From contig NZ_ATHI01000011.1 of NCBI RefSeq assembly GCF_000422245.1, forward strand, positions 1-64,000: a DNA stretch of 64,000 nucleotides. Reading direction: 5' to 3'. Shown one piece after another: positions 1-64,000 of this stretch. This stretch comes from Alkalidesulfovibrio alkalitolerans DSM 16529. GTDB taxonomy: Bacteria > Desulfobacterota > Desulfovibrionia > Desulfovibrionales > Desulfovibrionaceae. The notes below the pieces were generated by a model that was given only the letters and a program-made list of their open reading frames with translations, ran no database searches and was not told the DNA's origin. Numbering within the stretch: the first letter of the stretch is position 1; each line of letters starts with the position of its first letter. A program made the position numbers and the translations under genes.

Positions 1-60
1 CGCGTCGGGACCGGCGCTTTCGCGGCAACGCCACAGACAGTGCTTTTGGGACGGCCTGCT
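1..60 (-). repeat. Palindromic element copy R0 (truncated by window edge)
   Basis: Partial copy of the dispersed about 120-bp imperfect palindrome described under findings. Read on the minus strand it begins with AGCAGGCCG just after the ftsX stop codon (63-65) and continues with CCCAAAAGCAC, then the shared GCGTTGCCGCG block. The far arm lies outside the window. Position and orientation match copies R3, R4 and R8, so it may end or stabilise the ftsEX transcript. Confidence 0.75.
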
Positions 61-62
61 AG

Positions 63-929
63 CTATTCCTTGACCGCGACCCAGCTCGACACCAACCCCA
101 CGCCGATCAGCGCGCCGAAGAGTCCCAGCGCCTGGGTCATGGGCAGGAATTCGATGGTCACGAAGAGCGGCGCCACGTTCAGCGCGTTGTGCGCCACAAG
201 CTGGAAACCCTTGAGCAGCAAGAGCGCCAGAACGCCCGCGACGAGGCACAGGAAGGCCCCGCCCGAGAGCATGGGAAGCTGGATGTAGGCCCTGGTCGCG
301 CCCACTAGGCGCAGGATGTCCACCTCGTCCAGGCGCGAGATCTGGGCCAGCTTGATGGTGTTGCCCACGATCAAACCCGCCACGAGCCCGAGCAGCCCGA
401 TGAGTGGCCAGACCACGCCCCGGCTGACCCGCACCCAGGAGGTGGCCAGGTCCATCTGCAAGGGGTTGTAATGCACGTCGGTCACGCCAGCCATGCCCCG
501 CAGCCGGTCCCTGATGCCCTGGGCCCAGGCCGCGTCGTCCTTGGGCACGGCGAAGGTGGCCTTGGCCGTGGGCGGCAGGGGATTCTCCCGGCCAGGAGCC
601 AGGGAGCCCCGGCCGCCAAAGGCCTTGGACAACTCACCGAAGGCCTGCTCCGGGGTGAAGGTCTCAAGGCTCTTTAAGGCCGGATCCTGGCGCAATTCCT
701 CCCAGGCCTTGGCCACCTGGTCCTGCGGGAGCTTGGCCTGCCAGTAGATCTGGAAGGTCACCTCGCCGCGCTGCTCCGTGACCACGCGGTCGATGTTGTG
801 CAAAAGCAGCAGGAAGAGCCCGGCCAGAAAGGCGGAAAGCGTGACCGCCGCCAGGGTGAAGGCCTGGGCCAGGGGATGGTCGCCGAGTTCGCGGATGCCG
901 CGCACGGCCATGCGGATGACGGAGCCCAT
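63..929 (-). CDS. ftsX: Cell division ABC transporter permease FtsX
   Basis: The 288-residue protein is the likely membrane partner of FtsE. In known systems FtsEX sits at the division septum and controls peptidoglycan hydrolases. A hydrophobic segment near residues 20-42 is followed by a long extracytoplasmic region and then three more hydrophobic segments in the C-terminal third, the FtsX layout. I chose the ATG at 929 because a GGGAGGG ribosome site precedes it and it lies one base beyond the ftsE stop codon, which implies translational coupling. Longer in-frame starts would run into ftsE. FtsX sequences diverge strongly, so the call leans on topology and on the adjacent ftsE. Confidence 0.88.
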   Translation of the reverse strand: MGSVIRMAVRGIRELGDHPLAQAFTLAAVTLSAFLAGLFLLLLHNIDRVVTEQRGEVTFQIYWQAKLPQDQVAKAWEELRQDPALKSLETFTPEQAFGELSKAFGGRGSLAPGRENPLPPTAKATFAVPKDDAAWAQGIRDRLRGMAGVTDVHYNPLQMDLATSWVRVSRGVVWPLIGLLGLVAGLIVGNTIKLAQISRLDEVDILRLVGATRAYIQLPMLSGGAFLCLVAGVLALLLLKGFQLVAHNALNVAPLFVTIEFLPMTQALGLFGALIGVGLVSSWVAVKE

Positions 930-930
930 C

Positions 931-1671
931 TCAGCCCTCCCCTTCCATGTCGGCCGAGGCATCCTGGTCGATGGGCCGCGAGAGCGGCTCCCCACGGCTC
1001 TCCACGGAGCACTGCGCCTCGCAGACCGTGCCGTCGTCCAGGTGCAGCACCCGCGCCTCGGGCACCATGTGCAGCACCTCGGCGTTGTGCGTGGCCATGA
1101 TGATGCTCGCGCCGTAGGCGTGGAATTGCTTGAAGACCTCGATCAGGCGGCGTGAGAGCCCCATGTCCAGGTTGCCGGTGGGCTCGTCGGCCAAGATGAG
1201 CTTGGGGTTCACGACCACGGCCCGGGCGATGGCCACGCGCTGCTGTTCGCCGCCCGAGAGCCGCTCGCAGGCCTCGTAGGCCTTGTCGTCGAGCTTGAGC
1301 ACGCGCAGCACCGCCCGCACCCGCCGCTCGATGAGGTTCCTGGGCGTGCCGCGCACCTCCAGGGCCAGGGCCACGTTGGCAAAGACCGTGCGCTTGGGCA
1401 GGATCTTGAAATCCTGGAAGACCACGCCGATCTCGCGCCTGAGCTTCGGGATGCGCGAGCGCGTAAGCTTCTTCAAGTCGAAGCCGCAGACCTCGGCCTT
1501 CATTCCCCGCGTCACGGGCAGGGCGCCGTAGAGCAGCCGCATGAGCGTGGTCTTGCCAGCGCCCGAGGGGCCGGTCAGGAACAGGAACTCGCCCTTGTCC
1601 AGGCTGAGGGAAACGTCCTTCAGGGCCCAGTTCTTGCCGAAGTTGAAGGACACCCGCTCCAGATGAACCAT
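931..1671 (-). CDS. ftsE: Cell division ATP-binding protein FtsE
   Basis: ABC-type ATPase of 246 residues. Visible motifs are Walker [10 protein letters not shown] near residue 34, the Q-loop VVFQDFKIL, the signature LSGGEQQRV, Walker [13 protein letters not shown] and the switch histidine in MATHNAEVL. The FtsE-typical EPTGNLD form and the overlap-like spacing with ftsX support the call. The C-terminal extension after about residue 215 is acidic and longer than in enterobacterial FtsE (about 222 residues); its role is not evident. It lies 29 bases after nrdJ on the same strand and could be cotranscribed with it. Confidence 0.93.
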
Positions 1672-1700
1672 GGTCTACCGCCGAATCCTTGGCCGCGCCG

Positions 1701-3974
1701 CTAGCCGCACTTGGTGTAGCCGCAGGAGTGGCATTTGTTGCAGCCTTCCTCGAAGACCAGGACGCCGTCGCACTCCGGGCAGGAGGCACGCAGTGACTCG
1801 CCGTCCTCCTGCAATTGCTCGTCGGCCATGTAACGCTGCCTGAGCACGTAAGCCATGGCGTCGGGGATGGACTTGAGCAGCCGCTTCTTGGTGAAGACCG
1901 AGTACTCGCCGCCGATGCCCTCCAACTGCGCCACCACCGGCCTGACGCCGATGCCGGAGCGGAAGAGCAGCGAAACCAAGCGGCCGATGGCCTCGGCCTT
2001 GGCCATGCGCGACTGGCCGGACTTGCCGATGACCGCGAAGACCTCGAAGGGCTTGCCGTCCACCTCGTTGATGGTCAGGTAGAGGTCGCCGAACCCGGTC
2101 TTGACCTTCTGGGTGAAACCGTAGACCACGTCGGGCCGCTTCTTCACGTTCACCACGCCGTTGATGGGCTTCTTGGGCTCGGCGGGCTTGGCGCCGGGCG
2201 TCTCCCCGGTGCACAGAACCTGGTCGGCGCGGCAGCCGTCGCGGTACACGGTCACGCCCTTGCAGCCCATCTCGTAGGCCATCCAGTAGATGTTCCAGAT
2301 GTCCTGCTGCGTGGCCTCATGCGGGAGGTTCACGGTTTTGGACACGGCGTTGTCGGTGTATTTCTGGAAGGCGGCCTGCATCTTCAGGTGCCACTGCGGG
2401 GCCACGTCGTGGGCCGTGACGAAGACGCGGCGGATGTCCTCGGGCACGTGCTCCATGTGCGCCACGCTGCCCTTCTTGGCCACGTCTTCCATGAGCGTCT
2501 TGGAGTGGGCCTGGGCGGCTTTGAGCGCCTCCTCGAAATAGGGGTTGGCCTCCATGAGGCGTTCGCCGTCCATGACGTTGCGCGAAAAGGCGAGCGCGAA
2601 GAGCGGCTCGATGCCCGAGGAGCAGCCCGCGATGATCGACAAGGTGCCCGTGGGCGCTATGGTCGTGGTCGTGGCGTTGCGGTAGGGTCCCTCGTTGCGT
2701 TTTCCGTAAACCGAGGTCTCGTAAGCCGGGAAGGGGCCGCGCTCCTCGGCGAGTTGGGCCGAGGCGCTCTTGGACTCGGTCTGGATGAACTTCATGATCT
2801 TTTCGGCCAGATTCAGGGCCTCCTGCGAGTCGTAGGGCACGCGGAGTTGGAAGAGCAGGTCCGCGAAGCCCATGACGCCCAGGCCGATCTTGCGGTTGGT
2901 GCGCACCTTCTCGCCGATCTGCGGGAGCGGGTAGTTGGAGGCGTCGATGACGTTGTCCAGGAAGCGCACGGAAAGGTGCACAACGCGCGCAAGCTCCTCC
3001 CAGTCCACGCCGTCGCGCGCCTCGGGCTTGGCCAGGAGCGCCAGGTTGATGGAGCCCAGGTTGCATGCCTCGTAGGGGAGCAACGGCTGTTCGCCGCAAG
3101 GATTGGTGGACTCGATCTCGCCCTGGTCCGGGGTGGGGTTGTCGCGGTTCACGCGGTCCAAAAAGACGATGCCCGGATCGCCGGATTCCCAGGCCTTTTG
3201 CACGAGCAGGTTGAAGACCTCGCGCGCCCTGAGCCTGCCCTTGACCTTGCCGGAATGCGGAGCCACGAGATCGTATTCCTCGTCCTTCTCCACGGCCTGC
3301 ATGAAGCCCTCGGTGAGGGCCACGGAAATGTTGAAATTGTTCAGTTCTCCCTGGCGCGCCTTGGACTCGATGAATCGAACGATGTCCGGATGGTCCACGC
3401 GCAGGATGCCCATGTTGGCCCCACGCCGGGTGCCGCCCTGCTTGATCTGCTCGGTGGCGGTGTTGAAGATCTTCATGAACGAGATGGGGCCGGACGCCAC
3501 GCCGCCCGTGGAGCCCACGCGCGCGCCCTCGTGGCGCAGGCGCGAGAAGGAGAAGCCCGTGCCGCCGCCAGATTTGTGGATCATGGCCGCGTGTTTCACC
3601 GCGTCGAAGATGCCGTCGATGGAGTCGTCCACCGGCAGCACGAAGCAGGCCGCGAGCTGCCCGAGCTCCGTGCCCGCGTTCATGAGCGTGGGCGAGTTGG
3701 GCAGAAAGCGCCACGAGGTCATCAGGCTATAGAACTCTTGCGCCAGCTCGGCCACGGAGTAGGGCGAGGAGGAGTACTTGCTCTCCTCGGCGGCGATGGT
3801 CGCGGCCACCCGCCAAAACATCTGCCTGTAGTCCTCGCGGGGCAGACCGTCCGGCCCCTTGCGCAGATAGCGCTTGGTCAGGACGACTTCGGCGTTGGGG
3901 TTGAGGCGCGGCTCGACCAGATCGGCCGGGGCGGACGGGACAGGCGTGACGCGGGGCATCTCGGGGGATTTCAT
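1701..3974 (-). CDS. nrdJ: Vitamin B12-dependent (class II) ribonucleotide reductase
   Basis: This enzyme reduces ribonucleotides to deoxyribonucleotides with adenosylcobalamin as radical source, so it works with or without oxygen. The class II hallmark N-x-C-x-E is present as TNPCGEQPL (Cys about 293), and the redox-partner Cys lies in LAACFVLP near residue 110. The C-terminus has six cysteines in [12 protein letters not shown] and TKCG, typical of long NrdJ proteins that are re-reduced by thioredoxin-type partners. The ATG at 3974 gives 757 residues and has AAGGAG nine bases upstream; an in-frame GTG at 4019 would add 15 residues but has no clear ribosome site. I saw no cobalamin riboswitch in the short leader. 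Confidence 0.95.
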
Positions 3975-4126
3975 CAGTAAAAACGGCTCCTTGGAGAAAT
4001 ATGCCGGTGCGATTGGCACCTACGGGGCTTGTATACACGGAAGCGGGTTCGGAGGGAAGAAGAAGGCGTGGACACCCGCGATGCGCGGGCTGAACGAGGG
4101 GTCATGGTCGTCGAAAGCGGCTCGTA

Positions 4127-4375
4127 TCAGACTGTCGCGGTCGAAACCTGCAACCACTCGGGCCGGGCCATGGTGCGGCAGATGGGGCAGTACAGCCAGC
4201 CGGAGCACGATAGCGCCCGCTCGCTCACGCCGCACATCCTCGCGCCGCAGGTGCCACAGGTGTACAGCGGCTCTCCGGCGGCGAGCATACGTCCGCAGGT
4301 GGGACAATAGGCTTCCGCGCTAGGCAGGACTTCGAGACGTTTGCCGCCCTCGTCATGAGGGTTCTTAAGATTCAT
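4127..4375 (-). CDS. Small zinc-ribbon protein, unknown function
   Basis: The 82-residue soluble protein has four CxxC pairs (CPTC, CGTC, a single Cys pair around RMCG and LSCS, and CPIC), so it probably binds one or two zinc ions. No catalytic domain is visible. It lies upstream of nrdJ on the same strand, separated by about 150 bases, so cotranscription is possible but not shown. A GGAG sits about 12 bases before the ATG. Such proteins often mediate nucleic-acid or protein contacts, but no function can be assigned from the sequence. Confidence 0.7.
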   Translation of the reverse strand: MNLKNPHDEGGKRLEVLPSAEAYCPTCGRMLAAGEPLYTCGTCGARMCGVSERALSCSGWLYCPICRTMARPEWLQVSTATV

Positions 4376-4665
4376 ATTTCGACCATACTCCAGTCATGGG
4401 CCCTGTCAATCAGTTTCGCAAAAAATCCGCCCCGTGCCGCAGGTTTCCCCAACTTCGCAACATGCGTCATCCTTGCGCCCTTCCGGCAGTATCTGGAGAG
4501 AACCAAGCTTTCCGTCGCTGCGAGACGTCTTTACAAACGCAGGCCGTTTTCCTAGCGTAGCCTGGACGCAGTGCGTCCACATCCGCAGAGGCTCCCGAAG
4601 TTCCGGGAGCGGGATTCGAACGCGCCGGTTCGTTCCGGGCGCACCATGACGAGGGGGGGGTTCGC
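4376..4665. other. Divergent intergenic region with two inverted repeats
   Basis: This region separates the minus-strand zinc-ribbon gene from the plus-strand PAS gene. It holds a 7+7 palindrome at 4564-4578 (GGACGCA-G-TGCGTCC) and a hairpin at 4591-4610 (GCTCCCG, six-base loop, CGGGAGC). Either could be an operator or leader structure for the PAS gene; no clear sigma-70 promoter was found. Confidence 0.4.
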
Positions 4666-5469
4666 ATGACAAACGGGCAGGTCGGCCCTTGCGATGTGCA
4701 ACGCTCCACGCCGTCCAGGGCGGAGCAAAACGACGCCCTGGCCTGCTTCGAGCTGTGCGGAGCGGGGCTTTGGGCTGCGGACGCCGTTGGACGCTACACT
4801 CTGGTCAACGCCGCCTTCGCGGCCATGCTCGGCGACGACGGTCCCGAGGCGACGCGCGAGCGCGTCGTGAACATGGGCCAGCAGGTCTACGCCGATCCGG
4901 CCGACTGGGAAGCCTGCCTCGCCCTGGCTCCGGGCACGACGCTCGCGCGTGTCGTCCCGCTCTACGGCCGCGACGGCCAGATGCTGTTCGTGCGCGAGCA
5001 GGTCACGGTCTCCGGGGGGGCCGGCAGGACACGACTCTTCGGCGCGGCCATGGACGTGACCCGCTCCATGGGCGCAAAGCGCGACCTCGAGGCGCATCTG
5101 GCCATGCTGCGCCAGGTCATGGACGCCATGGCCGACGCCATGGTCCTGGTCGATCTGGATGGAAACGTGGCCCTGTGCAATCGGCTTTTCGCCACCCGCC
5201 TTGGCGCGGATCAGGACGCGAGCGGCGGCGCGCCCCTCTCCGGCTGGCTCGAACCCCTCGACCCGGCGGACGAAAGACACCTTGCCCGGCTGGCTGAAAC
5301 CCCCGCCCCTTACAATATCATCCTGGCGGAACGCGCCACTGGCGAAATGCACTTCACCACGGTCACGCCCTTCACCGACGCCACGGGCGCACTTCTGGGC
5401 GCGATCCTGCTGCTGCGTGAAAGCCGCCTGCTGCCGCTTGGCGACGAAAACGGCACTGGCCGGAGCTGA
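4666..5469 (+). CDS. PAS-domain signalling protein without output domain
   Basis: The 267-residue protein appears to hold two PAS-like sensory modules: residues about 25-130 (ELCGAGLWAADAVGRYTLVN, ending in FGAAMDVTRS, a typical PAS-to-PAC exit) and about 140-255 (MADAMVLVDLDGNVALCN, ending in GALLGAILLLRESR). No kinase, cyclase, methyl-accepting or DNA-binding domain follows, and no membrane segment is visible, so it is probably a cytosolic sensor acting through a partner. It heads a plus-strand run of four genes. The ATG follows a G-rich run (GAGGGGGGG) that may be its ribosome site. Confidence 0.75.
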   Translation: MTNGQVGPCDVQRSTPSRAEQNDALACFELCGAGLWAADAVGRYTLVNAAFAAMLGDDGPEATRERVVNMGQQVYADPADWEACLALAPGTTLARVVPLYGRDGQMLFVREQVTVSGGAGRTRLFGAAMDVTRSMGAKRDLEAHLAMLRQVMDAMADAMVLVDLDGNVALCNRLFATRLGADQDASGGAPLSGWLEPLDPADERHLARLAETPAPYNIILAERATGEMHFTTVTPFTDATGALLGAILLLRESRLLPLGDENGTGRS

Positions 5470-5476
5470 GTCCGTC

Positions 5477-5758
5477 ATGCGCAAACACCTCTTCGCCAAG
5501 ACCGACTGCAATTGCCTGCGTCAGGCCACCTACTTCAAATGCGTGTTCTGCGGCGCGCTCGAATACGTGAGCCCCGACGAGGTCCGCCGACTGGACAAGT
5601 CCAGGGCCGTGTGCCCTGATCCGCGCGCCCCGGCCGTACCCGGGCCCGAGGCGTTCAGAGCCTCGTTCGGTGCGACCATCGACTGCCTGGCGCCGGACTG
5701 GGAGACCCACTTCGCCGCACAGCCGCCCACGAACTGCCCCGGCTGCACGACCGGCTGA
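5477..5758 (+). CDS. Small cysteine-rich protein, unknown function
   Basis: The 93-residue protein starts at the ATG seven bases after the PAS gene. Its cysteines fall in pairs: CNC near residue 11, CVFC near residue 22, single cysteines in the middle, and CPGC at the C-terminus. This suggests metal binding or a redox-active fold. There is no signal peptide. Tight spacing to the PAS gene suggests one transcript. I do not recognise the family. Confidence 0.6.
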   Translation: MRKHLFAKTDCNCLRQATYFKCVFCGALEYVSPDEVRRLDKSRAVCPDPRAPAVPGPEAFRASFGATIDCLAPDWETHFAAQPPTNCPGCTTG

Positions 5759-5808
5759 GTATTCCCTGCCAGGTCCGCATTGCCGCTCGCCGCGCTCTGG
5801 GCTATGCC

Positions 5809-6381
5809 GTGTCCATGCGGGCCCAACGACAACCATCCTCATCCGCCGCCCCTTCCGAGCCCAGGCACGCCCGTCCGCCCAGGAGGCTTGCGGTTCTCGC
5901 CGCCCTGCTCAAATCCCTGCCCGTGTTGCTCGTCTGGGGAATCGTGCTTGCCGCCCTGGCCGCGCCACTGTTGCGGATGCAGGGCGACCCCACCTCGCGG
6001 GAGATTTACGGACTGCTCGGCGGCATCTGCCACCAACTGCCCACCCGCAGCCTGTTTCTGGGCGACGCGCGGCTGGGGCTTTGTGCGCGCTGCATGGCGC
6101 TTTACGGCGGCATGGCCCTCTCCGTTGCGCTGGGGCTCCTTGCCCGCGCCCGGCCCCTGCCCGGCTGGCTTCTCGTCGCCGGGCTCATTCCCTGCCTGCT
6201 CGACGGCCTTTCGGCCAACCACGGCCTGTGGAAAAGCGACACGGCGCTCAAGCTGCTCAGCGGCGCAATCGCCGGATCAACCATTGCCCTCTTCTGTCAT
6301 CCACGCTATTGCCGAATGATCGATTCGCTCGTGTTCCGACTGGACCGTCCAACCCCTCGCCCATTGGGAGACGCCCCGTGA
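5809..6381 (+). CDS. DUF2085-type integral membrane protein
   Basis: This 190-residue membrane protein carries the DUF2085 signature: a cysteine-histidine pair followed by a CARC motif, here GICHQLPTRS and LGLCARCMALYGG. Hydrophobic segments lie near residues 28-55, 95-115, 118-135 and 145-160. The family's function is not known; the conserved Cys/His residues suggest metal binding at the membrane. The start is uncertain: GTG at 5809 or ATG at 5815, both in frame. The stop overlaps the GTG start of the next gene (GTGA), so the two are translationally coupled. Confidence 0.75.
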   Translation: MSMRAQRQPSSSAAPSEPRHARPPRRLAVLAALLKSLPVLLVWGIVLAALAAPLLRMQGDPTSREIYGLLGGICHQLPTRSLFLGDARLGLCARCMALYGGMALSVALGLLARARPLPGWLLVAGLIPCLLDGLSANHGLWKSDTALKLLSGAIAGSTIALFCHPRYCRMIDSLVFRLDRPTPRPLGDAP

Positions 6382-6926
6382 AATCCTGGACCTCGCTCGC
6401 CTTCGCCGCTCTCGCCCTGTTCGTCTCCGTCGCCCTGACGCACGCCCCGGCCCACGCCCAGTCCGGCGCCCCAGATCAGACAGTGACCCTGACCAAGGGA
6501 ACCCCGGTCTATCTGCAACTGACGCGGGCGCTCTCCAGCGACGTCCACGACGAGGGCGACCAAGTCTATCTGGCCGTTACCCGACCCGTGAAAGTGGACG
6601 GGTATGTGGTCATTCCCGAGGGCGCCCCGGCCGTCGGCCGCGTCACCGAGGTCAGGCGCGCCGAGCACGAAGGCAAGGCCGGATTCATCCAATTCAAGGT
6701 CGTCAGCGTCACCGCCGAGGGCAACGTCAACGTCTTCCTGGGCTCTGGCATGGAGAGCGCCACGGGCGAGGACAGCGAGACCTCGACCACGATCTTCGGC
6801 ATGGGCTGCTGCCCGTTTTTGCTTTTCGCGCGCGGCGACGAGGCATCCTACCCCGTCGGCACCGAGGCCGAGGCCTTCGTGGCCGAGGATGTATCCTTCC
6901 CGGTGCAGGGCTTGAAGCGCGAGTAG
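6378..6926 (+). CDS. Exported protein of unknown function
   Basis: The 182-residue protein has a clear signal peptide (KSWTSLAFAALALFVSVALT, cleavage probably after HAQ or AHA). The mature part reads as a beta-rich domain: GTPVYLQLTRALSS, GDQVYLAVTRPVKVDGYVV, IPEGAPAVGRVTEV. This resembles the 'valid range, then G-D-x-V, then IP-x-G-A' pattern of exported beta-barrel-like domains also seen in VirB10/TrbI-like proteins. The similarity is by eye only. A Cys pair (GMGCCPF) sits near residue 140. The GTG start overlaps the stop of the DUF2085 gene. It is the last gene before the terminator at 7102-7136. Confidence 0.65.
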   Translation: MKSWTSLAFAALALFVSVALTHAPAHAQSGAPDQTVTLTKGTPVYLQLTRALSSDVHDEGDQVYLAVTRPVKVDGYVVIPEGAPAVGRVTEVRRAEHEGKAGFIQFKVVSVTAEGNVNVFLGSGMESATGEDSETSTTIFGMGCCPFLLFARGDEASYPVGTEAEAFVAEDVSFPVQGLKRE

Positions 6927-6977
6927 AAATCAGGCTTGATTGCGTCAGGCGCGGGCTGTTGACGAACACAATTCCAC

Positions 6978-7099
6978 GGACCGCTCAAAGGCGTCGGATG
7001 CAAGGCGCAAGAAAGCGCCGGGCCCGACGCGTATAAAGACATACGCAAGGGGTCGGCGCTTTCGCAGCAACGCCGCAGACGGCGTCTTTTCAGCGGTCC
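6978..7099. repeat. Palindromic element copy R1
   Basis: The outer arms are perfectly complementary: GGACCGCT at 6978-6985 and AGCGGTCC at 7092-7099. Inside are the shared blocks GATGCAAGGCGCAAG and TTCGCAGCAACGCCGCAGA around a central hairpin near the CGACGCGTAT core. It lies between the last gene of the PAS operon and a strong terminator. Its orientation is the reverse of copies R2, R3 and R8. Confidence 0.85.
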
Positions 7100-7101
7100 G
7101 A

Positions 7102-7136
7102 GGCCGCCGCGACACAGCAGTCGCGGCGGCCTTTTT
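7102..7136 (+). terminator. Rho-independent terminator of the 4.67-6.93 kb operon
   Basis: A perfect 12-bp stem (GGCCGCCGCGAC at 7102-7113 and its complement at 7120-7131) with a six-base loop is followed by TTTTT. It faces the plus-strand operon and lies just before the 3' end of the convergent chemoreceptor gene. Confidence 0.85.
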
Positions 7137-7156
7137 CAATCGAATGAAGGTGCGAA

Positions 7157-9190
7157 TCAGCTCTTGAGGTCCTCGACCAGGGCCTGAAGCTCCGAGGCCT
7201 GACGCGCCAGATCCGAGATGGCCTTGGCCGATTCGGACATGACCTGGGCCGTCTCGTTGGAGATGCGGCTGATGTCCTCGATGGCTCGGTTGATTTCCTC
7301 GGAGGTCGCGGACTGCTGTTCGGCGGCCGTGGCGATGGAGGCCACCTGTCCGGCCGTGTTGGAGACGATGGTCACGATCTCCATGAGTGCCGCGCCCGAA
7401 TGCTCGGCCAGGGTCGTGGACTTGGCCACGGCTTTGGCGGCCTCGCTGGTGGCCGTGACGCTCTTTCTGGCCTCGCCCTGGATGGAGGAGATGGCCTGGC
7501 CGACCTCTTTGGTGGCGCTCATGGTCTTCTCGGCCAGCTTTCTCACCTCGTCCGCGACCACGGCGAAGCCGCGCCCGGCATCGCCCGCGCGGGCCGCTTC
7601 GATGGCCGCGTTCAGGGCCAGAAGGTTGGTCTGGTCCGCGATGTCCTCGATGACCCCGATGATGCGGCCGATGTCCTCGGCCTGCCTGCCGAGCCCTTCC
7701 ATGCTCGTTTGCAGCGCCTCGGCCTGCGCCTTCACGTCCTCGATGGCCGCGATGACCTCGCGCACGGACGTCTCGCCGCCCTGGGCCTTGCCCTTGGCGT
7801 TGTCCGCATCGGCCGCCGACTGCGAGGCGTTACGCGCCACCTCGATGACCGTGGCGTTCATCTCCTCCATGGCCGTGGCCGTCTCGGCCACGCGGTGCTT
7901 CTGTTCCTCCGAACCCCTGGAAGCCTGCTCCACCTGGGCGCTCAACTCCTCGGAGGCCGAAGTCATACGCTCCACGATTCCCTCGATGCGACCGGCCGCC
8001 TGGAGCATGCCCTGCCGCTTGGCCTGCTCGGCCTCCTTCCTGGCCTGCTCGGCCTCGGCCGTGGCCTGCCTGGCCTTTTCCGTCTCCTGGGCCGCGAGGC
8101 GGCTCTTTTCCTCGGCCTCCTCCATCTTGGCGATGAGCGAGTCCACCATCTGCTGGATGCTGACGTTCAGCTTGCCGATCTCGTCCTTCTGGTCGATGCC
8201 GGACGTGGCCTTGAGGTCGCCCCCGGCCACGGCCCCGGCAAAGGCCATCAGACGCCTGACCGGCCCGGTGACGACCCGGCTGATGAGCAGGGCCGCGATC
8301 ACGCCAACGAAAAGGAAGGCGGCCGAGGCCCAGGCAATGGCGCTCCTGAGCGCGTACACGTCGGCCATGACGTCGTCCTTCACGGCTCCCACGGCGATGG
8401 ACCATTTCGTGCCGGGGATGGGCGCGTAGCCGAAATAACGGTCGCTGCCCGCAAAATAGTACTCGTCATAGCCGCGCTCGCCCTTTGTCATGCGCTGCAG
8501 CATCTGGGCGAGGCGGGCGAACTGAGGATCCGTCCTGGCTTCCTCGATGAAGTTACGCTGGTCGAGCACGTATTGGCGGTTGCCGTGGGCGATGAGCGTG
8601 CCCTTGCCGTCGATGATGTAGGAGTAGCCGGTGCGGCCGTATTTGATCTCGTCCGTGATCAGGCTGAACATGGTGGCGTCGAGCCGGGCGATAAGCACGG
8701 CCGCCACCTGTCCCCGCTCGTTGCGGATGGGCGCGGCCGTGATCATCACCGGCGAGTTGGTCACCCGGCTGATGATGACGTCCGAGGCCACTGTTTCACC
8801 GGCCATGGCGGCCTTGAAGTAGTCGCGGTCGCCGAGGTCTGCGGTCGATCCGTCCGGATAGCGCGCCTGCCCGTTCGGGGCGATGATGCCCATGCCCAGG
8901 TAGCCAAGCCGTTTGGTCTCGTCTTCCAGGGCCGGGGCCTGCAGGCTCCAGTCCATGGACCGCACGACGTGCCGGTTGGCCACGCCCTGCACGGCCAAAA
9001 GATGGTAGTCCAGGCGGCTGCGCACGAGCTTGGCGCCCTCTTCGGCCATGGTGGGCATGTTTTCGTGCACGGCATTGGTGACTGCGGTCGAGGCCCGGTC
9101 GTAGGCGATGTAGCCAAGCCCCCCGCAGACCAGGACAAGCAGAAGCGACAAGCTGCCGATGAGTTTTGCGCCGATGGGAATGTTCTTCAT
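7157..9190 (-). CDS. Methyl-accepting chemotaxis protein with periplasmic Cache-type sensor
   Basis: The 677-residue transmembrane chemoreceptor has a first membrane segment at residues 8-30 and a periplasmic domain to about residue 285, containing Cache-like text ([55 protein letters not shown]). A second membrane segment follows at about 290-312, then a HAMP region starting near [16 protein letters not shown] long charged coiled coil ([17 protein letters not shown]) leads into the signalling domain, whose tip reads [20 protein letters not shown] and [17 protein letters not shown] chose the ATG at 9190; longer frames add sequence that does not look like a signal. The ligand cannot be predicted. 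Confidence 0.93.
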
Positions 9191-9432
9191 GATGACGCTC
9201 GTAGTGTTGCAGGATTGCGCGAGACCGGATCGGACAAGCTCCCTCGCCCGGTTCCGCGTTGCCGGACGCGCATGCCATATCCGGGCTTCACGCCCGATCG
9301 AACCCCTCACGCCGATGAGATGAAAACGTAATAATAACGCTACCCGATGCGCGAATTAAGTCAATGGCATGGGTAAAGAATTTCACTACGGGACGGCGCT
9401 TTCGCTCTGTCTCCCGCGCCTGACGAAACAAA

Positions 9433-9456
9433 GACCCCGAGCGGATGCGCGGGGTC
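9433..9456 (-). terminator. Candidate terminator downstream of malQ
   Basis: Read on the minus strand, GACCCCG pairs with CGGGGTC across a ten-base loop and is followed by TTTGTTT. It lies beyond repeat R2 on the exit side of malQ. The stem is only seven pairs, so confidence is moderate. Confidence 0.5.
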
Positions 9457-9579
9457 AGGCTGTTGAAAACAATCCCATCTGCTGCGTTGCCGCGAAAAGC
9501 TCAAATCCTCGCGTATTGCAAATACGCATCGGCCTTGAGCTTTTCTTGCGCCTTGCATCTGAGCCTTTTTAAACAGCCT
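9457..9579 (+). repeat. Palindromic element copy R2
   Basis: The outer arms AGGCTGTT (9457-9464) and AACAGCCT (9572-9579) are exact complements. Internal blocks are CATCTGCTGCGTTGCCGCG, the central CTCGCGTATT/AATACGC hairpin, and CTTGCGCCTTGCATCTGAG. It has the same orientation as R3 and R8 but different arms. Confidence 0.9.
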
Positions 9580-9649
9580 GGAAAAGGGGTTTGTCAACAA
9601 TTTCGGGGCTTCGCAGTCCGCATCGGTCGGGGGCGGCGTTTTCCTCTCA

Positions 9650-9678
9650 CCAGCGGAAAGGGATACCCTTTCCGTTGG
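9650..9678. repeat. 13-bp stem hairpin downstream of malQ
   Basis: CCAGCGGAAAGGG at 9650-9662 pairs with CCCTTTCCGTTGG at 9666-9678 (one G-T wobble) across an ATA loop. There is no T-run on either side, so it may be an RNA 3'-end stabiliser rather than a full terminator for the minus-strand malQ transcript. Confidence 0.55.
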
Positions 9679-9776
9679 GAGGCGACCGTATGCCCTGGAA
9701 AACCGATAAAGGCAAGCGGTATTCAGCACCCGTGGGAAGGCCCGTCCGGCGCGGAGTCCAGGGCGTTCGGCCCTGT

Positions 9777-11273
9777 TCAGCAGCGGCCGAAAAGTTCGGT
9801 CATGGCCCGCAGGCGGCTCTTCAACTCGCCGCCCAACTGCTCCCAGGAGAGCCGCCATTCCCAGTTGCCCTTGGCCTTGGAGGGCGTGTTCATGCGGCCG
9901 GACTCGTCCAGGGAGAGCAGATCCTGCATGGGGCACAGGGCAAAGGCCGCGCACGAAGCCCAGGTCAGCCGGATCAACTCCCAGGCGGCCTCGCGTTCGC
10001 CGAAGACCCTGCCCGCATAGGCGAAGAGGCGGCGGCGGTCTTCCTCGCTGGTTTCGTGCGCAAACCAGCCGCGCGAGGTGTTGTTGTCGTGCGTGCCGGT
10101 GTAGGCCACGGCCCGGCGCACGTGGTTGTGCGGCGCGTCGAGGTTCTCGCCGATGCCGGGGCCGAAGCAGAACTGCACGATGCGCATGCCCGGCAAATTG
10201 AACGTATCGCGAAGTTCGCGCACGTCCGGGGTGATCACGCCCAGATCCTCGGCAATGATGGGCAGGCTCGGAAAGGCCGCCTCCAATTCCGAAAAGAATT
10301 CCATGCCCGGCGCGTCCACCCACTCGCCGTTCACGGCCGTCTTCTCCCCGGCCGGGATCTCCCAGTAGCCCGCGAATCCACGGAAATGGTCGATGCGCAC
10401 GAAGTCGTACAGGGAGAGGTTGTGGCGCACGCGCTCGATCCACCAGTCGAAGCGGCGCTCGCGCAGCCGCGCCCAGTCAAAGACCGGATTGCCCCAGAGC
10501 TGCCCCGTGGCCGAAAAATAGTCCGGCGGCACCCCGGCCACGGCCGTGGGCTGCTTGTCGTGGTCGAGCTTGAAGCAGTCGGTGTTAGCCCAGACGTCGG
10601 CCGAATCGTAGGTTACGTAGATGGGCGCGTCGCCCACCAGATGGATGCGCCGCTCGCGGAGCATTTTCCTGAACTCCTGCCACTGCGAAAAAAAGAGGTA
10701 CTGCTCGAAGCGCATGTATTCGACGGTCGCGGCCAGACGCTCGCGCGCGGCGTCGAGCGCGGCCGGATCGCGGTCGCGCAGTTCGCTTGGCCACTCGCTC
10801 CACATGCGGCCGCCCTGCTCGGCCTTGATGGAGGCGAACAGGACATAGTCGTCGAGCCAGTACGCCTGGTCACGGCAGAAGCGGGCATAGAACGGGTCAT
10901 CGGCCAGCCGTTTCCGGTTGTCCTTGAAGGCGGCGTAGAGAAGGCCGAGCTTGTAGACCTCCACGGCCGGATAGTCGCAACGCTCGCGGGGAAAGGCCGG
11001 GTGGTCGGCCAGGGCCGAGCGGGGCAGCCAGCCGTCCTCCACGAGCTTGTCCGGGCTTATGAGCAAGGGGTTGGCCGCGAAGGCCGAGAAGGACGAATAG
11101 GGCGAGTTGCCGATAGCCGGGGATGTCGGGCCGATGGGCAGGATTTGCCACAATCCCTGGCCGGACTCGGCCAGGAAGTCCGCGAACCAGGCCGCTCCCG
11201 GTCCCAGGTCGCCGATGCCGTGTTCCGAGGGCAGACTCGTGAGATGCAGAATGACGCCGCTTTGCCGGTGCAT
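9777..11273 (-). CDS. malQ: 4-alpha-glucanotransferase (amylomaltase)
   Basis: This 498-residue GH77 enzyme transfers glucan chains between maltodextrins and releases glucose. All three catalytic positions are visible: the nucleophile Asp about 295 in VRIDHFRGF, the acid/base Glu about 342 in IIAEDLGVITPDV, and the stabilising Asp about 396 in YTGTHDNNTSRGW. The N-terminus GVILHLTSLPSEHGIGDLG is the family's typical opening. Length matches bacterial and plant-type MalQ. It follows the trehalose synthase/maltokinase gene by 21 bases on the same strand, so the pair probably forms an operon for maltose, trehalose and glycogen interconversion. Confidence 0.96.
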   Translation of the reverse strand: MHRQSGVILHLTSLPSEHGIGDLGPGAAWFADFLAESGQGLWQILPIGPTSPAIGNSPYSSFSAFAANPLLISPDKLVEDGWLPRSALADHPAFPRERCDYPAVEVYKLGLLYAAFKDNRKRLADDPFYARFCRDQAYWLDDYVLFASIKAEQGGRMWSEWPSELRDRDPAALDAARERLAATVEYMRFEQYLFFSQWQEFRKMLRERRIHLVGDAPIYVTYDSADVWANTDCFKLDHDKQPTAVAGVPPDYFSATGQLWGNPVFDWARLRERRFDWWIERVRHNLSLYDFVRIDHFRGFAGYWEIPAGEKTAVNGEWVDAPGMEFFSELEAAFPSLPIIAEDLGVITPDVRELRDTFNLPGMRIVQFCFGPGIGENLDAPHNHVRRAVAYTGTHDNNTSRGWFAHETSEEDRRRLFAYAGRVFGEREAAWELIRLTWASCAAFALCPMQDLLSLDESGRMNTPSKAKGNWEWRLSWEQLGGELKSRLRAMTELFGRC

Positions 11274-11294
11274 GGTCTCTCCTTGGGATGGCCG

Positions 11295-14618
<3,324 letters not shown>

Positions 14619-14735
14619 GCAGTCCTCGCCGGGTTGTCGGTCGTCGAACAAGGGGCCGGAATGTGAACGTGTAGCGCGACCCGCCCGCGAATTCAAGGCA
14701 TGGCCGCCTGAAACGGATGAATCCGCCGGGCACGG

Positions 14736-14765
14736 TTGCCATCCGCTTCGCGATGGAGCTATAGG
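14736..14765 (+). promoter_or_regulatory. Candidate sigma-70 promoter for the TPR-protein gene
   Basis: TTGCCA at 14736-14741 and TATAGG at 14760-14765 are separated by 18 bases, about 50 bases before the ATG at 14815. It lies in the 196-base divergent gap between treS and the TPR gene. Match quality is fair (5 of 6 and 4 of 6). Confidence 0.4.
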
Positions 14766-14814
14766 TTCATGATGAGCGGGCGGTCTTTTGCGGCCCGCGC
14801 AGCAAAGGACAGCC

Positions 14815-15564
14815 ATGGACGTCATCCGGGGAGTCTTCTCCACCACGGCCGACAACGGCTCGGGCAAGAAGCCGGGCAAAAAGACCTACTGGCTCGTGCG
14901 CGAGCAGCCAGATGGCACCTTCGCGGCCCAGGCCATGAATAGGAACTTCGTGCCCATGGGCGAGAACAGGACCGTGGCGCGCGAGGAGTTCCTGGCCCGC
15001 TTCGAGCCGGAGCCTGAGTTTTACGTCAAGAGCGTGGCCCAGAAGAAACTCGAACTCGACGACATCCTGGGCCTTGGCGTGGGCGGCGAGCAGAACCTGC
15101 CCCTGGCGGGCATGGACTTCGGACAGGCCCAGCGGATCAACGAGGAAAACATCACGGCCAACTTCAACCAGGGGATGCTCTTTCTCGACGCGGGTAACGC
15201 GGGCAAGGCGCAGGACGTGTTCCAACGCATCCTGGACCTGACCGCGCCTTTCGAGGCGCAGCACAAGCACCTCTTCAACTCCCTGGGCATCCGCCTGCGC
15301 AAGCGCAACCTCTTCGATCTGGCGCTCAGATACTACGATCGGGCAGCGAACCTGGCCCCGGACGACGAGAACATCCACCACAACATGGCTCGCGCCCTGT
15401 TCGAGAAGGGCGAGATCAAGATGGCCATGGACCGGCTGATGAAATCCCTGGAGATCAACCCGTCCCAGCACGAATCCAAGCGGTTCGTGCGCTTCCTGAA
15501 GAACCGCTACCTTGGGCCCTCCACGGCCAAGGTCCGGGTCTTCCGAAAGCCGTTCGAGGACTGA
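14815..15564 (+). CDS. Tetratricopeptide-repeat protein
   Basis: The 249-residue soluble protein has an N-terminal region of unknown fold (residues 1-95, including GSGKKPGKKTYWLVREQPDG) and then three to four TPR units from about residue 105 (NFNQGMLFLDAGNAGKAQDV, FNSLGIRLRKRNLFDLALRY, HHNMARALFEKGEIKMAM). TPRs mediate protein contacts; the partner is unknown. The ATG at 14815 has AAAGGA upstream. It ends 54 bases before the large BadF-type gene on the same strand and may share its transcript. Similar TPR proteins are common in sulfate reducers, but I cannot name this one. Confidence 0.78.
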   Translation: MDVIRGVFSTTADNGSGKKPGKKTYWLVREQPDGTFAAQAMNRNFVPMGENRTVAREEFLARFEPEPEFYVKSVAQKKLELDDILGLGVGGEQNLPLAGMDFGQAQRINEENITANFNQGMLFLDAGNAGKAQDVFQRILDLTAPFEAQHKHLFNSLGIRLRKRNLFDLALRYYDRAANLAPDDENIHHNMARALFEKGEIKMAMDRLMKSLEINPSQHESKRFVRFLKNRYLGPSTAKVRVFRKPFED

Positions 15565-15618
15565 AAACCGGGCGGCGCGGGCGCTTTCGGCTCGCGGCGA
15601 CGCCTTTGCCGAAATACC

Positions 15619-18600
15619 ATGACGACCTACACGTGTGGCATCGACGTCGGCTCTGTAAGTGTCAAATATGCGGTCCTGGACGCGCAGGGGCGCGTCGTGG
15701 CCCAGGCCTACCGCCGCCACGGCGGCAAGGCCGTGGAGACCGCCCTCGAACTTCTCGACGCGCTGCGCGCGGACTTCCCCGACCTGCGCGCCGTGTGCGT
15801 CGGCTCGGCCGGAAAAAACCTGGCCCGCCTGCTCGGACTTCCCCACCTGAACGAGTTGGCCGCCCTGGGCTTGGCTTGCGGGCTGCTCGCGCCATCGGCC
15901 GCCTGCGCCATCGAGATGGGCGGCGAGGACGCCAAGTTCGTGCTCCTCGACCAGGGCCGCGTGGCCGACTTCGCGCTCAATTCCGTGTGCGCGGCCGGAA
16001 CCGGCTCGTTCCTTGACCAGCAGGCCGAGCGCATGGGCCTGTCCATCGAACAGTTCGCCGATCTGGCCACGCAAAGCAGCCATCCGCCGCACATCGCCAG
16101 CCGCTGTTCGGTTTTCGCCAAGTCGGACATGATCCACCTGCAGCAGATCGCCACGCCTTTGGCCGACATCGCGGCCGGGCTGTGCTTCGCCGTGGCCAGG
16201 AACGTCAAGGGCTCGGTGGTACGCGGCCGAGCCGTGCCCGAGCCGTGCCTGTTCCTGGGCGGCGTGGCCCTGAACACGGGCGTGGTGCGGGCCATGCGCG
16301 AGGTCTTCGGCCTGCCGGGCATGCTCGTGCCCGGACACGGCGTGCTCTTTCCGGCCGTGGGCGCGGCGCTTCGCGCGCGCGAGGCGGGCGAGCCGCTGCC
16401 CCGCGCGGCCGGGGCCTTTGCCCGGGCGTCGGGAAAGCCCATGGACGGCCTGCCTCCCCTGCGCGCGGAAAACGACGGATTCGACGAGCGCCATGGCAAG
16501 CCCGAAACACAGATCGAGGACCCCCTGCCGGGAGAACGACTCTTCCTGGGCATCGACATCGGCTCCATCTCCACCAACCTGGCCGTGGTCGGCGAGTCCG
16601 GCGGCGTGGTGGCCAAGCGCTACTTGCGCACGGCCTCCAAGCCCATTGAGGCCGTGCGTCAGGGACTTTCCGAGATCGCCGAGGAATTCGCCGCGCGCGG
16701 CCTGTCCACCGAGATGTCGGGCGTGGGCACCACGGGCTCGGGCCGCTATATGATCGCGGACTTCACCGGCGCGGACATCGTCAAGAACGAAATCACGGCC
16801 CAGGCGCGCGGCGCGGCGGCCTTCGTGCCGGACGTGCAGACCATCTTCGAGATCGGCGGCCAGGACTCCAAGTTCATCTCGCTTGAAAACGGCGTGATCG
16901 TGGACTTCGAGATGAACAAGGCCTGCGCCGCGGGCACGGGTTCCTTCCTGGAGGAGCAGGCCGAAAAGCTCGGCGTGGCCATCAAGGAGGAGTTCGCCTG
17001 TCTGGCCCTGGGCTCGAAAACGCCGTGCAGCCTGGGCGAGCGCTGCACCGTGTTCATGGAGAATTCGCTGCAGGAATCCCTGGCGCGCGGTGCGGGCACG
17101 GGCGACCTGCTCGGCGGTCTGGCCTACTCCATCGTGGAGAACTACCTGGGCCGCGTGGTCCTGGGCAGGCCCATCGGCGAGAAGGTGCTCTTCCAGGGCG
17201 GCACGGCCTTCAACGCCTCGGTGGTGGCGGCCTTCGAGAAACGCCTGGGCCGCACGGTGGTGGTGCCGCCGCATCACGACGTCACCGGGGCCATCGGCAT
17301 GGCCCTCATCGCCCGCGACCACATGCGCCAGACGGGCCGGGCAACCACCTTCCGGGGTTTCGATCTGGCCCGCGTGCCCTATGCCGTGAGTTCCTTTCAG
17401 TGCGCCGAATGCGACAACCGCTGCGAGATCAACCGCGTGACCATCGAGGGCTCGGACCAGAAGCTCTTCTACGGCGGCCGCTGCGAAAAATACGACATCC
17501 GGCGCGTCAAGGGCGGCGGGGAGGATCTCTTCCGCTTTCGCGAGAAGGCGCTGTGCGCCGCGCACGAGGAACGCAAAAAGGCCCACGCGGCCTCGGGAAG
17601 GCTCGCGCCGCGCGGCAAGATCGGCCTGCCCAGGCTCTTCTCCCTGCACGATCAATTGCCGTTTTACAGCACCCTGCTCTGGGAACTGGGATTTGAGCCC
17701 GTGCTTTCGGGCCCCACCTCGCGCCGCGTGGTGGCGCAGGGCATCGAGGGCGCGTTGGCCGACACCTGTTTCCCGGTCAAGGCCGCGCTCGGCCACATGC
17801 GCGCCATGGCCGAAAGCGGCCTGGACAGGCTTTTCGCGCCAAGCGTCGTGGACCTCTCGACGCCGGGCGACGCAGGCGGCTCGTCCCTGTCCTGTCCCCT
17901 GACGCAGAGTTTCCCCTACCAGGCCAGGGCCGCCTTCCCGGACATCGGGATCGTCGCCCCGGCCATCATCCAGCGTCTGGGCGAAAAGGCCCTGGCCGAG
18001 GAGATCGGGGAGTCCCTGGGTGTGCCCGCGCGCGAGGTGCTGCGCGCCCTGCCCGTGGCCCGCGCGGCCCAGGACGACTTCGCCCGGACCCTGGCCGCCA
18101 AGGGCCGAGAGGTGCTCGAAAATCTCAAGGGCAGGGCCCTGGTGATCATTGGCCGGGCCTACAACGCCTTCGACCCCGGCATGAACCTGGGCATCCCGGC
18201 CAAGCTGGCCAGCCTGGGCGAGACCGCCATCCCCATGGATTTCCTGCCCCTGGACGTGAACGGGGCCGCGCGTGAGATGCCCGGCATGTACTGGCGCTCG
18301 GGCCGCCGCATCCTGGCCGCCGCCCGCTATTTGCAGGACCGGCCCGACCTGCACCCGGTCTTCGTGGGCAACTTCTCCTGCGGCCCGGACTCCTTCATCC
18401 TCCATTTCTTCCGCCGCGAGATGGGCACCCGCCCCTGGCTGCACGTGGAGATCGACGAGCACAGCGCGGACGCGGGCGCGGTGACGCGGCTCGAAGCCTT
18501 CCTGGACAGCCTGGGCCCCAGGCGCGACGACGAGAAGCGCGCTTCACGCAGGCGCGGAGCGTTTCTCTCGGCGCGCGGCGAGGCCGCCAGACGCACCGTG

Positions 18601-19770
18601 CTCGTGCCGCCCATGTGCGACCATTCGCGCGGCCTGGCTGCGGCCTTCCGCCACGCCGGGGTCGACGCCCGGGTCATGGAGGACGCGGACGCCGACTCGC
18701 TGCGCATGGCCCGCCGCCACCTCTCGGGCAAGGAGTGCTACCCCTGCGCCGTGACCACGGCCCAGATGCTCCGCGCGGCCAAGGCCAAGGACTTCGATCC
18801 CGGCCGCACTGTCTTCTTCATGCCCGGCGGCACCGGCCCCTGCCGTTTCGGCCTCTACAGCACCTTGCACCGGCTGGTGCTGGACGAGGCCGGACTCTTT
18901 GACGCGGCGCTCTTCTCGCCCGTGCAGGGCAAGCGCCTGTACCACGAGCTCGGCATCGTGGGCCGCCGCTTCGCCCGCCGCGCCTGGGAGGGCGTAGTGG
19001 CGTTCGACCTTCTGGCCAAGTGCGTGCACGAGAACCGGCCGGGCGAGCTCGTGCCCGGCACGGCCGACGCCCTCTTCGAGACCTGGGCCGCGCGGCTGGA
19101 AAGGATTCTGGAGAACGGCCAGGCCCCGAATCTGGCCGAGGTGACGGGCGAAATGGCCGCCGAGTTTGCGGCCATCCCCAAGGACGGGCGGCCGCGCCCC
19201 CTGATCGGCGTGGTAGGCGAAATCTTCGTGCGCTCCTCGCGCTTCTCCAACGAGAACCTGATCCGGCGCATCGAGGCCTTGGGCGGCATGGCTTGGCTCT
19301 CGCCCATGGACGAGTGGATTCTGTACATCGGCCACATCTCACGCCGCCGGGCCAGGCAGGAGCGCGATCTCTCGGCCATGCTCAGGCTGTGGCTGGAACA
19401 CCGCACGCAAAAAAGCTCGGCCCACGCCATGGAGCACGCGGCCGAAGGGTTCCTGCGCACCGTGCCCGAGCCCGGCACGGCCGAGATACTGCGCCGGGCC
19501 GCGCCCTACGTGCGCGACACCTTCGAGGGCGAGGCCGTGCTCACCGTGGGCAAGGCCATCGACATGCTCGAACGCGGGGCCCTTGGCATCGTCAACGCCA
19601 TTCCCTTCGGCTGCATGCCGGGCACCATCGGCCAAGCGCTGCTGCGCCGGGTCTCCGAGGCACACGGCGCCCCGGCCATCACCCTGCCCTTCGACGGCAC
19701 GGCCCAGCCCGCCTCGGCCCTGGCCCTGGAGACCTTCGTGGAGCAGTGCCGCGCCCGCATGGGGACATGA
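15619..19770 (+). CDS. Large BadF/BcrA-type ATPase and 2-hydroxyacyl-CoA dehydratase-like fusion
   Basis: The 1383-residue protein carries two ASKHA ATPase domains of the CoA-enzyme activase type. The first (residues 1-270) has GIDVGSVSVKYAVLD and CAAGTGSFLDQQ; the second (about 310-570) has GIDIGSISTNLAVVG and CAAGTGSFLEEQ. Each also has a second cysteine (SRCSVFAKSD, ERCTVFMENS). In single-domain activators these two Cys positions hold a [4Fe-4S] cluster across the dimer, so here one chain could supply both halves. Next comes a Cys cluster (FQCAECDNRCEI) and a C-terminal region with GKECYPCAVTT, resembling the dehydratase-subunit/DUF2229 part of such fusions. The substrate is unknown. It is presumably an ATP-driven low-potential electron donor or reductase. 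Confidence 0.85.
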   Translation: MTTYTCGIDVGSVSVKYAVLDAQGRVVAQAYRRHGGKAVETALELLDALRADFPDLRAVCVGSAGKNLARLLGLPHLNELAALGLACGLLAPSAACAIEMGGEDAKFVLLDQGRVADFALNSVCAAGTGSFLDQQAERMGLSIEQFADLATQSSHPPHIASRCSVFAKSDMIHLQQIATPLADIAAGLCFAVARNVKGSVVRGRAVPEPCLFLGGVALNTGVVRAMREVFGLPGMLVPGHGVLFPAVGAALRAREAGEPLPRAAGAFARASGKPMDGLPPLRAENDGFDERHGKPETQIEDPLPGERLFLGIDIGSISTNLAVVGESGGVVAKRYLRTASKPIEAVRQGLSEIAEEFAARGLSTEMSGVGTTGSGRYMIADFTGADIVKNEITAQARGAAAFVPDVQTIFEIGGQDSKFISLENGVIVDFEMNKACAAGTGSFLEEQAEKLGVAIKEEFACLALGSKTPCSLGERCTVFMENSLQESLARGAGTGDLLGGLAYSIVENYLGRVVLGRPIGEKVLFQGGTAFNASVVAAFEKRLGRTVVVPPHHDVTGAIGMALIARDHMRQTGRATTFRGFDLARVPYAVSSFQCAECDNRCEINRVTIEGSDQKLFYGGRCEKYDIRRVKGGGEDLFRFREKALCAAHEERKKAHAASGRLAPRGKIGLPRLFSLHDQLPFYSTLLWELGFEPVLSGPTSRRVVAQGIEGALADTCFPVKAALGHMRAMAESGLDRLFAPSVVDLSTPGDAGGSSLSCPLTQSFPYQARAAFPDIGIVAPAIIQRLGEKALAEEIGESLGVPAREVLRALPVARAAQDDFARTLAAKGREVLENLKGRALVIIGRAYNAFDPGMNLGIPAKLASLGETAIPMDFLPLDVNGAAREMPGMYWRSGRRILAAARYLQDRPDLHPVFVGNFSCGPDSFILHFFRREMGTRPWLHVEIDEHSADAGAVTRLEAFLDSLGPRRDDEKRASRRRGAFLSARGEAARRTVLVPPMCDHSRGLAAAFRHAGVDARVMEDADADSLRMARRHLSGKECYPCAVTTAQMLRAAKAKDFDPGRTVFFMPGGTGPCRFGLYSTLHRLVLDEAGLFDAALFSPVQGKRLYHELGIVGRRFARRAWEGVVAFDLLAKCVHENRPGELVPGTADALFETWAARLERILENGQAPNLAEVTGEMAAEFAAIPKDGRPRPLIGVVGEIFVRSSRFSNENLIRRIEALGGMAWLSPMDEWILYIGHISRRRARQERDLSAMLRLWLEHRTQKSSAHAMEHAAEGFLRTVPEPGTAEILRRAAPYVRDTFEGEAVLTVGKAIDMLERGALGIVNAIPFGCMPGTIGQALLRRVSEAHGAPAITLPFDGTAQPASALALETFVEQCRARMGT

Positions 19771-19808
19771 TCTTGATGACCGCTCGTCAAGGAACGAGGT
19801 TCCACGCC

Positions 19809-19836
19809 TTGACTTGTCACTAAAAATTAGTACCAT
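19809..19836 (+). promoter_or_regulatory. Candidate hicAB promoter with embedded palindrome
   Basis: TTGACT (19809-19814) is followed after 16 bases by TACCAT (19831-19836), just before the hicA ATG. Between them is a perfect inverted repeat, ACTAA-AAA-TTAGT (19819-19831), the sort of site where a HicB-type antitoxin could bind to repress its own operon. The -10 box is poor and very close to the start codon, so a leaderless transcript or another promoter is possible. Confidence 0.4.
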
Positions 19837-19839
19837 TCG

Positions 19840-20094
19840 ATGAATACTAAGAATCGCAAAACCTTGGCGGCGATATTCGCAAATCCCGTCAGCCCTGACG
19901 TGCCATGGGCGGATGTTGAATCGCTGCTTCGGGCCTTGGGTGCTCAAATCAACGAGGGCCGGGGGTCACGCGTGCGCATCGAGTTGAACGGCAGATTGGC
20001 CGTATTTCACCGGCCGCATCCAGCGCCAACAACCGACAAGGGTGCCTTGAAATCCGTCAGACGCTTCCTTGAAAGCGCTGGAGTCAGACCATGA
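19840..20094 (+). CDS. hicA: HicA-type mRNA interferase toxin
   Basis: The 84-residue protein has the small double-stranded-RNA-binding-like HicA fold. It contains PWADVESLLRALGAQINEGRGSR followed by an IELNG-AVFHRPHP segment in which His (FHRPHP) is the likely catalytic histidine, and ends with ALKSVRRFLESAGV, a standard HicA C-terminus. In the family HicA cleaves mRNA and stops growth. The gene overlaps hicB by four bases (ATGA), toxin first, the usual order. It is a complete and apparently intact toxin. Confidence 0.93.
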   Translation: MNTKNRKTLAAIFANPVSPDVPWADVESLLRALGAQINEGRGSRVRIELNGRLAVFHRPHPAPTTDKGALKSVRRFLESAGVRP

Positions 20095-20432
20095 ACACCA
20101 TGAACTACAAAGGATACCAGGGCCGTTTCGAATACGATCCCGAGGCGGACATCTTTCATGGCGAAGTCATCGACCTCGCCGACACGATCACCTTCCAGGG
20201 CCGCTCCATCGACGAACTCAAGCAGGCCCTGGCCGACTCGGTGGACGACTACCTCGATTTCTGCGCGCGCCTGGGCAGAAGACCGGAGAAGCCGTTTTCC
20301 GGCCGCTTCAACGTCCGCATCAGGCCCGAACTGCACCAGCGCCTCTCCCTGCGCGCCGCCGCCCAAGGTAAAAGTCTGAACAGCTTTGTCGCGGAAGCGC
20401 TCGACAAGGCCGCCCAGGTGGAACACCCCTGA
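20091..20432 (+). CDS. hicB: HicB-type antitoxin
   Basis: The 113-residue antitoxin has a partial RNase H-like N-terminal domain (YKGYQGRFEYDPEADIFHGE, VIDLADTITFQGRSIDEL) and a C-terminal ribbon-helix-helix DNA-binding segment (SGRFNVRIRPELHQRLSLRA, GKSLNSFVAEAL). The N-terminal part neutralises HicA and the RHH part probably binds the operon's own promoter. Start overlap with hicA indicates translational coupling. Confidence 0.94.
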   Translation: MNTMNYKGYQGRFEYDPEADIFHGEVIDLADTITFQGRSIDELKQALADSVDDYLDFCARLGRRPEKPFSGRFNVRIRPELHQRLSLRAAAQGKSLNSFVAEALDKAAQVEHP

Positions 20433-20576
20433 CGGGGTAGGGTATGGCCCGGTGGGGCTCGCGCGCCGGGGCTCTCCCCTGAAACGCCCCGTCCGGGAGG
20501 ACTCGCGCGGGTGTTGCGCCCGCGCCCCACAGGGGGTACAACGCCCCGGCGTTTCTCAAACGAAGGAGAACCTGCC

Positions 20577-22319
20577 GTGGGCAAGAAAATCGTCATCATC
20601 GGCGCGGTGGCCCTGGGCCCCAAGGCCGCCTGCCGCGCTCGCCGCCTCGACCCCGAGGCCGACATTCTGCTTCTCGACCGCGACGACGTCATCTCGTACG
20701 GCGGCTGCGGCATCCCCTACTACATCAGCGGCGACGTGCCGGACCGAAAGGCCCTGTTGACCACCACCTACCACGTGGTGCGCGACGTCGAGTTCTTCAA
20801 GGCCTACAAGCGGCTCACCGTTCGCACCCGCGTCGAGGCCCTGGCCATCGACCGGAAGGCCCGCGTCGTGCGCGTGCGCGACCTGAACACGGGCGCAGAG
20901 GAGGACATCCCCTACGACGTGCTGGTCCTGGCCACGGGCTCCACGCCCTTTATGCCGCCCGTGCCGGGCACGGACCTTTCGGGCTGCCACGCCATCGCCA
21001 CCATGCACCACGCCGACGCGGTCAAGAACGCCGTGCAGAACGAAGGCGCGGGCAAGGCCGTGGTCGTGGGCGCGGGGGCCATCGGCATAGAAATGTGCGA
21101 GGCCCTGGCCGACCTGTGGGGCATCGAAACCACGCTTGTGGAGATGGCCCCCCAGGTGCTGCCCCAGGCGCTCGGCTCGGATTTTGCGCGCATCGTGCAG
21201 CACGAGCTTGAAAAGGGCGGCGTGCGCGTGCTGCTCTCCGAGACCGTGACCGAGGTGCTCGGCGACGCCGACGGCAAGGTGCGCGGCGTGCGCACCAAGA
21301 ATGCGGGCGAGATCGAGTGCGATCTGGTCATCTTCGCGGCCGGATCGCGGCCCAACACCTCGCTCGCGCGCGAGGCCGGACTGGCGCTTGGCGCGTCGGG
21401 CGGCATCCTTGTGGACGCGCGCATGCGCACCTCGGACCCCAAGATTTACGCGGGCGGCGACTGCGTGGAGGTGCGCCACCTGGTGAGCGGCCACACCGCG
21501 CACCTGCCGCTGGGCTCCCTGGCCAACCGCCAGGGCCGGGTCATCGGCGACAACGTCACGGGCGGCAACGCCCGCTTCGAGGGCGTGGTCGGCACGTTCA
21601 TCATCAAGGCCTTCGAGCTGGCCGCGGGCCGCGCCGGGCTGACCGAAATCCAGGCGCGCGCGGCCGGGTTCGACCCGGTCTACGCCATCCTTCCCACCAC
21701 GGAACGGGCCCACTTCTATCCCGGCGCGTCCATGTTCTACCTCAAGCTCATCGCGGACAAGAAAACCCGCCGCGTGCTGGGCATCGAGGCCGTGTGCGCC
21801 AACGGCGACGCGGTCAAGGCCCGGGTGGACGCCGTGGCCGCGCTCTTGCCTCACGCGCCAAGCGTGGAGGACGTCTCGAACCTCGAAGTCGCCTACGCGC
21901 CGCCCTTCGCCCAGGCCATGGACGTGCTCAACGCCACGGCCAACACCCTGCAAAACATCCTGGACGGCCGCCTGAACGCCATGGGCGTGGAGGAATTCCT
22001 GGAACGCTTCCACAAGGGCGAGCTTCGCGTGGTGGACACCCGCGTGGCGCGCGGGGCCAAGGCCTGCACCGAGAAATATCCCGACGCCTGGCAGTCCTTC
22101 CCTCAGGAGTGCATCCCGGATCGGCTCGACGAACTGCCCATGGGTGAGGACGTGGTGCTCTTTTGCAACTCCGGCGTGCGCTCCTATGATTCGCAGTGCT
22201 TTCTGCGAAGCAGAGGCATCGACCTGCCGCACGTGCAGGGCGGCTGGGTGCTGCTCAAGTGCTTCGAGCCGGGATTCCAGGCGCTTGACACCGAGGACGA
22301 CGAACACGCGGCGTCTTGA
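20577..22319 (+). CDS. CoA-disulfide/persulfide reductase with C-terminal rhodanese domain
   Basis: The 580-residue FAD- and NAD(P)H-dependent oxidoreductase has an N-terminal FAD Rossmann motif (VIIGAVALGPKAACRAR, with a slightly unusual GAVALG in place of GxGxxG). The redox Cys about 43 lies in SYGGCGIPYY, the single-cysteine active site of the CoA-disulfide reductase/NADH oxidase group. Next are an NAD-binding AVVVGAGAIGIEM and a dimerisation domain. Residues from about 465 form a rhodanese domain with the loop CNSGVRSYDS. Family members reduce CoA disulfide, CoA persulfide or polysulfide, which fits sulfur metabolism. The GTG at 20577 has AAGGAG upstream; earlier in-frame starts lack support. 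Confidence 0.9.
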   Translation: MGKKIVIIGAVALGPKAACRARRLDPEADILLLDRDDVISYGGCGIPYYISGDVPDRKALLTTTYHVVRDVEFFKAYKRLTVRTRVEALAIDRKARVVRVRDLNTGAEEDIPYDVLVLATGSTPFMPPVPGTDLSGCHAIATMHHADAVKNAVQNEGAGKAVVVGAGAIGIEMCEALADLWGIETTLVEMAPQVLPQALGSDFARIVQHELEKGGVRVLLSETVTEVLGDADGKVRGVRTKNAGEIECDLVIFAAGSRPNTSLAREAGLALGASGGILVDARMRTSDPKIYAGGDCVEVRHLVSGHTAHLPLGSLANRQGRVIGDNVTGGNARFEGVVGTFIIKAFELAAGRAGLTEIQARAAGFDPVYAILPTTERAHFYPGASMFYLKLIADKKTRRVLGIEAVCANGDAVKARVDAVAALLPHAPSVEDVSNLEVAYAPPFAQAMDVLNATANTLQNILDGRLNAMGVEEFLERFHKGELRVVDTRVARGAKACTEKYPDAWQSFPQECIPDRLDELPMGEDVVLFCNSGVRSYDSQCFLRSRGIDLPHVQGGWVLLKCFEPGFQALDTEDDEHAAS

Positions 22320-22399
22320 CATGAAGCTTGGGGCATGGAATTTGGCTTTTTTTCCGACGCCGCGCATCTGATTCGCGAATCCGTCCCGGAGGAAGCCCT

Positions 22400-22903
22400 T
22401 TGTCGTCCCGCGAACGCTACACCCGCATGTTCCCCGTCTCCTGGGAGCAGTTGCACCGCGACTCCAAGGCCCTGGCCTGGAGGCTCTCCGAAATGCCCGA
22501 CATCCGGGGCGTGGTGGCCGTAACCAGGGGCGGCATGTTCCCGGCCGCGGTCATCGCGCGTGAACTGGACATCCGCGTCATCGACACCATCTCCGTGGTC
22601 AGTTATGACTGGCAGGACCAGTCGGCCGAACCCCGCGTGGTCAAGCCGCTGGCCATCGAGAGCGACGGCGAGGGCCTGATCGTGGTGGACGATCTCGTGG
22701 ACTCGGGCCAGACTTTGCGCCACGTGCGCAAGCTCCTGCCCAAGGCCCGTTTCGCCACGGTCTACGCCAAGCCGGCCGGACGCCCGGCCGTGGACGTGTT
22801 CATCACCGAGGTCAGCCAGGACACCTGGATTCTCCAGCCCTGGGACTCGGAGCATCAGTTCGTGCAGCCCATCGCCAAGCTGCGCAATGGCGAAGGGGAA
22901 TGA
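22400..22903 (+). CDS. gpt: Xanthine/guanine phosphoribosyltransferase
   Basis: The enzyme salvages xanthine, guanine and probably hypoxanthine to nucleotides using PRPP. The 167-residue protein has the PRPP-binding motif [15 protein letters not shown], the [20 protein letters not shown] segment and the Gpt-typical [21 protein letters not shown] and QPWD. I chose the TTG at 22400 because GGAGGA precedes it by six bases and the resulting N-terminus matches known Gpt; the ATG at 22427 would trim nine residues. It overlaps by four bases the longest frame of the next gene and leads an importer of the nucleoside type. Confidence 0.9.
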
Positions 22904-22944
22904 TCCCCCTGCTCACTCAACCGTCTTCAAAGGAGTCTGTCGTC

Positions 22945-24081
22945 ATGCGAACCCTGATGAAAGTGCTGCTCATGGCCATGCTCGCCCTGGCCCTCGCGGC
23001 CTGCGCCGAGGAAAAGAAGGAAGCCCCCAAGACCGAGGCCGCCGCCCCGGCTCCGGCGGCCGAGGCCACTCCGGCCGCGCCCGAGAAGAAGGACTACAAG
23101 GTCGGCTTCATCTACGTCTCGCCCGTGGGCGACGCTGGCTGGTCCTACGCCCACGACATGGGCCGTCAGGCGCTCGAAGCCATGCCTGACGTGACCACCG
23201 CCTTCGTGGAGTCCGTGCCCGAGGGCCCCGACTCCGAGCGCGTGCTGAACCGTATGGCGCGCGAAGGCATGGACGTGATCTTCGCCACCTCCTTCGGCTA
23301 CATGGACCCCATGCAGAACGTGGCCAAGGACTTCCCCAACACCGTGTTCATGCACTGCTCCGGCTTCAAGCGCGCCGACAACGTGGGCACCTACTTCGGC
23401 CGCATCTACCAGGCCCGCTATCTCTCCGGCATGGTCGCCGGCGCCATGTCCGCCTCGGGCAAGCTCGGCTACGTGGCCGCCTTCCCCATTCCCGAGGTCA
23501 TCCGTGGCATCAACGCCTTCACCCTGGGCGCGCAGAAGATGAACCCCGAGGTCGAAGTCCGCGTTGTCTGGACCAAGACCTGGTATGATCCGGCCACCGA
23601 GAAGGAAGCCGCCAAGGCCCTGCTCGACGCGGGCTGCGACGTCATCGCCCAGCATCAGGACTCCCCCGGACCCCAGGAGGCCGCCCAGGAGCGCGGCGTG
23701 TACTCCGTGGGCTACAACACCGACATGTCCGCCTTCGCTCCCAAGGCCCACCTGACCGCTCCCACCTGGAACTGGAGCGTGATCTACGAGTACGTCCTCG
23801 ACCAGGTCCGCGCCGGAACCTGGAAGAGCGAGGATCTGTGGTGGGGCATGGACAAGGGCGTGGTCGATCTCGCTCCCTACGGCGACATGGTTCCCCAGGA
23901 CGTGCGCGCCAAAGTGGACGCCGCCAAGGCGGAGCTTGTGGCGGGTACGGACAACGTCTTCGCTGGCCCCCTGTTCGACCAGAAGGGCGAGCAGAAGGTC
24001 GCCGAGGGCGAGCGCCTCTCCGACGGCGACCTGCTCGGCATGATGTGGTTCGTCAAGGGCGTGATCGGCTCCACCGAGTAA
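22945..24081 (+). CDS. BMP-family ABC transporter substrate-binding lipoprotein
   Basis: The 378-residue lipoprotein has a signal peptide ending in the lipobox LAAC (Cys about 18), then an Ala/Pro/Glu-rich linker of about 30 residues. The BMP/Med domain follows (YKVGFIYVSPVGDAGWSYAH, GMDVIFATSFGYMD, GKLGYVAAFPIPEVIRGINA, KTWYDPATEKEAA). In this family the protein binds purine nucleosides or bases and delivers them to an ABC importer. AAAGGAG lies before the ATG. The permeases and ATPase follow directly, and gpt precedes, so a purine substrate is the best guess. Confidence 0.92.
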   Translation: MRTLMKVLLMAMLALALAACAEEKKEAPKTEAAAPAPAAEATPAAPEKKDYKVGFIYVSPVGDAGWSYAHDMGRQALEAMPDVTTAFVESVPEGPDSERVLNRMAREGMDVIFATSFGYMDPMQNVAKDFPNTVFMHCSGFKRADNVGTYFGRIYQARYLSGMVAGAMSASGKLGYVAAFPIPEVIRGINAFTLGAQKMNPEVEVRVVWTKTWYDPATEKEAAKALLDAGCDVIAQHQDSPGPQEAAQERGVYSVGYNTDMSAFAPKAHLTAPTWNWSVIYEYVLDQVRAGTWKSEDLWWGMDKGVVDLAPYGDMVPQDVRAKVDAAKAELVAGTDNVFAGPLFDQKGEQKVAEGERLSDGDLLGMMWFVKGVIGSTE

Positions 24082-24088
24082 GGGGATC

Positions 24089-25153
24089 ATGCGTCTGTAC
24101 GCGACACGGAGGCAGGAGCCCTGGTTCTGGGGCTCCTGCCTTGTCGTTCCGATAGCCCTCGCGCTTTCGCTCGCCCTGTGCGGCCTGCTGCTGGCCGTAC
24201 AGGGCAAGCCCGCGCTGCTCGGCTTGGCCTATCTGGCCGAGGGCGCCTTCGGCTCGACCCACGCCCTGCAGGACACGGTGCTCAAGGCCGTGCCCATCTA
24301 CCTGTGCGCCCTGGGCGTGGCCGTGGCCTTCCGCATGCAGGTCTGGAACATCGGCGCCGAGGGCCAGTTCGCGCTCGGGGCCGTGGGCGCGACCTTCGCG
24401 GTCATGCATTTCTCCCAGTCGCCCTCCTGGGTGCTCCTGCCGATGATGTTTCTTTGCGCCGGAGCGGCCGGAGGCCTCTACGCCCTGATTCCGGCACTGC
24501 TCAAGACCCGGCTTCGGGTCAACGAGATCATCACCACCCTGATGCTCAACTACATCGGCATCAATTTTCTCCACTGGCTGGTCTACGGCCCCTGGAAGGA
24601 CCCGACTTCCTTCGGCTTTCCCATGACCCCCCAGTTCCCGGCCGCCGCGTTCTTCCCGCGCCTGCCTGGAACGCGGCTGCACCTGGGCGTCGTGGTCTGC
24701 GTGCTGGCCGGACTGGCCGTGTGGCTGTGGCTCTCCAAGACCCGCCTGGGCTATGAAATCAAGGCATCGGGCCTTGGCCCGGCGGCCTCGCGCTACGCTC
24801 GCATGCCCTACGGTTTCCTGGTCTGCCTGGTGATGGTCGTATGCGGCGCCCTGGCCGGGCTGGCCGGGCTGAACGAGACGGCCGTCTCGGCCGGCCGACT
24901 GCAACCCTCGGTCATGGCCGGATACGGCTACACGGCCATCGTGGTGGCCTGGCTGGCGCGCCTCAACCCCCTGGCCATCGGCTTGGCGGCGCTGCTCCTG
25001 GCCGGGCTTCGCGTGGGCGTGGAGGCCCTGCAGCTCTCCTTGCAGGTCCCGGCCGCCTTCGGCGGCATCATGGAAGGACTCATCCTGCTCACCGTGCTGG
25101 CCGGGCAGTTCGTGACCAACTTCCGCTTCCGCATCGACCGGGGGCCCAAGTGA
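24089..25153 (+). CDS. Nucleoside-type ABC transporter permease 1
   Basis: The 354-residue integral membrane protein has about nine hydrophobic segments. It shows the motif of BPD_transp_2 permeases associated with BMP proteins: FRMQVWNIGAEGQFALGAVG and TRLRVNEIITTLMLNYIGIN. It forms the channel with the next gene product. Its stop codon overlaps the GTG start of permease 2, so the two are coupled. Seven bases separate it from the binding-protein gene. Confidence 0.92.
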   Translation: MRLYATRRQEPWFWGSCLVVPIALALSLALCGLLLAVQGKPALLGLAYLAEGAFGSTHALQDTVLKAVPIYLCALGVAVAFRMQVWNIGAEGQFALGAVGATFAVMHFSQSPSWVLLPMMFLCAGAAGGLYALIPALLKTRLRVNEIITTLMLNYIGINFLHWLVYGPWKDPTSFGFPMTPQFPAAAFFPRLPGTRLHLGVVVCVLAGLAVWLWLSKTRLGYEIKASGLGPAASRYARMPYGFLVCLVMVVCGALAGLAGLNETAVSAGRLQPSVMAGYGYTAIVVAWLARLNPLAIGLAALLLAGLRVGVEALQLSLQVPAAFGGIMEGLILLTVLAGQFVTNFRFRIDRGPK

Positions 25154-26079
25154 ACCCCGAAATTTTCGCCCTGATCGTGCCGCTGCTCGCGGCCGCGGTG
25201 CAGTCCGGCACGCCCGTGCTCTTCGCCACCCTGGGCGAGATGATCACCGAGCGCAGCGGCACGCTGAACCTGGGCGTGGAAGGCATGATGCTCGTAGGCG
25301 CGTTCGCGGCCTTCCTGACCTGCCTGCTCACGGGTTCGGCCTGGCTCGGCTTTCTCGCCGGGGGTTTGGCCGCGGCCCTGTTCTCGTGCCTGCACGGTCT
25401 CGTGACCATCGTTTTCCTCGGCAACCAGGTGGTCTCGGGGCTGGCCCTGACGATCCTGGGCGTTGGCCTGGCCGACACCCTGGGCACGCCCTACATCGGC
25501 AAGAAGGTCGAGGGCTTCCTCAAGTACCCCCTGCCCGGTCTGTCCGAAATCCCGGTTCTGGGCCCCATCCTCTTCTCGCAGGACGCCCTGGTCTATTGCT
25601 CCTACCTGCTCGTGCCGCTGGTCTGGTTCCTTTTCGCCCGCACCAGGCTCGGCACGGCCCTGGACGCGGCTGGCGAGTATCCCCCGGCTGCCAAGGCGGC
25701 CGGGCTTTCCGTGGCCAAGCTGCGCTGGGTGGGGCTGGTCATGGGCGCGTTCCTGGTGGGGCTTGGCGGAGCCTATCTCTCCCTGGCCTACACGCACCTG
25801 TGGACCACCAACCTGACCGCCGGGCGCGGCTGGATCGCCGTGGCCCTGGTCATCTTCGCCTTCTGGCGGCCGCGCGGCGCGGTGCTCGGGGCCTATCTCT
25901 TCGGCGGGGTCATGGCCTTCCAACTCAGGGTCCAGGCCCTGGGCACGAACCTGCCGTCCTCGCTCTTGCTCATGTTGCCGTACGGCCTGACCATCCTCGC
26001 CCTGGTCGTCGCCAACCTGCGCGGCGCGCGCTCGGGCGCGCCGGGCGCGCTCGGCGTCAACGTGGAGCCGGAGGAATAG
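25150..26079 (+). CDS. Nucleoside-type ABC transporter permease 2
   Basis: The 309-residue permease is of the same family, with TERSGTLNLGVEGMMLVGAF and ALTILGVGLADTLGTPYIGK. About eight to nine membrane segments are visible. The GTG start at 25150 overlaps the stop of permease 1 (GTGA). Together with permease 1 it should form the heterodimeric channel of the purine-type importer. Confidence 0.92.
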   Translation: MNPEIFALIVPLLAAAVQSGTPVLFATLGEMITERSGTLNLGVEGMMLVGAFAAFLTCLLTGSAWLGFLAGGLAAALFSCLHGLVTIVFLGNQVVSGLALTILGVGLADTLGTPYIGKKVEGFLKYPLPGLSEIPVLGPILFSQDALVYCSYLLVPLVWFLFARTRLGTALDAAGEYPPAAKAAGLSVAKLRWVGLVMGAFLVGLGGAYLSLAYTHLWTTNLTAGRGWIAVALVIFAFWRPRGAVLGAYLFGGVMAFQLRVQALGTNLPSSLLLMLPYGLTILALVVANLRGARSGAPGALGVNVEPEE

Positions 26080-26081
26080 CC

Positions 26082-27644
26082 GTGGGCCTGCTCGATTTCT
26101 TGCGCCGCACGCCCAAAGCCCCGGTCGAACGCGCCGAGCCCACGGCCATCTTCGACGCCTCGCGGCCCCCTGTGGTGCGGCTCGAACACATCACCAAGCG
26201 CTTTGGCGCGGTCACGGCCAACCAGGACATCACCCTGGACATCCACGCGGGCCGTATCCTGGCGCTGCTCGGCGAAAACGGCGCGGGCAAGTCCACGCTC
26301 ATGAGCATCCTCTCGGGCCGCTACCACCCCGACGAGGGCCGCATCCTGGTGGACGGGAAACCGACCCGTTTCGACTCCAGCCGCGAGGCCATCGACGCCG
26401 GAATCGGCATGGTCTACCAGCACTTCATGCTCGTGCCGACCATGACCGCGGCCCAAAACGTCCTGCTCGGCCAGGAGGACTCCTTTCTTGTCTCGCCCAA
26501 GGCCCAGGAGGAGCGCGTGGCCGCGCTCTCGGCCCGATACGGCCTCTTCGTGGACCCGCGCGCGCGGGTGCGCGACCTCTCCATGGGCGAACGTCAACGG
26601 GTGGAAATCCTCAAGCTTTTGGCCCGCAACTCGCGGGTGCTGATCTTCGACGAGCCCACGGCCGTGCTCACCGAGCCCGAGGCCGAGGCGCTCTTCGACG
26701 CCCTGCGCCGCATGGCCGCCCAGGAGAAGGGTATCGTCTTCATCTCCCACAAGCTTGACGAGGTCATGTCCATCGCGGACGAAATCGCGGTGCTGCGCAG
26801 GGGTCGGGTCGTGGACCGCATGCCGCGCTCGGACGTGGCCTCCAAGGCCGAGCTGGCCGAGCGCATGGTCGGCCGCGAGGTGCTGCTCTCCATGGAGCGC
26901 GAGGCCCTGGACGCGGGCGACGTGGTGCTCACGATCGAGGGGCTCGCCGGGCGCGGCCTGCACGACGTGAACCTGCACGTGCGGCGGGGCGAGATCGTGG
27001 CCGTGGTGGGCGTGGCGGGCAACGGCCAAAAGGAACTGGTGGAGACCGTGACCGGCATGCGCGAGCCCGAGAACGGCGAGGTGCGGCTGCTCGGCCGCCC
27101 TTGGCGCGAGTTCTTCGCCCGCCCGGCCTGGAAGGACGCCCTGGCCTACATCCCCGAGGACCGCCTGGGCCTGGCCACCTGCCCCGACCTGGACATGGTC
27201 GAAAACCTGCTCCTGACCACACGCAAGGGCTTCTCCAAAGGCCCGTTCCTGCAACGCAAGCGCGCCCGCGCCACCACGGCCGAATTGGTGGAGCGCCATA
27301 ACGTGCAGCCGCCCAGGCCCGCCACCCAGGCCAAAAAGCTCTCCGGCGGCAACCTGCAAAAGCTGGTCATCGCGCGCGAATTCTACCGCACGCCCAAGCT
27401 CATCGTGGCCGAACAGCCCACCCAGGGCCTGGACATCTCGGCCACCGAGGAGGTCTGGCGCAACCTCTTGTGCGCGCGAGAAAACGCGGGCGTGCTGCTG
27501 GTCACGGGCGACCTCTCCGAGGCCCTGCAACTCGCCGACCGCGTGGCGGTCATGTACCGGGGCCGGATCATGGACACCATCCCCACGGACGACGAGAAGC
27601 GCCTGGCCTCCATCGGGCTGCTCATGGCCGGCGTCAGGGAATAA
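26082..27644 (+). CDS. Nucleoside-type ABC transporter double ATP-binding protein
   Basis: The 520-residue protein has two ABC ATPase domains. Domain 1 has Walker A GENGAGKSTLM, signature LSMGERQRVEIL and Walker B VLIFDEPTAVLT. Domain 2 is degenerate in its Walker A (GVAGNGQKEL, with no GKS/T lysine) but keeps LSGGNLQKLVIARE and LIVAEQPTQGLD. This asymmetric pattern is normal for sugar and nucleoside importers such as RbsA and YufO. An N-terminal extension of about 30 residues precedes domain 1. The GTG at 26082 follows the permease 2 stop by two bases. It is the last gene of the purine importer operon. Confidence 0.92.
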   Translation: MGLLDFLRRTPKAPVERAEPTAIFDASRPPVVRLEHITKRFGAVTANQDITLDIHAGRILALLGENGAGKSTLMSILSGRYHPDEGRILVDGKPTRFDSSREAIDAGIGMVYQHFMLVPTMTAAQNVLLGQEDSFLVSPKAQEERVAALSARYGLFVDPRARVRDLSMGERQRVEILKLLARNSRVLIFDEPTAVLTEPEAEALFDALRRMAAQEKGIVFISHKLDEVMSIADEIAVLRRGRVVDRMPRSDVASKAELAERMVGREVLLSMEREALDAGDVVLTIEGLAGRGLHDVNLHVRRGEIVAVVGVAGNGQKELVETVTGMREPENGEVRLLGRPWREFFARPAWKDALAYIPEDRLGLATCPDLDMVENLLLTTRKGFSKGPFLQRKRARATTAELVERHNVQPPRPATQAKKLSGGNLQKLVIAREFYRTPKLIVAEQPTQGLDISATEEVWRNLLCARENAGVLLVTGDLSEALQLADRVAVMYRGRIMDTIPTDDEKRLASIGLLMAGVRE

Positions 27645-27854
27645 ACGTCCCTTCCAGCAGCCATCCCCAACCTTCCGCAAGCGACCGCAATCCTTCCGAC
27701 GAGCCTGTTCACGCCGCCTTGACGCCGCCTTCCGACGCCGGGCGGACGGCCTAGTATCGCGTCCACGAAGAAGATTGGTACATTTCCCAACTATCATACT
27801 CGACACGTGAGCCGGACATCTGCCCGACTCCGCCACCAACGGCGGCGTGAACAA

Positions 27855-27875
27855 GCCGAAAACCACGTTTTCGGC
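27855..27875. repeat. Perfect 9-bp hairpin upstream of nikA
   Basis: GCCGAAAAC and GTTTTCGGC flank a CAC loop. It may be part of the end of the preceding transporter transcript or of the nik leader. Confidence 0.6.
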
Positions 27876-27886
27876 GTAGCGGTCCT

Positions 27887-27916
27887 CCGCAAAATACGGT
27901 TTTGCGTATTTTGCGG
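27887..27916. repeat. Perfect 12-bp hairpin upstream of nikA
   Basis: CCGCAAAATACG pairs with CGTATTTTGCGG across a six-base GTTTTG loop. It lies 11 bases after the previous hairpin. No T-run follows, so it is not a classical terminator; an operator or RNA structure is possible. Confidence 0.6.
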
Positions 27917-28027
27917 ACGTCACACTAGACCAACGGGTCAGGGCACGGGCAGCCTGAGCAGTGCAGCATTTCCGACCGCGCCACTGCGTCTTTTCATTCC
28001 CTTGCTTGGTTTTATGAAGATCCCCGG

Positions 28028-28056
28028 TTGACATACGCAAGATAGAATTGTAACAA
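28028..28056 (+). promoter_or_regulatory. Candidate nikA promoter
   Basis: A consensus -35 box TTGACA (28028-28033) is followed after 17 bases by TAACAA (28051-28056), a weak -10. It is about 90 bases upstream of the nikA ATG. The overlapping TTGTAAC and the downstream palindrome could be regulator sites, for example for a nickel sensor, but I could not match a known operator confidently. Confidence 0.4.
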
Positions 28057-28073
28057 GCCGTGCCACGAAATTA

Positions 28074-28087
28074 GTAATAAATATTAC
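28074..28087. promoter_or_regulatory. Palindrome in the nikA leader
   Basis: GTAATA-AA-TATTAC, a 6+6 inverted repeat with a two-base centre, lies downstream of the candidate promoter and 57 bases before the nikA start. This is an operator-like position. The regulator is unknown; NikR is a reasonable guess from the genes controlled. Confidence 0.4.
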
Positions 28088-28144
28088 AAAGAGGTCTTTT
28101 TCCATCAACACGTGCGCGGCCATGCCGCGCCAGGGAGTTTCGCC

Positions 28145-29731
28145 ATGCGCATTTTCGCAGCCCTGCTCCTCGGCCTGTCCCTTGCCGCCTTCTGCGCGGC
28201 TCCGGCCCTGGCCGCCAAAACCGAATTGACCTTCTCCTGGCCTTCCAATTGCGGGCCGCTCAATCCGCACCTCTACTCGCCCAACCAGATGTACGCCCAG
28301 GCCATGGTCTACGAGCCGCTGGTCCATTACGGCGACGACGGTTCGGTCGTGCCCTGGCTGGCCGAGAGCTTCGAGATCAGCCCCGACGGCACGCTTTACA
28401 CCTTCCGCCTGCGGCCCGGCGTGGTCTTTTCCGACGGCGAGCCCTTCGACGCCAAGGCCGTGAAGATGAACGTGGACGCGGTGCTCTTGAACGCGAAGCG
28501 CCACTCGTGGCTCGAACTGATCAACCAGATCGAGGGCTGCGAGATCGTGGACGACATGACCGTGCGCCTGAAGCTCAAGAACCCCTATTATCCCATCCTG
28601 CAGGAGCTGGCGCTGATCCGGCCGCTGCGTTTCCTCTCGCCCGCGGCCATCCCCCCGGACGGCAACACCTCCATGGGCATCGCCGCGCCTGTCGGCACCG
28701 GCCCGTGGATTCTGGCCGAGAGCAAAAAAGGCGAATACGACGTCTTCGTGCGCAACGAGCGCTACTGGGGCCAAAAGCCCGCCCTGGAGAAAATCACGGT
28801 CAAGGTGCTGCCCGATCCCGAGTCGCGGGTCATCGCGCTGCAAACCGGCCAGATCGACCTGATCTACGGCGCGGGCGGCCACAGCGCAGCCCAGATCGGG
28901 CTTGAAGCCTTCGTCCGTCTCGAACGCGAGGGGCGCTTCTCCACGGGCGTCTCCGGTCCGCTCTCCTCGCGGTTGCTGGCCGTGAACTCGGCGCGTGGGC
29001 CCACGAGCGAGTTGCCCGTGCGTTTGGCCATTCAGCACGCCGTGGACAAAGACCTTCTGAACCAAGCCATCTTCCTGGGCGTCGAGAAGCAGGCCGACTT
29101 CCTCTTTACGCCGATCATGCCTTACTGCGACCTGGGACTTAAGCCTTTCGCCTATGACCGGGCCAAGGCAGAGCAGATCCTGGACGAGGCGGGCTGGACG
29201 CTCGCGCCGGGCGCACGCGTACGTGCAAAGGACGGCCGCGACTTGGTCGTGGACTTCTGCTTCACTGGCAACGACGCGCTGCATAAGGCCATCGCCGAAG
29301 CCTTGCAGGGCGAGCTGGCCAAGATCGGCATGCACCTGAACCTCATCGGCGAGGAGAGCGACTCCTTCCTCAAGCGCCAAAAGGACGGCGAGTTCGGCAT
29401 GATCTTCAACGACACCTGGGGCGCGCCCTACGAGCCGCACGCCATGGTAGGCTCCATGCGCGCGCCGTCGCACGCCGACTACCAGGCCCAGGTGGGGCTG
29501 CCCATGAAGTCCGAGTTGGACCAAAAGATCACCCAGGTGCTCCTGACCACCGATGAGACGACGCGCCAGGCGATGTACCGCGACATCCTGACCACGCTGC
29601 ACGAGCAGGCCGTGTATCTGCCCCTGACCTACATGACCTCGGTGCGCGCCCACAATCCGAAGCTTCAGGGCGTCGAATTCACGCCCATGCGCCAGATCAT
29701 TCCCTTTGAGCGCATGCGCTGGGCCGACTAG
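28145..29731 (+). CDS. nikA: Nickel ABC transporter, periplasmic binding protein NikA
   Basis: The 528-residue exported binding protein has a signal peptide ending at ALAA. It shares long stretches with enterobacterial NikA as I recall it: GPLNPHLYSPNQMYAQAMVY, APVGTGPWIL, YDVFVRNERYWG, GLKPFAYD and GEFGMIFNDTWGAPYEPHA. It captures nickel, probably as a chelate, for the NikBCDE importer. In a sulfate reducer nickel is needed for [NiFe] hydrogenases. The ATG at 28145 has GGGAG upstream. Repeat copy R3 starts at its stop codon and separates it from nikB by 181 bases. Confidence 0.95.
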   Translation: MRIFAALLLGLSLAAFCAAPALAAKTELTFSWPSNCGPLNPHLYSPNQMYAQAMVYEPLVHYGDDGSVVPWLAESFEISPDGTLYTFRLRPGVVFSDGEPFDAKAVKMNVDAVLLNAKRHSWLELINQIEGCEIVDDMTVRLKLKNPYYPILQELALIRPLRFLSPAAIPPDGNTSMGIAAPVGTGPWILAESKKGEYDVFVRNERYWGQKPALEKITVKVLPDPESRVIALQTGQIDLIYGAGGHSAAQIGLEAFVRLEREGRFSTGVSGPLSSRLLAVNSARGPTSELPVRLAIQHAVDKDLLNQAIFLGVEKQADFLFTPIMPYCDLGLKPFAYDRAKAEQILDEAGWTLAPGARVRAKDGRDLVVDFCFTGNDALHKAIAEALQGELAKIGMHLNLIGEESDSFLKRQKDGEFGMIFNDTWGAPYEPHAMVGSMRAPSHADYQAQVGLPMKSELDQKITQVLLTTDETTRQAMYRDILTTLHEQAVYLPLTYMTSVRAHNPKLQGVEFTPMRQIIPFERMRWAD

Positions 29732-29855
29732 CAGACCGCCCCAAAAGCCTCATCTGCTGTGTTGCTGCAAAAAGTTCAAACCCTCGCGTATGCGAAATAC
29801 GCGTCGCCCTTGAACTTCCCTTGCGCCTTGCATCTGAAGCTTTTTGAACGGTCTG
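29730..29855 (+). repeat. Palindromic element copy R3, between nikA and nikB
   Basis: It begins with AGCAGACCG at 29730, so the element itself contributes the AG of the nikA TAG stop codon. Outer arms CAGACCG (29732-29738) and CGGTCTG (29849-29855) are exact complements. The shared core is CTCGCGTATGCGAAATACGC. It sits inside the nik operon, so it may lower nikBCDE expression relative to nikA or protect the nikA message. Confidence 0.9.
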
Positions 29856-29912
29856 GGAAATAGAGTTTGTCAACAGCCTCACTAGGGCGACCGAACAGGA
29901 AGGGGATCGGAT

Positions 29913-30854
29913 ATGTTCCGCTACATACTGCGCCGCATCGGGATGCTGATCCCGATCCTCTTCCTGGTCTCGGTGGTGGTCTTCCTGATGCTCCGCCTGG
30001 CCAAGGGCGACCCGGCCATGGCCTACCTCAGGCTCTCCAACATCCCGCCCACGACCGAAGCCCTGGAAGAGGCGCGGTACCTGCTGGGCCTGGACCTGCC
30101 GGTCTGGGAACAATACCTGCGCTGGATCGGCAAGGCGCTGCAAGGCGACTTCGGCGTCTCCTGGGTCACGGGCAACCCCGTGCTCGGCGAGATCCTCTAC
30201 TACCTCCCGGCCACGCTCAAGCTCACGGCCGCGGCCCTGTTCCTGACCCTGGCCCTGTCCATCCCCCTGGGCGTGCTCGCGGCCCTGCGCAAGGACGGCC
30301 CCATCGACCACGTGACGCGCGCCTTCGCCTTCGTGGGCGTGTCCATGCCCAGCTTCTGGTTCGCCTATCTGCTGATCTTCGTCTTCGCCGTGACCTTCAA
30401 GCTCCTGCCGCCCATGGGCATGGGCGGCGTCTCGCACATCATCATGCCCGCCATGGCCCTGGCGCTCATGTCCACGGCCATCAACATCCGCTTCCTGCGC
30501 GCCAACATGCTCGAAAACATGCACGCCCGCTCGGTGCTCTACGCCAGGGCGCGCGGCCTGTCCGAACGGCGCGTGATCTGGGGGCACGTCTTTCGCAACT
30601 CGCTGGTGCCGGTGGTCACGAGCATCGGCATGCACCTGGGCGAGCTCATCGGCGGGGCAGTGGTCGTGGAGATGGTCTTCGCCTGGCCCGGCGTGGGCCG
30701 CTACGCGGTCATGGCCATCTACAACCGCGATTTCCCGATCCTGCAGTGCTTTCTGCTGGTCATGACCTCCATCTTCGTGCTCTGCAACCTGCTCGTGGAC
30801 ATCCTCTACGCCTGGATCGACCCGCGCATACGCCTGCAAGGGGACCGCTCGTGA
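29913..30854 (+). CDS. nikB: Nickel ABC transporter permease NikB
   Basis: The 313-residue permease is of the oligopeptide/nickel family, with six hydrophobic segments. The N-terminal YILRRIGMLIPILFLVSVVV, the central FVGVSMPSFWFAYLL and the EAA-type loop ARARGLSERRVIWGHVFRNS are visible. It forms the inner-membrane channel with NikC. GGAAGGGGA precedes the ATG. Its stop overlaps the GTG start of nikC. Confidence 0.94.
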   Translation: MFRYILRRIGMLIPILFLVSVVVFLMLRLAKGDPAMAYLRLSNIPPTTEALEEARYLLGLDLPVWEQYLRWIGKALQGDFGVSWVTGNPVLGEILYYLPATLKLTAAALFLTLALSIPLGVLAALRKDGPIDHVTRAFAFVGVSMPSFWFAYLLIFVFAVTFKLLPPMGMGGVSHIIMPAMALALMSTAINIRFLRANMLENMHARSVLYARARGLSERRVIWGHVFRNSLVPVVTSIGMHLGELIGGAVVVEMVFAWPGVGRYAVMAIYNRDFPILQCFLLVMTSIFVLCNLLVDILYAWIDPRIRLQGDRS

Positions 30855-31690
30855 GCTGCGAAACACCGTTCTGGCGGCGGCGCATGGTCATGGCCGCCGC
30901 CTCCCTGGCCGCCCTGGTCCTTTGCGCGGCCGCGTTCGCGCCATTCGTGGCGCCGCACGATCCCGTGGCCGTGGACCTGACCGCCAAGCTCCTGCCGCCC
31001 AGCGCGGACCACTGGCTTGGCACCGACCATCTGGGCCGCGACGTGTTCTCGCGCCTGATCTGGGGGGCGCGCGCCTCGCTCGGCTCGGTGGCGGGCATCG
31101 TCTGCCTGCTGCTGGCCATCTCCACGCTCATCGGCTGCCTGGCCGGATACGTGGGCGGCAAGGTGGACGCGGCCCTGATGCGGCTTTGCGACGTCTTCCT
31201 GACCTTCCCCACCTTCATCCTGGCCATGTTCCTGGTCGGCATCCTGGGCACGGGCATGGTCAACGTGATCATCGCCATCGCCATGACGCACTGGGCCTGG
31301 TACGCGCGCATCATCCGAAGCCTGGTGCTCTCGCTCAGGAACCGCGAATACGTGCTGGCCGCGCGCGTGGCCGGGTCGTCGCGCGGCCGCATCCTCACAC
31401 GCCACATCCTGCCGCCCGTGGCCGCGCAGCTCGTCGTGCTGGCCACCCTGGACATCGGTCACATGATGCTGCACGTCTCGGGCCTGTCGTTCCTCGGGCT
31501 CGGCGTACAGCCGCCAAGCCCGGAATGGGGCGTGATGATCAACGACGCGCGCCAGTACATCTGGGACCACCCGCGCCTGATCATCCTGCCCGGGCTCATG
31601 ATCTTTCTCTCGGTGATGGCCTTCAACCTGCTCGGCGACGCGCTGCGCGACCGCCTCGACCCCCACGCGGACAAGGGAGCCGACGCATGA
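30851..31690 (+). CDS. nikC: Nickel ABC transporter permease NikC
   Basis: The 279-residue partner permease starts at a GTG overlapping the nikB stop. It has the DPP/OPP-C signature HWLGTDHLGRDVFSRLIWGA near residue 57 and the EAA-type loop ARVAGSSRGRILTRHILPPV. Five to six membrane segments are visible. The stop overlaps the nikD ATG (ATGA), continuing the coupled operon. Confidence 0.94.
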   Translation: MSCETPFWRRRMVMAAASLAALVLCAAAFAPFVAPHDPVAVDLTAKLLPPSADHWLGTDHLGRDVFSRLIWGARASLGSVAGIVCLLLAISTLIGCLAGYVGGKVDAALMRLCDVFLTFPTFILAMFLVGILGTGMVNVIIAIAMTHWAWYARIIRSLVLSLRNREYVLAARVAGSSRGRILTRHILPPVAAQLVVLATLDIGHMMLHVSGLSFLGLGVQPPSPEWGVMINDARQYIWDHPRLIILPGLMIFLSVMAFNLLGDALRDRLDPHADKGADA

Positions 31691-32505
31691 GCGCCGAACT
31701 GCTGCGCGTCGAGAACGTCTCGCTGGCCACCGGCCGCAACAGCGACCAACGCACCCTTGTCAAGGGCGTCTCCTTTGCCGTGCGGGAAGGCGCGGTCACG
31801 GCCCTGATCGGCTCCAGTGGCTCGGGCAAGTCGCTCTCCTGCCTGGCCGGGCTCGGGCTTTTGCCGCCCGGCGTGCGGCGCACGGCCGGCCGCGTGGCGT
31901 TGCACGGCCGCGACCTCGACGCCTTGGGCGAAGCCGAGCACCGGCGGATGCTCGGCCGCGAGGCCGCGCTGATCATGCAAAACCCCATGACCTGCTTCGA
32001 CCCGCTGCACACCGTCGCAAGCCACTTCCGTGAGACCGTGCGGGCCCACGAGCCAGGGAAGCCAAAGCCGGAGCGCTTCGCCAAGGCCCTTTCCAGGGTC
32101 GGCTTCGAACGGCCCGAGACCGTGCTGCCGCTCTTTCCCTTCGAGATGAGCGGCGGCATGCTGCAACGGGTGATGATCGCCCTGGCCCTGGCCTGCGGCG
32201 CGCGGCTTCTGGTGGCCGACGAGCCGACCACGGACCTCGACGTGGTTGCGCAGGCGCGCATCCTGGACATTCTGGATGGCCTGCGCCGCGAACAGGGCCT
32301 GGGCATCCTGCTCGTGACCCACGACCTGTCCATCGTGGCCCGGCTCGCGGGCGAAGTCTGCGTGATGCACCACGGCGAGGTGGTGGAACGCGGCCCGGTG
32401 CAGGCGATTTTCGACGCCCCCCGGCACCCGGTGACGCGCGAACTTTTGCGCGCGCACCACGACCTTTCCGGCCTCTCGCCCCTGGCCGAAACGTGCGGAG
32501 TCTGA
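31687..32505 (+). CDS. nikD: Nickel ABC transporter ATP-binding protein NikD
   Basis: The 272-residue ABC ATPase has Walker A GSSGSGKSLSCLA, Q-loop LIMQNPMTCFDPL, signature MSGGMLQRVMIA, Walker B LLVADEPTTDLD and switch VTHDLS. The MSGGMLQR form and the S-L-S-C variation after the P-loop are typical of NikD/DppD-type subunits. It powers transport together with NikE. Confidence 0.93.
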   Translation: MSAELLRVENVSLATGRNSDQRTLVKGVSFAVREGAVTALIGSSGSGKSLSCLAGLGLLPPGVRRTAGRVALHGRDLDALGEAEHRRMLGREAALIMQNPMTCFDPLHTVASHFRETVRAHEPGKPKPERFAKALSRVGFERPETVLPLFPFEMSGGMLQRVMIALALACGARLLVADEPTTDLDVVAQARILDILDGLRREQGLGILLVTHDLSIVARLAGEVCVMHHGEVVERGPVQAIFDAPRHPVTRELLRAHHDLSGLSPLAETCGV

Positions 32506-32508
32506 GCC

Positions 32509-33318
32509 ATGGCCATTCTCGAACTTTCCGGCGTCAGCCGCCGCTACCGCCAGGGCGGATGGTTCCGCAAGGGCCGCGACCTGATGGCCGTGCGCGGAGT
32601 TTCACTCTCCCTCACGCCGGGCTGCTGCCTGGGGCTCATCGGCCGCAGCGGCTCGGGCAAGAGCACGCTCGGCCGTCTGGCGCTGGGCCTGGAGGCCCCT
32701 GACGAGGGCGCGGTGTTGTGGCGCGGCCGCGACGTGCGCGGGCTTCGCGGCGCTGACTTCACGGATTTCCGGCGCAACGTGCAGGTGGTCTTTCAGAACG
32801 TGCAGGCCGCGGTCAATCCGCGCCTTCCGATCTGGAAGATCGTGGCCGAGCCGCTGGAGAACTTCGACGGGCTCACGGGCTCGGCCGCGCGCGATGCGGC
32901 CGTTTCGCTCCTTTCGCGCGTGGGGCTTGGCGAGGCCGACGCCGACCGCCTGCCGCACCAGTTCAGCGGCGGCATGCTCCAGCGCGTGTGCATCGCCCGC
33001 GCCCTGGCCCCGCGCCCGGCCTGCCTCGTGCTCGACGAGGCCGTGAGCAGCCTGGACATGGCCGTGCAGGCGCAGATCATCGACCTGCTCGACGAAATCA
33101 GGCGCGAGACCAACGCGGCCTGCCTCTTCATCTCGCACGACATCCGGGTCATCCGCAGGACCTGCGACGAGCTTCTGGTCATGGAGCAGGGCAGGCTGGC
33201 CGACCGGCTGGCCAAGCCCTTCGAGCCCGGCCCCGGTGCGCATCCGGCCCTGGCCGAGCTCATCGCCGCGATCCTTCCGGCCCGTCCCAACCTGCCCGCC
33301 CGGTCCAAGGTCGCCTGA
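32509..33318 (+). CDS. nikE: Nickel ABC transporter ATP-binding protein NikE
   Basis: The 269-residue second ATPase has Walker A GRSGSGKSTLGRL, Q-loop VVFQNVQAAVNPR, signature FSGGMLQRVCIA, Walker B CLVLDEAVSSLD and switch ISHDIR. QAAVNPR and SSLDMAVQ are NikE/DppF-like. It is the last gene of nikABCDE, three bases after nikD. Confidence 0.93.
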   Translation: MAILELSGVSRRYRQGGWFRKGRDLMAVRGVSLSLTPGCCLGLIGRSGSGKSTLGRLALGLEAPDEGAVLWRGRDVRGLRGADFTDFRRNVQVVFQNVQAAVNPRLPIWKIVAEPLENFDGLTGSAARDAAVSLLSRVGLGEADADRLPHQFSGGMLQRVCIARALAPRPACLVLDEAVSSLDMAVQAQIIDLLDEIRRETNAACLFISHDIRVIRRTCDELLVMEQGRLADRLAKPFEPGPGAHPALAELIAAILPARPNLPARSKVA

Positions 33319-33413
33319 GGCGGCCCTCACCACCTCCCACCCAGGACCGGGCGGGCCCTTGGGGAGCTGCGAACGATTTTCCCGGCAGCCGGATCAACCT
33401 CTGCGGGCAAGAT

Positions 33414-33429
33414 CGGCACGGGAATTGCT
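33414..33429 (+). promoter_or_regulatory. Sigma-54 promoter-like site
   Basis: CGGCACG-GGAA-TTGCT closely matches the sigma-54 consensus TGGCACG-N4-TTGCW, with invariant GG at 33415-33416 and GC at 33427-33428 at the right 10-base spacing. It lies about 155 bases before the next gene (33584) and would be that gene's promoter. Flagellar and other regulons use sigma-54 in related bacteria. Confidence 0.65.
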
Positions 33430-33583
33430 GATGATCGGGGTTTTGCCGGGGACTTGCCAAGTTTCCGACGCGCGCCTATAGGGGAGGTGTGCCGCGACGA
33501 CGCGGCATGCTTCCACGGACGGACAGCCGACCAGACGCTCCCAGGACGGAGCGCGGGCCGCCAGACGGCCCCCCGGAGACGGC

Positions 33584-34021
33584 ATGCGCATCGGCTCGTC
33601 GGGTCCGTCCGACAATCCCTACCTCGCCCACCAGAGCGCCTTCGCGGCGGACATGGTCGCTCGCGCCGCGCCCGAGGCCACCGCGCGCGTGACCACGCGC
33701 GACTTCGGCTTTTCCCTGGGCGGGTTCGGCCTGCGCTACGTCAGCGAAGACATCCACATCGACGCCGAGGCCCTGGTCCGGCAGGAGGAGCAGCGCACGG
33801 CCGCGCGCCTCTCGCGCGTCTTCTCCGACGAAATGGACGTGGCCCAGACCCGCTCCCTGGCCGTGCAGTCCTCGGCCCGGACAGCGGACAGCGCCTCGGC
33901 CCTGGGCGACGAGACGACGTTTTCGCCCCTGGCCCGCCCGGCCGCCCTGGCCGCCTACGCCAGATCGAGCGAAAGTGCGGCCATGGAGCGCTTGCCCGGC
34001 CGCCTGCTGGCCGTGGCCTGA
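33584..34021 (+). CDS. Conserved-looking hypothetical protein with sigma-54-type promoter
   Basis: The 145-residue protein has no membrane segment or signal peptide. Notable stretches are TTRDFGFSLGGFGLRYVSED near residue 38 and an Ala/Ser-rich C-terminal half with an amphipathic helix (RQEEQRTAARLSRVFSDEMD). Codon use matches the high-GC surroundings. I do not recognise the family. The upstream sigma-54-like site suggests regulated, possibly motility-linked expression, which is inference. The low-GC island begins just downstream. Confidence 0.6.
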   Translation: MRIGSSGPSDNPYLAHQSAFAADMVARAAPEATARVTTRDFGFSLGGFGLRYVSEDIHIDAEALVRQEEQRTAARLSRVFSDEMDVAQTRSLAVQSSARTADSASALGDETTFSPLARPAALAAYARSSESAAMERLPGRLLAVA

Positions 34022-34313
34022 CCCCTTCGACGATTCCCGCCCCGCCAAACCGGCCTCGAAAAAGTCTATAAACACGCAAGACGTTTTCTTGGCCCTGTGA
34101 CAATGCGGCCTTCCGCAGACTCCCCGCAAGCCGGGCGCTTCACGCCTCAGTCCGTGGCTTTCCTGCGCGTGGGGATCACTCCTCGGCCTTTTCGTCGCCC
34201 GGATGGACGCGAATCGCGCTTGACCTGTATCGGCCAAGCTGCAAAAAAGGAGCGCGGATGAGAGACGAGGTGCAAACAAAGAGTGAAGCATGCCAGACAA
34301 GAGAAAGCAATAA
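34022..34313. other. Gene-free stretch at the left edge of the low-GC island
   Basis: Composition shifts here from the genomic high GC to clearly lower GC. I see no convincing gene, tRNA, integrase or direct repeat that would mark an insertion boundary. Confidence 0.4.
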
Positions 34314-34691
34314 ATGGCAATGACCATGGAACCACTCATCGACGCGTATTTCGAAACCCTCACCGAGCATTGCGCCATTGCAAAGTATTCGGCGATTTTT
34401 CTTTATTGCATCGAGAGCATCATCACCCTGTGCATCAGGCGAACGAAAAAATCTTCGCGAGATGACCTTTACTACGGATTCCAGAACAATCTCAGTCTCA
34501 CGAGATTTCTGATTCTCCGGCTGTCCATCGGCCTGTTCATCGTCATCGAGCCAATGGCAACAGAAAGAGGAGCCTCGTGTTCCCCGGATTATATTCTGAT
34601 ATTCGTCTTGCTTGGGCTCATCGTCCACGGAGTCAGGACAATGCTTGCAGGAAAGAGAGCGAAAGCCTCTTCAGACGCTCACAATGCATGA
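34314..34691 (+). CDS. Small membrane protein, unknown function (low-GC island)
   Basis: The 125-residue protein has three hydrophobic segments near residues 24-42 (YSAIFLYCIESIITLCI), 64-82 (FLILRLSIGLFIVIEPM) and 92-112 (YILIFVLLGLIVHGVRTML). The layout, with Glu in the second segment and Arg in the third, loosely recalls the small DUF1622 membrane family, but this is a by-eye impression. Codon use is much lower in GC than the neighbours, which suggests recent acquisition. The ribosome site is weak (AGAGAAA). A competing minus-strand frame is less plausible. Confidence 0.5.
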   Translation: MAMTMEPLIDAYFETLTEHCAIAKYSAIFLYCIESIITLCIRRTKKSSRDDLYYGFQNNLSLTRFLILRLSIGLFIVIEPMATERGASCSPDYILIFVLLGLIVHGVRTMLAGKRAKASSDAHNA

Positions 34692-34821
34692 TCATTCAAA
34701 AGGGATAAGAAATATTTTTAAAATTCATCAATTCACTTCTGTACAAACCATAGGTTCATATCAGCACATTTACTCTTAGCATCAGTCTTCATTAACATTC
34801 TAGAATCCGCCTCATCAAGAG

Positions 34822-35559
34822 CTAATAATTCAGATCCAACTCCACGCTCAAGATAGCATGATCTGTAAAAGAACCAGACTCATCTCCAACGATATATCTT
34901 CCTGAAACATCTTGCAAATACATCGCAGAGCAAACACGAAAATGGCTTGATGCAACGAAATGGTCTAGACGACTGGATACCCTCTCACCAGCGCCGTTCT
35001 TCCTACTTCCAATATAGCTCCCTTCAGATAATGGATTTGGATTTTTCGATTGCCAACCATTCGCCAACAAAGCATGAATCTGCTGGCACCCTGCGCTTCG
35101 TTGACGCCCCCAAAAGTCCATGTTGAAATCACCCATCAAGATGGCCGGACCATTTGTATTCAATAATTTGTTCGTGATATGCAGCCAATATTCTCTCTTT
35201 TTAGCTGCGTTTTTAGGAATAGGCATCCTAACGCCAAAAATATCCATATCCAAAGTCCTTACATGAAGGAAATTTGGAGGATCACAAGGATCTCCACACT
35301 GAACTGACATACCACCAATATGCATCTCCCCTTTGGAGGCTATCAATACTTGATTCTGCCCAGGAACATAGTTGGAGCAGTGGAAGCAAAAGCCCATAGC
35401 ATTCATTCTACATGCAAAATTATGACTGTTTCGCCCATGGACATACTCTGTCAGAATTAAAACATCAGGACTGAGGTCCATAACAATATCGAAGAACGAA
35501 CCTGGAACTGGAATAGCGTTTGTCCTATGGTTCATATTCAAAGTAGCAATACGGATCAT
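34822..35559 (-). CDS. Endonuclease/exonuclease/phosphatase-fold protein (low-GC island)
   Basis: The 245-residue protein has the EEP fold signature: N-terminal IRIATLNMNHRTN (metal/phosphate Asn), LILTEY in place of the usual LQE, MGDFNMDFWGR (catalytic Asp and Asn), SRLDHFVAS, and TDHAILSVEL (catalytic Asp-His). All key active-site residues are present, so it is probably active on a nucleic acid or phosphate ester. There is no signal peptide. The ATG at 35559 gives the typical EEP N-terminus; an upstream start at 35640 would add 27 unconvincing residues. Low GC marks it as foreign. A role in defence or phage conflict is possible but unsupported. Confidence 0.82.
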   Translation of the reverse strand: MIRIATLNMNHRTNAIPVPGSFFDIVMDLSPDVLILTEYVHGRNSHNFACRMNAMGFCFHCSNYVPGQNQVLIASKGEMHIGGMSVQCGDPCDPPNFLHVRTLDMDIFGVRMPIPKNAAKKREYWLHITNKLLNTNGPAILMGDFNMDFWGRQRSAGCQQIHALLANGWQSKNPNPLSEGSYIGSRKNGAGERVSSRLDHFVASSHFRVCSAMYLQDVSGRYIVGDESGSFTDHAILSVELDLNY

Positions 35560-35735
35560 GTGCCCTCTTAACCTTCCGCCGCAAACAATGTAATGCATGA
35601 TATCGCACTGTGGTGTACAGAGATAGTATTCACCTGACACTGCCGCCCTTGGGGGGCTGAGTTACGCAGCGTCCTTTGCCGCCTTTTTCTCGGTTCCTTC
35701 TTCGGGATGCCCCAAATGCGGCCCGCCGGGGCGCG

Positions 35736-37052
35736 TTATTTCGCGCGCTTGTCCAGCACCCGGTTGGCCTTGCCCTCGGAGCGTTCAAGGCTCCTGGGCT
35801 CCACCAGCCGAACCTTGAACGCCACGCCGAGGTCCGAGGACAGGCGGCGCTCGATCTTGCGGATGAGATCCTGCTGCGCGCCGATGGAGCCGGACACGAT
35901 GGCCTCCTCCTCGGCCTCCACCAGCACCTGCGCCTGATCCAGGTGCGACTCGTCGCGCTCGATCACGATCTGGTAGTGCGGCTGCGCGCCGCCCTGGCCG
36001 TGGATGACCTCAAGCAGGATCGCCTCCACCTGGCTCGGGAAGACGTTGATGCCGCGCACGGTGAGCATGTCGTCCGTGCGGCCGATGATGCGGTCGATGC
36101 GGCGCAGGGTGCGGCCGCAGGGGCAGGGGCCGTCGATGAACCGGGTCAGGTCGCCGGTGCGGTAGCGGATGACCGGGAAGGCTTCCTTGGTCAGGGTGGT
36201 CAGCACCAGCTCGCCCTTCTCGCCCGGCGGCAGGGGAGCGCCCGTGTCCGGGTCCACGATCTCGGCCAGGAAATGATCCTCATTCAGGTGCAGGCCGCTG
36301 CGCTCCAGACATTCGCCCGCCACGCCCGGCCCCATGACCTCGGAGATGCCGTAGTTGTCCGTGGCCGTCAGCTTCAGGCGCTGCTCGATCTCGCGGCGCA
36401 TGGCCTCGGACCAGGTCTCGGCTCCGAAAAGCCCGAAGCGAAGCGACAAGGCGTTGGGATTGACGCCCGTCTCGTCCATGACGTCGGCCAGGTGCAGGGC
36501 GTAGGAGGGCGTGCAGACCAGCGCCGTGGTGCGGTAGTCCTGCATGACCATGACCTGGCGCTTGGAGCCGCCGGACGAGGCCGGGATGACCGAGGCCCCG
36601 AGCGCCTCGCAGCCGTAGTGGAACCCAAAGCCGCCCGTGAACAGGCCGTAATGGAAGGCCACCTGCACCAAGTCGTCGCGCGTCACGCCGCCGGCCACGA
36701 GCAGCCGCGCCGCGAGCCCGGCCCAGCGGGCGATGTCGTTCTTGGTGTAGCCCACCACCGTGGGCTTGCCCGTGGTGCCCGACGAGGCTTGCAGGCGCAC
36801 AACCTCGCGCAGGGGCACGGCGAAGAGGCCGTAGGGATAGTTCTCGCGCAGATCGGCCTTGGTGGTGAAGGGCAGCTTGGCGAGGTCGTCCAGGGTGCGC
36901 ACGTCGTCGGGCTCGAAACCCATCTCGTCGAAGCGCGTTCTGTAGAGCGGCACGTTGCGCGCCACGCGGTTGAGCGTGGATTGCAGGCGTTCGAGCTGCA
37001 CCCCCTCAAGGGTGTCCCGGTCCATGCGTTCGTATTCCGGATCGTAGTACAT
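35736..37052 (-). CDS. paaK: Phenylacetate-CoA ligase family protein
   Basis: The 438-residue adenylate-forming enzyme joins an aryl acid, ATP and CoA. Visible motifs are [18 protein letters not shown] (P-loop), [18 protein letters not shown], the hinge region [10 protein letters not shown] and [20 protein letters not shown]. In anaerobes such ligases often run toward ATP formation from aryl-CoA made by indolepyruvate ferredoxin oxidoreductase. It lies 65 bases after a branched-chain-type amino acid ABC operon, which supports a role in (aromatic) amino acid or aryl acid use. The exact substrate is inferred. Confidence 0.92.
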
Positions 37053-37117
37053 GGCCTTCGCCTCCTCGCTTTCGTCGCCACCTGAACAGCCTGCGAAACG
37101 GAACTACTCAACGCCCC

Positions 37118-37841
<724 letters not shown>

Positions 37842-37849
<8 letters not shown>

Positions 37850-38621
37850 CGTCGTCCCCCCCGCCCAGGTAGGCGCGGATGACCTCGGGATCGCGCTGCA
37901 CGGCGGCCGGAGCGCCACGCGCGATGACCCGGCCGAAGGAGAGGACCGTGACCGTGTCCGAGATGCCCATGACCAGATCCATGTCGTGCTCCACCAGGGC
38001 CACGGTCACATGGCGCTCGTCGCGGATGCGCCTGATGAGCGCGCCCAGGGCCTTGGTTTCGCGCGGGTTGAGCCCGGCCGCTGGCTCGTCGAGCAAGAGC
38101 AGCGCGGGGTCGGCGGCCAGGGCGCGGGCCATCTCCAGAAGCCGCTGCTTTCCGTAGGGCAGATCGCCCGCGCGCGCCTCGGCCAGGTCGGACAACCCGA
38201 CGAAATCGAGGCACTCGGCCGCGATCTCGCGCGCGCGGCGCTCCTCGCGCCAGTAGCGGGGCAGCTTCAGCACCGCCTCGGCCACTGTGTACTTCAGGCG
38301 GCGATGCGCGCCCGTGAGCACGTTCTCGAGCACGCTCATGGTCGTGAAGAGCTGCAGATTCTGGAAGGTGCGCACCACGCCGTGCCCGGCGCGCCAGTGC
38401 GGCGGCAGCCCGGAAATGTCGCGGCCGTCGAGCAGCACGCTGCCCGAATGAAGCCCCACCATGCCCGTGATGGCGTTGAAGAGCGTGGTCTTGCCCGCGC
38501 CGTTGGGGCCGATGAGGCTGCCGATCTCGCCGCGCGCGACCGTGAAGTCGGCCTCGGTCAGGGCGGCCACGCCGCCGAAGCGCACCGAGACGCCCGAGGC
38601 GTTCAAAAGCGTCTCAGCCAC
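37842..38621 (-). CDS. livG: Branched-chain-type amino acid ABC ATPase LivG
   Basis: The 259-residue ATPase has Walker A GPNGAGKTTLFNAITG, the LivG hallmark VVRTFQNLQLFTTMSVLENV, signature LPYGKQRLLEMA and Walker B LLLLDEPAAGLNPRE. It overlaps livF and livM at its ends (eight bases each), which implies tight translational coupling. Confidence 0.95.
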
Positions 38622-39591
38622 GGCTCCTCCCCTGGCGCGCGAGCGCCGAAAGGCGGGCCATGAGCTTGGCCAGGCCGCCGAAAATGCCGCTGGGCATGAA
38701 CATCATGCACAAAATCAGGATCGCGCCGTAGAGCATGATCTCCACGTCCTCGAAGGCGCGCAGGAACTCCGGCAGGGCGGTCAGGAAGAAGGCCCCGGCC
38801 ACCGCGCCCCAGGCGTTGCCCATGCCGCCGAGCACGACCATGACGATGTACTGCACCGAGTGCAGGAAGCCGAAGGAACTGGGCGCGATGAATTCCAGGT
38901 AGTGGGCGTAGAGCGCGCCGGAAAGCCCGGCGAACCCGGCCGAGAGGACGAAGACGAAGAGCTTGGCGCGGGCCACGTCCACGCCCATGCAGCGGGCCGC
39001 GGCCTCGGAGGTGTGGATGGCTTGCAGCGCCCGGCCCGTGCGTGAGCGGATCAGGTTCAGGAAGATGAACATCTGCAGGGCCAGCAACACGGACATGAGC
39101 CGGTAGTAGTCGATGTCCGAGTCCACGTAGAAACCGAAGGCCTCCAGACGCGGAATGCCCACATAGCCCGAGGGGCCGCCGGTCCAGGACACGGCCTCGT
39201 TGAAGACGATGCCCACGATGATGCCGAAGCCGAGCGTGGCCATGGCCAGGTAGTGGCCTGAGAGCTTGAGCGTGGGGATGCCGATGAGCCAGGCGCAGAT
39301 CGCGGTCAGGGCCACGGCGATGCCGATGGACGGCAGCACGGGCACCCCGAACTGGGTCGTGAGGATGGCCGTGGCGTAGGCTCCAATGCCCACGAAGGCC
39401 GCGTGGCCGAGCGAGATCTGGCCGGCGTAGCCGATCAGCAGGTTCAGGCCAACAGCGGTCATGGCCGCGAAGCAGGAGAGGATGAGCACCGAAACGTAGT
39501 ATTCGTTGGTCAGAAGACTCGGCAGGAGCAAAAGGATGCCCAAAAAGGCGGCCACGGCCATGACGTCGCGCGAGAAGCCCAGACAGCGCAT
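38614..39591 (-). CDS. livM: Branched-chain-type amino acid ABC permease LivM
   Basis: The 325-residue permease has about nine membrane segments. Signature stretches are MTAVGLNLLIGYAGQISLGH, PTLKLSGHYLAMATLGFG and YIVMVVLGGMGNAWGAVAGA, all standard for LivM. It forms the inner-membrane channel with LivH. The C-terminal tail (ARLSALARQGRSRG) is short and basic. Confidence 0.94.
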   Translation of the reverse strand: MRCLGFSRDVMAVAAFLGILLLLPSLLTNEYYVSVLILSCFAAMTAVGLNLLIGYAGQISLGHAAFVGIGAYATAILTTQFGVPVLPSIGIAVALTAICAWLIGIPTLKLSGHYLAMATLGFGIIVGIVFNEAVSWTGGPSGYVGIPRLEAFGFYVDSDIDYYRLMSVLLALQMFIFLNLIRSRTGRALQAIHTSEAAARCMGVDVARAKLFVFVLSAGFAGLSGALYAHYLEFIAPSSFGFLHSVQYIVMVVLGGMGNAWGAVAGAFFLTALPEFLRAFEDVEIMLYGAILILCMMFMPSGIFGGLAKLMARLSALARQGRSRG

Positions 39592-39594
39592 GGC

Positions 39595-40473
39595 CTAGAC
39601 CCTTTCGAAGCCCTTGCGGCCGAAGAGGCCGGAGGGCTTGCAGAAGAGGAGGACGAGAAGGATGACGAAGGTGAAGGCATCCTTGTAGGCCGAGGAGACG
39701 AGCCCCGCGCCGAAGGCTTCGAGCACGCCCAGGATCAGCCCGCCCAGGGCCGCGCCGAAGGGGTTGCCAAGCCCCCCGAGCACGGCCGCGGCAAAGCCCT
39801 TCAGCCCGAGCATGATGCCCACGTCGTAGGAGGTCATGGTCATGGGCGCGAGGATCACGCCGCCGATGGAGCCCACCGCGGCCGAGATCATGAAGGACAT
39901 GAGCACCATGCGTCTGACCGGCACGCCCGCCAGGAAGGCGGCCTTGCGGTCGAAGGCGCAGGCCAGCATGGCCTTGCCCCAGATGGAGTGCGAAAAGAAG
40001 TGCCTGAGCACGAGCAGAAGGCCGCAGGTGATGGCCAGCACCCACAGCGACTGCGGCTGCAGGGCCGCGCCCAGGAAGGCGATGGGCTCCACGCCGCTGA
40101 AGGCGGGCAGGCTGTGCGTGTCCTTGCCCAGGGTGATCTGCACCAGACCGCGCACGAAGATGGAGACGCCGATGGTCACGATGATCAGGTTGATGACCGG
40201 CGCGTCCTGCACAGGGCGGATGGTGAGGCGCTCCATGCACGCGCCGATGAGCGTGACGCAGGCCACGGCCAACAGGATGGCCAGCGGCAGGGGCAGCCCC
40301 ATGGCCATGAACGAGACCGCAAGCATGCCGCCAAGCATCACGAACTCGCCCTGGGCGAAGTTCACGATGCCCGTGGTGTTGAAGATGATGGTGAAGCCAA
40401 GCGCCGTGAGCCCGTAGGTGGAGCCCATGGTCAGGCCGCTGAGCAGAAACTGCAGGTAATCGCTTGCGGTCAT
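39595..40473 (-). CDS. livH: Branched-chain-type amino acid ABC permease LivH
   Basis: The 292-residue permease has about eight membrane segments. MGSTYGLTALGFTIIFNTTG, VNFAQGEFVMLGGMLA and AAVLGGLGNPFGAALGGLIL are LivH-typical. It is three bases from livM and about 55 bases downstream of the first binding-protein gene. Confidence 0.94.
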   Translation of the reverse strand: MTASDYLQFLLSGLTMGSTYGLTALGFTIIFNTTGIVNFAQGEFVMLGGMLAVSFMAMGLPLPLAILLAVACVTLIGACMERLTIRPVQDAPVINLIIVTIGVSIFVRGLVQITLGKDTHSLPAFSGVEPIAFLGAALQPQSLWVLAITCGLLLVLRHFFSHSIWGKAMLACAFDRKAAFLAGVPVRRMVLMSFMISAAVGSIGGVILAPMTMTSYDVGIMLGLKGFAAAVLGGLGNPFGAALGGLILGVLEAFGAGLVSSAYKDAFTFVILLVLLFCKPSGLFGRKGFERV

Positions 40474-40528
40474 AGCATGTCGCGTCGCGCCTTCGGGGGA
40501 CGGGCATGCACCCGTCCCCCGAGCGAGG

Positions 40529-41671
40529 CTAGTCGGCGATTCTCCAATCGCCGTCCCGAATGATCACCATCTCGAAGGCGTCCAGGGACAGGCCGTTGTG
40601 GTCGGTTTCAGAAAAGTCGAAGCGGCCGGCGGTTCCGTAGAAGCCGGTGATGCGCTCCAGGTTGTCGCGGATGGCGGCCGGATCGGCCGAGCCACCCATG
40701 CGCATGGCCTCGGCCAGAAGCATGATGGCGTCGTAGGCATGACCGCCGAAGGTGGACACAGGCTGCGCGAAGCGCGCCTCGTACTCACGGGCGTAGGTCG
40801 TGAGCAGCGCTTTCTGCGGATGGTCCTCGGGCAGCAGTTCGGCCACGATGAGGCGTCCGGCGGGCAGGTGCAGCCCCTCGGCCGCGTCGCCCGCAAGCTC
40901 GATGAAGCGGCGCGAGGCCACGCCGTGGCTCATGTACAGCGGCACGTCCAGGCCGAGCTGGGTGCGGTTTCTGGCGATGACCGCCGGACCGGGGTTGGTG
41001 CCCCAGCAGATCACGGCGTCGGGGTTTTGCGCCTTGATCTTGGTGAGCTGGGCGGTCATGTCCGTGTCCTTGGGGCCGTAGACCTCGTCCGAGACCAGGG
41101 TGAAGCCCTGCGCGGGGATGAGTTCCTTCAGCACCTCGCGGCCGGCCTGGCCGAAGCCGTCGGACACCGTGATGATGGACAGGCGCTTGTAGCCCTTTTG
41201 CGCCGCGTGCTCCAGGATGCGCTGGGCCGCGTGGCGGTCCGAGGGCGCGACCTTGAAGACCCAGGGGTTGACTGGGTTGGTGATCTTCTCGGCCGCCGAA
41301 CAGGAGACGAGCGGCACGCGGGCGCGCTCGAACTTGTTCATCACGGCCAGGGTGTTGCCCGAGGTGGAGGGGCCGATGATGGCCACCGCGCCGTCCTTCT
41401 TGAGCAGCTTGTCCACGGCCAGCACGGCCTTGTTCACGTCGGATTCGTCGTCATAGACGATCAGGTCCAGGGGCCTGCCGAGCACGCCGCCCTCGGCGTT
41501 GATGCGCTCCACGACCATGACCGCCGTGTTGCGCTCCGGCTCGCCCAGGAAGGACGCCGGACCGGTCACGGAAAGGACGGCGCCGATACGGATGGGCTCG
41601 GCCGCAAGGGCTGTCCCGGCCAGCCCCGCCAGGGCGCAGCACAGGGAGAGAAAAAGCACGAAACGTTTCAT
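40529..41671 (-). CDS. Branched-chain-type amino acid ABC binding protein, copy 1
   Basis: The 380-residue exported binding protein of the LivK family has a signal peptide ending TALAA. The mature protein starts EPIRIGAVLSVTGPASFLGE. It is closely similar along its full length to the adjacent copy 2; for example, GREVLKELIPAQGFTLVSDE, GPKDTDMTAQLTKIKAQNPD and DVPLYMSHGVASRRFIELAG are shared or nearly so. The pair arose by tandem duplication. It delivers substrate to LivFGHM. Confidence 0.93.
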   Translation of the reverse strand: MKRFVLFLSLCCALAGLAGTALAAEPIRIGAVLSVTGPASFLGEPERNTAVMVVERINAEGGVLGRPLDLIVYDDESDVNKAVLAVDKLLKKDGAVAIIGPSTSGNTLAVMNKFERARVPLVSCSAAEKITNPVNPWVFKVAPSDRHAAQRILEHAAQKGYKRLSIITVSDGFGQAGREVLKELIPAQGFTLVSDEVYGPKDTDMTAQLTKIKAQNPDAVICWGTNPGPAVIARNRTQLGLDVPLYMSHGVASRRFIELAGDAAEGLHLPAGRLIVAELLPEDHPQKALLTTYAREYEARFAQPVSTFGGHAYDAIMLLAEAMRMGGSADPAAIRDNLERITGFYGTAGRFDFSETDHNGLSLDAFEMVIIRDGDWRIAD

Positions 41672-41704
41672 GTCGTCACCCGCCTTGTTCCTGTTTGGCC
41701 GCGA

Positions 41705-42844
41705 TCAGCGCACTATCTTCCAGTCGCCGTTCTCGATGACCACCATCTCGAAGGCGTCCTGCGTCAGGCCGTTGTGGTCCTCGGGGGAAAAATTGAACTG
41801 CCCGGTGGCGCCCCAAAATCCTTGGATGCGCTCCAGGTTGTCGCGGATGGCCGCAGGCTCGGCCGAGCCGCCCTGGCGGATGGCCTCGGCCACGAGCATC
41901 AGGGCGTCGTAGGCGTAGCCGCCGAAGGAGGACACGGGCTGCTTGAAGCGCTCCTCGTAATCCTTGGCGTAGGTCGTGAGCAGGGCCTTTTGCGGATGGT
42001 CCTCCGGGATCTGCTCGAACACGGCCAGCCGCCCGGCAGGCAGCAAAAGCCCCTCGGCCGCGTCGCCCGCAAGCTCGATGAAGCGGCGCGAGGCCACGCC
42101 GTGGCTCATGTACAGCGGCACGTCCAGCCCGAGCTGCACGCGGTTTCTGGCGATGACCGCCGGGCCGGGGTTGGTGCCCCAGCAGATCACAGCGTCGGGG
42201 TTTTGCGCCTTGATTTTGGTGAGCTGGGCGGTCATGTCCGTGTCCTTGGGGCCGTAAACCTCGTCCGCGACCAGAGTGAAGCCCTGCGCGGGGATGAGTT
42301 CCTTCAGCACCTCGCGGCCGGCCTGGCCGAAGCCGTCGGACACGGTGACGATGGCCAGACGCGAATGGCCCGCGGCCTTGGCGTGGGCCAGGATGCGCTG
42401 TGCGGCGTGGCGGTCGGACTGGGGCGTCTTGAAAACCCAGGGATTGACCGGATTTGCGATCTTCTCGGCCGCGGCGCAGGAGATGAGCGGCACACGGGCG
42501 CGCTCGAACTTGTTCATGATGGCCAGGGTGTTGCCCGAGATGGAGGGCCCGATGACCGCGACCGCGCGGTGCATCTTCAAAAGCTTGTCCGAGGCCAGCA
42601 CGGCCTTGTTCACGTCTGATTCGTCGTCATAGACGATGACCTCGACCTGGCGACCGAGCAGACCGCCTGCGGCGTTCAGGGCGTCGGCCGCCATGAGTGC
42701 GGTGTTGCGCTCGGGCTCGCCTAGGAAGGACGCCGGGCCGGTCACCGAAAAGATGGCTCCGATGCGGATGGGCTCGGCGGCATGGCCGACCGCCGCGAAA
42801 AGGCAGGCCGCGACCAGGGCGAAAAGGCGAACTGTGGCGCGCAT
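41705..42844 (-). CDS. Branched-chain-type amino acid ABC binding protein, copy 2
   Basis: The 379-residue paralog of the preceding gene is first in the operon. The signal peptide ends GHAA. The mature N-terminus EPIRIGAIFSVTGPASFLGE and most of the sequence match copy 1, but differences cluster in places that could alter specificity (LHLPAGRLIVAELLPEDHP in copy 1 against LLLPAGRLAVFEQIPEDHP here; KVAPSDRH against KTPQSDRH). I chose the ATG at 42844 (GGAG upstream); an upstream in-frame start would add 11 residues. Confidence 0.93.
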   Translation of the reverse strand: MRATVRLFALVAACLFAAVGHAAEPIRIGAIFSVTGPASFLGEPERNTALMAADALNAAGGLLGRQVEVIVYDDESDVNKAVLASDKLLKMHRAVAVIGPSISGNTLAIMNKFERARVPLISCAAAEKIANPVNPWVFKTPQSDRHAAQRILAHAKAAGHSRLAIVTVSDGFGQAGREVLKELIPAQGFTLVADEVYGPKDTDMTAQLTKIKAQNPDAVICWGTNPGPAVIARNRVQLGLDVPLYMSHGVASRRFIELAGDAAEGLLLPAGRLAVFEQIPEDHPQKALLTTYAKDYEERFKQPVSSFGGYAYDALMLVAEAIRQGGSAEPAAIRDNLERIQGFWGATGQFNFSPEDHNGLTQDAFEMVVIENGDWKIVR

Positions 42845-42909
42845 GGCGTACTCCGGTTGGGGTTCCCCGGCCGCCAACCGGCCGGGACACGTCTCAATGG
42901 TCTGGCCCC

Positions 42910-42915
42910 CCTATA
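42910..42915 (-). promoter_or_regulatory. Candidate extended -10 promoter for the liv-paaK operon
   Basis: On the minus strand TGGTATAGG reads as an extended -10 box (TGn plus TATAGG), about 66 bases before the copy 2 start codon. A -35 box at normal spacing is poor, as allowed for extended -10 promoters. The surrounding 60 bases are AT-rich. Confidence 0.4.
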
Positions 42916-43172
42916 CCAAAATAGTCAAAAAGTCCATGCAAATGCGCCTTGCCGAGGCTTTGCGTTTCGCAAACGAACACATTTGGCGTTTCATCGCCGC
43001 AAGACCATGTTTTGGCACCGAAAACACGGTGAAACAGGCTCTTTTCCGAAAAAAAACGCCCCCCTCCGCGCCCGGGCGAACCGGACTTCGTCTTTCGGCG
43101 CGCCTTCCCCACAGCCGTCAAATGGGCTAAAATTAATAAAAACGACCGCACCCGCTTTGGGACCGGAAAGAG

Positions 43173-43883
43173 ATGCCCGCCAATCACGATATTCCCGATT
43201 TCAGTCTGCGCACGAGTCCGAGGGCCTTGCGCGTGAGCCTGCGCCTGAGCATGGAGCGCGGACTCGAAGTGGTGGTCCCACCGGGCTTCGACCCGAAACG
43301 CGCCCCGGAAGTGGTGGCCCGCAAGGCGGAGTGGATCGCCCGGGCCGTGGACCGGCTCACGGCCCGCCACGGCCGCGTTCCCGGCTCCGTGCCGCTGCTG
43401 CCCGACACCCTGCCCTTGCGCGCACTGGATGAAGCCTGGGATCTGTCGGTCCTCGATTCGAACGGTCCGGTGCGGCTGCGCGTGAACGCGGGCCGACTGA
43501 TCCTGGCGGGGGCGGACGACGCAAAGAAACGACGCGACGCGCTGCTCGGATTCGTCTGCCGCCGCGCCCGCGAGACCCTTCCGCCGCTTCTGCGCGCCCT
43601 TGCCGCCGAGGCGGGCGAGGAGGTGGCGGCCGTGCAGGTCAGGGCGCAGCGCAGCCGCTGGGGTTCGTGCTCGGCCAGGGGCGTCATCAGCCTCAACTGC
43701 CGCCTGCTCTTCCTGCCTTTCGCCCTGACGCGCTACGTGCTGCGCCACGAACTGGCCCATCTGCGCCGCATGGACCATTCCCCGGCCTTCTGGGCCCGCG
43801 TGGCCGAACTCGATCCCGATTTCGAGCGTCACGAGCGCGGGCTTTCGCGCGCCGCCTCGTTCGTGCCGCCGTTCCTGGCCTGA
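43173..43883 (+). CDS. YgjP/DUF45-type zinc metalloprotease
   Basis: The 236-residue protein has the family pattern: a variable N-terminal half, then RSRWGSCSARGVISLNCRLL, then the zinc site RHELAHLRRMDHSPAFWARV with HExxH and a third His seven residues on. This is the WSS1-like/YgjP metallopeptidase group. Substrates of bacterial members are poorly known. It is transcribed divergently from the liv operon, and no signal peptide is present, so it is probably cytosolic. Confidence 0.88.
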   Translation: MPANHDIPDFSLRTSPRALRVSLRLSMERGLEVVVPPGFDPKRAPEVVARKAEWIARAVDRLTARHGRVPGSVPLLPDTLPLRALDEAWDLSVLDSNGPVRLRVNAGRLILAGADDAKKRRDALLGFVCRRARETLPPLLRALAAEAGEEVAAVQVRAQRSRWGSCSARGVISLNCRLLFLPFALTRYVLRHELAHLRRMDHSPAFWARVAELDPDFERHERGLSRAASFVPPFLA

Positions 43884-44044
43884 GGGGTTTTCCCGTCCGC
43901 CGCGACGCGCTTTTTGGCCATGCGGGCGGCCGGGCGGCCTGCTGATGCGGCCGGGGCCGAAACCCGGCAAAGGTTTCCTTTGTCCCGCGCCTCTGGTAGA
44001 AGCGTGACCGGATCGGCCGAAAGATCATCCACACCGGGAGAACC

Positions 44045-44566
44045 ATGCGCGACCACCGCACCATCCACCTTTTCGCCCGCCTCGCGATCCTGGCCCTCGT
44101 CCTCGCGCTCGCGGGCTGCGCCACCATGAACGTGCGCCACCTGAATCGCGTTCCCTGGACCATGGGCGAGACCGAGGACGTGACCCTCAAGTTCTGGCGC
44201 TTTGCCGCCACAACCACGCCCGAGGCCGGGGGCTTTCGGGTCAGCGGCATGGCCTACCCGAATCTGGAAAATCTGCCCGAATGGGTCGAGTGGATAGACG
44301 AACTGTGGTTCGCGGCCTACGTCTGCGACAAAAACGGCAACGTGCTGGCCGACGAGGTGCGTGTCTACCTGCCCGGCCCGCTCACACCCGAAGCGGGCAC
44401 GCCCTTCGATTTCCTGCTCAAGCCAGAAAAGATCGAGCGCGGGTCGCTCTTCCTGACCTTTGGATACCGCATGACCCTGGCCGACAGCCGCCCGGCGGAA
44501 CCGGGAAGCACGGCCGACAAGCGCCGCATCTTCTTTGCCAGTGAAAGCGCGGTGGATTTCTTCTGA
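44045..44566 (+). CDS. Predicted lipoprotein, unknown function
   Basis: The 173-residue protein has a signal peptide ending in the lipobox LAGC (Cys about 25). The mature domain has alternating aromatic and charged residues (VTLKFWRFAATTTPEAGGFR, WVEWIDELWFAAYVCDKNGN, FLLKPEKIERGSLFLTFGYR), which suggests a beta-sandwich. The family is not recognised, though similar small lipoproteins occur in related bacteria. It lies 49 bases before the flavoredoxin gene on the same strand. Confidence 0.72.
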   Translation: MRDHRTIHLFARLAILALVLALAGCATMNVRHLNRVPWTMGETEDVTLKFWRFAATTTPEAGGFRVSGMAYPNLENLPEWVEWIDELWFAAYVCDKNGNVLADEVRVYLPGPLTPEAGTPFDFLLKPEKIERGSLFLTFGYRMTLADSRPAEPGSTADKRRIFFASESAVDFF

Positions 44567-44615
44567 CCGGACGCGAGCCCGGAGGCATAACGAGACCGCA
44601 AGAAGGAGAACGTTC

Positions 44616-45191
44616 ATGAAAAAGGTGCATATGGGGGCCGCGCCCCTGCTCTATCCCATGCCCGTGATGCTCGTCGGCACGACCATCGAAGGCCGTCCCA
44701 ACTTCATGAACGCGGCCTGGGGCGGCATCGCCAACCAGACCCCGCCCATGCTCACCGTGGCCGTGCGCGAGTCGCGCCTGACCATGAAGGGTTTGCGCGC
44801 CAACATGGCCTTTTCCGTGAACATCCCGTCGTCTTCGCTGGTGGTCGAGGCCGACTACTGCGGGCTCGTCAGCGGCGCCAAGGAGGACAAGACCTCGGCC
44901 TGCGGCTTCACTATCTTCTTCGGCAACCAGAGCAACGCTCCGCTTATTGCCGAGTGCCCGCTGAACCTCGAATGCCGCTTGGACCGCTTCATCGAGCTCG
45001 GCACGCACACTCTGGTGCTGGGCGAGATCATGGAAACGCACGTCAGCGAATCGTGTGTCACCGACGGCCTGCCCGATCCCGTGAAGATGGATCCCCTGAT
45101 CTATATCTCCGGCGTGGCCAAAAGCTACGCCCGCCTGGGCGAGATCGTGGCCCCGGCCTTTTCCGCCGGGCTCAGGATCAAGAAAGGCTGA
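44616..45191 (+). CDS. Flavoredoxin-like flavin reductase family protein
   Basis: The 191-residue FMN-binding split-barrel protein opens with KVHMGAAPLLYPMPVMLVGT, then NFMNAAWGGIANQTPPMLTV and MAFSVNIPSS, the standard flavoredoxin pattern. Flavoredoxins in sulfate reducers carry electrons in thiosulfate or sulfite metabolism. AAGGAG lies before the ATG at 44616. Conserved cysteines near DYCGLVSGAKEDKTSACGF may be structural. A degenerate repeat copy (R4) follows its stop codon. Confidence 0.88.
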   Translation: MKKVHMGAAPLLYPMPVMLVGTTIEGRPNFMNAAWGGIANQTPPMLTVAVRESRLTMKGLRANMAFSVNIPSSSLVVEADYCGLVSGAKEDKTSACGFTIFFGNQSNAPLIAECPLNLECRLDRFIELGTHTLVLGEIMETHVSESCVTDGLPDPVKMDPLIYISGVAKSYARLGEIVAPAFSAGLRIKKG

Positions 45192-45193
45192 CA

Positions 45194-45245
45194 GCAGACC
45201 GTCCCGAAAACACCGCCTGCCGCGTTACCGCCCTTTACGCCGCAA
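45194..45245 (+). repeat. Palindromic element fragment R4
   Basis: It starts with AGCAGACCG three bases after the flavoredoxin stop codon and continues CCCGAAAACACCGCCTGCCG and GCGTTACCGC, a decayed version of the left half of the family. The right arm is not recognisable. Confidence 0.65.
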
Positions 45246-45423
45246 CCAAAAATCAATCGCGCCGTAACACGCGCGCCCCCATCCGCCATGCGGTCGTCAC
45301 GGCCAAGGCCTAGAGCACGTCAAGCCCTCGATCGGTTCATCCGGAACCTGCGGCCAGGGGCCGCTCGGGAACGACGATGCGAAAAGACCTCATCACACGA
45401 CGCGCGGCAGCGGCGCGAAACGC

Positions 45424-45466
45424 CGAAGCGGCGGGACGTCCCACCCTGGGAACTCCCGCCGCTTCG
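45424..45466 (+). promoter_or_regulatory. Long leader hairpin before the PHP-glycosyltransferase gene
   Basis: CGAAGCGGCGGGA (45424-45436) pairs perfectly with TCCCGCCGCTTCG (45454-45466). The loop holds a second small stem, TCCCA-CCC-TGGGA. It ends 29 bases before the start codon at 45496 and could act as an attenuator or translation control. No T-run follows. Confidence 0.55.
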
Positions 45467-45495
45467 CGCATCCGCGCGGCCGCCAGGGGAGCGGC

Positions 45496-47898
45496 ATGAA
45501 GATCGACCTGCACGTGCACTCCAAACACTCCACCAGGCCCTCGCAATGGGTGCTGCAAAAGATCGGCTGCCCCGAGAGCTTCACCGAACCCATGAAGATC
45601 GTCCGCCTGGCGCGCGAACAGGGCATGGACATGGTGACCATCGCGGACCACAACACCATCAACGGCGCGCTCGAGATCGCCCACCTGCCGGACGCCTTCG
45701 TCAGCGTGGAGGTCACCACCTACTTCCCCGAGGACGGCTGCAAGGTCCACGTCCTGGCGCTGGACATCGATGAGAAGCGCTTCGCCGAGATCCAGAAGAT
45801 CCGCGAGAACATCTTCGACCTAACCGCCTATCTCAGGCGCGAGAACGTGACCCACGTCTGCGCCCACCCGCTCTTCGGCGTCAACGACCGCCTGACCCCG
45901 GACCACGTGGAGCGCCTCCTGCTGCTCTTCAACAACCTGGAGATCAACGGCGCGCGCGACAACGCGCCCAACGTGGCGCTCAGGCTCATCGCGGCCGCGC
46001 TGCGCCCCGAAGACATCGAGCGCATGGCCGAGCGCCAGGGCATCGAGCCATACGGCCCCGCGCCCTGGCAGAAGAGTCTCACCGGCGGATCGGACGATCA
46101 CGGCGCGCTGAACATCGCCCGCATCCACACCGAGGTGCCCGGCGCCCAGACCCTGGCCGACTTCCTGCGCGGCGTGGACCAGGGGCTCTCGCAGGCCCGG
46201 GGCGAGGCGGCCAGGCCCGAGACCATGGCCCACAACCTCTACGCCATCGCCTACCAGTTCTACAAAAACAAGTTCAGCCTGCAGCGCTACGTCAACAAGG
46301 ACATCTTCCTGCGCTTCGTGGACCGCTTCCTGGGCGCGGACGAGGCGCGGACCTCCTCGGTCATCGACCGGCTCCAGACTTACTGGACCACGCGGCGCTA
46401 TCTCTCGACCCGGCCGGGCGACAGCGGCCGGGTGCAGGACGTCTGCCGCCGCGAGGCCGCACGCCTGATCCACGACGACCCCGAGCTTTCCCGCATCGCG
46501 CGCCTCGGCGGCCCATTGCCCGAGAACAAGGGCGGGCTGTGGTACCGCTTCTGCACCGGGGCCACGAACAAGGTCCTGACCCGCTTCGCGGACAAGCTGC
46601 TCTCCAACGTATCCGGCGGCAATCTCTTCGACATCTTCCACACCGTCGGCTCGGCCGGGGCCCTGTATTCCATGCTGGCCCCCTACTTCCTGGCCTACAC
46701 CCTGTTCCACCAGGACCGCCGCTTCAGCCGCGAAGTCCTGGCCACGGTGCTCGGCCGGCCCGCCGCCCGCGAGCCCAAGGTCGCCCACTTCACCGACACC
46801 TTCTATGAGATCAACGGCGTGGCCAAGACCCTGCAGCGCAGCGTGGCCCTGGCCGCGCGCACCGGCAAGGACCTGACCCTCGTGACCTGCACGCCCGCGC
46901 CCGGCGAGGCCCGGCCCGGCGTGCGCAACTTCGCGCCCATCGGCGTCTACGACCTGCCCGAATACCCGCAGCAGAAGATTTTCTACCCGCCCGTGCTGGA
47001 CATGCTCCAGTTCGCCTTCGAAGAGGACTTCACCCACGTCCACTCGGCCACGCCCGGCCCCATCGGCCTGGCCGCGCTGCTCGTATCCCGGCTCTTCAAG
47101 CTGCCCATCCACGGCACCTACCACACCCAGATTCCTCAGTACGCGCACCAGCTCACGGGCGACACCGGCATGGAGGACATGGCCTGGCGCTATACCATCT
47201 GGTATTACAACCAGATGGACCTAGTGTACGCGCCGTCGCGGGCCACGGCCGACGAACTGGCCGAACGCGGCTTGCCGCCCGAAAAGCTCGTGGTCTATCC
47301 GCGCGGCGTGGACACCGAACTCTTCCACCCGGCCAAACGCAACGGCTACCTCAAGCGCCACGGCCTGGAAAAAGGCCTGACCCTGCTCTACGTGGGCCGC
47401 ATCTCCAAGGAAAAGAACCTGCACCTGCTGGCCGAGACCTACTTGGCCTTGCGCCGCGACATGCCGAACCTGAATCTGGTCGTGGTGGGCGACGGCCCCT
47501 ACCGGACCCAGATGCAGGCCCTGCTCGCGGGCAGCGGCGCGGTCTTCACCGGCATCCTCGAAGGCGAGGATCTGGCCGCCTGCTACGCCTCGTCCGATAT
47601 CTTCGTCTTTCCGAGCGCCACCGACACCTTCGGCAACGTGGTGCTCGAAGCCCAGGCCTCGGGCCTGCCGGTCATCGTTACGGACGTGGGCGGGCCGCGC
47701 GAAAACATGCAGCCAGGCGTCACCGGACTGGTCGTGAGCGCGGGCAGTTCCGAAGAACTCACCCGGGCCGTCGAACGCCTCGCCATGGACCCGCAAACCC
47801 GCGCCGCCATGGCCGCCGAGGCCAGGCGCATCATGGAGCCGCGCTCCTTCGAAAAGGCCTTCGACCAAACCTGGAGCCTCTACGCCAAGGTCGGCTGA
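45496..47898 (+). CDS. PHP-domain phosphoesterase / glycosyltransferase family 4 fusion
   Basis: The 800-residue protein is an unusual two-enzyme fusion. Residues 1 to about 240 are a PHP metal-dependent phosphoesterase with IDLHVHSKHS, TIADHNTINGALE, CAHPLFG and GGSDDHGALN, so the metal ligands appear intact. A linker of about 180 residues, with a possible hydrophobic patch near 385-400, follows. Residues from about 425 are a GT-B glycosyltransferase of family 4: VAHFTDTFYEINGVAKTLQR, HVHSATPGPIGLAALL, LLYVGRISKEKNL and ATDTFGNVVLEAQASGLPVI. Such a glycosyltransferase resembles alpha-mannosyltransferases that act on lipid phosphates. It converges on the GAK-type cluster, so a functional link is possible but unproven. 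Confidence 0.9.
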   Translation: MKIDLHVHSKHSTRPSQWVLQKIGCPESFTEPMKIVRLAREQGMDMVTIADHNTINGALEIAHLPDAFVSVEVTTYFPEDGCKVHVLALDIDEKRFAEIQKIRENIFDLTAYLRRENVTHVCAHPLFGVNDRLTPDHVERLLLLFNNLEINGARDNAPNVALRLIAAALRPEDIERMAERQGIEPYGPAPWQKSLTGGSDDHGALNIARIHTEVPGAQTLADFLRGVDQGLSQARGEAARPETMAHNLYAIAYQFYKNKFSLQRYVNKDIFLRFVDRFLGADEARTSSVIDRLQTYWTTRRYLSTRPGDSGRVQDVCRREAARLIHDDPELSRIARLGGPLPENKGGLWYRFCTGATNKVLTRFADKLLSNVSGGNLFDIFHTVGSAGALYSMLAPYFLAYTLFHQDRRFSREVLATVLGRPAAREPKVAHFTDTFYEINGVAKTLQRSVALAARTGKDLTLVTCTPAPGEARPGVRNFAPIGVYDLPEYPQQKIFYPPVLDMLQFAFEEDFTHVHSATPGPIGLAALLVSRLFKLPIHGTYHTQIPQYAHQLTGDTGMEDMAWRYTIWYYNQMDLVYAPSRATADELAERGLPPEKLVVYPRGVDTELFHPAKRNGYLKRHGLEKGLTLLYVGRISKEKNLHLLAETYLALRRDMPNLNLVVVGDGPYRTQMQALLAGSGAVFTGILEGEDLAACYASSDIFVFPSATDTFGNVVLEAQASGLPVIVTDVGGPRENMQPGVTGLVVSAGSSEELTRAVERLAMDPQTRAAMAAEARRIMEPRSFEKAFDQTWSLYAKVG

Positions 47899-47907
47899 CG
47901 CAGGCCG

Positions 47908-47932
47908 CAGGAGGAGGCGCTGCCTCCTCCTG
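47908..47932. terminator. Hairpin H1, terminator-like
   Basis: CAGGAGGAGGC and GCCTCCTCCTG form an 11-bp perfect stem with a GCT loop, nine bases after the stop codon of the PHP-glycosyltransferase gene. There is no T-run, so it may slow or stabilise the end of the transcript. Confidence 0.6.
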
Positions 47933-47942
47933 ACCTCCTCCG

Positions 47943-47964
47943 CCAGGGGGCTCAAGCCCCCTGG
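47943..47964. repeat. Hairpin H2
   Basis: CCAGGGGGCT and AGCCCCCTGG form a 10-bp perfect stem with a two-base CA loop. Confidence 0.65.
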
Positions 47965-48040
47965 ACCCCGCGATTCGCTTCGAAACCATTGCTGGCAAAG
48001 CCGACGCCGGTGCGGCGGTGGTCCGCCCCAGAACCATGCT

Positions 48041-48071
48041 TTCCCGAAACCGTCGCAGACGGTTTCGGGAA
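48041..48071. repeat. Hairpin H3
   Basis: TTCCCGAAACCGTC and GACGGTTTCGGGAA form a 14-bp perfect stem with a GCA loop, the strongest of the series. Confidence 0.75.
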
Positions 48072-48081
48072 CCGCAGGGGG

Positions 48082-48107
48082 TCCGGGGGAGATCATCTCC
48101 CCCCGGA
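48082..48107. repeat. Hairpin H4
   Basis: TCCGGGGGAGAT pairs with ATCTCCCCCCGGA (one extra C), a 12-bp stem with a one-base loop. It lies 10 bases after H3. Confidence 0.65.
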
Positions 48108-48127
48108 ATGATTCCCCCCGACGGGGC

Positions 48128-48147
48128 GCGGGGCAAAGCCCCGCTTT
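48128..48147 (+). terminator. Hairpin H5, candidate terminator
   Basis: GCGGGGC-AAA-GCCCCGC is a 7-bp stem followed by TTT. The T-run is short, so terminator function is only plausible. Confidence 0.5.
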
Positions 48148-48165
48148 CCACCCATCAAGGCAAGA

Positions 48166-48285
48166 CGTCAAAAACCGCGAGGGCAAAGCGCAAGACGAAT
48201 CCAGGGCCGACGCGTATTACAAATACGCGAGGGGTCGGCGCTTTCGCGGCAACGCAGTGATCGCGGAATTTTCAGCGACCCGCCC
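48166..48285 (-). repeat. Palindromic element copy R5
   Basis: It has the same family core, CGACGCGTATTACAAATACG, with the shared GGTCGGCGCTTTCGCGGCAA block. Orientation is reversed relative to R2, R3 and R8, so on the minus strand it follows the CofD-like gene's stop codon. Its outer arms are less perfect than in other copies. Confidence 0.8.
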
Positions 48286-48287
48286 CC

Positions 48288-49484
48288 TCAGACGAGGGAG
48301 AGGAGATTAGCCAACACCAGATCGGGATCGAGGTAGGGTGCCGAACGAGGCGTGACAAGCTGGGTGTCGATGACTTCGACGCCGGAGCGTCTGATCTTGT
48401 GGACGTCGATGGGGCCGCCGTAGTCGCCGTTTTTGCTGTCCACGAGCACGAAGTTGAGCAGCGCATCGCGCGGGGCGATCTTTGAGCACCCCTGGTCCAG
48501 GTAGCGGAACAACTCGGCCACGGCTTTGGCCACGTTCAGCCCCATCATTTCGGGATCGCGGCCGGTGTTGGGGATGAAGACCTTGGGACATTCGTTCTCG
48601 CGGATCGCGTCGGCGACGCCCATGGGCAGAAGGTTGGCAACGAGCGAGGAATAGAAAGAGCCCATGGGATAGCAGATCAGCTCGGCCGAGGCGATGAGTC
48701 GCTTGACCTTGGCCCTGATGGCGGGCCTGACGGATTTGGGGTCGTCCTTGTCGTCGCTGATGAAGAGTTCCTCGATGGGCGAATCGATGGGCGGATTTTC
48801 CTTGCCGGTGATGAGGTGCTGGCCCACGAGCACCCGGCCGTTGGCCAGCCGGGCGGCGAGATGCGCGTCGCGGTTGACCACGGGGCGCACGACGCCGCGC
48901 GCCTCCACGAGCTTGGTGAAGAGGTAGATGACCGGGTCGATGTGGCGCTTCTGGTTGAAGAAGCCGCCGGTGAGGATCAGGTTGCCGATGCTGGCCCCGC
49001 GCAGGTCGAAGCTCGCGGGCATGCGTTCGAGGAAGAACTGCAGATGGTTGCGGATGATCTTGCGCATGGGGTCGGGCACGGCCGCCACGAGCGGATCGCG
49101 GCCCCGGACCATGGCTTCGAGCCGGACGCACAGGGCGGCCTGGGCCTCGTCCTTGGGCAGGCGCGTGGCAAAGAGCGCGAAGATCTCCGGGTTGCCCTTC
49201 AGGCTTCTGTCGGCCAGGGCCATGAGCCGGTTTCGGATGTCGCCCACGGCGAGCATCTTGAAGGCGTCGCGGATGATGGCCGAGGAACCGCCCGAATCGA
49301 AGGGGGTCATGAGGTGGATGGAGTTGTGGGTGTAGTCGATGATGGCGCGCGAAAGACCGCGCAGGGCGGTGCCGCCGCTGAAGAAAAGCACGCGCGGGCC
49401 AAGGTCCGGGGAGCGCCTGAAGCGGGCCAGCTTCATGGCGTTGGGCACGGTTGCGGATTTGCGGATGCTGATCTTCTGGGTCAT
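48288..49484 (-). CDS. CofD/YvcK-like protein of the GAK-type cluster
   Basis: The 398-residue protein resembles the CofD/YvcK fold. FFSGGTALRGL (residues 35-45), PFDSGGSSAIIRD (61-73), AVGDIRNRLMALA (79-91), GASIGNLILTGG and YPMGSFYSSLVANLLPMGVA line up with YvcK landmarks GGTG, DDGGSSGRL, PGDIRN, SVGNLLL and GPGSLYTS. CofD transfers a phospholactyl group and YvcK binds UDP-sugars and controls cell-wall metabolism. The changed residues (SGG for DGG, GTAL for GTGL) mean the ligand may differ. It is the last gene of the cluster, about 100 bases after the coiled-coil pair. GGAG precedes the ATG. Confidence 0.85.
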   Translation of the reverse strand: MTQKISIRKSATVPNAMKLARFRRSPDLGPRVLFFSGGTALRGLSRAIIDYTHNSIHLMTPFDSGGSSAIIRDAFKMLAVGDIRNRLMALADRSLKGNPEIFALFATRLPKDEAQAALCVRLEAMVRGRDPLVAAVPDPMRKIIRNHLQFFLERMPASFDLRGASIGNLILTGGFFNQKRHIDPVIYLFTKLVEARGVVRPVVNRDAHLAARLANGRVLVGQHLITGKENPPIDSPIEELFISDDKDDPKSVRPAIRAKVKRLIASAELICYPMGSFYSSLVANLLPMGVADAIRENECPKVFIPNTGRDPEMMGLNVAKAVAELFRYLDQGCSKIAPRDALLNFVLVDSKNGDYGGPIDVHKIRRSGVEVIDTQLVTPRSAPYLDPDLVLANLLSLV

Positions 49485-49586
49485 CGGGAGGCTCCGGATG
49501 GAGAACGTGCGTCACATGCGCAAAAGAATAGCATACATTCTTCCATGTGACGATACGGCAACGACGCGCGGCACACGCGCGCGCGA

Positions 49587-50084
49587 TCAGGCGGAGGCTT
49601 CCTGGGCCTTCTTGGCCGTATCCTTGTCGATGTAGTTCAAAAGCAGGCAGGTCTGAAGCAAATCGGGCGCCACCTGACCCACGAGGCGAACGGCCTTCTC
49701 GTGCTGCTCAAGACTGATCTTGCCGTTGCTCAGAAGCCAGCGTCCCTGGCGCTCGTTGCGCTGGTTCGATGTCATGGGAGGTTTTCCCGCGGCTTTGGGC
49801 CGGGCCGGAGGCGGGAGAGGGGTGGCAGGCGCGGCGGATTCCTTGGGCATTTGCTGTTCGTGCGCATGCCAGTCGGCCACGGTCAACTGGCTCTCGGCCT
49901 GAATGAGGTCGCTTTCGAGCTTGCGCTTCTCGCTCAACAGTTCGGCGAGTTTGGTTTTGACGTCTTCCTCGGCGGCGACCAGATCGCGCTCTTCCTGTTC
50001 GAACCTGGCGCGCAGGTGTCTATCCACGAGAATTCCGGCCACGGCGATGAAGCTCAGGGCCAGCACGGAAAGAAACACGCCCAT
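49587..50084 (-). CDS. Membrane-anchored coiled-coil protein of the GAK-type cluster
   Basis: The 165-residue protein has an N-terminal membrane segment (residues 2-21, GVFLSVLALSFIAVAGILVD), then a coiled coil (about 25-70, RARFEQEERDLVAAEEDVKT), a Pro-rich spacer (APATPLPPPARPKAAGKPP) and a small C-terminal helical domain (NERQGRWLLSNGKISLEQHE). The architecture suggests a scaffold that holds a domain near the membrane. Its start lies two bases after the stop of the neighbouring 80-residue gene, so the two are coupled. No named family was recognised. Confidence 0.75.
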   Translation of the reverse strand: MGVFLSVLALSFIAVAGILVDRHLRARFEQEERDLVAAEEDVKTKLAELLSEKRKLESDLIQAESQLTVADWHAHEQQMPKESAAPATPLPPPARPKAAGKPPMTSNQRNERQGRWLLSNGKISLEQHEKAVRLVGQVAPDLLQTCLLLNYIDKDTAKKAQEASA

Positions 50085-50086
50085 GG

Positions 50087-50329
50087 CTAGGCGTTCCCGT
50101 CGCGCAGTTCCATGTCGATGAGGCGGCCGTGGATGTCGGCCAGACGCCTGCGAAGATTTTCGTTGGTTTTGCGCAGGCAGCCCATGCGGTGCTCGGCCTG
50201 CATGCGGAAGCGATTCGCTGCCTGACGCTTCAGATCCAGTCGGCGGCGGTTCCTGTCGTAGGCGGAATACAGATACAGGATGACCACTGTGGCCGTGATG
50301 AAGACAAGCATCAACAGAACCGTTTCCAC
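50087..50329 (-). CDS. Small membrane-anchored coiled-coil protein
   Basis: The 80-residue protein starts at a GTG at 50329 with GGAGGGG upstream. Residues 1-20 are a membrane segment (ETVLLMLVFITATVVILYLY) and the rest is a basic coiled coil (RNRRRLDLKRQAANRFRMQA, NENLRRRLADIHGRLIDMEL). It mirrors the next gene's anchor-plus-coil design, so the two products may pair. It is too short for function by homology. Confidence 0.7.
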   Translation of the reverse strand: METVLLMLVFITATVVILYLYSAYDRNRRRLDLKRQAANRFRMQAEHRMGCLRKTNENLRRRLADIHGRLIDMELRDGNA

Positions 50330-50588
50330 GTCGCCCCTCCCCGTCGTCGAATGCGATGCCGCGCCCGGTTGGACCAAGCATGGCCACTGGAGTTCATAAT
50401 ATGCGATACGCCAGTGCGCAAATGGGGGTTTCGCCGTATTTTCGACGAAAAAGCCCCCCGATCGCCAGCCACACTCCGCGCAAGACGCCCGTCCGCCGAC
50501 GATTGGCCGCCGACAAAAAACTGAAGCGTTGCTGCATCCCGCCTTGCCAAGGCGAGCTTGGCCAGACCGAACGAAGCGGCCCGGGCTG
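50330..50588. other. Gap inside the GAK-type cluster with hairpin and possible promoter
   Basis: These 259 bases separate the HprK-like gene from the coiled-coil pair. They hold a hairpin (50424-50459) and a possible -10 box (TATTAT on the minus strand, 50396-50401), so the last three genes may form their own transcription unit. No gene is visible. Confidence 0.45.
50424..50459 (-). promoter_or_regulatory. Bulged hairpin inside the GAK-type cluster
   Basis: On the minus strand GGGGG(G) and CTTTTTCG face CGAAA and CCCCC, a stem of about ten pairs with a small bulge and a nine- to twelve-base loop. It lies between the HprK-like gene and the downstream pair and could act as a partial terminator or processing site. 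Confidence 0.4.
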
Positions 50589-51659
50589 TCAGGGAGCGAG
50601 CAGATTCTTGCAGAAGACCGCTGCGGCCTCGAAATCCACGCCGCCGGAAAGCTCGTACACCGGGCAATCGCCGAGCATGGCCAAGTAGGCACCCTCGGAC
50701 ATGTCCCGCCCGCGCGTCTCCGCGTCCATTTCGAAGAACAGCCCGAGCTCCTTCATGAAAGCGGGCATCAGGTCGCGCCGCGCTGTAAGGTCCACGCGGG
50801 CGATAGACAACGGGGCTTTCTCGCGCCGCCAGTTGAGCAGCACCAGGGCCTTCATGCGACAGCGGATGCGGAAGCGGTCCGGCCCGAAGCACTCATCGAT
50901 GAAGGCGTCGTACTTGTGCTCCAGATCCCACAGCTCCTCGGCTGGCATGGCCAGGAACCGCTCGCGCTCGTCGGCCGGGATGACCGGCCCCAAGGAGTCG
51001 TTGTGCAGCACGGTGCCGGGGTTCACGCGCGGCATCTTGGGCAGGCCATGCATGACGAGCCCTTCGGTGTCGCGCTCGACCATCATCCGGTCGTTGGAGA
51101 CGAAGTCCGTGCCGTGGCGCATGATGTGCAGCGCCAGGGTGGACTTGCCCATGCCCGCGAACCCTGCCAGCGTCAGGCCCTGCTCGCCCACGGCCACGCC
51201 CGAGGCGTGGAACAGCAGGCAACCGCGCTTGATGAGCCGCTCGATGTAGCGGTTGTTGATGAAGTTCACGATCTGATTGTCGTTGGCGATGCACGGCCCC
51301 ACGATCAGGTTCAGGCCGCCGCCGAAGAGGCAGACCAGGCCGGTCAGGCGCTTGCGCACCACGCGGCCGTCGGGCAGGTCGAGGAACTCCTCCTTGATCT
51401 TGCGCTTGCCCGGCTCCGGGGTCTTGGGGGCCAGCGGCAGGCCTATATCCACGGCCTCGCGCTCGATGGCCGCGACCTCGATGTCGGCGATGCCGCCCTC
51501 GCCCAGAAAATCACGGTAGTAGTCCCTGAGCTTGGCCACGAGCGCGGCCGAGTTGGAGCGCACGTCGATGCGCGTGTCGCCGAAGCGAAGGCCCAGTTGC
51601 TGCGTGAGCGGGGCCTCGCGCAGGAATTTTTCGGCCAGGGCCGCGACGCGAGCGCTCAC
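50589..51659 (-). CDS. HprK-related kinase of the GAK-type cluster
   Basis: The 356-residue protein resembles HPr kinase/phosphorylase in its C-terminal half. The P-loop is AGFAGMGKSTLALHIM (residues 165-180), followed by GTDFVSNDRMMVE, which matches the HprK element with its catalytic Asp, and preceded by RGCLLFHASGVAV. There is no clear HprK N-terminal domain. It is much longer than the bare kinase domain and lacks a nearby HPr or PTS gene, so its substrate is not known. It fits the 'HprK-related kinase B' type I recall from the GAK neighbourhood. Its start overlaps the ATP-grasp stop by four bases. Confidence 0.85.
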   Translation of the reverse strand: MSARVAALAEKFLREAPLTQQLGLRFGDTRIDVRSNSAALVAKLRDYYRDFLGEGGIADIEVAAIEREAVDIGLPLAPKTPEPGKRKIKEEFLDLPDGRVVRKRLTGLVCLFGGGLNLIVGPCIANDNQIVNFINNRYIERLIKRGCLLFHASGVAVGEQGLTLAGFAGMGKSTLALHIMRHGTDFVSNDRMMVERDTEGLVMHGLPKMPRVNPGTVLHNDSLGPVIPADERERFLAMPAEELWDLEHKYDAFIDECFGPDRFRIRCRMKALVLLNWRREKAPLSIARVDLTARRDLMPAFMKELGLFFEMDAETRGRDMSEGAYLAMLGDCPVYELSGGVDFEAAAVFCKNLLAP

Positions 51660-52531
51660 GAGAGCCTCCCGAGCACGTGATCGGCGTACATGGCAGCCGC
51701 GTCCAGACCGCAGGCGTCGAGCAGCCCCCGGAAGCCGCCAAAGGCCGAGACCTCGTAGATCTGCGGCCCATCGGGGGTCTGGACCACGTCAACGCAGGTG
51801 AAGGACATGTCGAAGAGCGCCTGGGCCTTGTGGGCCAAATCGATGACCTCCTGCGAGGGCGTCACGGCCACGTACTTGCCGCCGCTTTGCGTGGTGGTGT
51901 TCCAAGACGCGCCCGAGCCCTTGCGCGCATAGGTGGTCACGTACTCCCCACCGATGAAGGTCACGCCCAGGTCCAGGCCCGGATGCTCGACCATCTTCTG
52001 GATGTACATGACGGGGTTGCCCTCGGCCTTGAAGTCCTCGATCTGCTCTTGCATCTCGGGGCCGGGCTCGATGACGGTCATGCCGCGCGCCTTGGAGGAG
52101 AAGAGCGGCTTGAAGACCGCGCGGCCGTAGTCCTCGACTGCGGCCATGGCTTCCTCCACATCCTCGGTGACGGTCGTGGGCGGCATGGGAATGCCGCCGG
52201 AGCGAAGTCCCACGGTGCACGAAAGGCGGTCGATGAGCCTGATGATGCTTCTGGCCCTGGAGAATACCGGCAGGCCGCGCTCCTCCAGAAAGCGCAGGAT
52301 TTCCATGCGGTCCAGGGCGCTAGGCGTATAGGAGGGTGCGATCTTCTTGACGACCAGGGCGTCGAGCGCGCTCAGGTCGTGCTCGCCGTAAAAGACCTTG
52401 CCGCTCGAAAGATCCAGGCGCACCTTGGACATGTCCACGAGCAGCCGAAAGCCTGTGCGCTGTTCCACGGCCGCGACCATGCGCTCCGTGGACCAGCCGC
52501 CCGGAATGCCGACGACACCTATGCGTTTCAT
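51656..52531 (-). CDS. ATP-grasp enzyme of the GAK-type cluster
   Basis: The 291-residue ATP-grasp protein is RimK-like in layout: an N-terminal Rossmann-like domain (KRIGVVGIPGGWSTERMVAA), then the ATP-grasp core with AVFKPLFSSKARGMTVIEPG (ATP-binding Lys) and PVMYIQKMVEHPGLDLGVTF. The C-terminal metal-binding stretch is CVDVVQTPDGPQIYEVSAFG. RimK-type enzymes ligate an amino acid or peptide to a carboxylate; the substrate here is unknown. It overlaps the HprK-like gene by four bases and lies 33 bases after the PhoU-fusion gene. Confidence 0.88.
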   Translation of the reverse strand: MKRIGVVGIPGGWSTERMVAAVEQRTGFRLLVDMSKVRLDLSSGKVFYGEHDLSALDALVVKKIAPSYTPSALDRMEILRFLEERGLPVFSRARSIIRLIDRLSCTVGLRSGGIPMPPTTVTEDVEEAMAAVEDYGRAVFKPLFSSKARGMTVIEPGPEMQEQIEDFKAEGNPVMYIQKMVEHPGLDLGVTFIGGEYVTTYARKGSGASWNTTTQSGGKYVAVTPSQEVIDLAHKAQALFDMSFTCVDVVQTPDGPQIYEVSAFGGFRGLLDACGLDAAAMYADHVLGRLS

Positions 52532-52564
52532 CCATCCGATCCTTGGTTTTCGCCGGAATCCGGC

Positions 52565-54196
52565 TCAGGTCGAGGAGAGGACGTTCAGCGGCATGCGGAA
52601 CTCCTCGTAGGGCTTGCGAAAGCCCACTATCTTTTCCAACAGGTACACACCGCGCAGGTACATGTCCTTGGCGAAGCGGCGGTTCAATTCGAAACGCGAC
52701 GAGGTCAGGAACGAGCGCACCAGCCCCAGGCACAGCCGCGCGTCGAAGGTGACGTCGTCGTGCCTGCGCGCGAATTCGCGGGCAAAGGCGTACATCTCCG
52801 AAATCACCATGCGGATGCGGTCGCGGGCCTGGGGGTCGAAGATGGGCAGGCGGAAGTTGGAGACCATGAACACCGAGACGTCTTGTAGATAGTCTGTCTG
52901 TGCCGAGCGGTGCAGGTCGATGAAGTGGATGCGCTGGTTGGCGTGGTCGTAGACGATGTTGTTGATGTTAAAGTCGCCGTGGATGAAGACCGAGAAGGGG
53001 GAGTTGAGCGTCTTGCCGATCTGCCTAGCCTCACCGAGCAGCCCCTTGAGGGGCGGGATGGTGACCTTGCCCAGACAGCGCACGGGCGTGTCGAATTCGG
53101 GATAGAGGCGATAGACGTCGGGCAGCCGCTTTTGGCACTGCCCGATGTAGTCGGCGTTGACAGGTTCGGGCTTGAGCGTGAATTCCCAGGCCTCAGCCAC
53201 GGTCTGCTCCAGAAGCAGCATGGCGTCGGTCAGGTACTGCATCTCGCCGGACAGGACGATGTCCTGGATGGTGCAGCCCGAGAGGAATTCGAGCAGCAGC
53301 GAGGCCGAGGCCCCGTCCTCGCGCAGGGCCACCACCTTGGGCGGCAGTCCGGGCATGATGGCGTCCCACTTCTCGATGTTGGCCTTCTCCTGGAGCAGTT
53401 TCCTGGCTTCACCTTCCTTGAAAATGACCCCCTGGGACTCGGCCCGGCCGCCGCCCTCGCGCACGCGGCCGATGCGGCAGCCCGAGCGTGTGCCCCAGAT
53501 GGACTGGAACTCCACGTCGGAGATGGGCACTTCCTTGCCAGCGGCCGAGAGCGTGTCGCGCAGGGCGTTGTACTGGTGGATCTTGAACTTCTCGCCCAGG
53601 ATGTAAAAGATGATGGCCTCGCCCACGTTCAGCAGGGCGTCGCCGATGCGCTCCAGGTAGCGGAAGATGAACAGAGTGGTGATGAGGTTCCCGGTCTCCA
53701 CGCCCGCGCGCAGCTCGTTCAAGATGCGGTCGAACTGTTTCTTGTAGAGCTTGTCCAGGGTGGATTCGGAGATGCAGATGCGAAACGCCAGTGACATGTC
53801 CTGCCGAAACAAGGCATCGTAGACCTTCTCCAGGGAGTTGAACAACTCGTCGAAAAAGGGCTTGTAGTCGTAGCGGCGCAGGAACTCCGGGTCGGAAAGA
53901 TAGCGCGTCTGGCGGACGATGTTCACGGCGTGGTCCGCGAGCCGCTCCAGGTTGTTTGCAATGATGTGGGCCGCGCGCAGCCGGTCCACTCCGCGCTTGG
54001 TGAGCGTCTCCTTGCCGTGCAGGCGCGAGAAGCAGATGTTCTCGATGACGCTTTTCATGTTGTCGATGTAGTTGTCGCGGTTCTCGATCTTCTCGATGAT
54101 TTCGTCCGAGGGCTTTTCGAGAGCCTTGAGCGTGCCCTCCATCTGCTTGGTGACCTCAAGCAGCATGAAGCGGATGTTCTGTTCGAGATCCTGCAT
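52565..54196 (-). CDS. PhoU-domain / aminoglycoside-phosphotransferase-like kinase fusion
   Basis: The 543-residue protein joins two modules. Residues 1 to about 215 form PhoU-like three-helix bundles with the metal-binding repeats NNLERLADHAVNI (81-93) and YLERIGDALLNVGE (180-193). Residues about 225-543 are a kinase fold of the APH/choline-kinase type: GVIFKEGEARKLLQ as the ATP-lysine region, FIHGDFNINNIVYD (catalytic Asp 408) and IHFIDLHRS (metal Asp 427). PhoU proteins sense or buffer phosphate-linked signals. The fusion suggests phosphorylation of a small molecule or protein under phosphate control. It sits in the middle of the cluster. Confidence 0.88.
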   Translation of the reverse strand: MQDLEQNIRFMLLEVTKQMEGTLKALEKPSDEIIEKIENRDNYIDNMKSVIENICFSRLHGKETLTKRGVDRLRAAHIIANNLERLADHAVNIVRQTRYLSDPEFLRRYDYKPFFDELFNSLEKVYDALFRQDMSLAFRICISESTLDKLYKKQFDRILNELRAGVETGNLITTLFIFRYLERIGDALLNVGEAIIFYILGEKFKIHQYNALRDTLSAAGKEVPISDVEFQSIWGTRSGCRIGRVREGGGRAESQGVIFKEGEARKLLQEKANIEKWDAIMPGLPPKVVALREDGASASLLLEFLSGCTIQDIVLSGEMQYLTDAMLLLEQTVAEAWEFTLKPEPVNADYIGQCQKRLPDVYRLYPEFDTPVRCLGKVTIPPLKGLLGEARQIGKTLNSPFSVFIHGDFNINNIVYDHANQRIHFIDLHRSAQTDYLQDVSVFMVSNFRLPIFDPQARDRIRMVISEMYAFAREFARRHDDVTFDARLCLGLVRSFLTSSRFELNRRFAKDMYLRGVYLLEKIVGFRKPYEEFRMPLNVLSST

Positions 54197-54201
54197 GGCC
54201 G

Positions 54202-54501
54202 CTACTCGTTTCCGCCGCCCGGCTCGCCGCTCGCGCGGATGATGAGCGGAGGCTGTCCGCCTGCCGTGGACTCGGCTTGTTCCTTCCAGCCCAGGGTGAA
54301 CTTGAGCTTGCGGCGCACGCCCTTGAGCTTGGCTTCCACGGAGAATCCGAGCAGACCGGCGGGCTTCATGACCAGCGTCTCGCCTTCGCGCGCCAAGGTC
54401 AACTCGCCCTTGCGGAATCCCTCGGCCAGGGCCTCCAGGTAGCGGACGATGGTTTCCATGTCCTGCACGGACTCGTACTTGAAATATTTCGCTTCGGGCA
54501 T
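54202..54501 (-). CDS. Amphi-Trp-type small protein
   Basis: The 99-residue protein contains a domain I recall as amphi-Trp: ESVQDMETIVRYLEALAEGF (amphipathic helix), GELTLAREGETLVMKPAGLL, then a basic VRRKLKFTLGWKE strand that carries the tryptophan. The domain is widespread and unexplained. A GGCGGA site lies before the ATG at 54501. It ends six bases before the PhoU-fusion start. The N-terminal half of the XXXCH protein in this cluster looks related. Confidence 0.82.
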   Translation of the reverse strand: MPEAKYFKYESVQDMETIVRYLEALAEGFRKGELTLAREGETLVMKPAGLLGFSVEAKLKGVRRKLKFTLGWKEQAESTAGGQPPLIIRASGEPGGGNE

Positions 54502-54524
54502 CGGGGTTCCGCCTTTTCCCGCGC

Positions 54525-55715
54525 TCATCCGTCGAGCCGGGCCTTGTATTCGTCGATCATCTTGGCGCGCGAGGCTCCGCACAGGATAAGGCTCTTGCGC
54601 ACTGAAAGGTCGTCCCACACGGGTTGCAGCCCCACCTCGCGCGCGGCCTTGTCCGCATCCTGAAGCGCGGGCTCCTTGACCTTCTCGCTCATGTGGCAGT
54701 CGTCGCCCATGAAAACGAGCATCTGCGGGCTGTTGCGGCAGCGATTCTCGTTTTGACGGTTCACGGCCTGGATGAGGAACTCCGTGTATTCACGCGACTG
54801 GGGATTCCAGACCTCGATGCCGTCCACGTCGTAGTCGGCCAGGAGGATGGGCCAGAACTGCTCCGGATGGGGAATGACGACGCCCGCGCCCAAGGAGCGC
54901 GCCTCCTCGATGATCTCCGAGGCGCGATAGAAGTAGGTCAAGGAGAAACCCTGCTTGACCAGCTCCTTGAGGGCCTTGAGGTAGACCTGGGCCCTGTTCA
55001 CGGCGAGATCGCCGTAAGCGGGCCGGTACTCGTCGAGAAAGTTGCGCAGGAGCTTGTTCTTGATGGTCTCTCGCGGGGTTTCGCCCCACGTGTCCTCGAT
55101 GAGCCGCTTGAGCTTGGCCGCGATGATGCCTGAGAACTCCACGATCTCGGCGTCGGCGTTGGAAAGCGCGGCCGCCTGCTGGCGACGATGTTCCATGCCC
55201 GGAAGCGTGGCCGCGTCCAGGAACTCGAAAAGCTGCCCGGAGCGGTATTCGAAGGTGTGGGCGAGCATGGACTTGAGTGTCTCGGCCTGGTGCTCTCCCT
55301 CCACCTTGTCGCGCCGAAAATGCAACAGAAGCTGCACTTTGCGGTTGAAGCCGGAGGAGTAGCAGTCCACCTCCACGCCCGCGTAGTCGTCCCAAAAGAG
55401 CAACTCGTTATGCTGCGTGGGAATGATCAGTTCCTTGCCGCTGTTGGGGTACAAGGCCCGGATCCGCGCACGGATGAGATCCATGGGCACGAATTCGGGG
55501 TGCCAGTGCACGGCCATGGTCTCGGCCTGCATGGGGAAGGTCTTGCCCGGTTCGGCGATGCGGGCGGCCTGCTCCGGCGTGAGGGTGGTGTCAATGACGC
55601 GCGCGTAAGCGCGGGCGTCATCCTCCGTGACCTCGCGCGGCACGGCGTCGAGGTCGAGGAGGGCGCAGCGGCGATTCGCGCCCTGCTTGAGCGAAACGAC
55701 TTCCATTGCGTTCAT
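54525..55715 (-). CDS. PHP-like phosphoesterase protein of the GAK-type cluster
   Basis: The 396-residue protein has scattered metal-ligand-like motifs in PHP order: AVHWHPEFVP near residue 70, IPTQHNELLFWDDY near 98-111, GVVIPHPEQFW about two-thirds along, and VFMGDDCHMSEK near the C-terminus. This resembles a PHP (polymerase and histidinol phosphatase) metal site, but several consensus residues differ, so I call it PHP-like. The ATG at 55715 is preceded by GGTG; a GTG at 55724 adds three residues. It lies between the XXXCH and amphi-Trp genes. The substrate is unknown. Confidence 0.72.
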   Translation of the reverse strand: MNAMEVVSLKQGANRRCALLDLDAVPREVTEDDARAYARVIDTTLTPEQAARIAEPGKTFPMQAETMAVHWHPEFVPMDLIRARIRALYPNSGKELIIPTQHNELLFWDDYAGVEVDCYSSGFNRKVQLLLHFRRDKVEGEHQAETLKSMLAHTFEYRSGQLFEFLDAATLPGMEHRRQQAAALSNADAEIVEFSGIIAAKLKRLIEDTWGETPRETIKNKLLRNFLDEYRPAYGDLAVNRAQVYLKALKELVKQGFSLTYFYRASEIIEEARSLGAGVVIPHPEQFWPILLADYDVDGIEVWNPQSREYTEFLIQAVNRQNENRCRNSPQMLVFMGDDCHMSEKVKEPALQDADKAAREVGLQPVWDDLSVRKSLILCGASRAKMIDEYKARLDG

Positions 55716-55772
55716 GGCTATCACCGTATTGTTACATCCCGGTTGCGAGGGGCCGAAAGGTCCGGCCGGGCG

Positions 55773-56363
55773 CTATTTGTAGCGCCTGTGACATTCCTTT
55801 TTCAGGCGCTCGACAAGGGCGGCGGCCTGCCTGGCGCGCTCCAGATCGCCTTGCGCCACTGCCTCCTGCAACTCCTCCAGGGCCTTGCGGTTCTCCTCGT
55901 AGTGCTCGTCGCCCTTGCCCGGATAGGTCAGCATGGCCCTGAAGTCCCCGCCCAGAAGGTCCATGAGTATCTTTTCGGGCAAAACTCCCAGGGCCAGCCC
56001 CTCGCGCACGGTCTTCCAGGTCTTCTCCAAACGCTTCTTGAGCCCTTTGTACTTGGGCTTGCCGCCCGCGCCGGGCTCCGCGCCCATCTGCTCGGCCAAG
56101 GCCTCGGCCGCGCCACAGGCGCAGACGTTCTCCTCGCAGACGCAAACCGGTCCCACGGCCTCGCGCTTGACGCTCAGGGAGACGAACACGGATTCGCCCA
56201 CTCCCTTGGCCGCGAGCTTGATGGAGGAAAAGTTCCCGAATTCAAGGGCAACGCCCGAAACATCCATACTCCCGGCCTCGAGCCCGTCCGCGAGCCTGCG
56301 GAAGAAGGCGGCCGTCTCGTCGCGCCTCAAGGCCATCTCGATCTTGGATTTCTTGCCACCCAT
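55773..56363 (-). CDS. XXXCH-motif protein of the GAK-type cluster
   Basis: The 196-residue first gene of the cluster ends in a helix reading LVERLKKECHRRYK, the Cys-His motif after which the XXXCH domain is named. Residues 10-70 resemble the amphi-Trp domain (RRDETAAFFRRLADGLEAGS, EFGNFSSIKLAAKG). The middle part is Cys-rich (VCVCEENVCACG), which suggests metal binding or disulfides. I chose the ATG at 56363 with GGAGGT at ideal spacing; an in-frame GTG three codons upstream overlaps that ribosome site. No catalytic domain is visible. Confidence 0.8.
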   Translation of the reverse strand: MGGKKSKIEMALRRDETAAFFRRLADGLEAGSMDVSGVALEFGNFSSIKLAAKGVGESVFVSLSVKREAVGPVCVCEENVCACGAAEALAEQMGAEPGAGGKPKYKGLKKRLEKTWKTVREGLALGVLPEKILMDLLGGDFRAMLTYPGKGDEHYEENRKALEELQEAVAQGDLERARQAAALVERLKKECHRRYK

Positions 56364-56458
56364 GCGTCGCACCTCCGGCTGATTCCTTGCGGCCGTCCCA
56401 CTTGGGAAACGAGCCGTAAAGAATCGCTCTACACAAAAATCGCCGCTTTATCATGTCG

Positions 56459-56464
56459 CGTCAA
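56459..56464 (-). promoter_or_regulatory. Possible -35 box of the GAK-type cluster
   Basis: TTGACG on the minus strand lies about 95 bases before the first cluster gene, in the gap divergent to moeA. No good -10 box follows at normal spacing, so this is only a candidate. Confidence 0.25.
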
Positions 56465-56541
56465 CAAATCCTTTGTACCCCGGTCCGCACAGCCCTGACC
56501 GCACTTGCCCAATGCGCCCGGCCGAGGCTATCCTGCCCGCC

Positions 56542-57792
56542 ATGACAGAACCGAACCCGGCGCACAATTTCCTGACGCTGATGCCCGCGGACGAGTTCCG
56601 CGCCCTGCTCGCCGCCTGGCCCCGCCTGCCAGCCGAGGAGGCGGACCTCGCCACGGCCCATGGCCGCTTCCTGGCCGACGACCTGTCCGCGCCCGAGGAT
56701 CTGCCGCCGGCCGCGCGTGCCTCCATGGACGGCTACGCCGTACGCGCGGCCGACCTCTTCGGGACCTCGGAATCCGGCCCGGCCTACCTGGAAAAGGCCG
56801 GGAGCGTGGCCATCCACGAGCCGCCGACGTTCGCGCTCCTTCCCGGCCAGTGCGCGGCCATCACCACGGGTGGCTGGCTGCCCGAGGGCGCGAACGCCGT
56901 GGCCATGGTCGAGCACACCCACGACCTGGGGGCCGGAACCGTTGAGTTCAGAAAGCCGCTGGCGCCCAACGACAACGTGCTCCTGCGCGGCGAGGACGCC
57001 ACAAAAGGCGAGATCGCGCTGCGCGCCGGAACGCTCCTGCGCGCGCCGCAGATCGGCCTTCTGGCCGCGCTCGGCATCCGGGCCGCGCGCGTGGGCCGTT
57101 TGCCGCGCGTGGCCATCCTCTCCACGGGCGACGAGCTCGTGCCCGCGCACGAGACCCCGCCGCCGGGCCGCATCCGCGACGTGAACGCCCACGCGCTCTC
57201 GGCCATGGTGCGCGAGGCCGGGGCCCTGCCCTCCATGCTCGGTATCGTCCCCGACGAGACGCCCGCCCTGGCCAAGGCGCTTGGGGCCGCGCTCGCCGAT
57301 CACGACGTGGTGCTGCTCTCGGGCGGCAGTTCCGTTGGCGCGCGCGACTGCACCGTGGCCGCGCTGGACAGCCTGCCGCAGGCGCGGGTGCTGGTCCACG
57401 GCGTGGCCGTGAGCCCAGGCAAACCCACGATCCTGGCCGAGGCGAACGGCCGCGCCATGTTCGGCCTGCCAGGCCAAGTGACCTCGGCCCAGGTGGTGAT
57501 GCACGTCTTCGTGCTGCCTTTCCTGCGCCACCTGGCCGGAGCGTGCGACGCCTTTTCCCGTGCGGCCGGACGCTCGGCCGTGCTGGCGCGCAACGTGGCC
57601 TCGCGCCACGGACGCGAGGACTGGTTGCGCGTGGCCCTGGAGGAACGCGAGGGCGACCTGCCCCTGGCGCACCCGCGCCTGGGCAAATCCGGCCTCCTGC
57701 GCACCCTGCTCGACGCGCAGGGGCTGGTGCGCATCCCGGCCACCCGCGAAGGGCTCGGCCAGGGCGCGAGGGTCGAGGTCCATCCCTTCTGA
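56542..57792 (+). CDS. moeA: Molybdopterin molybdenumtransferase
   Basis: The 416-residue enzyme inserts molybdate or tungstate into molybdopterin. Typical stretches are PAARASMDGYAVRAADLFG, ITTGGWLPEGANAVAMVEHT, VAILSTGDELV, LLSGGSSVGARDCT and MFGLPGQVTSAQVV. These are MoeA landmarks in order, ending in the domain IV beta-barrel. It supports formate dehydrogenase and similar enzymes. I chose the ATG at 56542; the upstream frame adds 23 residues of non-matching sequence. It is divergent to the GAK-type cluster. Confidence 0.94.
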   Translation: MTEPNPAHNFLTLMPADEFRALLAAWPRLPAEEADLATAHGRFLADDLSAPEDLPPAARASMDGYAVRAADLFGTSESGPAYLEKAGSVAIHEPPTFALLPGQCAAITTGGWLPEGANAVAMVEHTHDLGAGTVEFRKPLAPNDNVLLRGEDATKGEIALRAGTLLRAPQIGLLAALGIRAARVGRLPRVAILSTGDELVPAHETPPPGRIRDVNAHALSAMVREAGALPSMLGIVPDETPALAKALGAALADHDVVLLSGGSSVGARDCTVAALDSLPQARVLVHGVAVSPGKPTILAEANGRAMFGLPGQVTSAQVVMHVFVLPFLRHLAGACDAFSRAAGRSAVLARNVASRHGREDWLRVALEEREGDLPLAHPRLGKSGLLRTLLDAQGLVRIPATREGLGQGARVEVHPF

Positions 57793-57819
57793 TCATCGGC
57801 ACGTGAAAAGGACCAGACC

Positions 57820-58449
57820 ATGAACAAGACCCCGAAAGACGCCATCAAGCTGCGCCACGACGTGGCCGAGGCCGACCTGACGCGCACCTACGGCCGCAGC
57901 GACTGCGGGCCAGTGGCCGCGCCCCGCAACATCTATCTCGTGGGGCCGCGCGGCAGCGGCAAGACCACCGTGGGCCGCCTGGCCGCCGAACGACTGGGGC
58001 TTCGGTTCGTGGACGCGGACGAAGCGCTGGTCCAAAGCCTTGGGCAGAGCATCGCGGACTACGTGGCCGCGCACGGCTGGGAGGCCTTTCGCGAGCGCGA
58101 GCACGAGACGCTGGCGCGCATCGCGGCCTCGCATGGCCAGGTCGTGGCCACGGGCGGCGGCGTGGTGCTTCGGGCCGACAATCGCGAACTCATGGCGAAA
58201 AGCGGCGCGGTCTACTATCTCATGGCCGATCCCGGCCTGCTCTTCACGCGCCTCTCGCACGACCCCGGAACCGAGCAGCGGCCCGCGCTCACGGACCTGC
58301 CCCTGCGCGAGGAGATCGGCCGCACCCTGGCCGAGCGCGAGCCCCTGTACATGGCCGTGGCCGGATTCGTGCTGCAGGCGGGGGGAACGCCCGAGGAGAT
58401 CGCGGCCGACCTCGTGGAGAAACTCGACCTCTTCCACATGCGGCCCTGA
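57820..58449 (+). CDS. Shikimate kinase
   Basis: The 209-residue protein has the shikimate kinase set: YLVGPRGSGKTTVGRLAAER (Walker A), RFVDADEAL (shikimate-binding Asp), FREREHETL and ATGGGVVLRADNRELM, with a lid region near EQRPALTD. It phosphorylates shikimate at the 3-hydroxyl in aromatic amino acid synthesis. An N-terminal extension of about 35 residues precedes the usual start, so the real start may lie later, although the chosen ATG is the one closest to moeA. aroK and aroL cannot be told apart here. Confidence 0.9.
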   Translation: MNKTPKDAIKLRHDVAEADLTRTYGRSDCGPVAAPRNIYLVGPRGSGKTTVGRLAAERLGLRFVDADEALVQSLGQSIADYVAAHGWEAFREREHETLARIAASHGQVVATGGGVVLRADNRELMAKSGAVYYLMADPGLLFTRLSHDPGTEQRPALTDLPLREEIGRTLAEREPLYMAVAGFVLQAGGTPEEIAADLVEKLDLFHMRP

Positions 58450-58469
58450 GCGCGCGTCAGCTCGGCTAG

Positions 58470-58543
58470 GCCTCGGCGCTCGGGCTGCCCGAGCAGGAGA
58501 CCATCGACGCCCTGTGCGACCGGCTCCTGACCGCTTTCGCCTG
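58470..58543 (+). pseudogene. Possible gene remnant (about 24 codons)
   Basis: An open stretch beginning at 58470 reads as protein-like text, GLPEQETIDALCDRLLTAFA, then a TGA. The frame is closed upstream by a TAG at 58467-58469. It may be the eroded C-terminus of a former gene. The family cannot be identified, and chance is possible. Confidence 0.25.
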
Positions 58544-58743
58544 ACGGCAAAACCCCAGCGAACGGACGGCAGGATACTTTGTGGATAACCCATATCGTCA
58601 TTTCGTGGAGAATCCACGTTCCGTGGATGGATTTCGGCCTCTTCGGATATTGCAACATCCCGAAATAATTGATCTACGTTCGATGGCACGGGAGATGCTT
58701 GCAGCCATGCCGAATCGGGCGGCCCGCTCGCGGGGCGCTCGAT

Positions 58744-58768
58744 CGGGCATTGCGTCGGGCAATGCCCG
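58744..58768. repeat. 10-bp hairpin
   Basis: CGGGCATTGC and GCAATGCCCG form a perfect stem with a GTCGG loop inside the gene-free region. It may belong to a decayed transcript end. Confidence 0.55.
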
Positions 58769-58815
58769 TCCATCCCCGCGCACCAGGGCGAAACCTCCCC
58801 CTCGCCCCTGTTGCC

Positions 58816-58855
58816 GCCCCGGGAACGTCCCCCCGTTCCCGGGGCGATTCCTTTT
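58816..58855 (+). terminator. Candidate terminator in the gene-free region
   Basis: GCCCCGGGAACG (58816-58827) and CGTTCCCGGGGC (58834-58845) form a perfect 12-bp stem with a TCCCCC loop, followed by GATTCCTTTT. The T-run is delayed. It may end a transcript running from moeA and the shikimate kinase, about 370 bases away. Confidence 0.5.
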
Positions 58856-59113
58856 GCGCCATCTCGAAACTCCCGTCGGCCATGGTCCGCCCTATTGAAC
58901 ACACCACAATTACAGGATTTTCAGCCTGAGCCTTCGCTGTTTCATGGATTTTCCCCGCATCGCGTACTGGCCCCAAGACCCGGCATCGGCGCTTTTCTTC
59001 AATTAAAGATCACGCCAAAACAAGGTCTTAACAAACATAGTCAAAAAAATCAGTCACGGCACGTTTCGTGCTCTGCACAGCATTGAGAATGAGCGTGTTG
59101 ACAAACTCGTTTG

Positions 59114-59238
59114 CCAGGGTGCTCTAAAAGCATCGGATACAAGGCGTTGGAAAAGCGCCAACCCGACGCGCAATTTGACCAACGTGAGGGTTTGGACTTT
59201 TCGCGGCAACGCCGCAGATGGAGTTTTTCAACCGCCAG
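59114..59238 (-). repeat. Palindromic element copy R6 (first of a tandem pair)
   Basis: It starts with CCAGGGTGCT (59114-59123) and keeps the GATACAAGGCG and TTCGCGGCAACGCCGCAGAT blocks, but the central CGCGTATT hairpin has decayed to CGACGCGCAATTTGACC. The right outer arm has been lost where copy R7 begins. Confidence 0.8.
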
Positions 59239-59360
59239 GGTGCTCAAAAAGCTCCAGATGCAAGGCGCAAGAAAAGTTCAAGACCGACGCGTATTACCAA
59301 TACGCGAGGATTTGAACCTTTCGCGGCAACGCGGCAGATGGAGTTTTTTCAGCACCCTGG
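59235..59360 (-). repeat. Palindromic element copy R7 (second of a tandem pair)
   Basis: Outer arms CCAGGGTGCT (59235-59244) and AGCACCCTGG (59351-59360) are perfect complements. The central CGACGCGTATTACCAATACG hairpin is intact. It ends directly at the AAGGAGG ribosome site of the next gene. The repeat period is about 121 bases. Confidence 0.9.
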
Positions 59361-59373
59361 AAGGAGGTGCGCC

Positions 59374-59619
59374 ATGCATGAAGTGACCGACGTGCTGCTC
59401 ATGGTTCTGGATACGGCTCGCACCTTCGCCGAGCGGTCCGCGAACCTCGCCGGCCTGACCAACTCCACCGCCGTGATGCATCTCTTCGCCCTGTATTCCG
59501 GGCTGGCCGCCTTCCTGGCCGTGGGCCTGCCCCTGCTCGCGATCCGCCTGCTGCGCGGCAGACGAGATATCCCCTCGTCCTCGGGCGAGGGCCTCTTCAT
59601 GCGTCGCCGCCGACTCTGA
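59374..59619 (+). CDS. Small single-pass membrane protein
   Basis: The 81-residue protein has one strong membrane segment (residues 33-58, STAVMHLFALYSGLAAFLAV and onward) and a short basic tail. An AAGGAGG ribosome site precedes the ATG by six bases, directly after repeat R7, so the gene appears expressed. The family is not recognised. It lies about 215 bases before a two-component system and could be part of that signalling unit, but there is no proof. Confidence 0.6.
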   Translation: MHEVTDVLLMVLDTARTFAERSANLAGLTNSTAVMHLFALYSGLAAFLAVGLPLLAIRLLRGRRDIPSSSGEGLFMRRRRL

Positions 59620-59835
59620 CCATCCATGAACCTTCCTCAATCGCCACCCGACCTGCGTCGTGTAAAACGACGCGCCGGGCGGAGGTCTTTCCTTGCCCGC
59701 CCGGAGCGATCCGGCTGTCGACCCGGGGGGTGGCGCGGCGAGGCGAGGCGGTGTAGTGTGCCGCCACGCGGCGGTTCGCGATCCGCCCGCCGCGTGTGTC
59801 CGCCACAAAACCCCCGCGCGTCGGGAGAAAGAAGG

Positions 59836-61287
59836 ATGCCGGTGCCGTCCGCCACGCCCCCCACAGGCCCGTTTCAGGCCGCCAAGGTCATCACCGTGAC
59901 CATCTTCGTACTCATCGTCGGCAGCAACCTCGTGCTCTCGGTGTTCCTCTCGGACTATGCCCGCCGTGCGCTCCTGGAAAAGCAGGAGGACTACGCCCTG
60001 CTCTTGGCCGAGAACCTGAACCACCAGATATTCCAGCGCTTCACCCTGCCGAGCATTCTGGCCTTCGGCAACGTGGACCTGACCGACCCCCGCCAGTACG
60101 AACGCCTCGACCAGATCGTGCGCACCACGATCCACGGTTTCCACGTCATCGAGGTCCGCATTCACGGCTTCGAACGCAAGGTGGTCTATTCCATGACCCC
60201 GGAAGAAGTCGGCGAGACCGGACGCTCGGGCGCGGCCGTGGAGCGCGCCCTGGAAGAGGGCGAGAACCACTTCCAGATTCTCAACAAGCACAGCACCTGG
60301 GGCTCCATCTTCGTGCTCGACTTCGAGCCCGAGGACGTGACCATGAGCACCATCCACGCCTTGCGCGCCGACCGCCGCCTGAGCCCGGACGAGCCGCGCG
60401 GCCCCATCATCGGCGCCATCGAATTCACCCAGGACATCACCAAGGACTACCTGAAGGTCGTGAACTTCGAGCGGCTTATCGTGGCCTCGACCTTGGTCAC
60501 CTCCCTGGCGCTGTTCATGATCGTGATGATGGTCCTCAGGCGGGCCGACCGGTTGGCCGTGGAGAGGGCGCTCGAAAAGGAACGGCTGGAGCGCGAACTG
60601 CATCAGAGCGAAAAGCTGGCCAGCATGGGCCGCATGGTGGCGGGCGTGGCCCACGAGATCCGAAACCCCCTGGGCATCATCCGCTCCACGGCGGAGCTTC
60701 TGCTCCAGAAGGCCAAGGCCGAGAACCCCGCCGGGGCCAACGCCAAGCTGCTCACGGCCATCTTCGACGAATCCAAGCGCCTCTCGCGCACGGTCAACGA
60801 TTTTCTGGACTACGCCAGGCCCAAGCAGCCGCGCCAGGACGACGTGGACATGGCCCGCGTACTGCACCAGGTGGCCGTGTTTATGGAGCACAAGTGCCGC
60901 GAGCAGGGTGTGGACATCGAAAGCGACTACGCCGAGCCGCTGCCCCTGAAGGGCGACGCGGACCTGCTCTACCGCGCGGTTTATAACCTAGTGGCCAACG
61001 CCCTGGACGCCATGGACGGTCCGGGAACCATCCGCCTGACCGCAGCCAGGGACGAGCACGGCCTGACCCTCGTGGTCGCGGACACCGGGCCGGGTTTCCC
61101 GGCCGAGGCTCTGGACCACGTCCGCGATCCCTTCTTCACCACGAAACAAAACGGCACCGGCCTTGGGCTGACCATCGTGGACAACATCATCCGCGCCCAC
61201 GGCGGCAGCCTGGACATCTCCAACAACGAGGACGGCGGCGCGCGCGTCACCGTCACCTTCTCCTCGGACGCACGAAAGGACGCATAG
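59836..61287 (+). CDS. Sensor histidine kinase (NtrB/ZraS-type)
   Basis: The 483-residue sensor has two membrane segments (residues about 16-37 and 217-236) around a periplasmic region of about 180 residues. The kinase core has phospho-acceptor VAGVAHEIRNPLG, N-box YNLVANALDAMDG, G1 VVADTGPGFP, F-box FFTTKQNGTG and G2 GTGLGLTIVDNI. It probably phosphorylates the NtrC-type regulator that follows; the two genes are adjacent with no gap. The periplasmic sensor has no clear family, so the signal is unknown. The ATG at 59836 has AGAAGG upstream. Confidence 0.93.
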   Translation: MPVPSATPPTGPFQAAKVITVTIFVLIVGSNLVLSVFLSDYARRALLEKQEDYALLLAENLNHQIFQRFTLPSILAFGNVDLTDPRQYERLDQIVRTTIHGFHVIEVRIHGFERKVVYSMTPEEVGETGRSGAAVERALEEGENHFQILNKHSTWGSIFVLDFEPEDVTMSTIHALRADRRLSPDEPRGPIIGAIEFTQDITKDYLKVVNFERLIVASTLVTSLALFMIVMMVLRRADRLAVERALEKERLERELHQSEKLASMGRMVAGVAHEIRNPLGIIRSTAELLLQKAKAENPAGANAKLLTAIFDESKRLSRTVNDFLDYARPKQPRQDDVDMARVLHQVAVFMEHKCREQGVDIESDYAEPLPLKGDADLLYRAVYNLVANALDAMDGPGTIRLTAARDEHGLTLVVADTGPGFPAEALDHVRDPFFTTKQNGTGLGLTIVDNIIRAHGGSLDISNNEDGGARVTVTFSSDARKDA

Positions 61288-62661
61288 ATGGCCGAGCACA
61301 TTCTGATCATCGACGACGAGCAGAACTACCTGCTCATCCTCGACGCCCTGCTCTCGGACAAGGGCTACTCCGTGACCGCCCTGAACGATCCCGAGACCGC
61401 CCTGGAATTCCTGGAGGAGTCCGAGGTGGACGTGGTCATCACGGACATGAAGATGCCCAAGCTCACGGGCCGCGACGTGCTGGAGCGGGTGCGCAAGCAC
61501 TATCCGCACATCCCCGTGCTGATCATGACCGCCTTCGGGAGCATCGAGGCCGCGGTGGAGGCCATGCGCATCGGAGCCTTCGACTACATCACCAAGCCCT
61601 TCTCCAACGACGAGTTGCTGCTCTCCGTGACCAAGGCCGTGCAGTTCGCGGCCACCTCGCGCCAGAACAGGCTCTTGCGCGAGACCCTGGCCGACCGCTA
61701 CGGCCTGCACAAGATCATCGGCAAGAGCCGGGCCATCCGCAAGGTTCTGGAGATGGTGGACCGGGCCGCGCCCACCAAGTCAACGGTGCTCATCACCGGC
61801 GAATCCGGCACGGGCAAGGAGCTCATCGCCAAGGCGCTTCACTTCGCTTCTCCACGCAAAGACGAGTCCTTCGTCTCCATCAACTGCATGGCCTTCAACC
61901 CCGGCGTGCTCGAATCCGAACTCTTCGGCCACGAGAAGGGCTCCTTCACCGGCGCGGTGGCGCAGAAGCGCGGCCGCTTCGAACTGGCTCACGGCGGAAC
62001 CCTCTTCCTCGACGAGATCGGCGAGCTCTCGCACGACTTGCAGGTGAAGCTTTTGCGCGTGCTGCAGGAGCGCTCCTTCGAGCGCGTGGGTGGGGCAAAG
62101 CCCATCGAGGTGGACATCCGCATCGTGGCCGCGACCAACAAGGATCTGCAAAAGGCCGTGGCCGAAGGGGCGTTCCGCGAGGATCTCTACTACCGCCTGA
62201 ACGTGGTCCAGATCGAGCTGCCGCCGCTGCGTGAGCGGCGCGAGGACATCCCGCTGCTCGCGGCCCACTTCCTGGACACCTACGCCAAGCACAACGAAAA
62301 GCATTTCAAGGGCTTCACACCCGACGCCCTGGAATACCTCACGGCCTACGAGTGGCCGGGCAACGTGCGCCAGCTCGAAAACGTCATGGAGCGCTGCGTG
62401 GTCCTGGCGGACAAGGACGTGGTCGGCGTGGAGGATCTGCCGCCGGAAATCAAGGACGAGGAAGCGCAGTACAAGAGCGCCGTGGACATGCTGCCCGAGC
62501 GCCTGGACCTGACCCAGACCCTGGAGAAGATCGAGGCCGCCCTGATCCGCCGCGCCCTGGTGAAGTCCGAATTCGTGCAGACAAAGGCCGCGGACATGCT
62601 CGGCCTCTCCAAGAGCAACCTCCAGTACAAGCTCAAGAAATACGGCATCGCAGGACATTAG
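61288..62661 (+). CDS. Sigma-54-dependent response regulator (NtrC family)
   Basis: The 457-residue transcription activator has three domains. The receiver domain has phospho-acceptor Asp in [13 protein letters not shown]. The AAA+ domain has Walker [12 protein letters not shown], the sigma-54 contact loop GSFTGA, Walker [13 protein letters not shown] and arginine-finger region [15 protein letters not shown]-terminal Fis-type HTH reads [20 protein letters not shown]. It activates sigma-54 promoters on signal from its partner kinase. The window contains one sigma-54-like site (33414-33429), but no link to it is shown. Repeat R8 starts at its stop codon. Confidence 0.95.
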
Positions 62662-62785
62662 CAGACCGCCTCAAAAGCACCATCTGCCGCGTTGCCGCAA
62701 AAAATCCAGTCCCTCGCGTATTGTTAATACGCGTCGTGCCTGGATTTTCCTTGCGCCTTGCATCTGGCGCTTTTGAGACGGTCTG
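62660..62785 (+). repeat. Palindromic element copy R8
   Basis: It begins with AGCAGACCG at 62660, overlapping the TAG stop codon of the NtrC-type gene, as in R3. Outer arms CAGACCG (62662-62668) and CGGTCTG (62779-62785) are exact complements. The central hairpin is CTCGCGTATTGTTAATACGC. It may act as the operon's 3' end structure. Confidence 0.9.
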
Positions 62786-63089
62786 CCGAATTCCTGTGGA
62801 TGACAGGGATTCGCCAACGGCCTCATCGTCTGCCGGACTCCTGTAAGCCGGGTGTTTCACGCCAGCTTCAAAAAGCGTCCCGTCTGAAGTATGCTAATTT
62901 TTGCCGGTCACGGCCCGCCGCGTTCGCGCGGCGGCGGACACGCCCGCCCATGAAAAACGCCACTCCCGCATATCCCGTCTCGTCCCGCCCCGGACCCGGC
63001 CATGCGCGCACCGCTGCCTTGGCCGCCCGTGCGCGAACCAGTTGCGGGAGTTCGTTGCGGATGCGCGAAAAGTCCGGGAGGGCACAGCC
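62786..63089. other. Intergenic region before the helicase gene
   Basis: These 304 bases follow R8. They contain a small hairpin near CCTGTGGATGACAGG and nothing else I can support. A GGGAGGG ribosome site sits at the right end, before the GTG at 63090. Confidence 0.4.
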
Positions 63090-64000
63090 GTGAGCGGCGT
63101 GCGCGACTTCGTCGCGGCGGTCATGGACTCGCCCGTGCTCGGGCCGGACGTGGTCCACCACCGCCTGCTGCCCGCGAGCGAGCCGAGTCTGGCCGAAACC
63201 GCCCGGCCCCTGCCCCAGGCCCTGCGCCTGCTCCTCTCCGCGCGCGGGGTCGCGAGCCTCTACAGCCACCAGGCCGAGGCCGTGGACCTGGCCCGCATGG
63301 GCCGCCACGTGGTCGTGGCCACACCCACGGCCTCGGGCAAGTCGCTGACCTACACCCTGCCCATGTTCGAGGAGTTTCTGGCCCGGCCCGACTCGCGCGC
63401 CCTGTGCCTCTTCCCGCTCAAGGCCCTGGCCCAGGACCAGCTTCGGACCTTCGGCGAGCTGGCCGCGCTCCTGCCCAGCCACGAGCGGCTGCGGGCCGCC
63501 TCCTACGACGGCGACACCCCGGACCACGTCCGCCGCAAGCTGCGCCAGGATCCGCCCCACGTGCTCCTGACCAACCCGGAGATGCTGCACCTCTCGCTTT
63601 TGCCGCACCACGCCACCTGGGCCGCGCTGTGGGCCTCGCTGTCCTTCGTGGTCGTGGATGAAGCCCACACCTACCGGGGCGTGATGGGCTCGCACATGGC
63701 CCTGGTCTTCCGGCGGCTTCGGCGCATGTGCGACTATTACGGCTCCTCGCCCACCTTCGTCTTCTGCTCGGCCACCGTGGGCAACCCCGTGGAACTGTCC
63801 GAGGGGCTGTCCGGGCTGTGCGTCTCGCCGGTGCTGGCCTCGGGCGCGCCCACGGGCAGCCGCCACGTGCTCTTCGTCAACCCCGAGGCCTCGCCCGCCA
63901 CGGCCGCCATCCGCCTGCTCAAGGAATGCCTGGAGCGCGGGCTGCGCACCATCGTCTACGCCAAATCCAGGCGCATGACCGAACTCATCGCCCTGTGGGC
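63090..64000 (+). CDS. DEAD/DEAH-box helicase, N-terminal part (cut by window edge)
   Basis: The first 303 residues of a large superfamily 2 helicase are visible: Q-motif region ASLYSHQAEAVDLA, Walker A VVVATPTASGKSLTYTLP, motif Ia CLFPLKALAQDQL, motif Ib LLTNPEMLHLSLLP, DEAH motif FVVVDEAHTYRGVMGSHMAL, motif III FCSATVGNP, and the start of domain 2 (GLRTIVYAKSRRMTELI). The HTYRGV-type continuation after DEAH points to the YprA/DUF1998 group, often seen in DNA repair or phage defence contexts. The GTG at 63090 has GGGAGGG upstream. The gene continues past the window. Confidence 0.88.
   Translation, partial: MSGVRDFVAAVMDSPVLGPDVVHHRLLPASEPSLAETARPLPQALRLLLSARGVASLYSHQAEAVDLARMGRHVVVATPTASGKSLTYTLPMFEEFLARPDSRALCLFPLKALAQDQLRTFGELAALLPSHERLRAASYDGDTPDHVRRKLRQDPPHVLLTNPEMLHLSLLPHHATWAALWASLSFVVVDEAHTYRGVMGSHMALVFRRLRRMCDYYGSSPTFVFCSATVGNPVELSEGLSGLCVSPVLASGAPTGSRHVLFVNPEASPATAAIRLLKECLERGLRTIVYAKSRRMTELIALW

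Follow-up and report, generated by a model that had tools for sequence, protein, structure and literature searches.

The window analysed here is a 64,000-nucleotide stretch of Alkalidesulfovibrio alkalitolerans DSM 16529 (contig NZ_ATHI01000011.1, positions 1 to 64,000). An ORF check of the window found nine minus-strand ORFs in 48288-56363, all at the coordinates listed below, as an earlier note on this DNA had described them. The genes of the cluster, a candidate regulatory site and one adjoining gene are the following.

55773 to 56363, minus strand: XXXCH protein (TIGR04358), with a partial amphi-Trp domain, a four-helix domain and a C-terminal Cys-His
55719 to 55747, minus strand: candidate Pho box before the PHP-like gene, CGCAAC-n5-TGTAAC (one mismatch) plus a weaker third repeat
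54525 to 55724, minus strand: PHP-like metallophosphoesterase, by fold match; the ORF starts with GTG, and the likely start is the ATG at 55715
54202 to 54501, minus strand: amphi-Trp protein 1 (TIGR04354)
52565 to 54196, minus strand: PhoU-APH-type kinase fusion (PF01895 and PF01636)
51656 to 52531, minus strand: GAK ATP-grasp ligase, RimK/LysX/MptN-like (TIGR04356)
50589 to 51659, minus strand: HprK-related kinase B (TIGR04355)
50087 to 50329, minus strand: small membrane-anchored coiled-coil protein 1, genus-specific, with a hydrophobic N-terminus
49587 to 50090, minus strand: membrane-anchored coiled-coil protein 2, genus-specific, with a hydrophobic N-terminus
48288 to 49484, minus strand: GAK CofD/YvcK-like protein (TIGR04357), related to UPF0052 structures
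45496 to 47898, plus strand, convergent with the cluster: PHP-like N-terminus (recognised by eye) joined to a GT4 glycosyltransferase (PF13439/PF00534)

All five GAK-family models of NCBIfam (amphi-Trp, HprK-related kinase B, ATP-grasp, CofD-like and XXXCH; TIGR04354-TIGR04358) are matched in the window above their curated cut-offs, and all five families lie in one operon. The identity of the locus as a GAK neighbourhood, which the earlier note had proposed from family names, is thus confirmed, and the genes did not turn out to belong to unrelated, well-characterised families. The operon differs from the GAK system as named in that the PHP-like protein and the PhoU-APH kinase, regular members of the cluster, are matched by no GAK-named model, and in that the window adds the genus-specific membrane coiled-coil pair. 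It differs also in its apparent phosphate control, which is absent from the descriptions in the papers found.

The XXXCH protein scores 79.4 bits against a cut-off of 40. The motif protein of the earlier note therefore has its family match, with the correction that its N-terminus is also a partial amphi-Trp domain (24.5 bits, under the NCBIfam cut-off of 31). Its residues ~96-196 are predicted to fold like cytochrome c' (Z about 10.5, a middling value among helical bundles). The CXXCH heme-attachment motif of cytochrome c' is absent; CH alone is invariant in 19 sequences. Amphi-Trp protein 1 reaches 70.4 bits (cut-off 31), and its profile found nothing credible among solved structures (best E 0.037). 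The PHP-like protein matched nothing above chance in Pfam or NCBIfam, and its profile found nothing credible among solved structures (best E 0.39). Its predicted model (mean pLDDT 87.5) resembles PHP phosphoesterases (3o0f, Z 15.4 over 245 residues; 2yb1, Z 14.2; 3e0f, Foldseek E 4.2e-6), and its HxHPE, TQHN, PHPE and GDDxH residues are invariant in the 13 sequences aligned. By this modelled fold and the metal-ligand His/Asp/Glu set, we assign it to the PHP phosphoesterases.

The PhoU-APH protein (543 aa) carries a PhoU domain (90 bits; Pfam cut-off 23.5) and an APH domain (27.8 against 23.2). Both ExxxD motifs of PhoU (E84/D88 and E182/D186) are present and, like HGDxNxxN...D, invariant in 16 sequences; unlike PhoU, the protein is fused to an APH kinase, and it scores 83.7 against the full-length PhoU cut-off of 130.25. 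The ATP-grasp enzyme (457.5 bits, cut-off 300) has RimK/LysX-type ligases as its nearest solved structures. HprK-related kinase B (535.2 bits, cut-off 200) has the P-loop, the His before it and the Asp-Arg after it in common with HPr kinase/phosphorylase and the homologs of lasso peptide clusters. The P-loop residues are invariant, and Asn-Asp stands in place of the Asp-Asp of HPr kinase in 20 of 20 aligned sequences. With the first Asp of that pair missing and 23.7 bits against the TIGR00679 cut-off of 240, we do not regard it as a true HPr kinase/phosphorylase. The available text on the lasso-cluster homologs gives a C-terminal Ser as the phosphorylation site (PMC8498205); the C-terminal residue of amphi-Trp protein 1 is Ser or Thr in 42 of 110 sequences and Glu in the window. 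The CofD/YvcK-like protein (550.1 bits, cut-off 340) belongs by sequence to one family of folds with YvcK/UPF0052 and CofD, with GGT, GGSS and GDIRN-type motifs. It falls short of YvcK proper (102.8 against the TIGR01826 cut-off of 196) and is placed in the separate family TIGR04357. Catalytic residues are thus conserved in the aligned sequences of the PhoU-APH kinase, PHP and HprK-like proteins.

In each of the two coiled-coil proteins, whose coiled coils were judged by eye, a single N-terminal stretch is strongly hydrophobic (2.45 and 2.61 as mean Kyte-Doolittle values over 19 residues). Profiles built from two sequences found relatives in the window, L038 and L119 only, among 159 loci scanned. 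The pair lies outside the general GAK system, and the earlier proposal of a pathway at the membrane is unsupported as a general feature because these genes are found in this genus only.

The earlier note had asked whether the gene set recurs across genomes, and it does: the canonical gene order is kept in all 132 loci in which PhoU-APH is joined by one or more further core genes on its strand (two or more of the five core genes had to lie within 7 kb and on the strand of PhoU-APH, so that strand was a condition of counting). All five core genes are present in 74 of these, and a core gene also lies on the opposite strand in 3 of 133 loci. Such recurrence in a fixed order goes beyond chance, and the gene set reaches contigs labelled Zixiibacteria, Nitrospinota, Enhygromyxa and Phycisphaerae. 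The 40 loci from the order were hand-chosen for genus diversity from 105 HprK-related kinase B places over cut-off, and some have this kinase or the CofD-like gene but lack the remaining cluster genes. For the phylum set, 19 genomes outside the window's family had a match; one fell below cut-off, and the other 18 were used. Counts of XXXCH genes by our own profile were discarded since the profile also matches amphi-Trp N-termini, and a split of loci by XXXCH depends on the same profile.

Genes of phosphate metabolism are frequent neighbours. GAK loci lie near pstSCA, phoU, phoH, PiT or the PHP-glycosyltransferase in 18/41, 6/18 and 21/80 loci of three sets, compared with 1/40 control regions; for the named loci, whose lengths vary, the counts are therefore low estimates. 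The control regions were hand-picked at arbitrary coordinates, some on GAK-bearing contigs, and the sole positive one (L236) is about 37 kb from its own genome's GAK cluster. No listed phosphate gene was found within about 10 kb in 29/41, 12/18 and 65/80 loci. Of the flanking gene clusters, which antisense ORFs dominated, those recognisable as real genes were followed. The identities of some neighbours were checked: 10 of 10 pst/phoU genes exceed curated NCBIfam cut-offs and 10 of 10 phoH/PiT/DUF47/phoU genes the Pfam cut-off. The arrangements include a co-directional pstS-pstC-pstA directly upstream of GAK (L105, L171), a phoU-HprK_B-CofD mini-operon (L035, L053, L070), HprK_B alone near pstSCA (L050), CofD beside PiT/DUF47 (L076, L078, L085) and a full cluster adjoining PiT-DUF47 (L061).

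Upstream regions were searched for Pho boxes as YGTNAC repeats with an 11-bp period (gap 5). Exact boxes occur in 7/47 regions of a first set and 12/54 of a second, and boxes within one mismatch in 18/47 and 21/54, against 1/512 and 17/512 for control genes, whose upstreams were taken from the longest ORFs and not from known operon starts. The two sets have species in common; the 54 regions are those of the second set after removal of loci sharing 40-mers with the first. Other gaps in the same GAK sequences give the cleaner control: within one mismatch, the 5-base gap has 39/101 hits and six other gaps together 38/606. The published text on the D. vulgaris PhoB DVU1083, as available, gives the same motif, (c/t)GT(n)AC, with a 4-base spacer (PMC3333781), whereas the strong GAK signal is at a 5-base gap; the 4-base gap yields 3/101 exact (p 0.015) and 6/101 one-mismatch boxes (p 0.09), p values that are indicative because the loci are not phylogenetically independent. 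Among six pstS upstreams, the box is exact in L105, L137, L141 and L171, has one mismatch in L050 and is absent in L180. No box within one mismatch was found in 62 of the 101 GAK upstream regions, upstream of solo HprK_B in L046, L047, L049 and L053, or upstream of phoU in L035 and L118. Pho boxes therefore stand upstream of a large minority of clusters, in several lineages, and for the GAK group the predicted membership of the Pho regulon has good support.

In the window, the candidate Pho box lies after the XXXCH gene and before the PHP-like gene; the first gene (XXXCH) has two-mismatch matches only. The three species of the genus that were examined (window, L038, L119) all carry a one-mismatch box in this position. 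For this genome, Pho-regulon membership is a candidate assignment resting on that one conserved one-mismatch box.

The adjoining PHP-glycosyltransferase gene is associated with GAK and is not a core member: among the matches listed, whose PHP-glycosyltransferase, PiT and PhoU places were compared with GAK places by eye, 25 genera have the gene, and in at least 7 of them it lies within 10 kb of GAK genes. Of six upstream regions tested, L105 and L195 have exact boxes, L152 has one with one mismatch, and the window, L038 and L166 have none. The enzyme may be an Agt-like lipid glycosyltransferase. It is of the same broad class as the Agt-type MGDG/GADG synthase Dde_3613 of D. alaskensis and differs from it by the extra PHP-like N-terminus. 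According to the available text, Dde_3613 is required for glycolipids, which form only under phosphate limitation (PMC5193443), and the D. alaskensis fitness table, in the part available, names no gene recognisable as GAK (PMC5193443). This adjoining gene, the Pho boxes and the pst/phoU/phoH/PiT neighbours in other genomes go beyond the earlier note.

Taken as a whole, the GAK cluster is likely a PhoB-controlled phosphate-starvation module. Counting against it are the many GAK regions and loci that have no box or no phosphate gene, the window's own box, imperfect and placed after the XXXCH gene, the 5-base gap where a 4-base spacer is published, the lack of a box before the window's PHP-glycosyltransferase, the C-terminal Glu of amphi-Trp protein 1 in the window, and the D. 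alaskensis fitness table. Other readings must also be weighed. The earlier note's idea that the cluster makes a phosphorylated, amino-acid-ligated molecule is neither favoured nor disfavoured by these results. In one form of it, GAK may instead make a phosphorylated, amino-acid-ligated cofactor, with phosphate regulation as cost saving only. CofD and CofF/MptN carry out comparable steps for F420 and methanopterin; for the ATP-grasp enzyme, the model of tetrahydromethanopterin:glutamate ligase MptN gives 146 bits where 350 are required, and for the CofD-like protein, Pfam CofD gives 118.9 bits where 30 suffice. The nearest solved relatives of the latter are, however, UPF0052/YvcK-type proteins with the GDIRN-type motif in common, and the PhoU domain and Pho boxes are left unexplained, so we regard a small-molecule pathway as rather unlikely. 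Its family, moreover, is over cut-off in at least 169 of 199 genomes of the order against 88 for HprK_B, and thus occurs in many genomes without that kinase, a distribution that suits better a YvcK-type regulator of envelope or morphology, tuned by the kinases and tied to phosphate in some lineages only. Also in favour of such a regulator, the CofD-like protein is the sole YvcK-family match (a single locus) in its own genome, 12 loci have ATP-grasp, CofD and PhoU-APH and no HprK_B on the fetched stretch, and solo-CofD loci (20 places fetched among the matches listed) show no significant enrichment of phosphate genes (3/20 against 1/40, p 0.1). Yet clusters from beyond the order (L105, L106, L118, L171) also come with Pho boxes or phosphate genes, and this reading seems improbable to us.

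The PhoU domain, PiT/Pst neighbours and Pho boxes would fit equally a role in polyphosphate granules or phosphate storage, in which the kinases and the amphi-Trp/XXXCH proteins coat or regulate granules when phosphate changes. In its favour too, phosphate-limited D. alaskensis is described in the text available as without polyphosphate granules (PMC5193443); but induction by starvation would then fall when granules are absent, and we hold granule control to be quite unlikely. A multi-enzyme cluster of patchy distribution might also suggest anti-phage defence, a role made very improbable by the conserved order and Pho boxes, which point elsewhere, and by PADLOC-DB, which matched 0 of the 9 proteins at E 0.001.

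For the phosphate-starvation module, we infer a chemistry in which small amphi-Trp proteins are acted on, when phosphate is short, by the two kinases together with the PHP phosphoesterase, the ATP-grasp ligase and the YvcK-like protein. Low phosphate would activate PhoR/PhoB and switch on the GAK operon. In PhoU-APH, a signal domain of the PhoU type would be coupled to a kinase for small molecules or proteins. The best-known members of the HprK fold run backwards with inorganic phosphate, and HprK_B could therefore read the phosphate level and phosphorylate the small amphi-Trp protein. The ATP-grasp enzyme would attach an amino acid, either to that protein or to a small carrier, and phosphate would be taken off by the PHP enzyme. 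The YvcK-like protein would bind a UDP-sugar and steer it toward envelope lipids free of phosphorus, which the neighbouring glycosyltransferase would make. Quite tentatively, GAK could then be a so far unrecognised, cross-phylum post-translational phosphate sensor, in which a PhoB-induced PhoU-kinase and an HprK-like kinase/phosphorylase read intracellular phosphate and charge amphi-Trp carriers with phosphate and amino acid, which in turn would use the YvcK-like protein to direct UDP-sugars into membrane lipids free of phosphorus.

Our literature search found no paper with the GAK system, amphi-Trp, the HprK-related kinase or the five TIGR accessions, in agreement with the earlier note's view that GAK function is unpublished, and no published link between GAK and phosphate; PMC4001038, considered as a source for one, concerns other genes in the part available. 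The only match for 'XXXCH domain' was a Salmonella phage paper, as far as its available text goes. Known before were the curated family names; new here is the functional assignment of GAK to the phosphate-starvation response. With phosphate-uptake genes as frequent neighbours and frequent starvation control sites, GAK therefore probably belongs to the bacterial response to phosphate depletion, where it has been overlooked. This placement supplies a growth condition and a regulator for GAK, along with phenotypes to look at, and it makes a PhoU-kinase fusion and an HprK-like enzyme part of phosphate signalling. It is relevant to anaerobes, at least one of which rebuilds its entire membrane once phosphate is exhausted.

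The cluster at 48288-56363 is filled by nine open reading frames (ORFs), all on the minus strand; an earlier note had described them as same-strand genes. Its assignment to the GAK neighbourhood also holds: in a family-model search, five of the nine proteins score above the cut-offs of the NCBIfam GAK models, and the PhoU and APH domains of the PhoU-APH kinase both score above those of Pfam. The features are as follows.

48288-56363 (-), nine genes in transcription order: XXXCH protein, PHP-like protein, amphi-Trp protein, PhoU-APH kinase, ATP-grasp enzyme, HprK-related kinase B (HprK_B), two small membrane-anchored proteins, CofD/YvcK-like protein
55719-55747, candidate Pho box with one mismatch, between the XXXCH and PHP-like genes, not upstream of XXXCH
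55773-56078, C-terminal domain of the XXXCH protein, predicted cytochrome c'-like four-helix fold with CH, not CXXCH

Elsewhere in the window, positions 34001-36000 have a G+C of 0.504 against about 0.66 in the surroundings; apart from a 272-aa ORF (34822-35640, minus strand), which by eye is of endonuclease/phosphatase type, this stretch shows no clearly recognisable gene.

The GAK core consists of the PHP-like, amphi-Trp, PhoU-APH, ATP-grasp, HprK_B and CofD-like genes. Of the GAK loci fetched, which include some species twice, 133 hold PhoU-APH. The arrangement recurs across genomes: wherever PhoU-APH is accompanied, within 7 kb and on its own strand, by at least one other of the five core genes (the condition for inclusion; 132 loci), the order is identical, and 74 of these loci have all five. 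An opposite-strand core gene is found in 3 of the 133 (HprK_B in L049, a further CofD in L031 and L057). In L108 the PhoU-APH, PHP-like and CofD genes, on one contig, are apparently broken into several ORFs, by decay or sequencing error. HprK_rel_B exceeds its cut-off in 88 of 199 genomes of the window's order, where CofD_rel_GAK (169/199) is near-universal. GAK ATP-grasp has matches in 25 of 395 genomes drawn from the phylum (24 over cut-off), 19 of them outside the window's family. A pattern search with the PhoU-APH alignment gave at least 427 candidate relatives; the 80 kept (the named loci) include records titled Solidesulfovibrio, Fundidesulfovibrio, Desulfonatronospira, Desulfarculus, Desulfatirhabdium, Nitrospinota, Zixiibacteriota, Atribacteria, FCPU426, Phycisphaerae and Enhygromyxa.

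Other components vary. Among 159 loci scanned, the coiled-coil pair was found only in the window, L038 and L119, and a second amphi-Trp protein or an XXXCH protein often lies downstream of CofD. HprK_B is absent from the fetched stretch in 12 loci with PhoU-APH, ATP-grasp and CofD. Among the matches listed, it is distant from CofD in four genomes: close to pstSCA in L049 (G032) and L050 (G017), directly after a PhoH-like gene in L046 (G001), with a phosphonate-type ABC operon near by eye, and without a pstSCA/PhoH-type neighbour in L047 (G004). Some genomes have two GAK clusters (L040, L054, L069), the second HprK_B being more divergent (about 320-400 bits). Many genomes of one genus (g3) have CofD_rel_GAK and no other GAK genes; in those examined (L078, L085) it stands beside DUF47-PiT.

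Phosphate genes recur as neighbours of GAK, as do relatives of the PHP-glycosyltransferase gene that converges on the cluster.

Table. Loci with at least one of PstS, PstC, PstA, PhoU, PhoH2, PiT or DUF47 within about 10 kb; with a PHP-glycosyltransferase; with either (p versus control; indicative, the loci being related)
Order loci: 12/41; 11/41; 18/41 (p 5.5e-6)
Phylum loci: 6/18; 1/18; 6/18 (p 0.0026)
Named loci: 15/80; 8/80; 21/80 (p 0.0007)
Solo-CofD loci: 3/20; 0/20; 3/20 (p 0.1)
Control regions: 1/40; 0/40; 1/40

All 20 neighbour genes checked against curated models (seeds included) exceed the expected-family cut-off. GAK is immediately preceded by pstS-pstC-pstA in the same direction in L105 and L171, and adjoined by pstC-pstA-pstB-phoU and a PhoH-like gene in L118. 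PiT-DUF47 adjoins CofD in L076, L078 and L085, and the full cluster in L061. A phoU-HprK_B-CofD mini-operon occurs in one genus, g7 (L035 at 8759-11803, L053, L070); the genome of L035 has a second, larger GAK cluster (L034). Among the matches listed, 103 genomes of 25 genera have the PHP-glycosyltransferase; compared by eye, it is no more than 10 kb from GAK genes in 23 of these genomes, belonging to 7 genera, against a chance expectation of about 0.13 genera. In g7, one of the seven, the nearby GAK copy is either the mini-operon or a second copy of HprK_B.

For PhoB (DVU1083) of D. vulgaris Hildenborough, the reported binding site consists of (c/t)GT(n)AC direct repeats (PMC3333781). We searched for two such repeats in the stretch that starts 300 bases upstream of the first GAK gene and extends 60 bases into it. 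With a gap of 5, exact boxes occur in 7/47 sequences of set 1 (L031-L118 and the window; 18/47 with at most one mismatch) and 14/62 of set 2, the named loci (25/62), or 12/54 (21/54) once those sharing 40-mers with set 1 are removed; longest-ORF genes of the 40 control regions give 1/512 (17/512). In the same 101 sequences, gap 5 yields 19/101 exact and 39/101 with one mismatch allowed, against 4/606 and 38/606 for gaps 2, 3, 4, 6, 7 and 8. Gap 5 corresponds to an 11-bp period, as in the box of E. coli; with the 4-base spacer of the publication, 3/101 are exact (p 0.015) and 6/101 have one mismatch (p 0.09). The 11-bp repeats are in triplicate in L032, L058, L105, L135 and L195. For pstS, six upstream regions gave an exact box in L105, L137, L141 and L171, a one-mismatch box in L050 and none in L180. 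In the two further species examined from the window's genus, a one-mismatch box lies where the window has its own; the remaining 70 loci classed as XXXCH upstream of PHP have none there. The window's genome has a further box some 115 bases ahead of the PiT gene; it is exact when read on the opposite strand and has one mismatch on the strand of the gene itself.

The PHP-like protein has no family match in model searches. Its confident predicted model (mean pLDDT 87.5) resembles PHP phosphoesterases (3o0f: Z 15.4, rmsd 3.6, 245 residues; 2yb1, with Mn, AMP and phosphate bound: Z 14.2), and matches beyond PHP-type proteins have Z < 6. In 16 PhoU-APH sequences from several lineages, the kinase HGDxNxxN...D and the ExxxD motifs (E84/D88, E182/D186), which have a metal role in PhoU, are invariant. 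Twenty HprK_B sequences keep the P-loop residues, the His before and the Asp-Arg after; all have Asn in place of the first Asp of the HprK Asp-Asp pair, which marks HprK_B as a relative rather than a canonical HPr kinase. The CofD-like protein has motifs of YvcK/UPF0052 type and is the sole YvcK-family match in the window's genome. Among solved structures, RimK/LysX-type ligases are nearest to the ATP-grasp enzyme.

The XXXCH C-terminal domain resembles cytochrome c' by profile (best E 6e-4) and by predicted fold (Z about 10.5 over 95-100 residues, middling for helical bundles; best Foldseek E 0.019), but keeps only the CH of CXXCH. It could hold a heme that lacks the usual attachment; the protein has no obvious hydrophobic N-terminus. 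In lasso peptide clusters, HPr-kinase homologs are reported to phosphorylate a C-terminal Ser (PMC8498205). Of 110 unique sequences of the first amphi-Trp protein, which are related and not independent, 42 have a C-terminal Ser or Thr (background 10.5%); this is only a hint, since the one in the window ends in Glu.

To the observed composition, order, Pho boxes, neighbourhood and catalytic residues we add a proposed mechanism. PhoB would induce the operon and a phosphate or metal signal would pass via the PhoU domain; HprK_B may phosphorylate amphi-Trp proteins, the ATP-grasp enzyme may perform a ligation, and the YvcK-like protein may control a UDP-sugar. A connection to glycolipids is also proposed, drawing on work in D. 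alaskensis (PMC5193443), where the Agt homolog Dde_3613 is reported to be required for glycolipids that form under phosphate limitation only; Table 1 of that paper holds no gene recognisable as GAK. In agreement with the earlier note, GAK is named, yet no description of its function was found in the literature searched. As far as these searches go, its association with PhoU-APH, the PHP-like protein and the PHP-glycosyltransferase is new, as is the assignment of GAK to the phosphate-starvation response.
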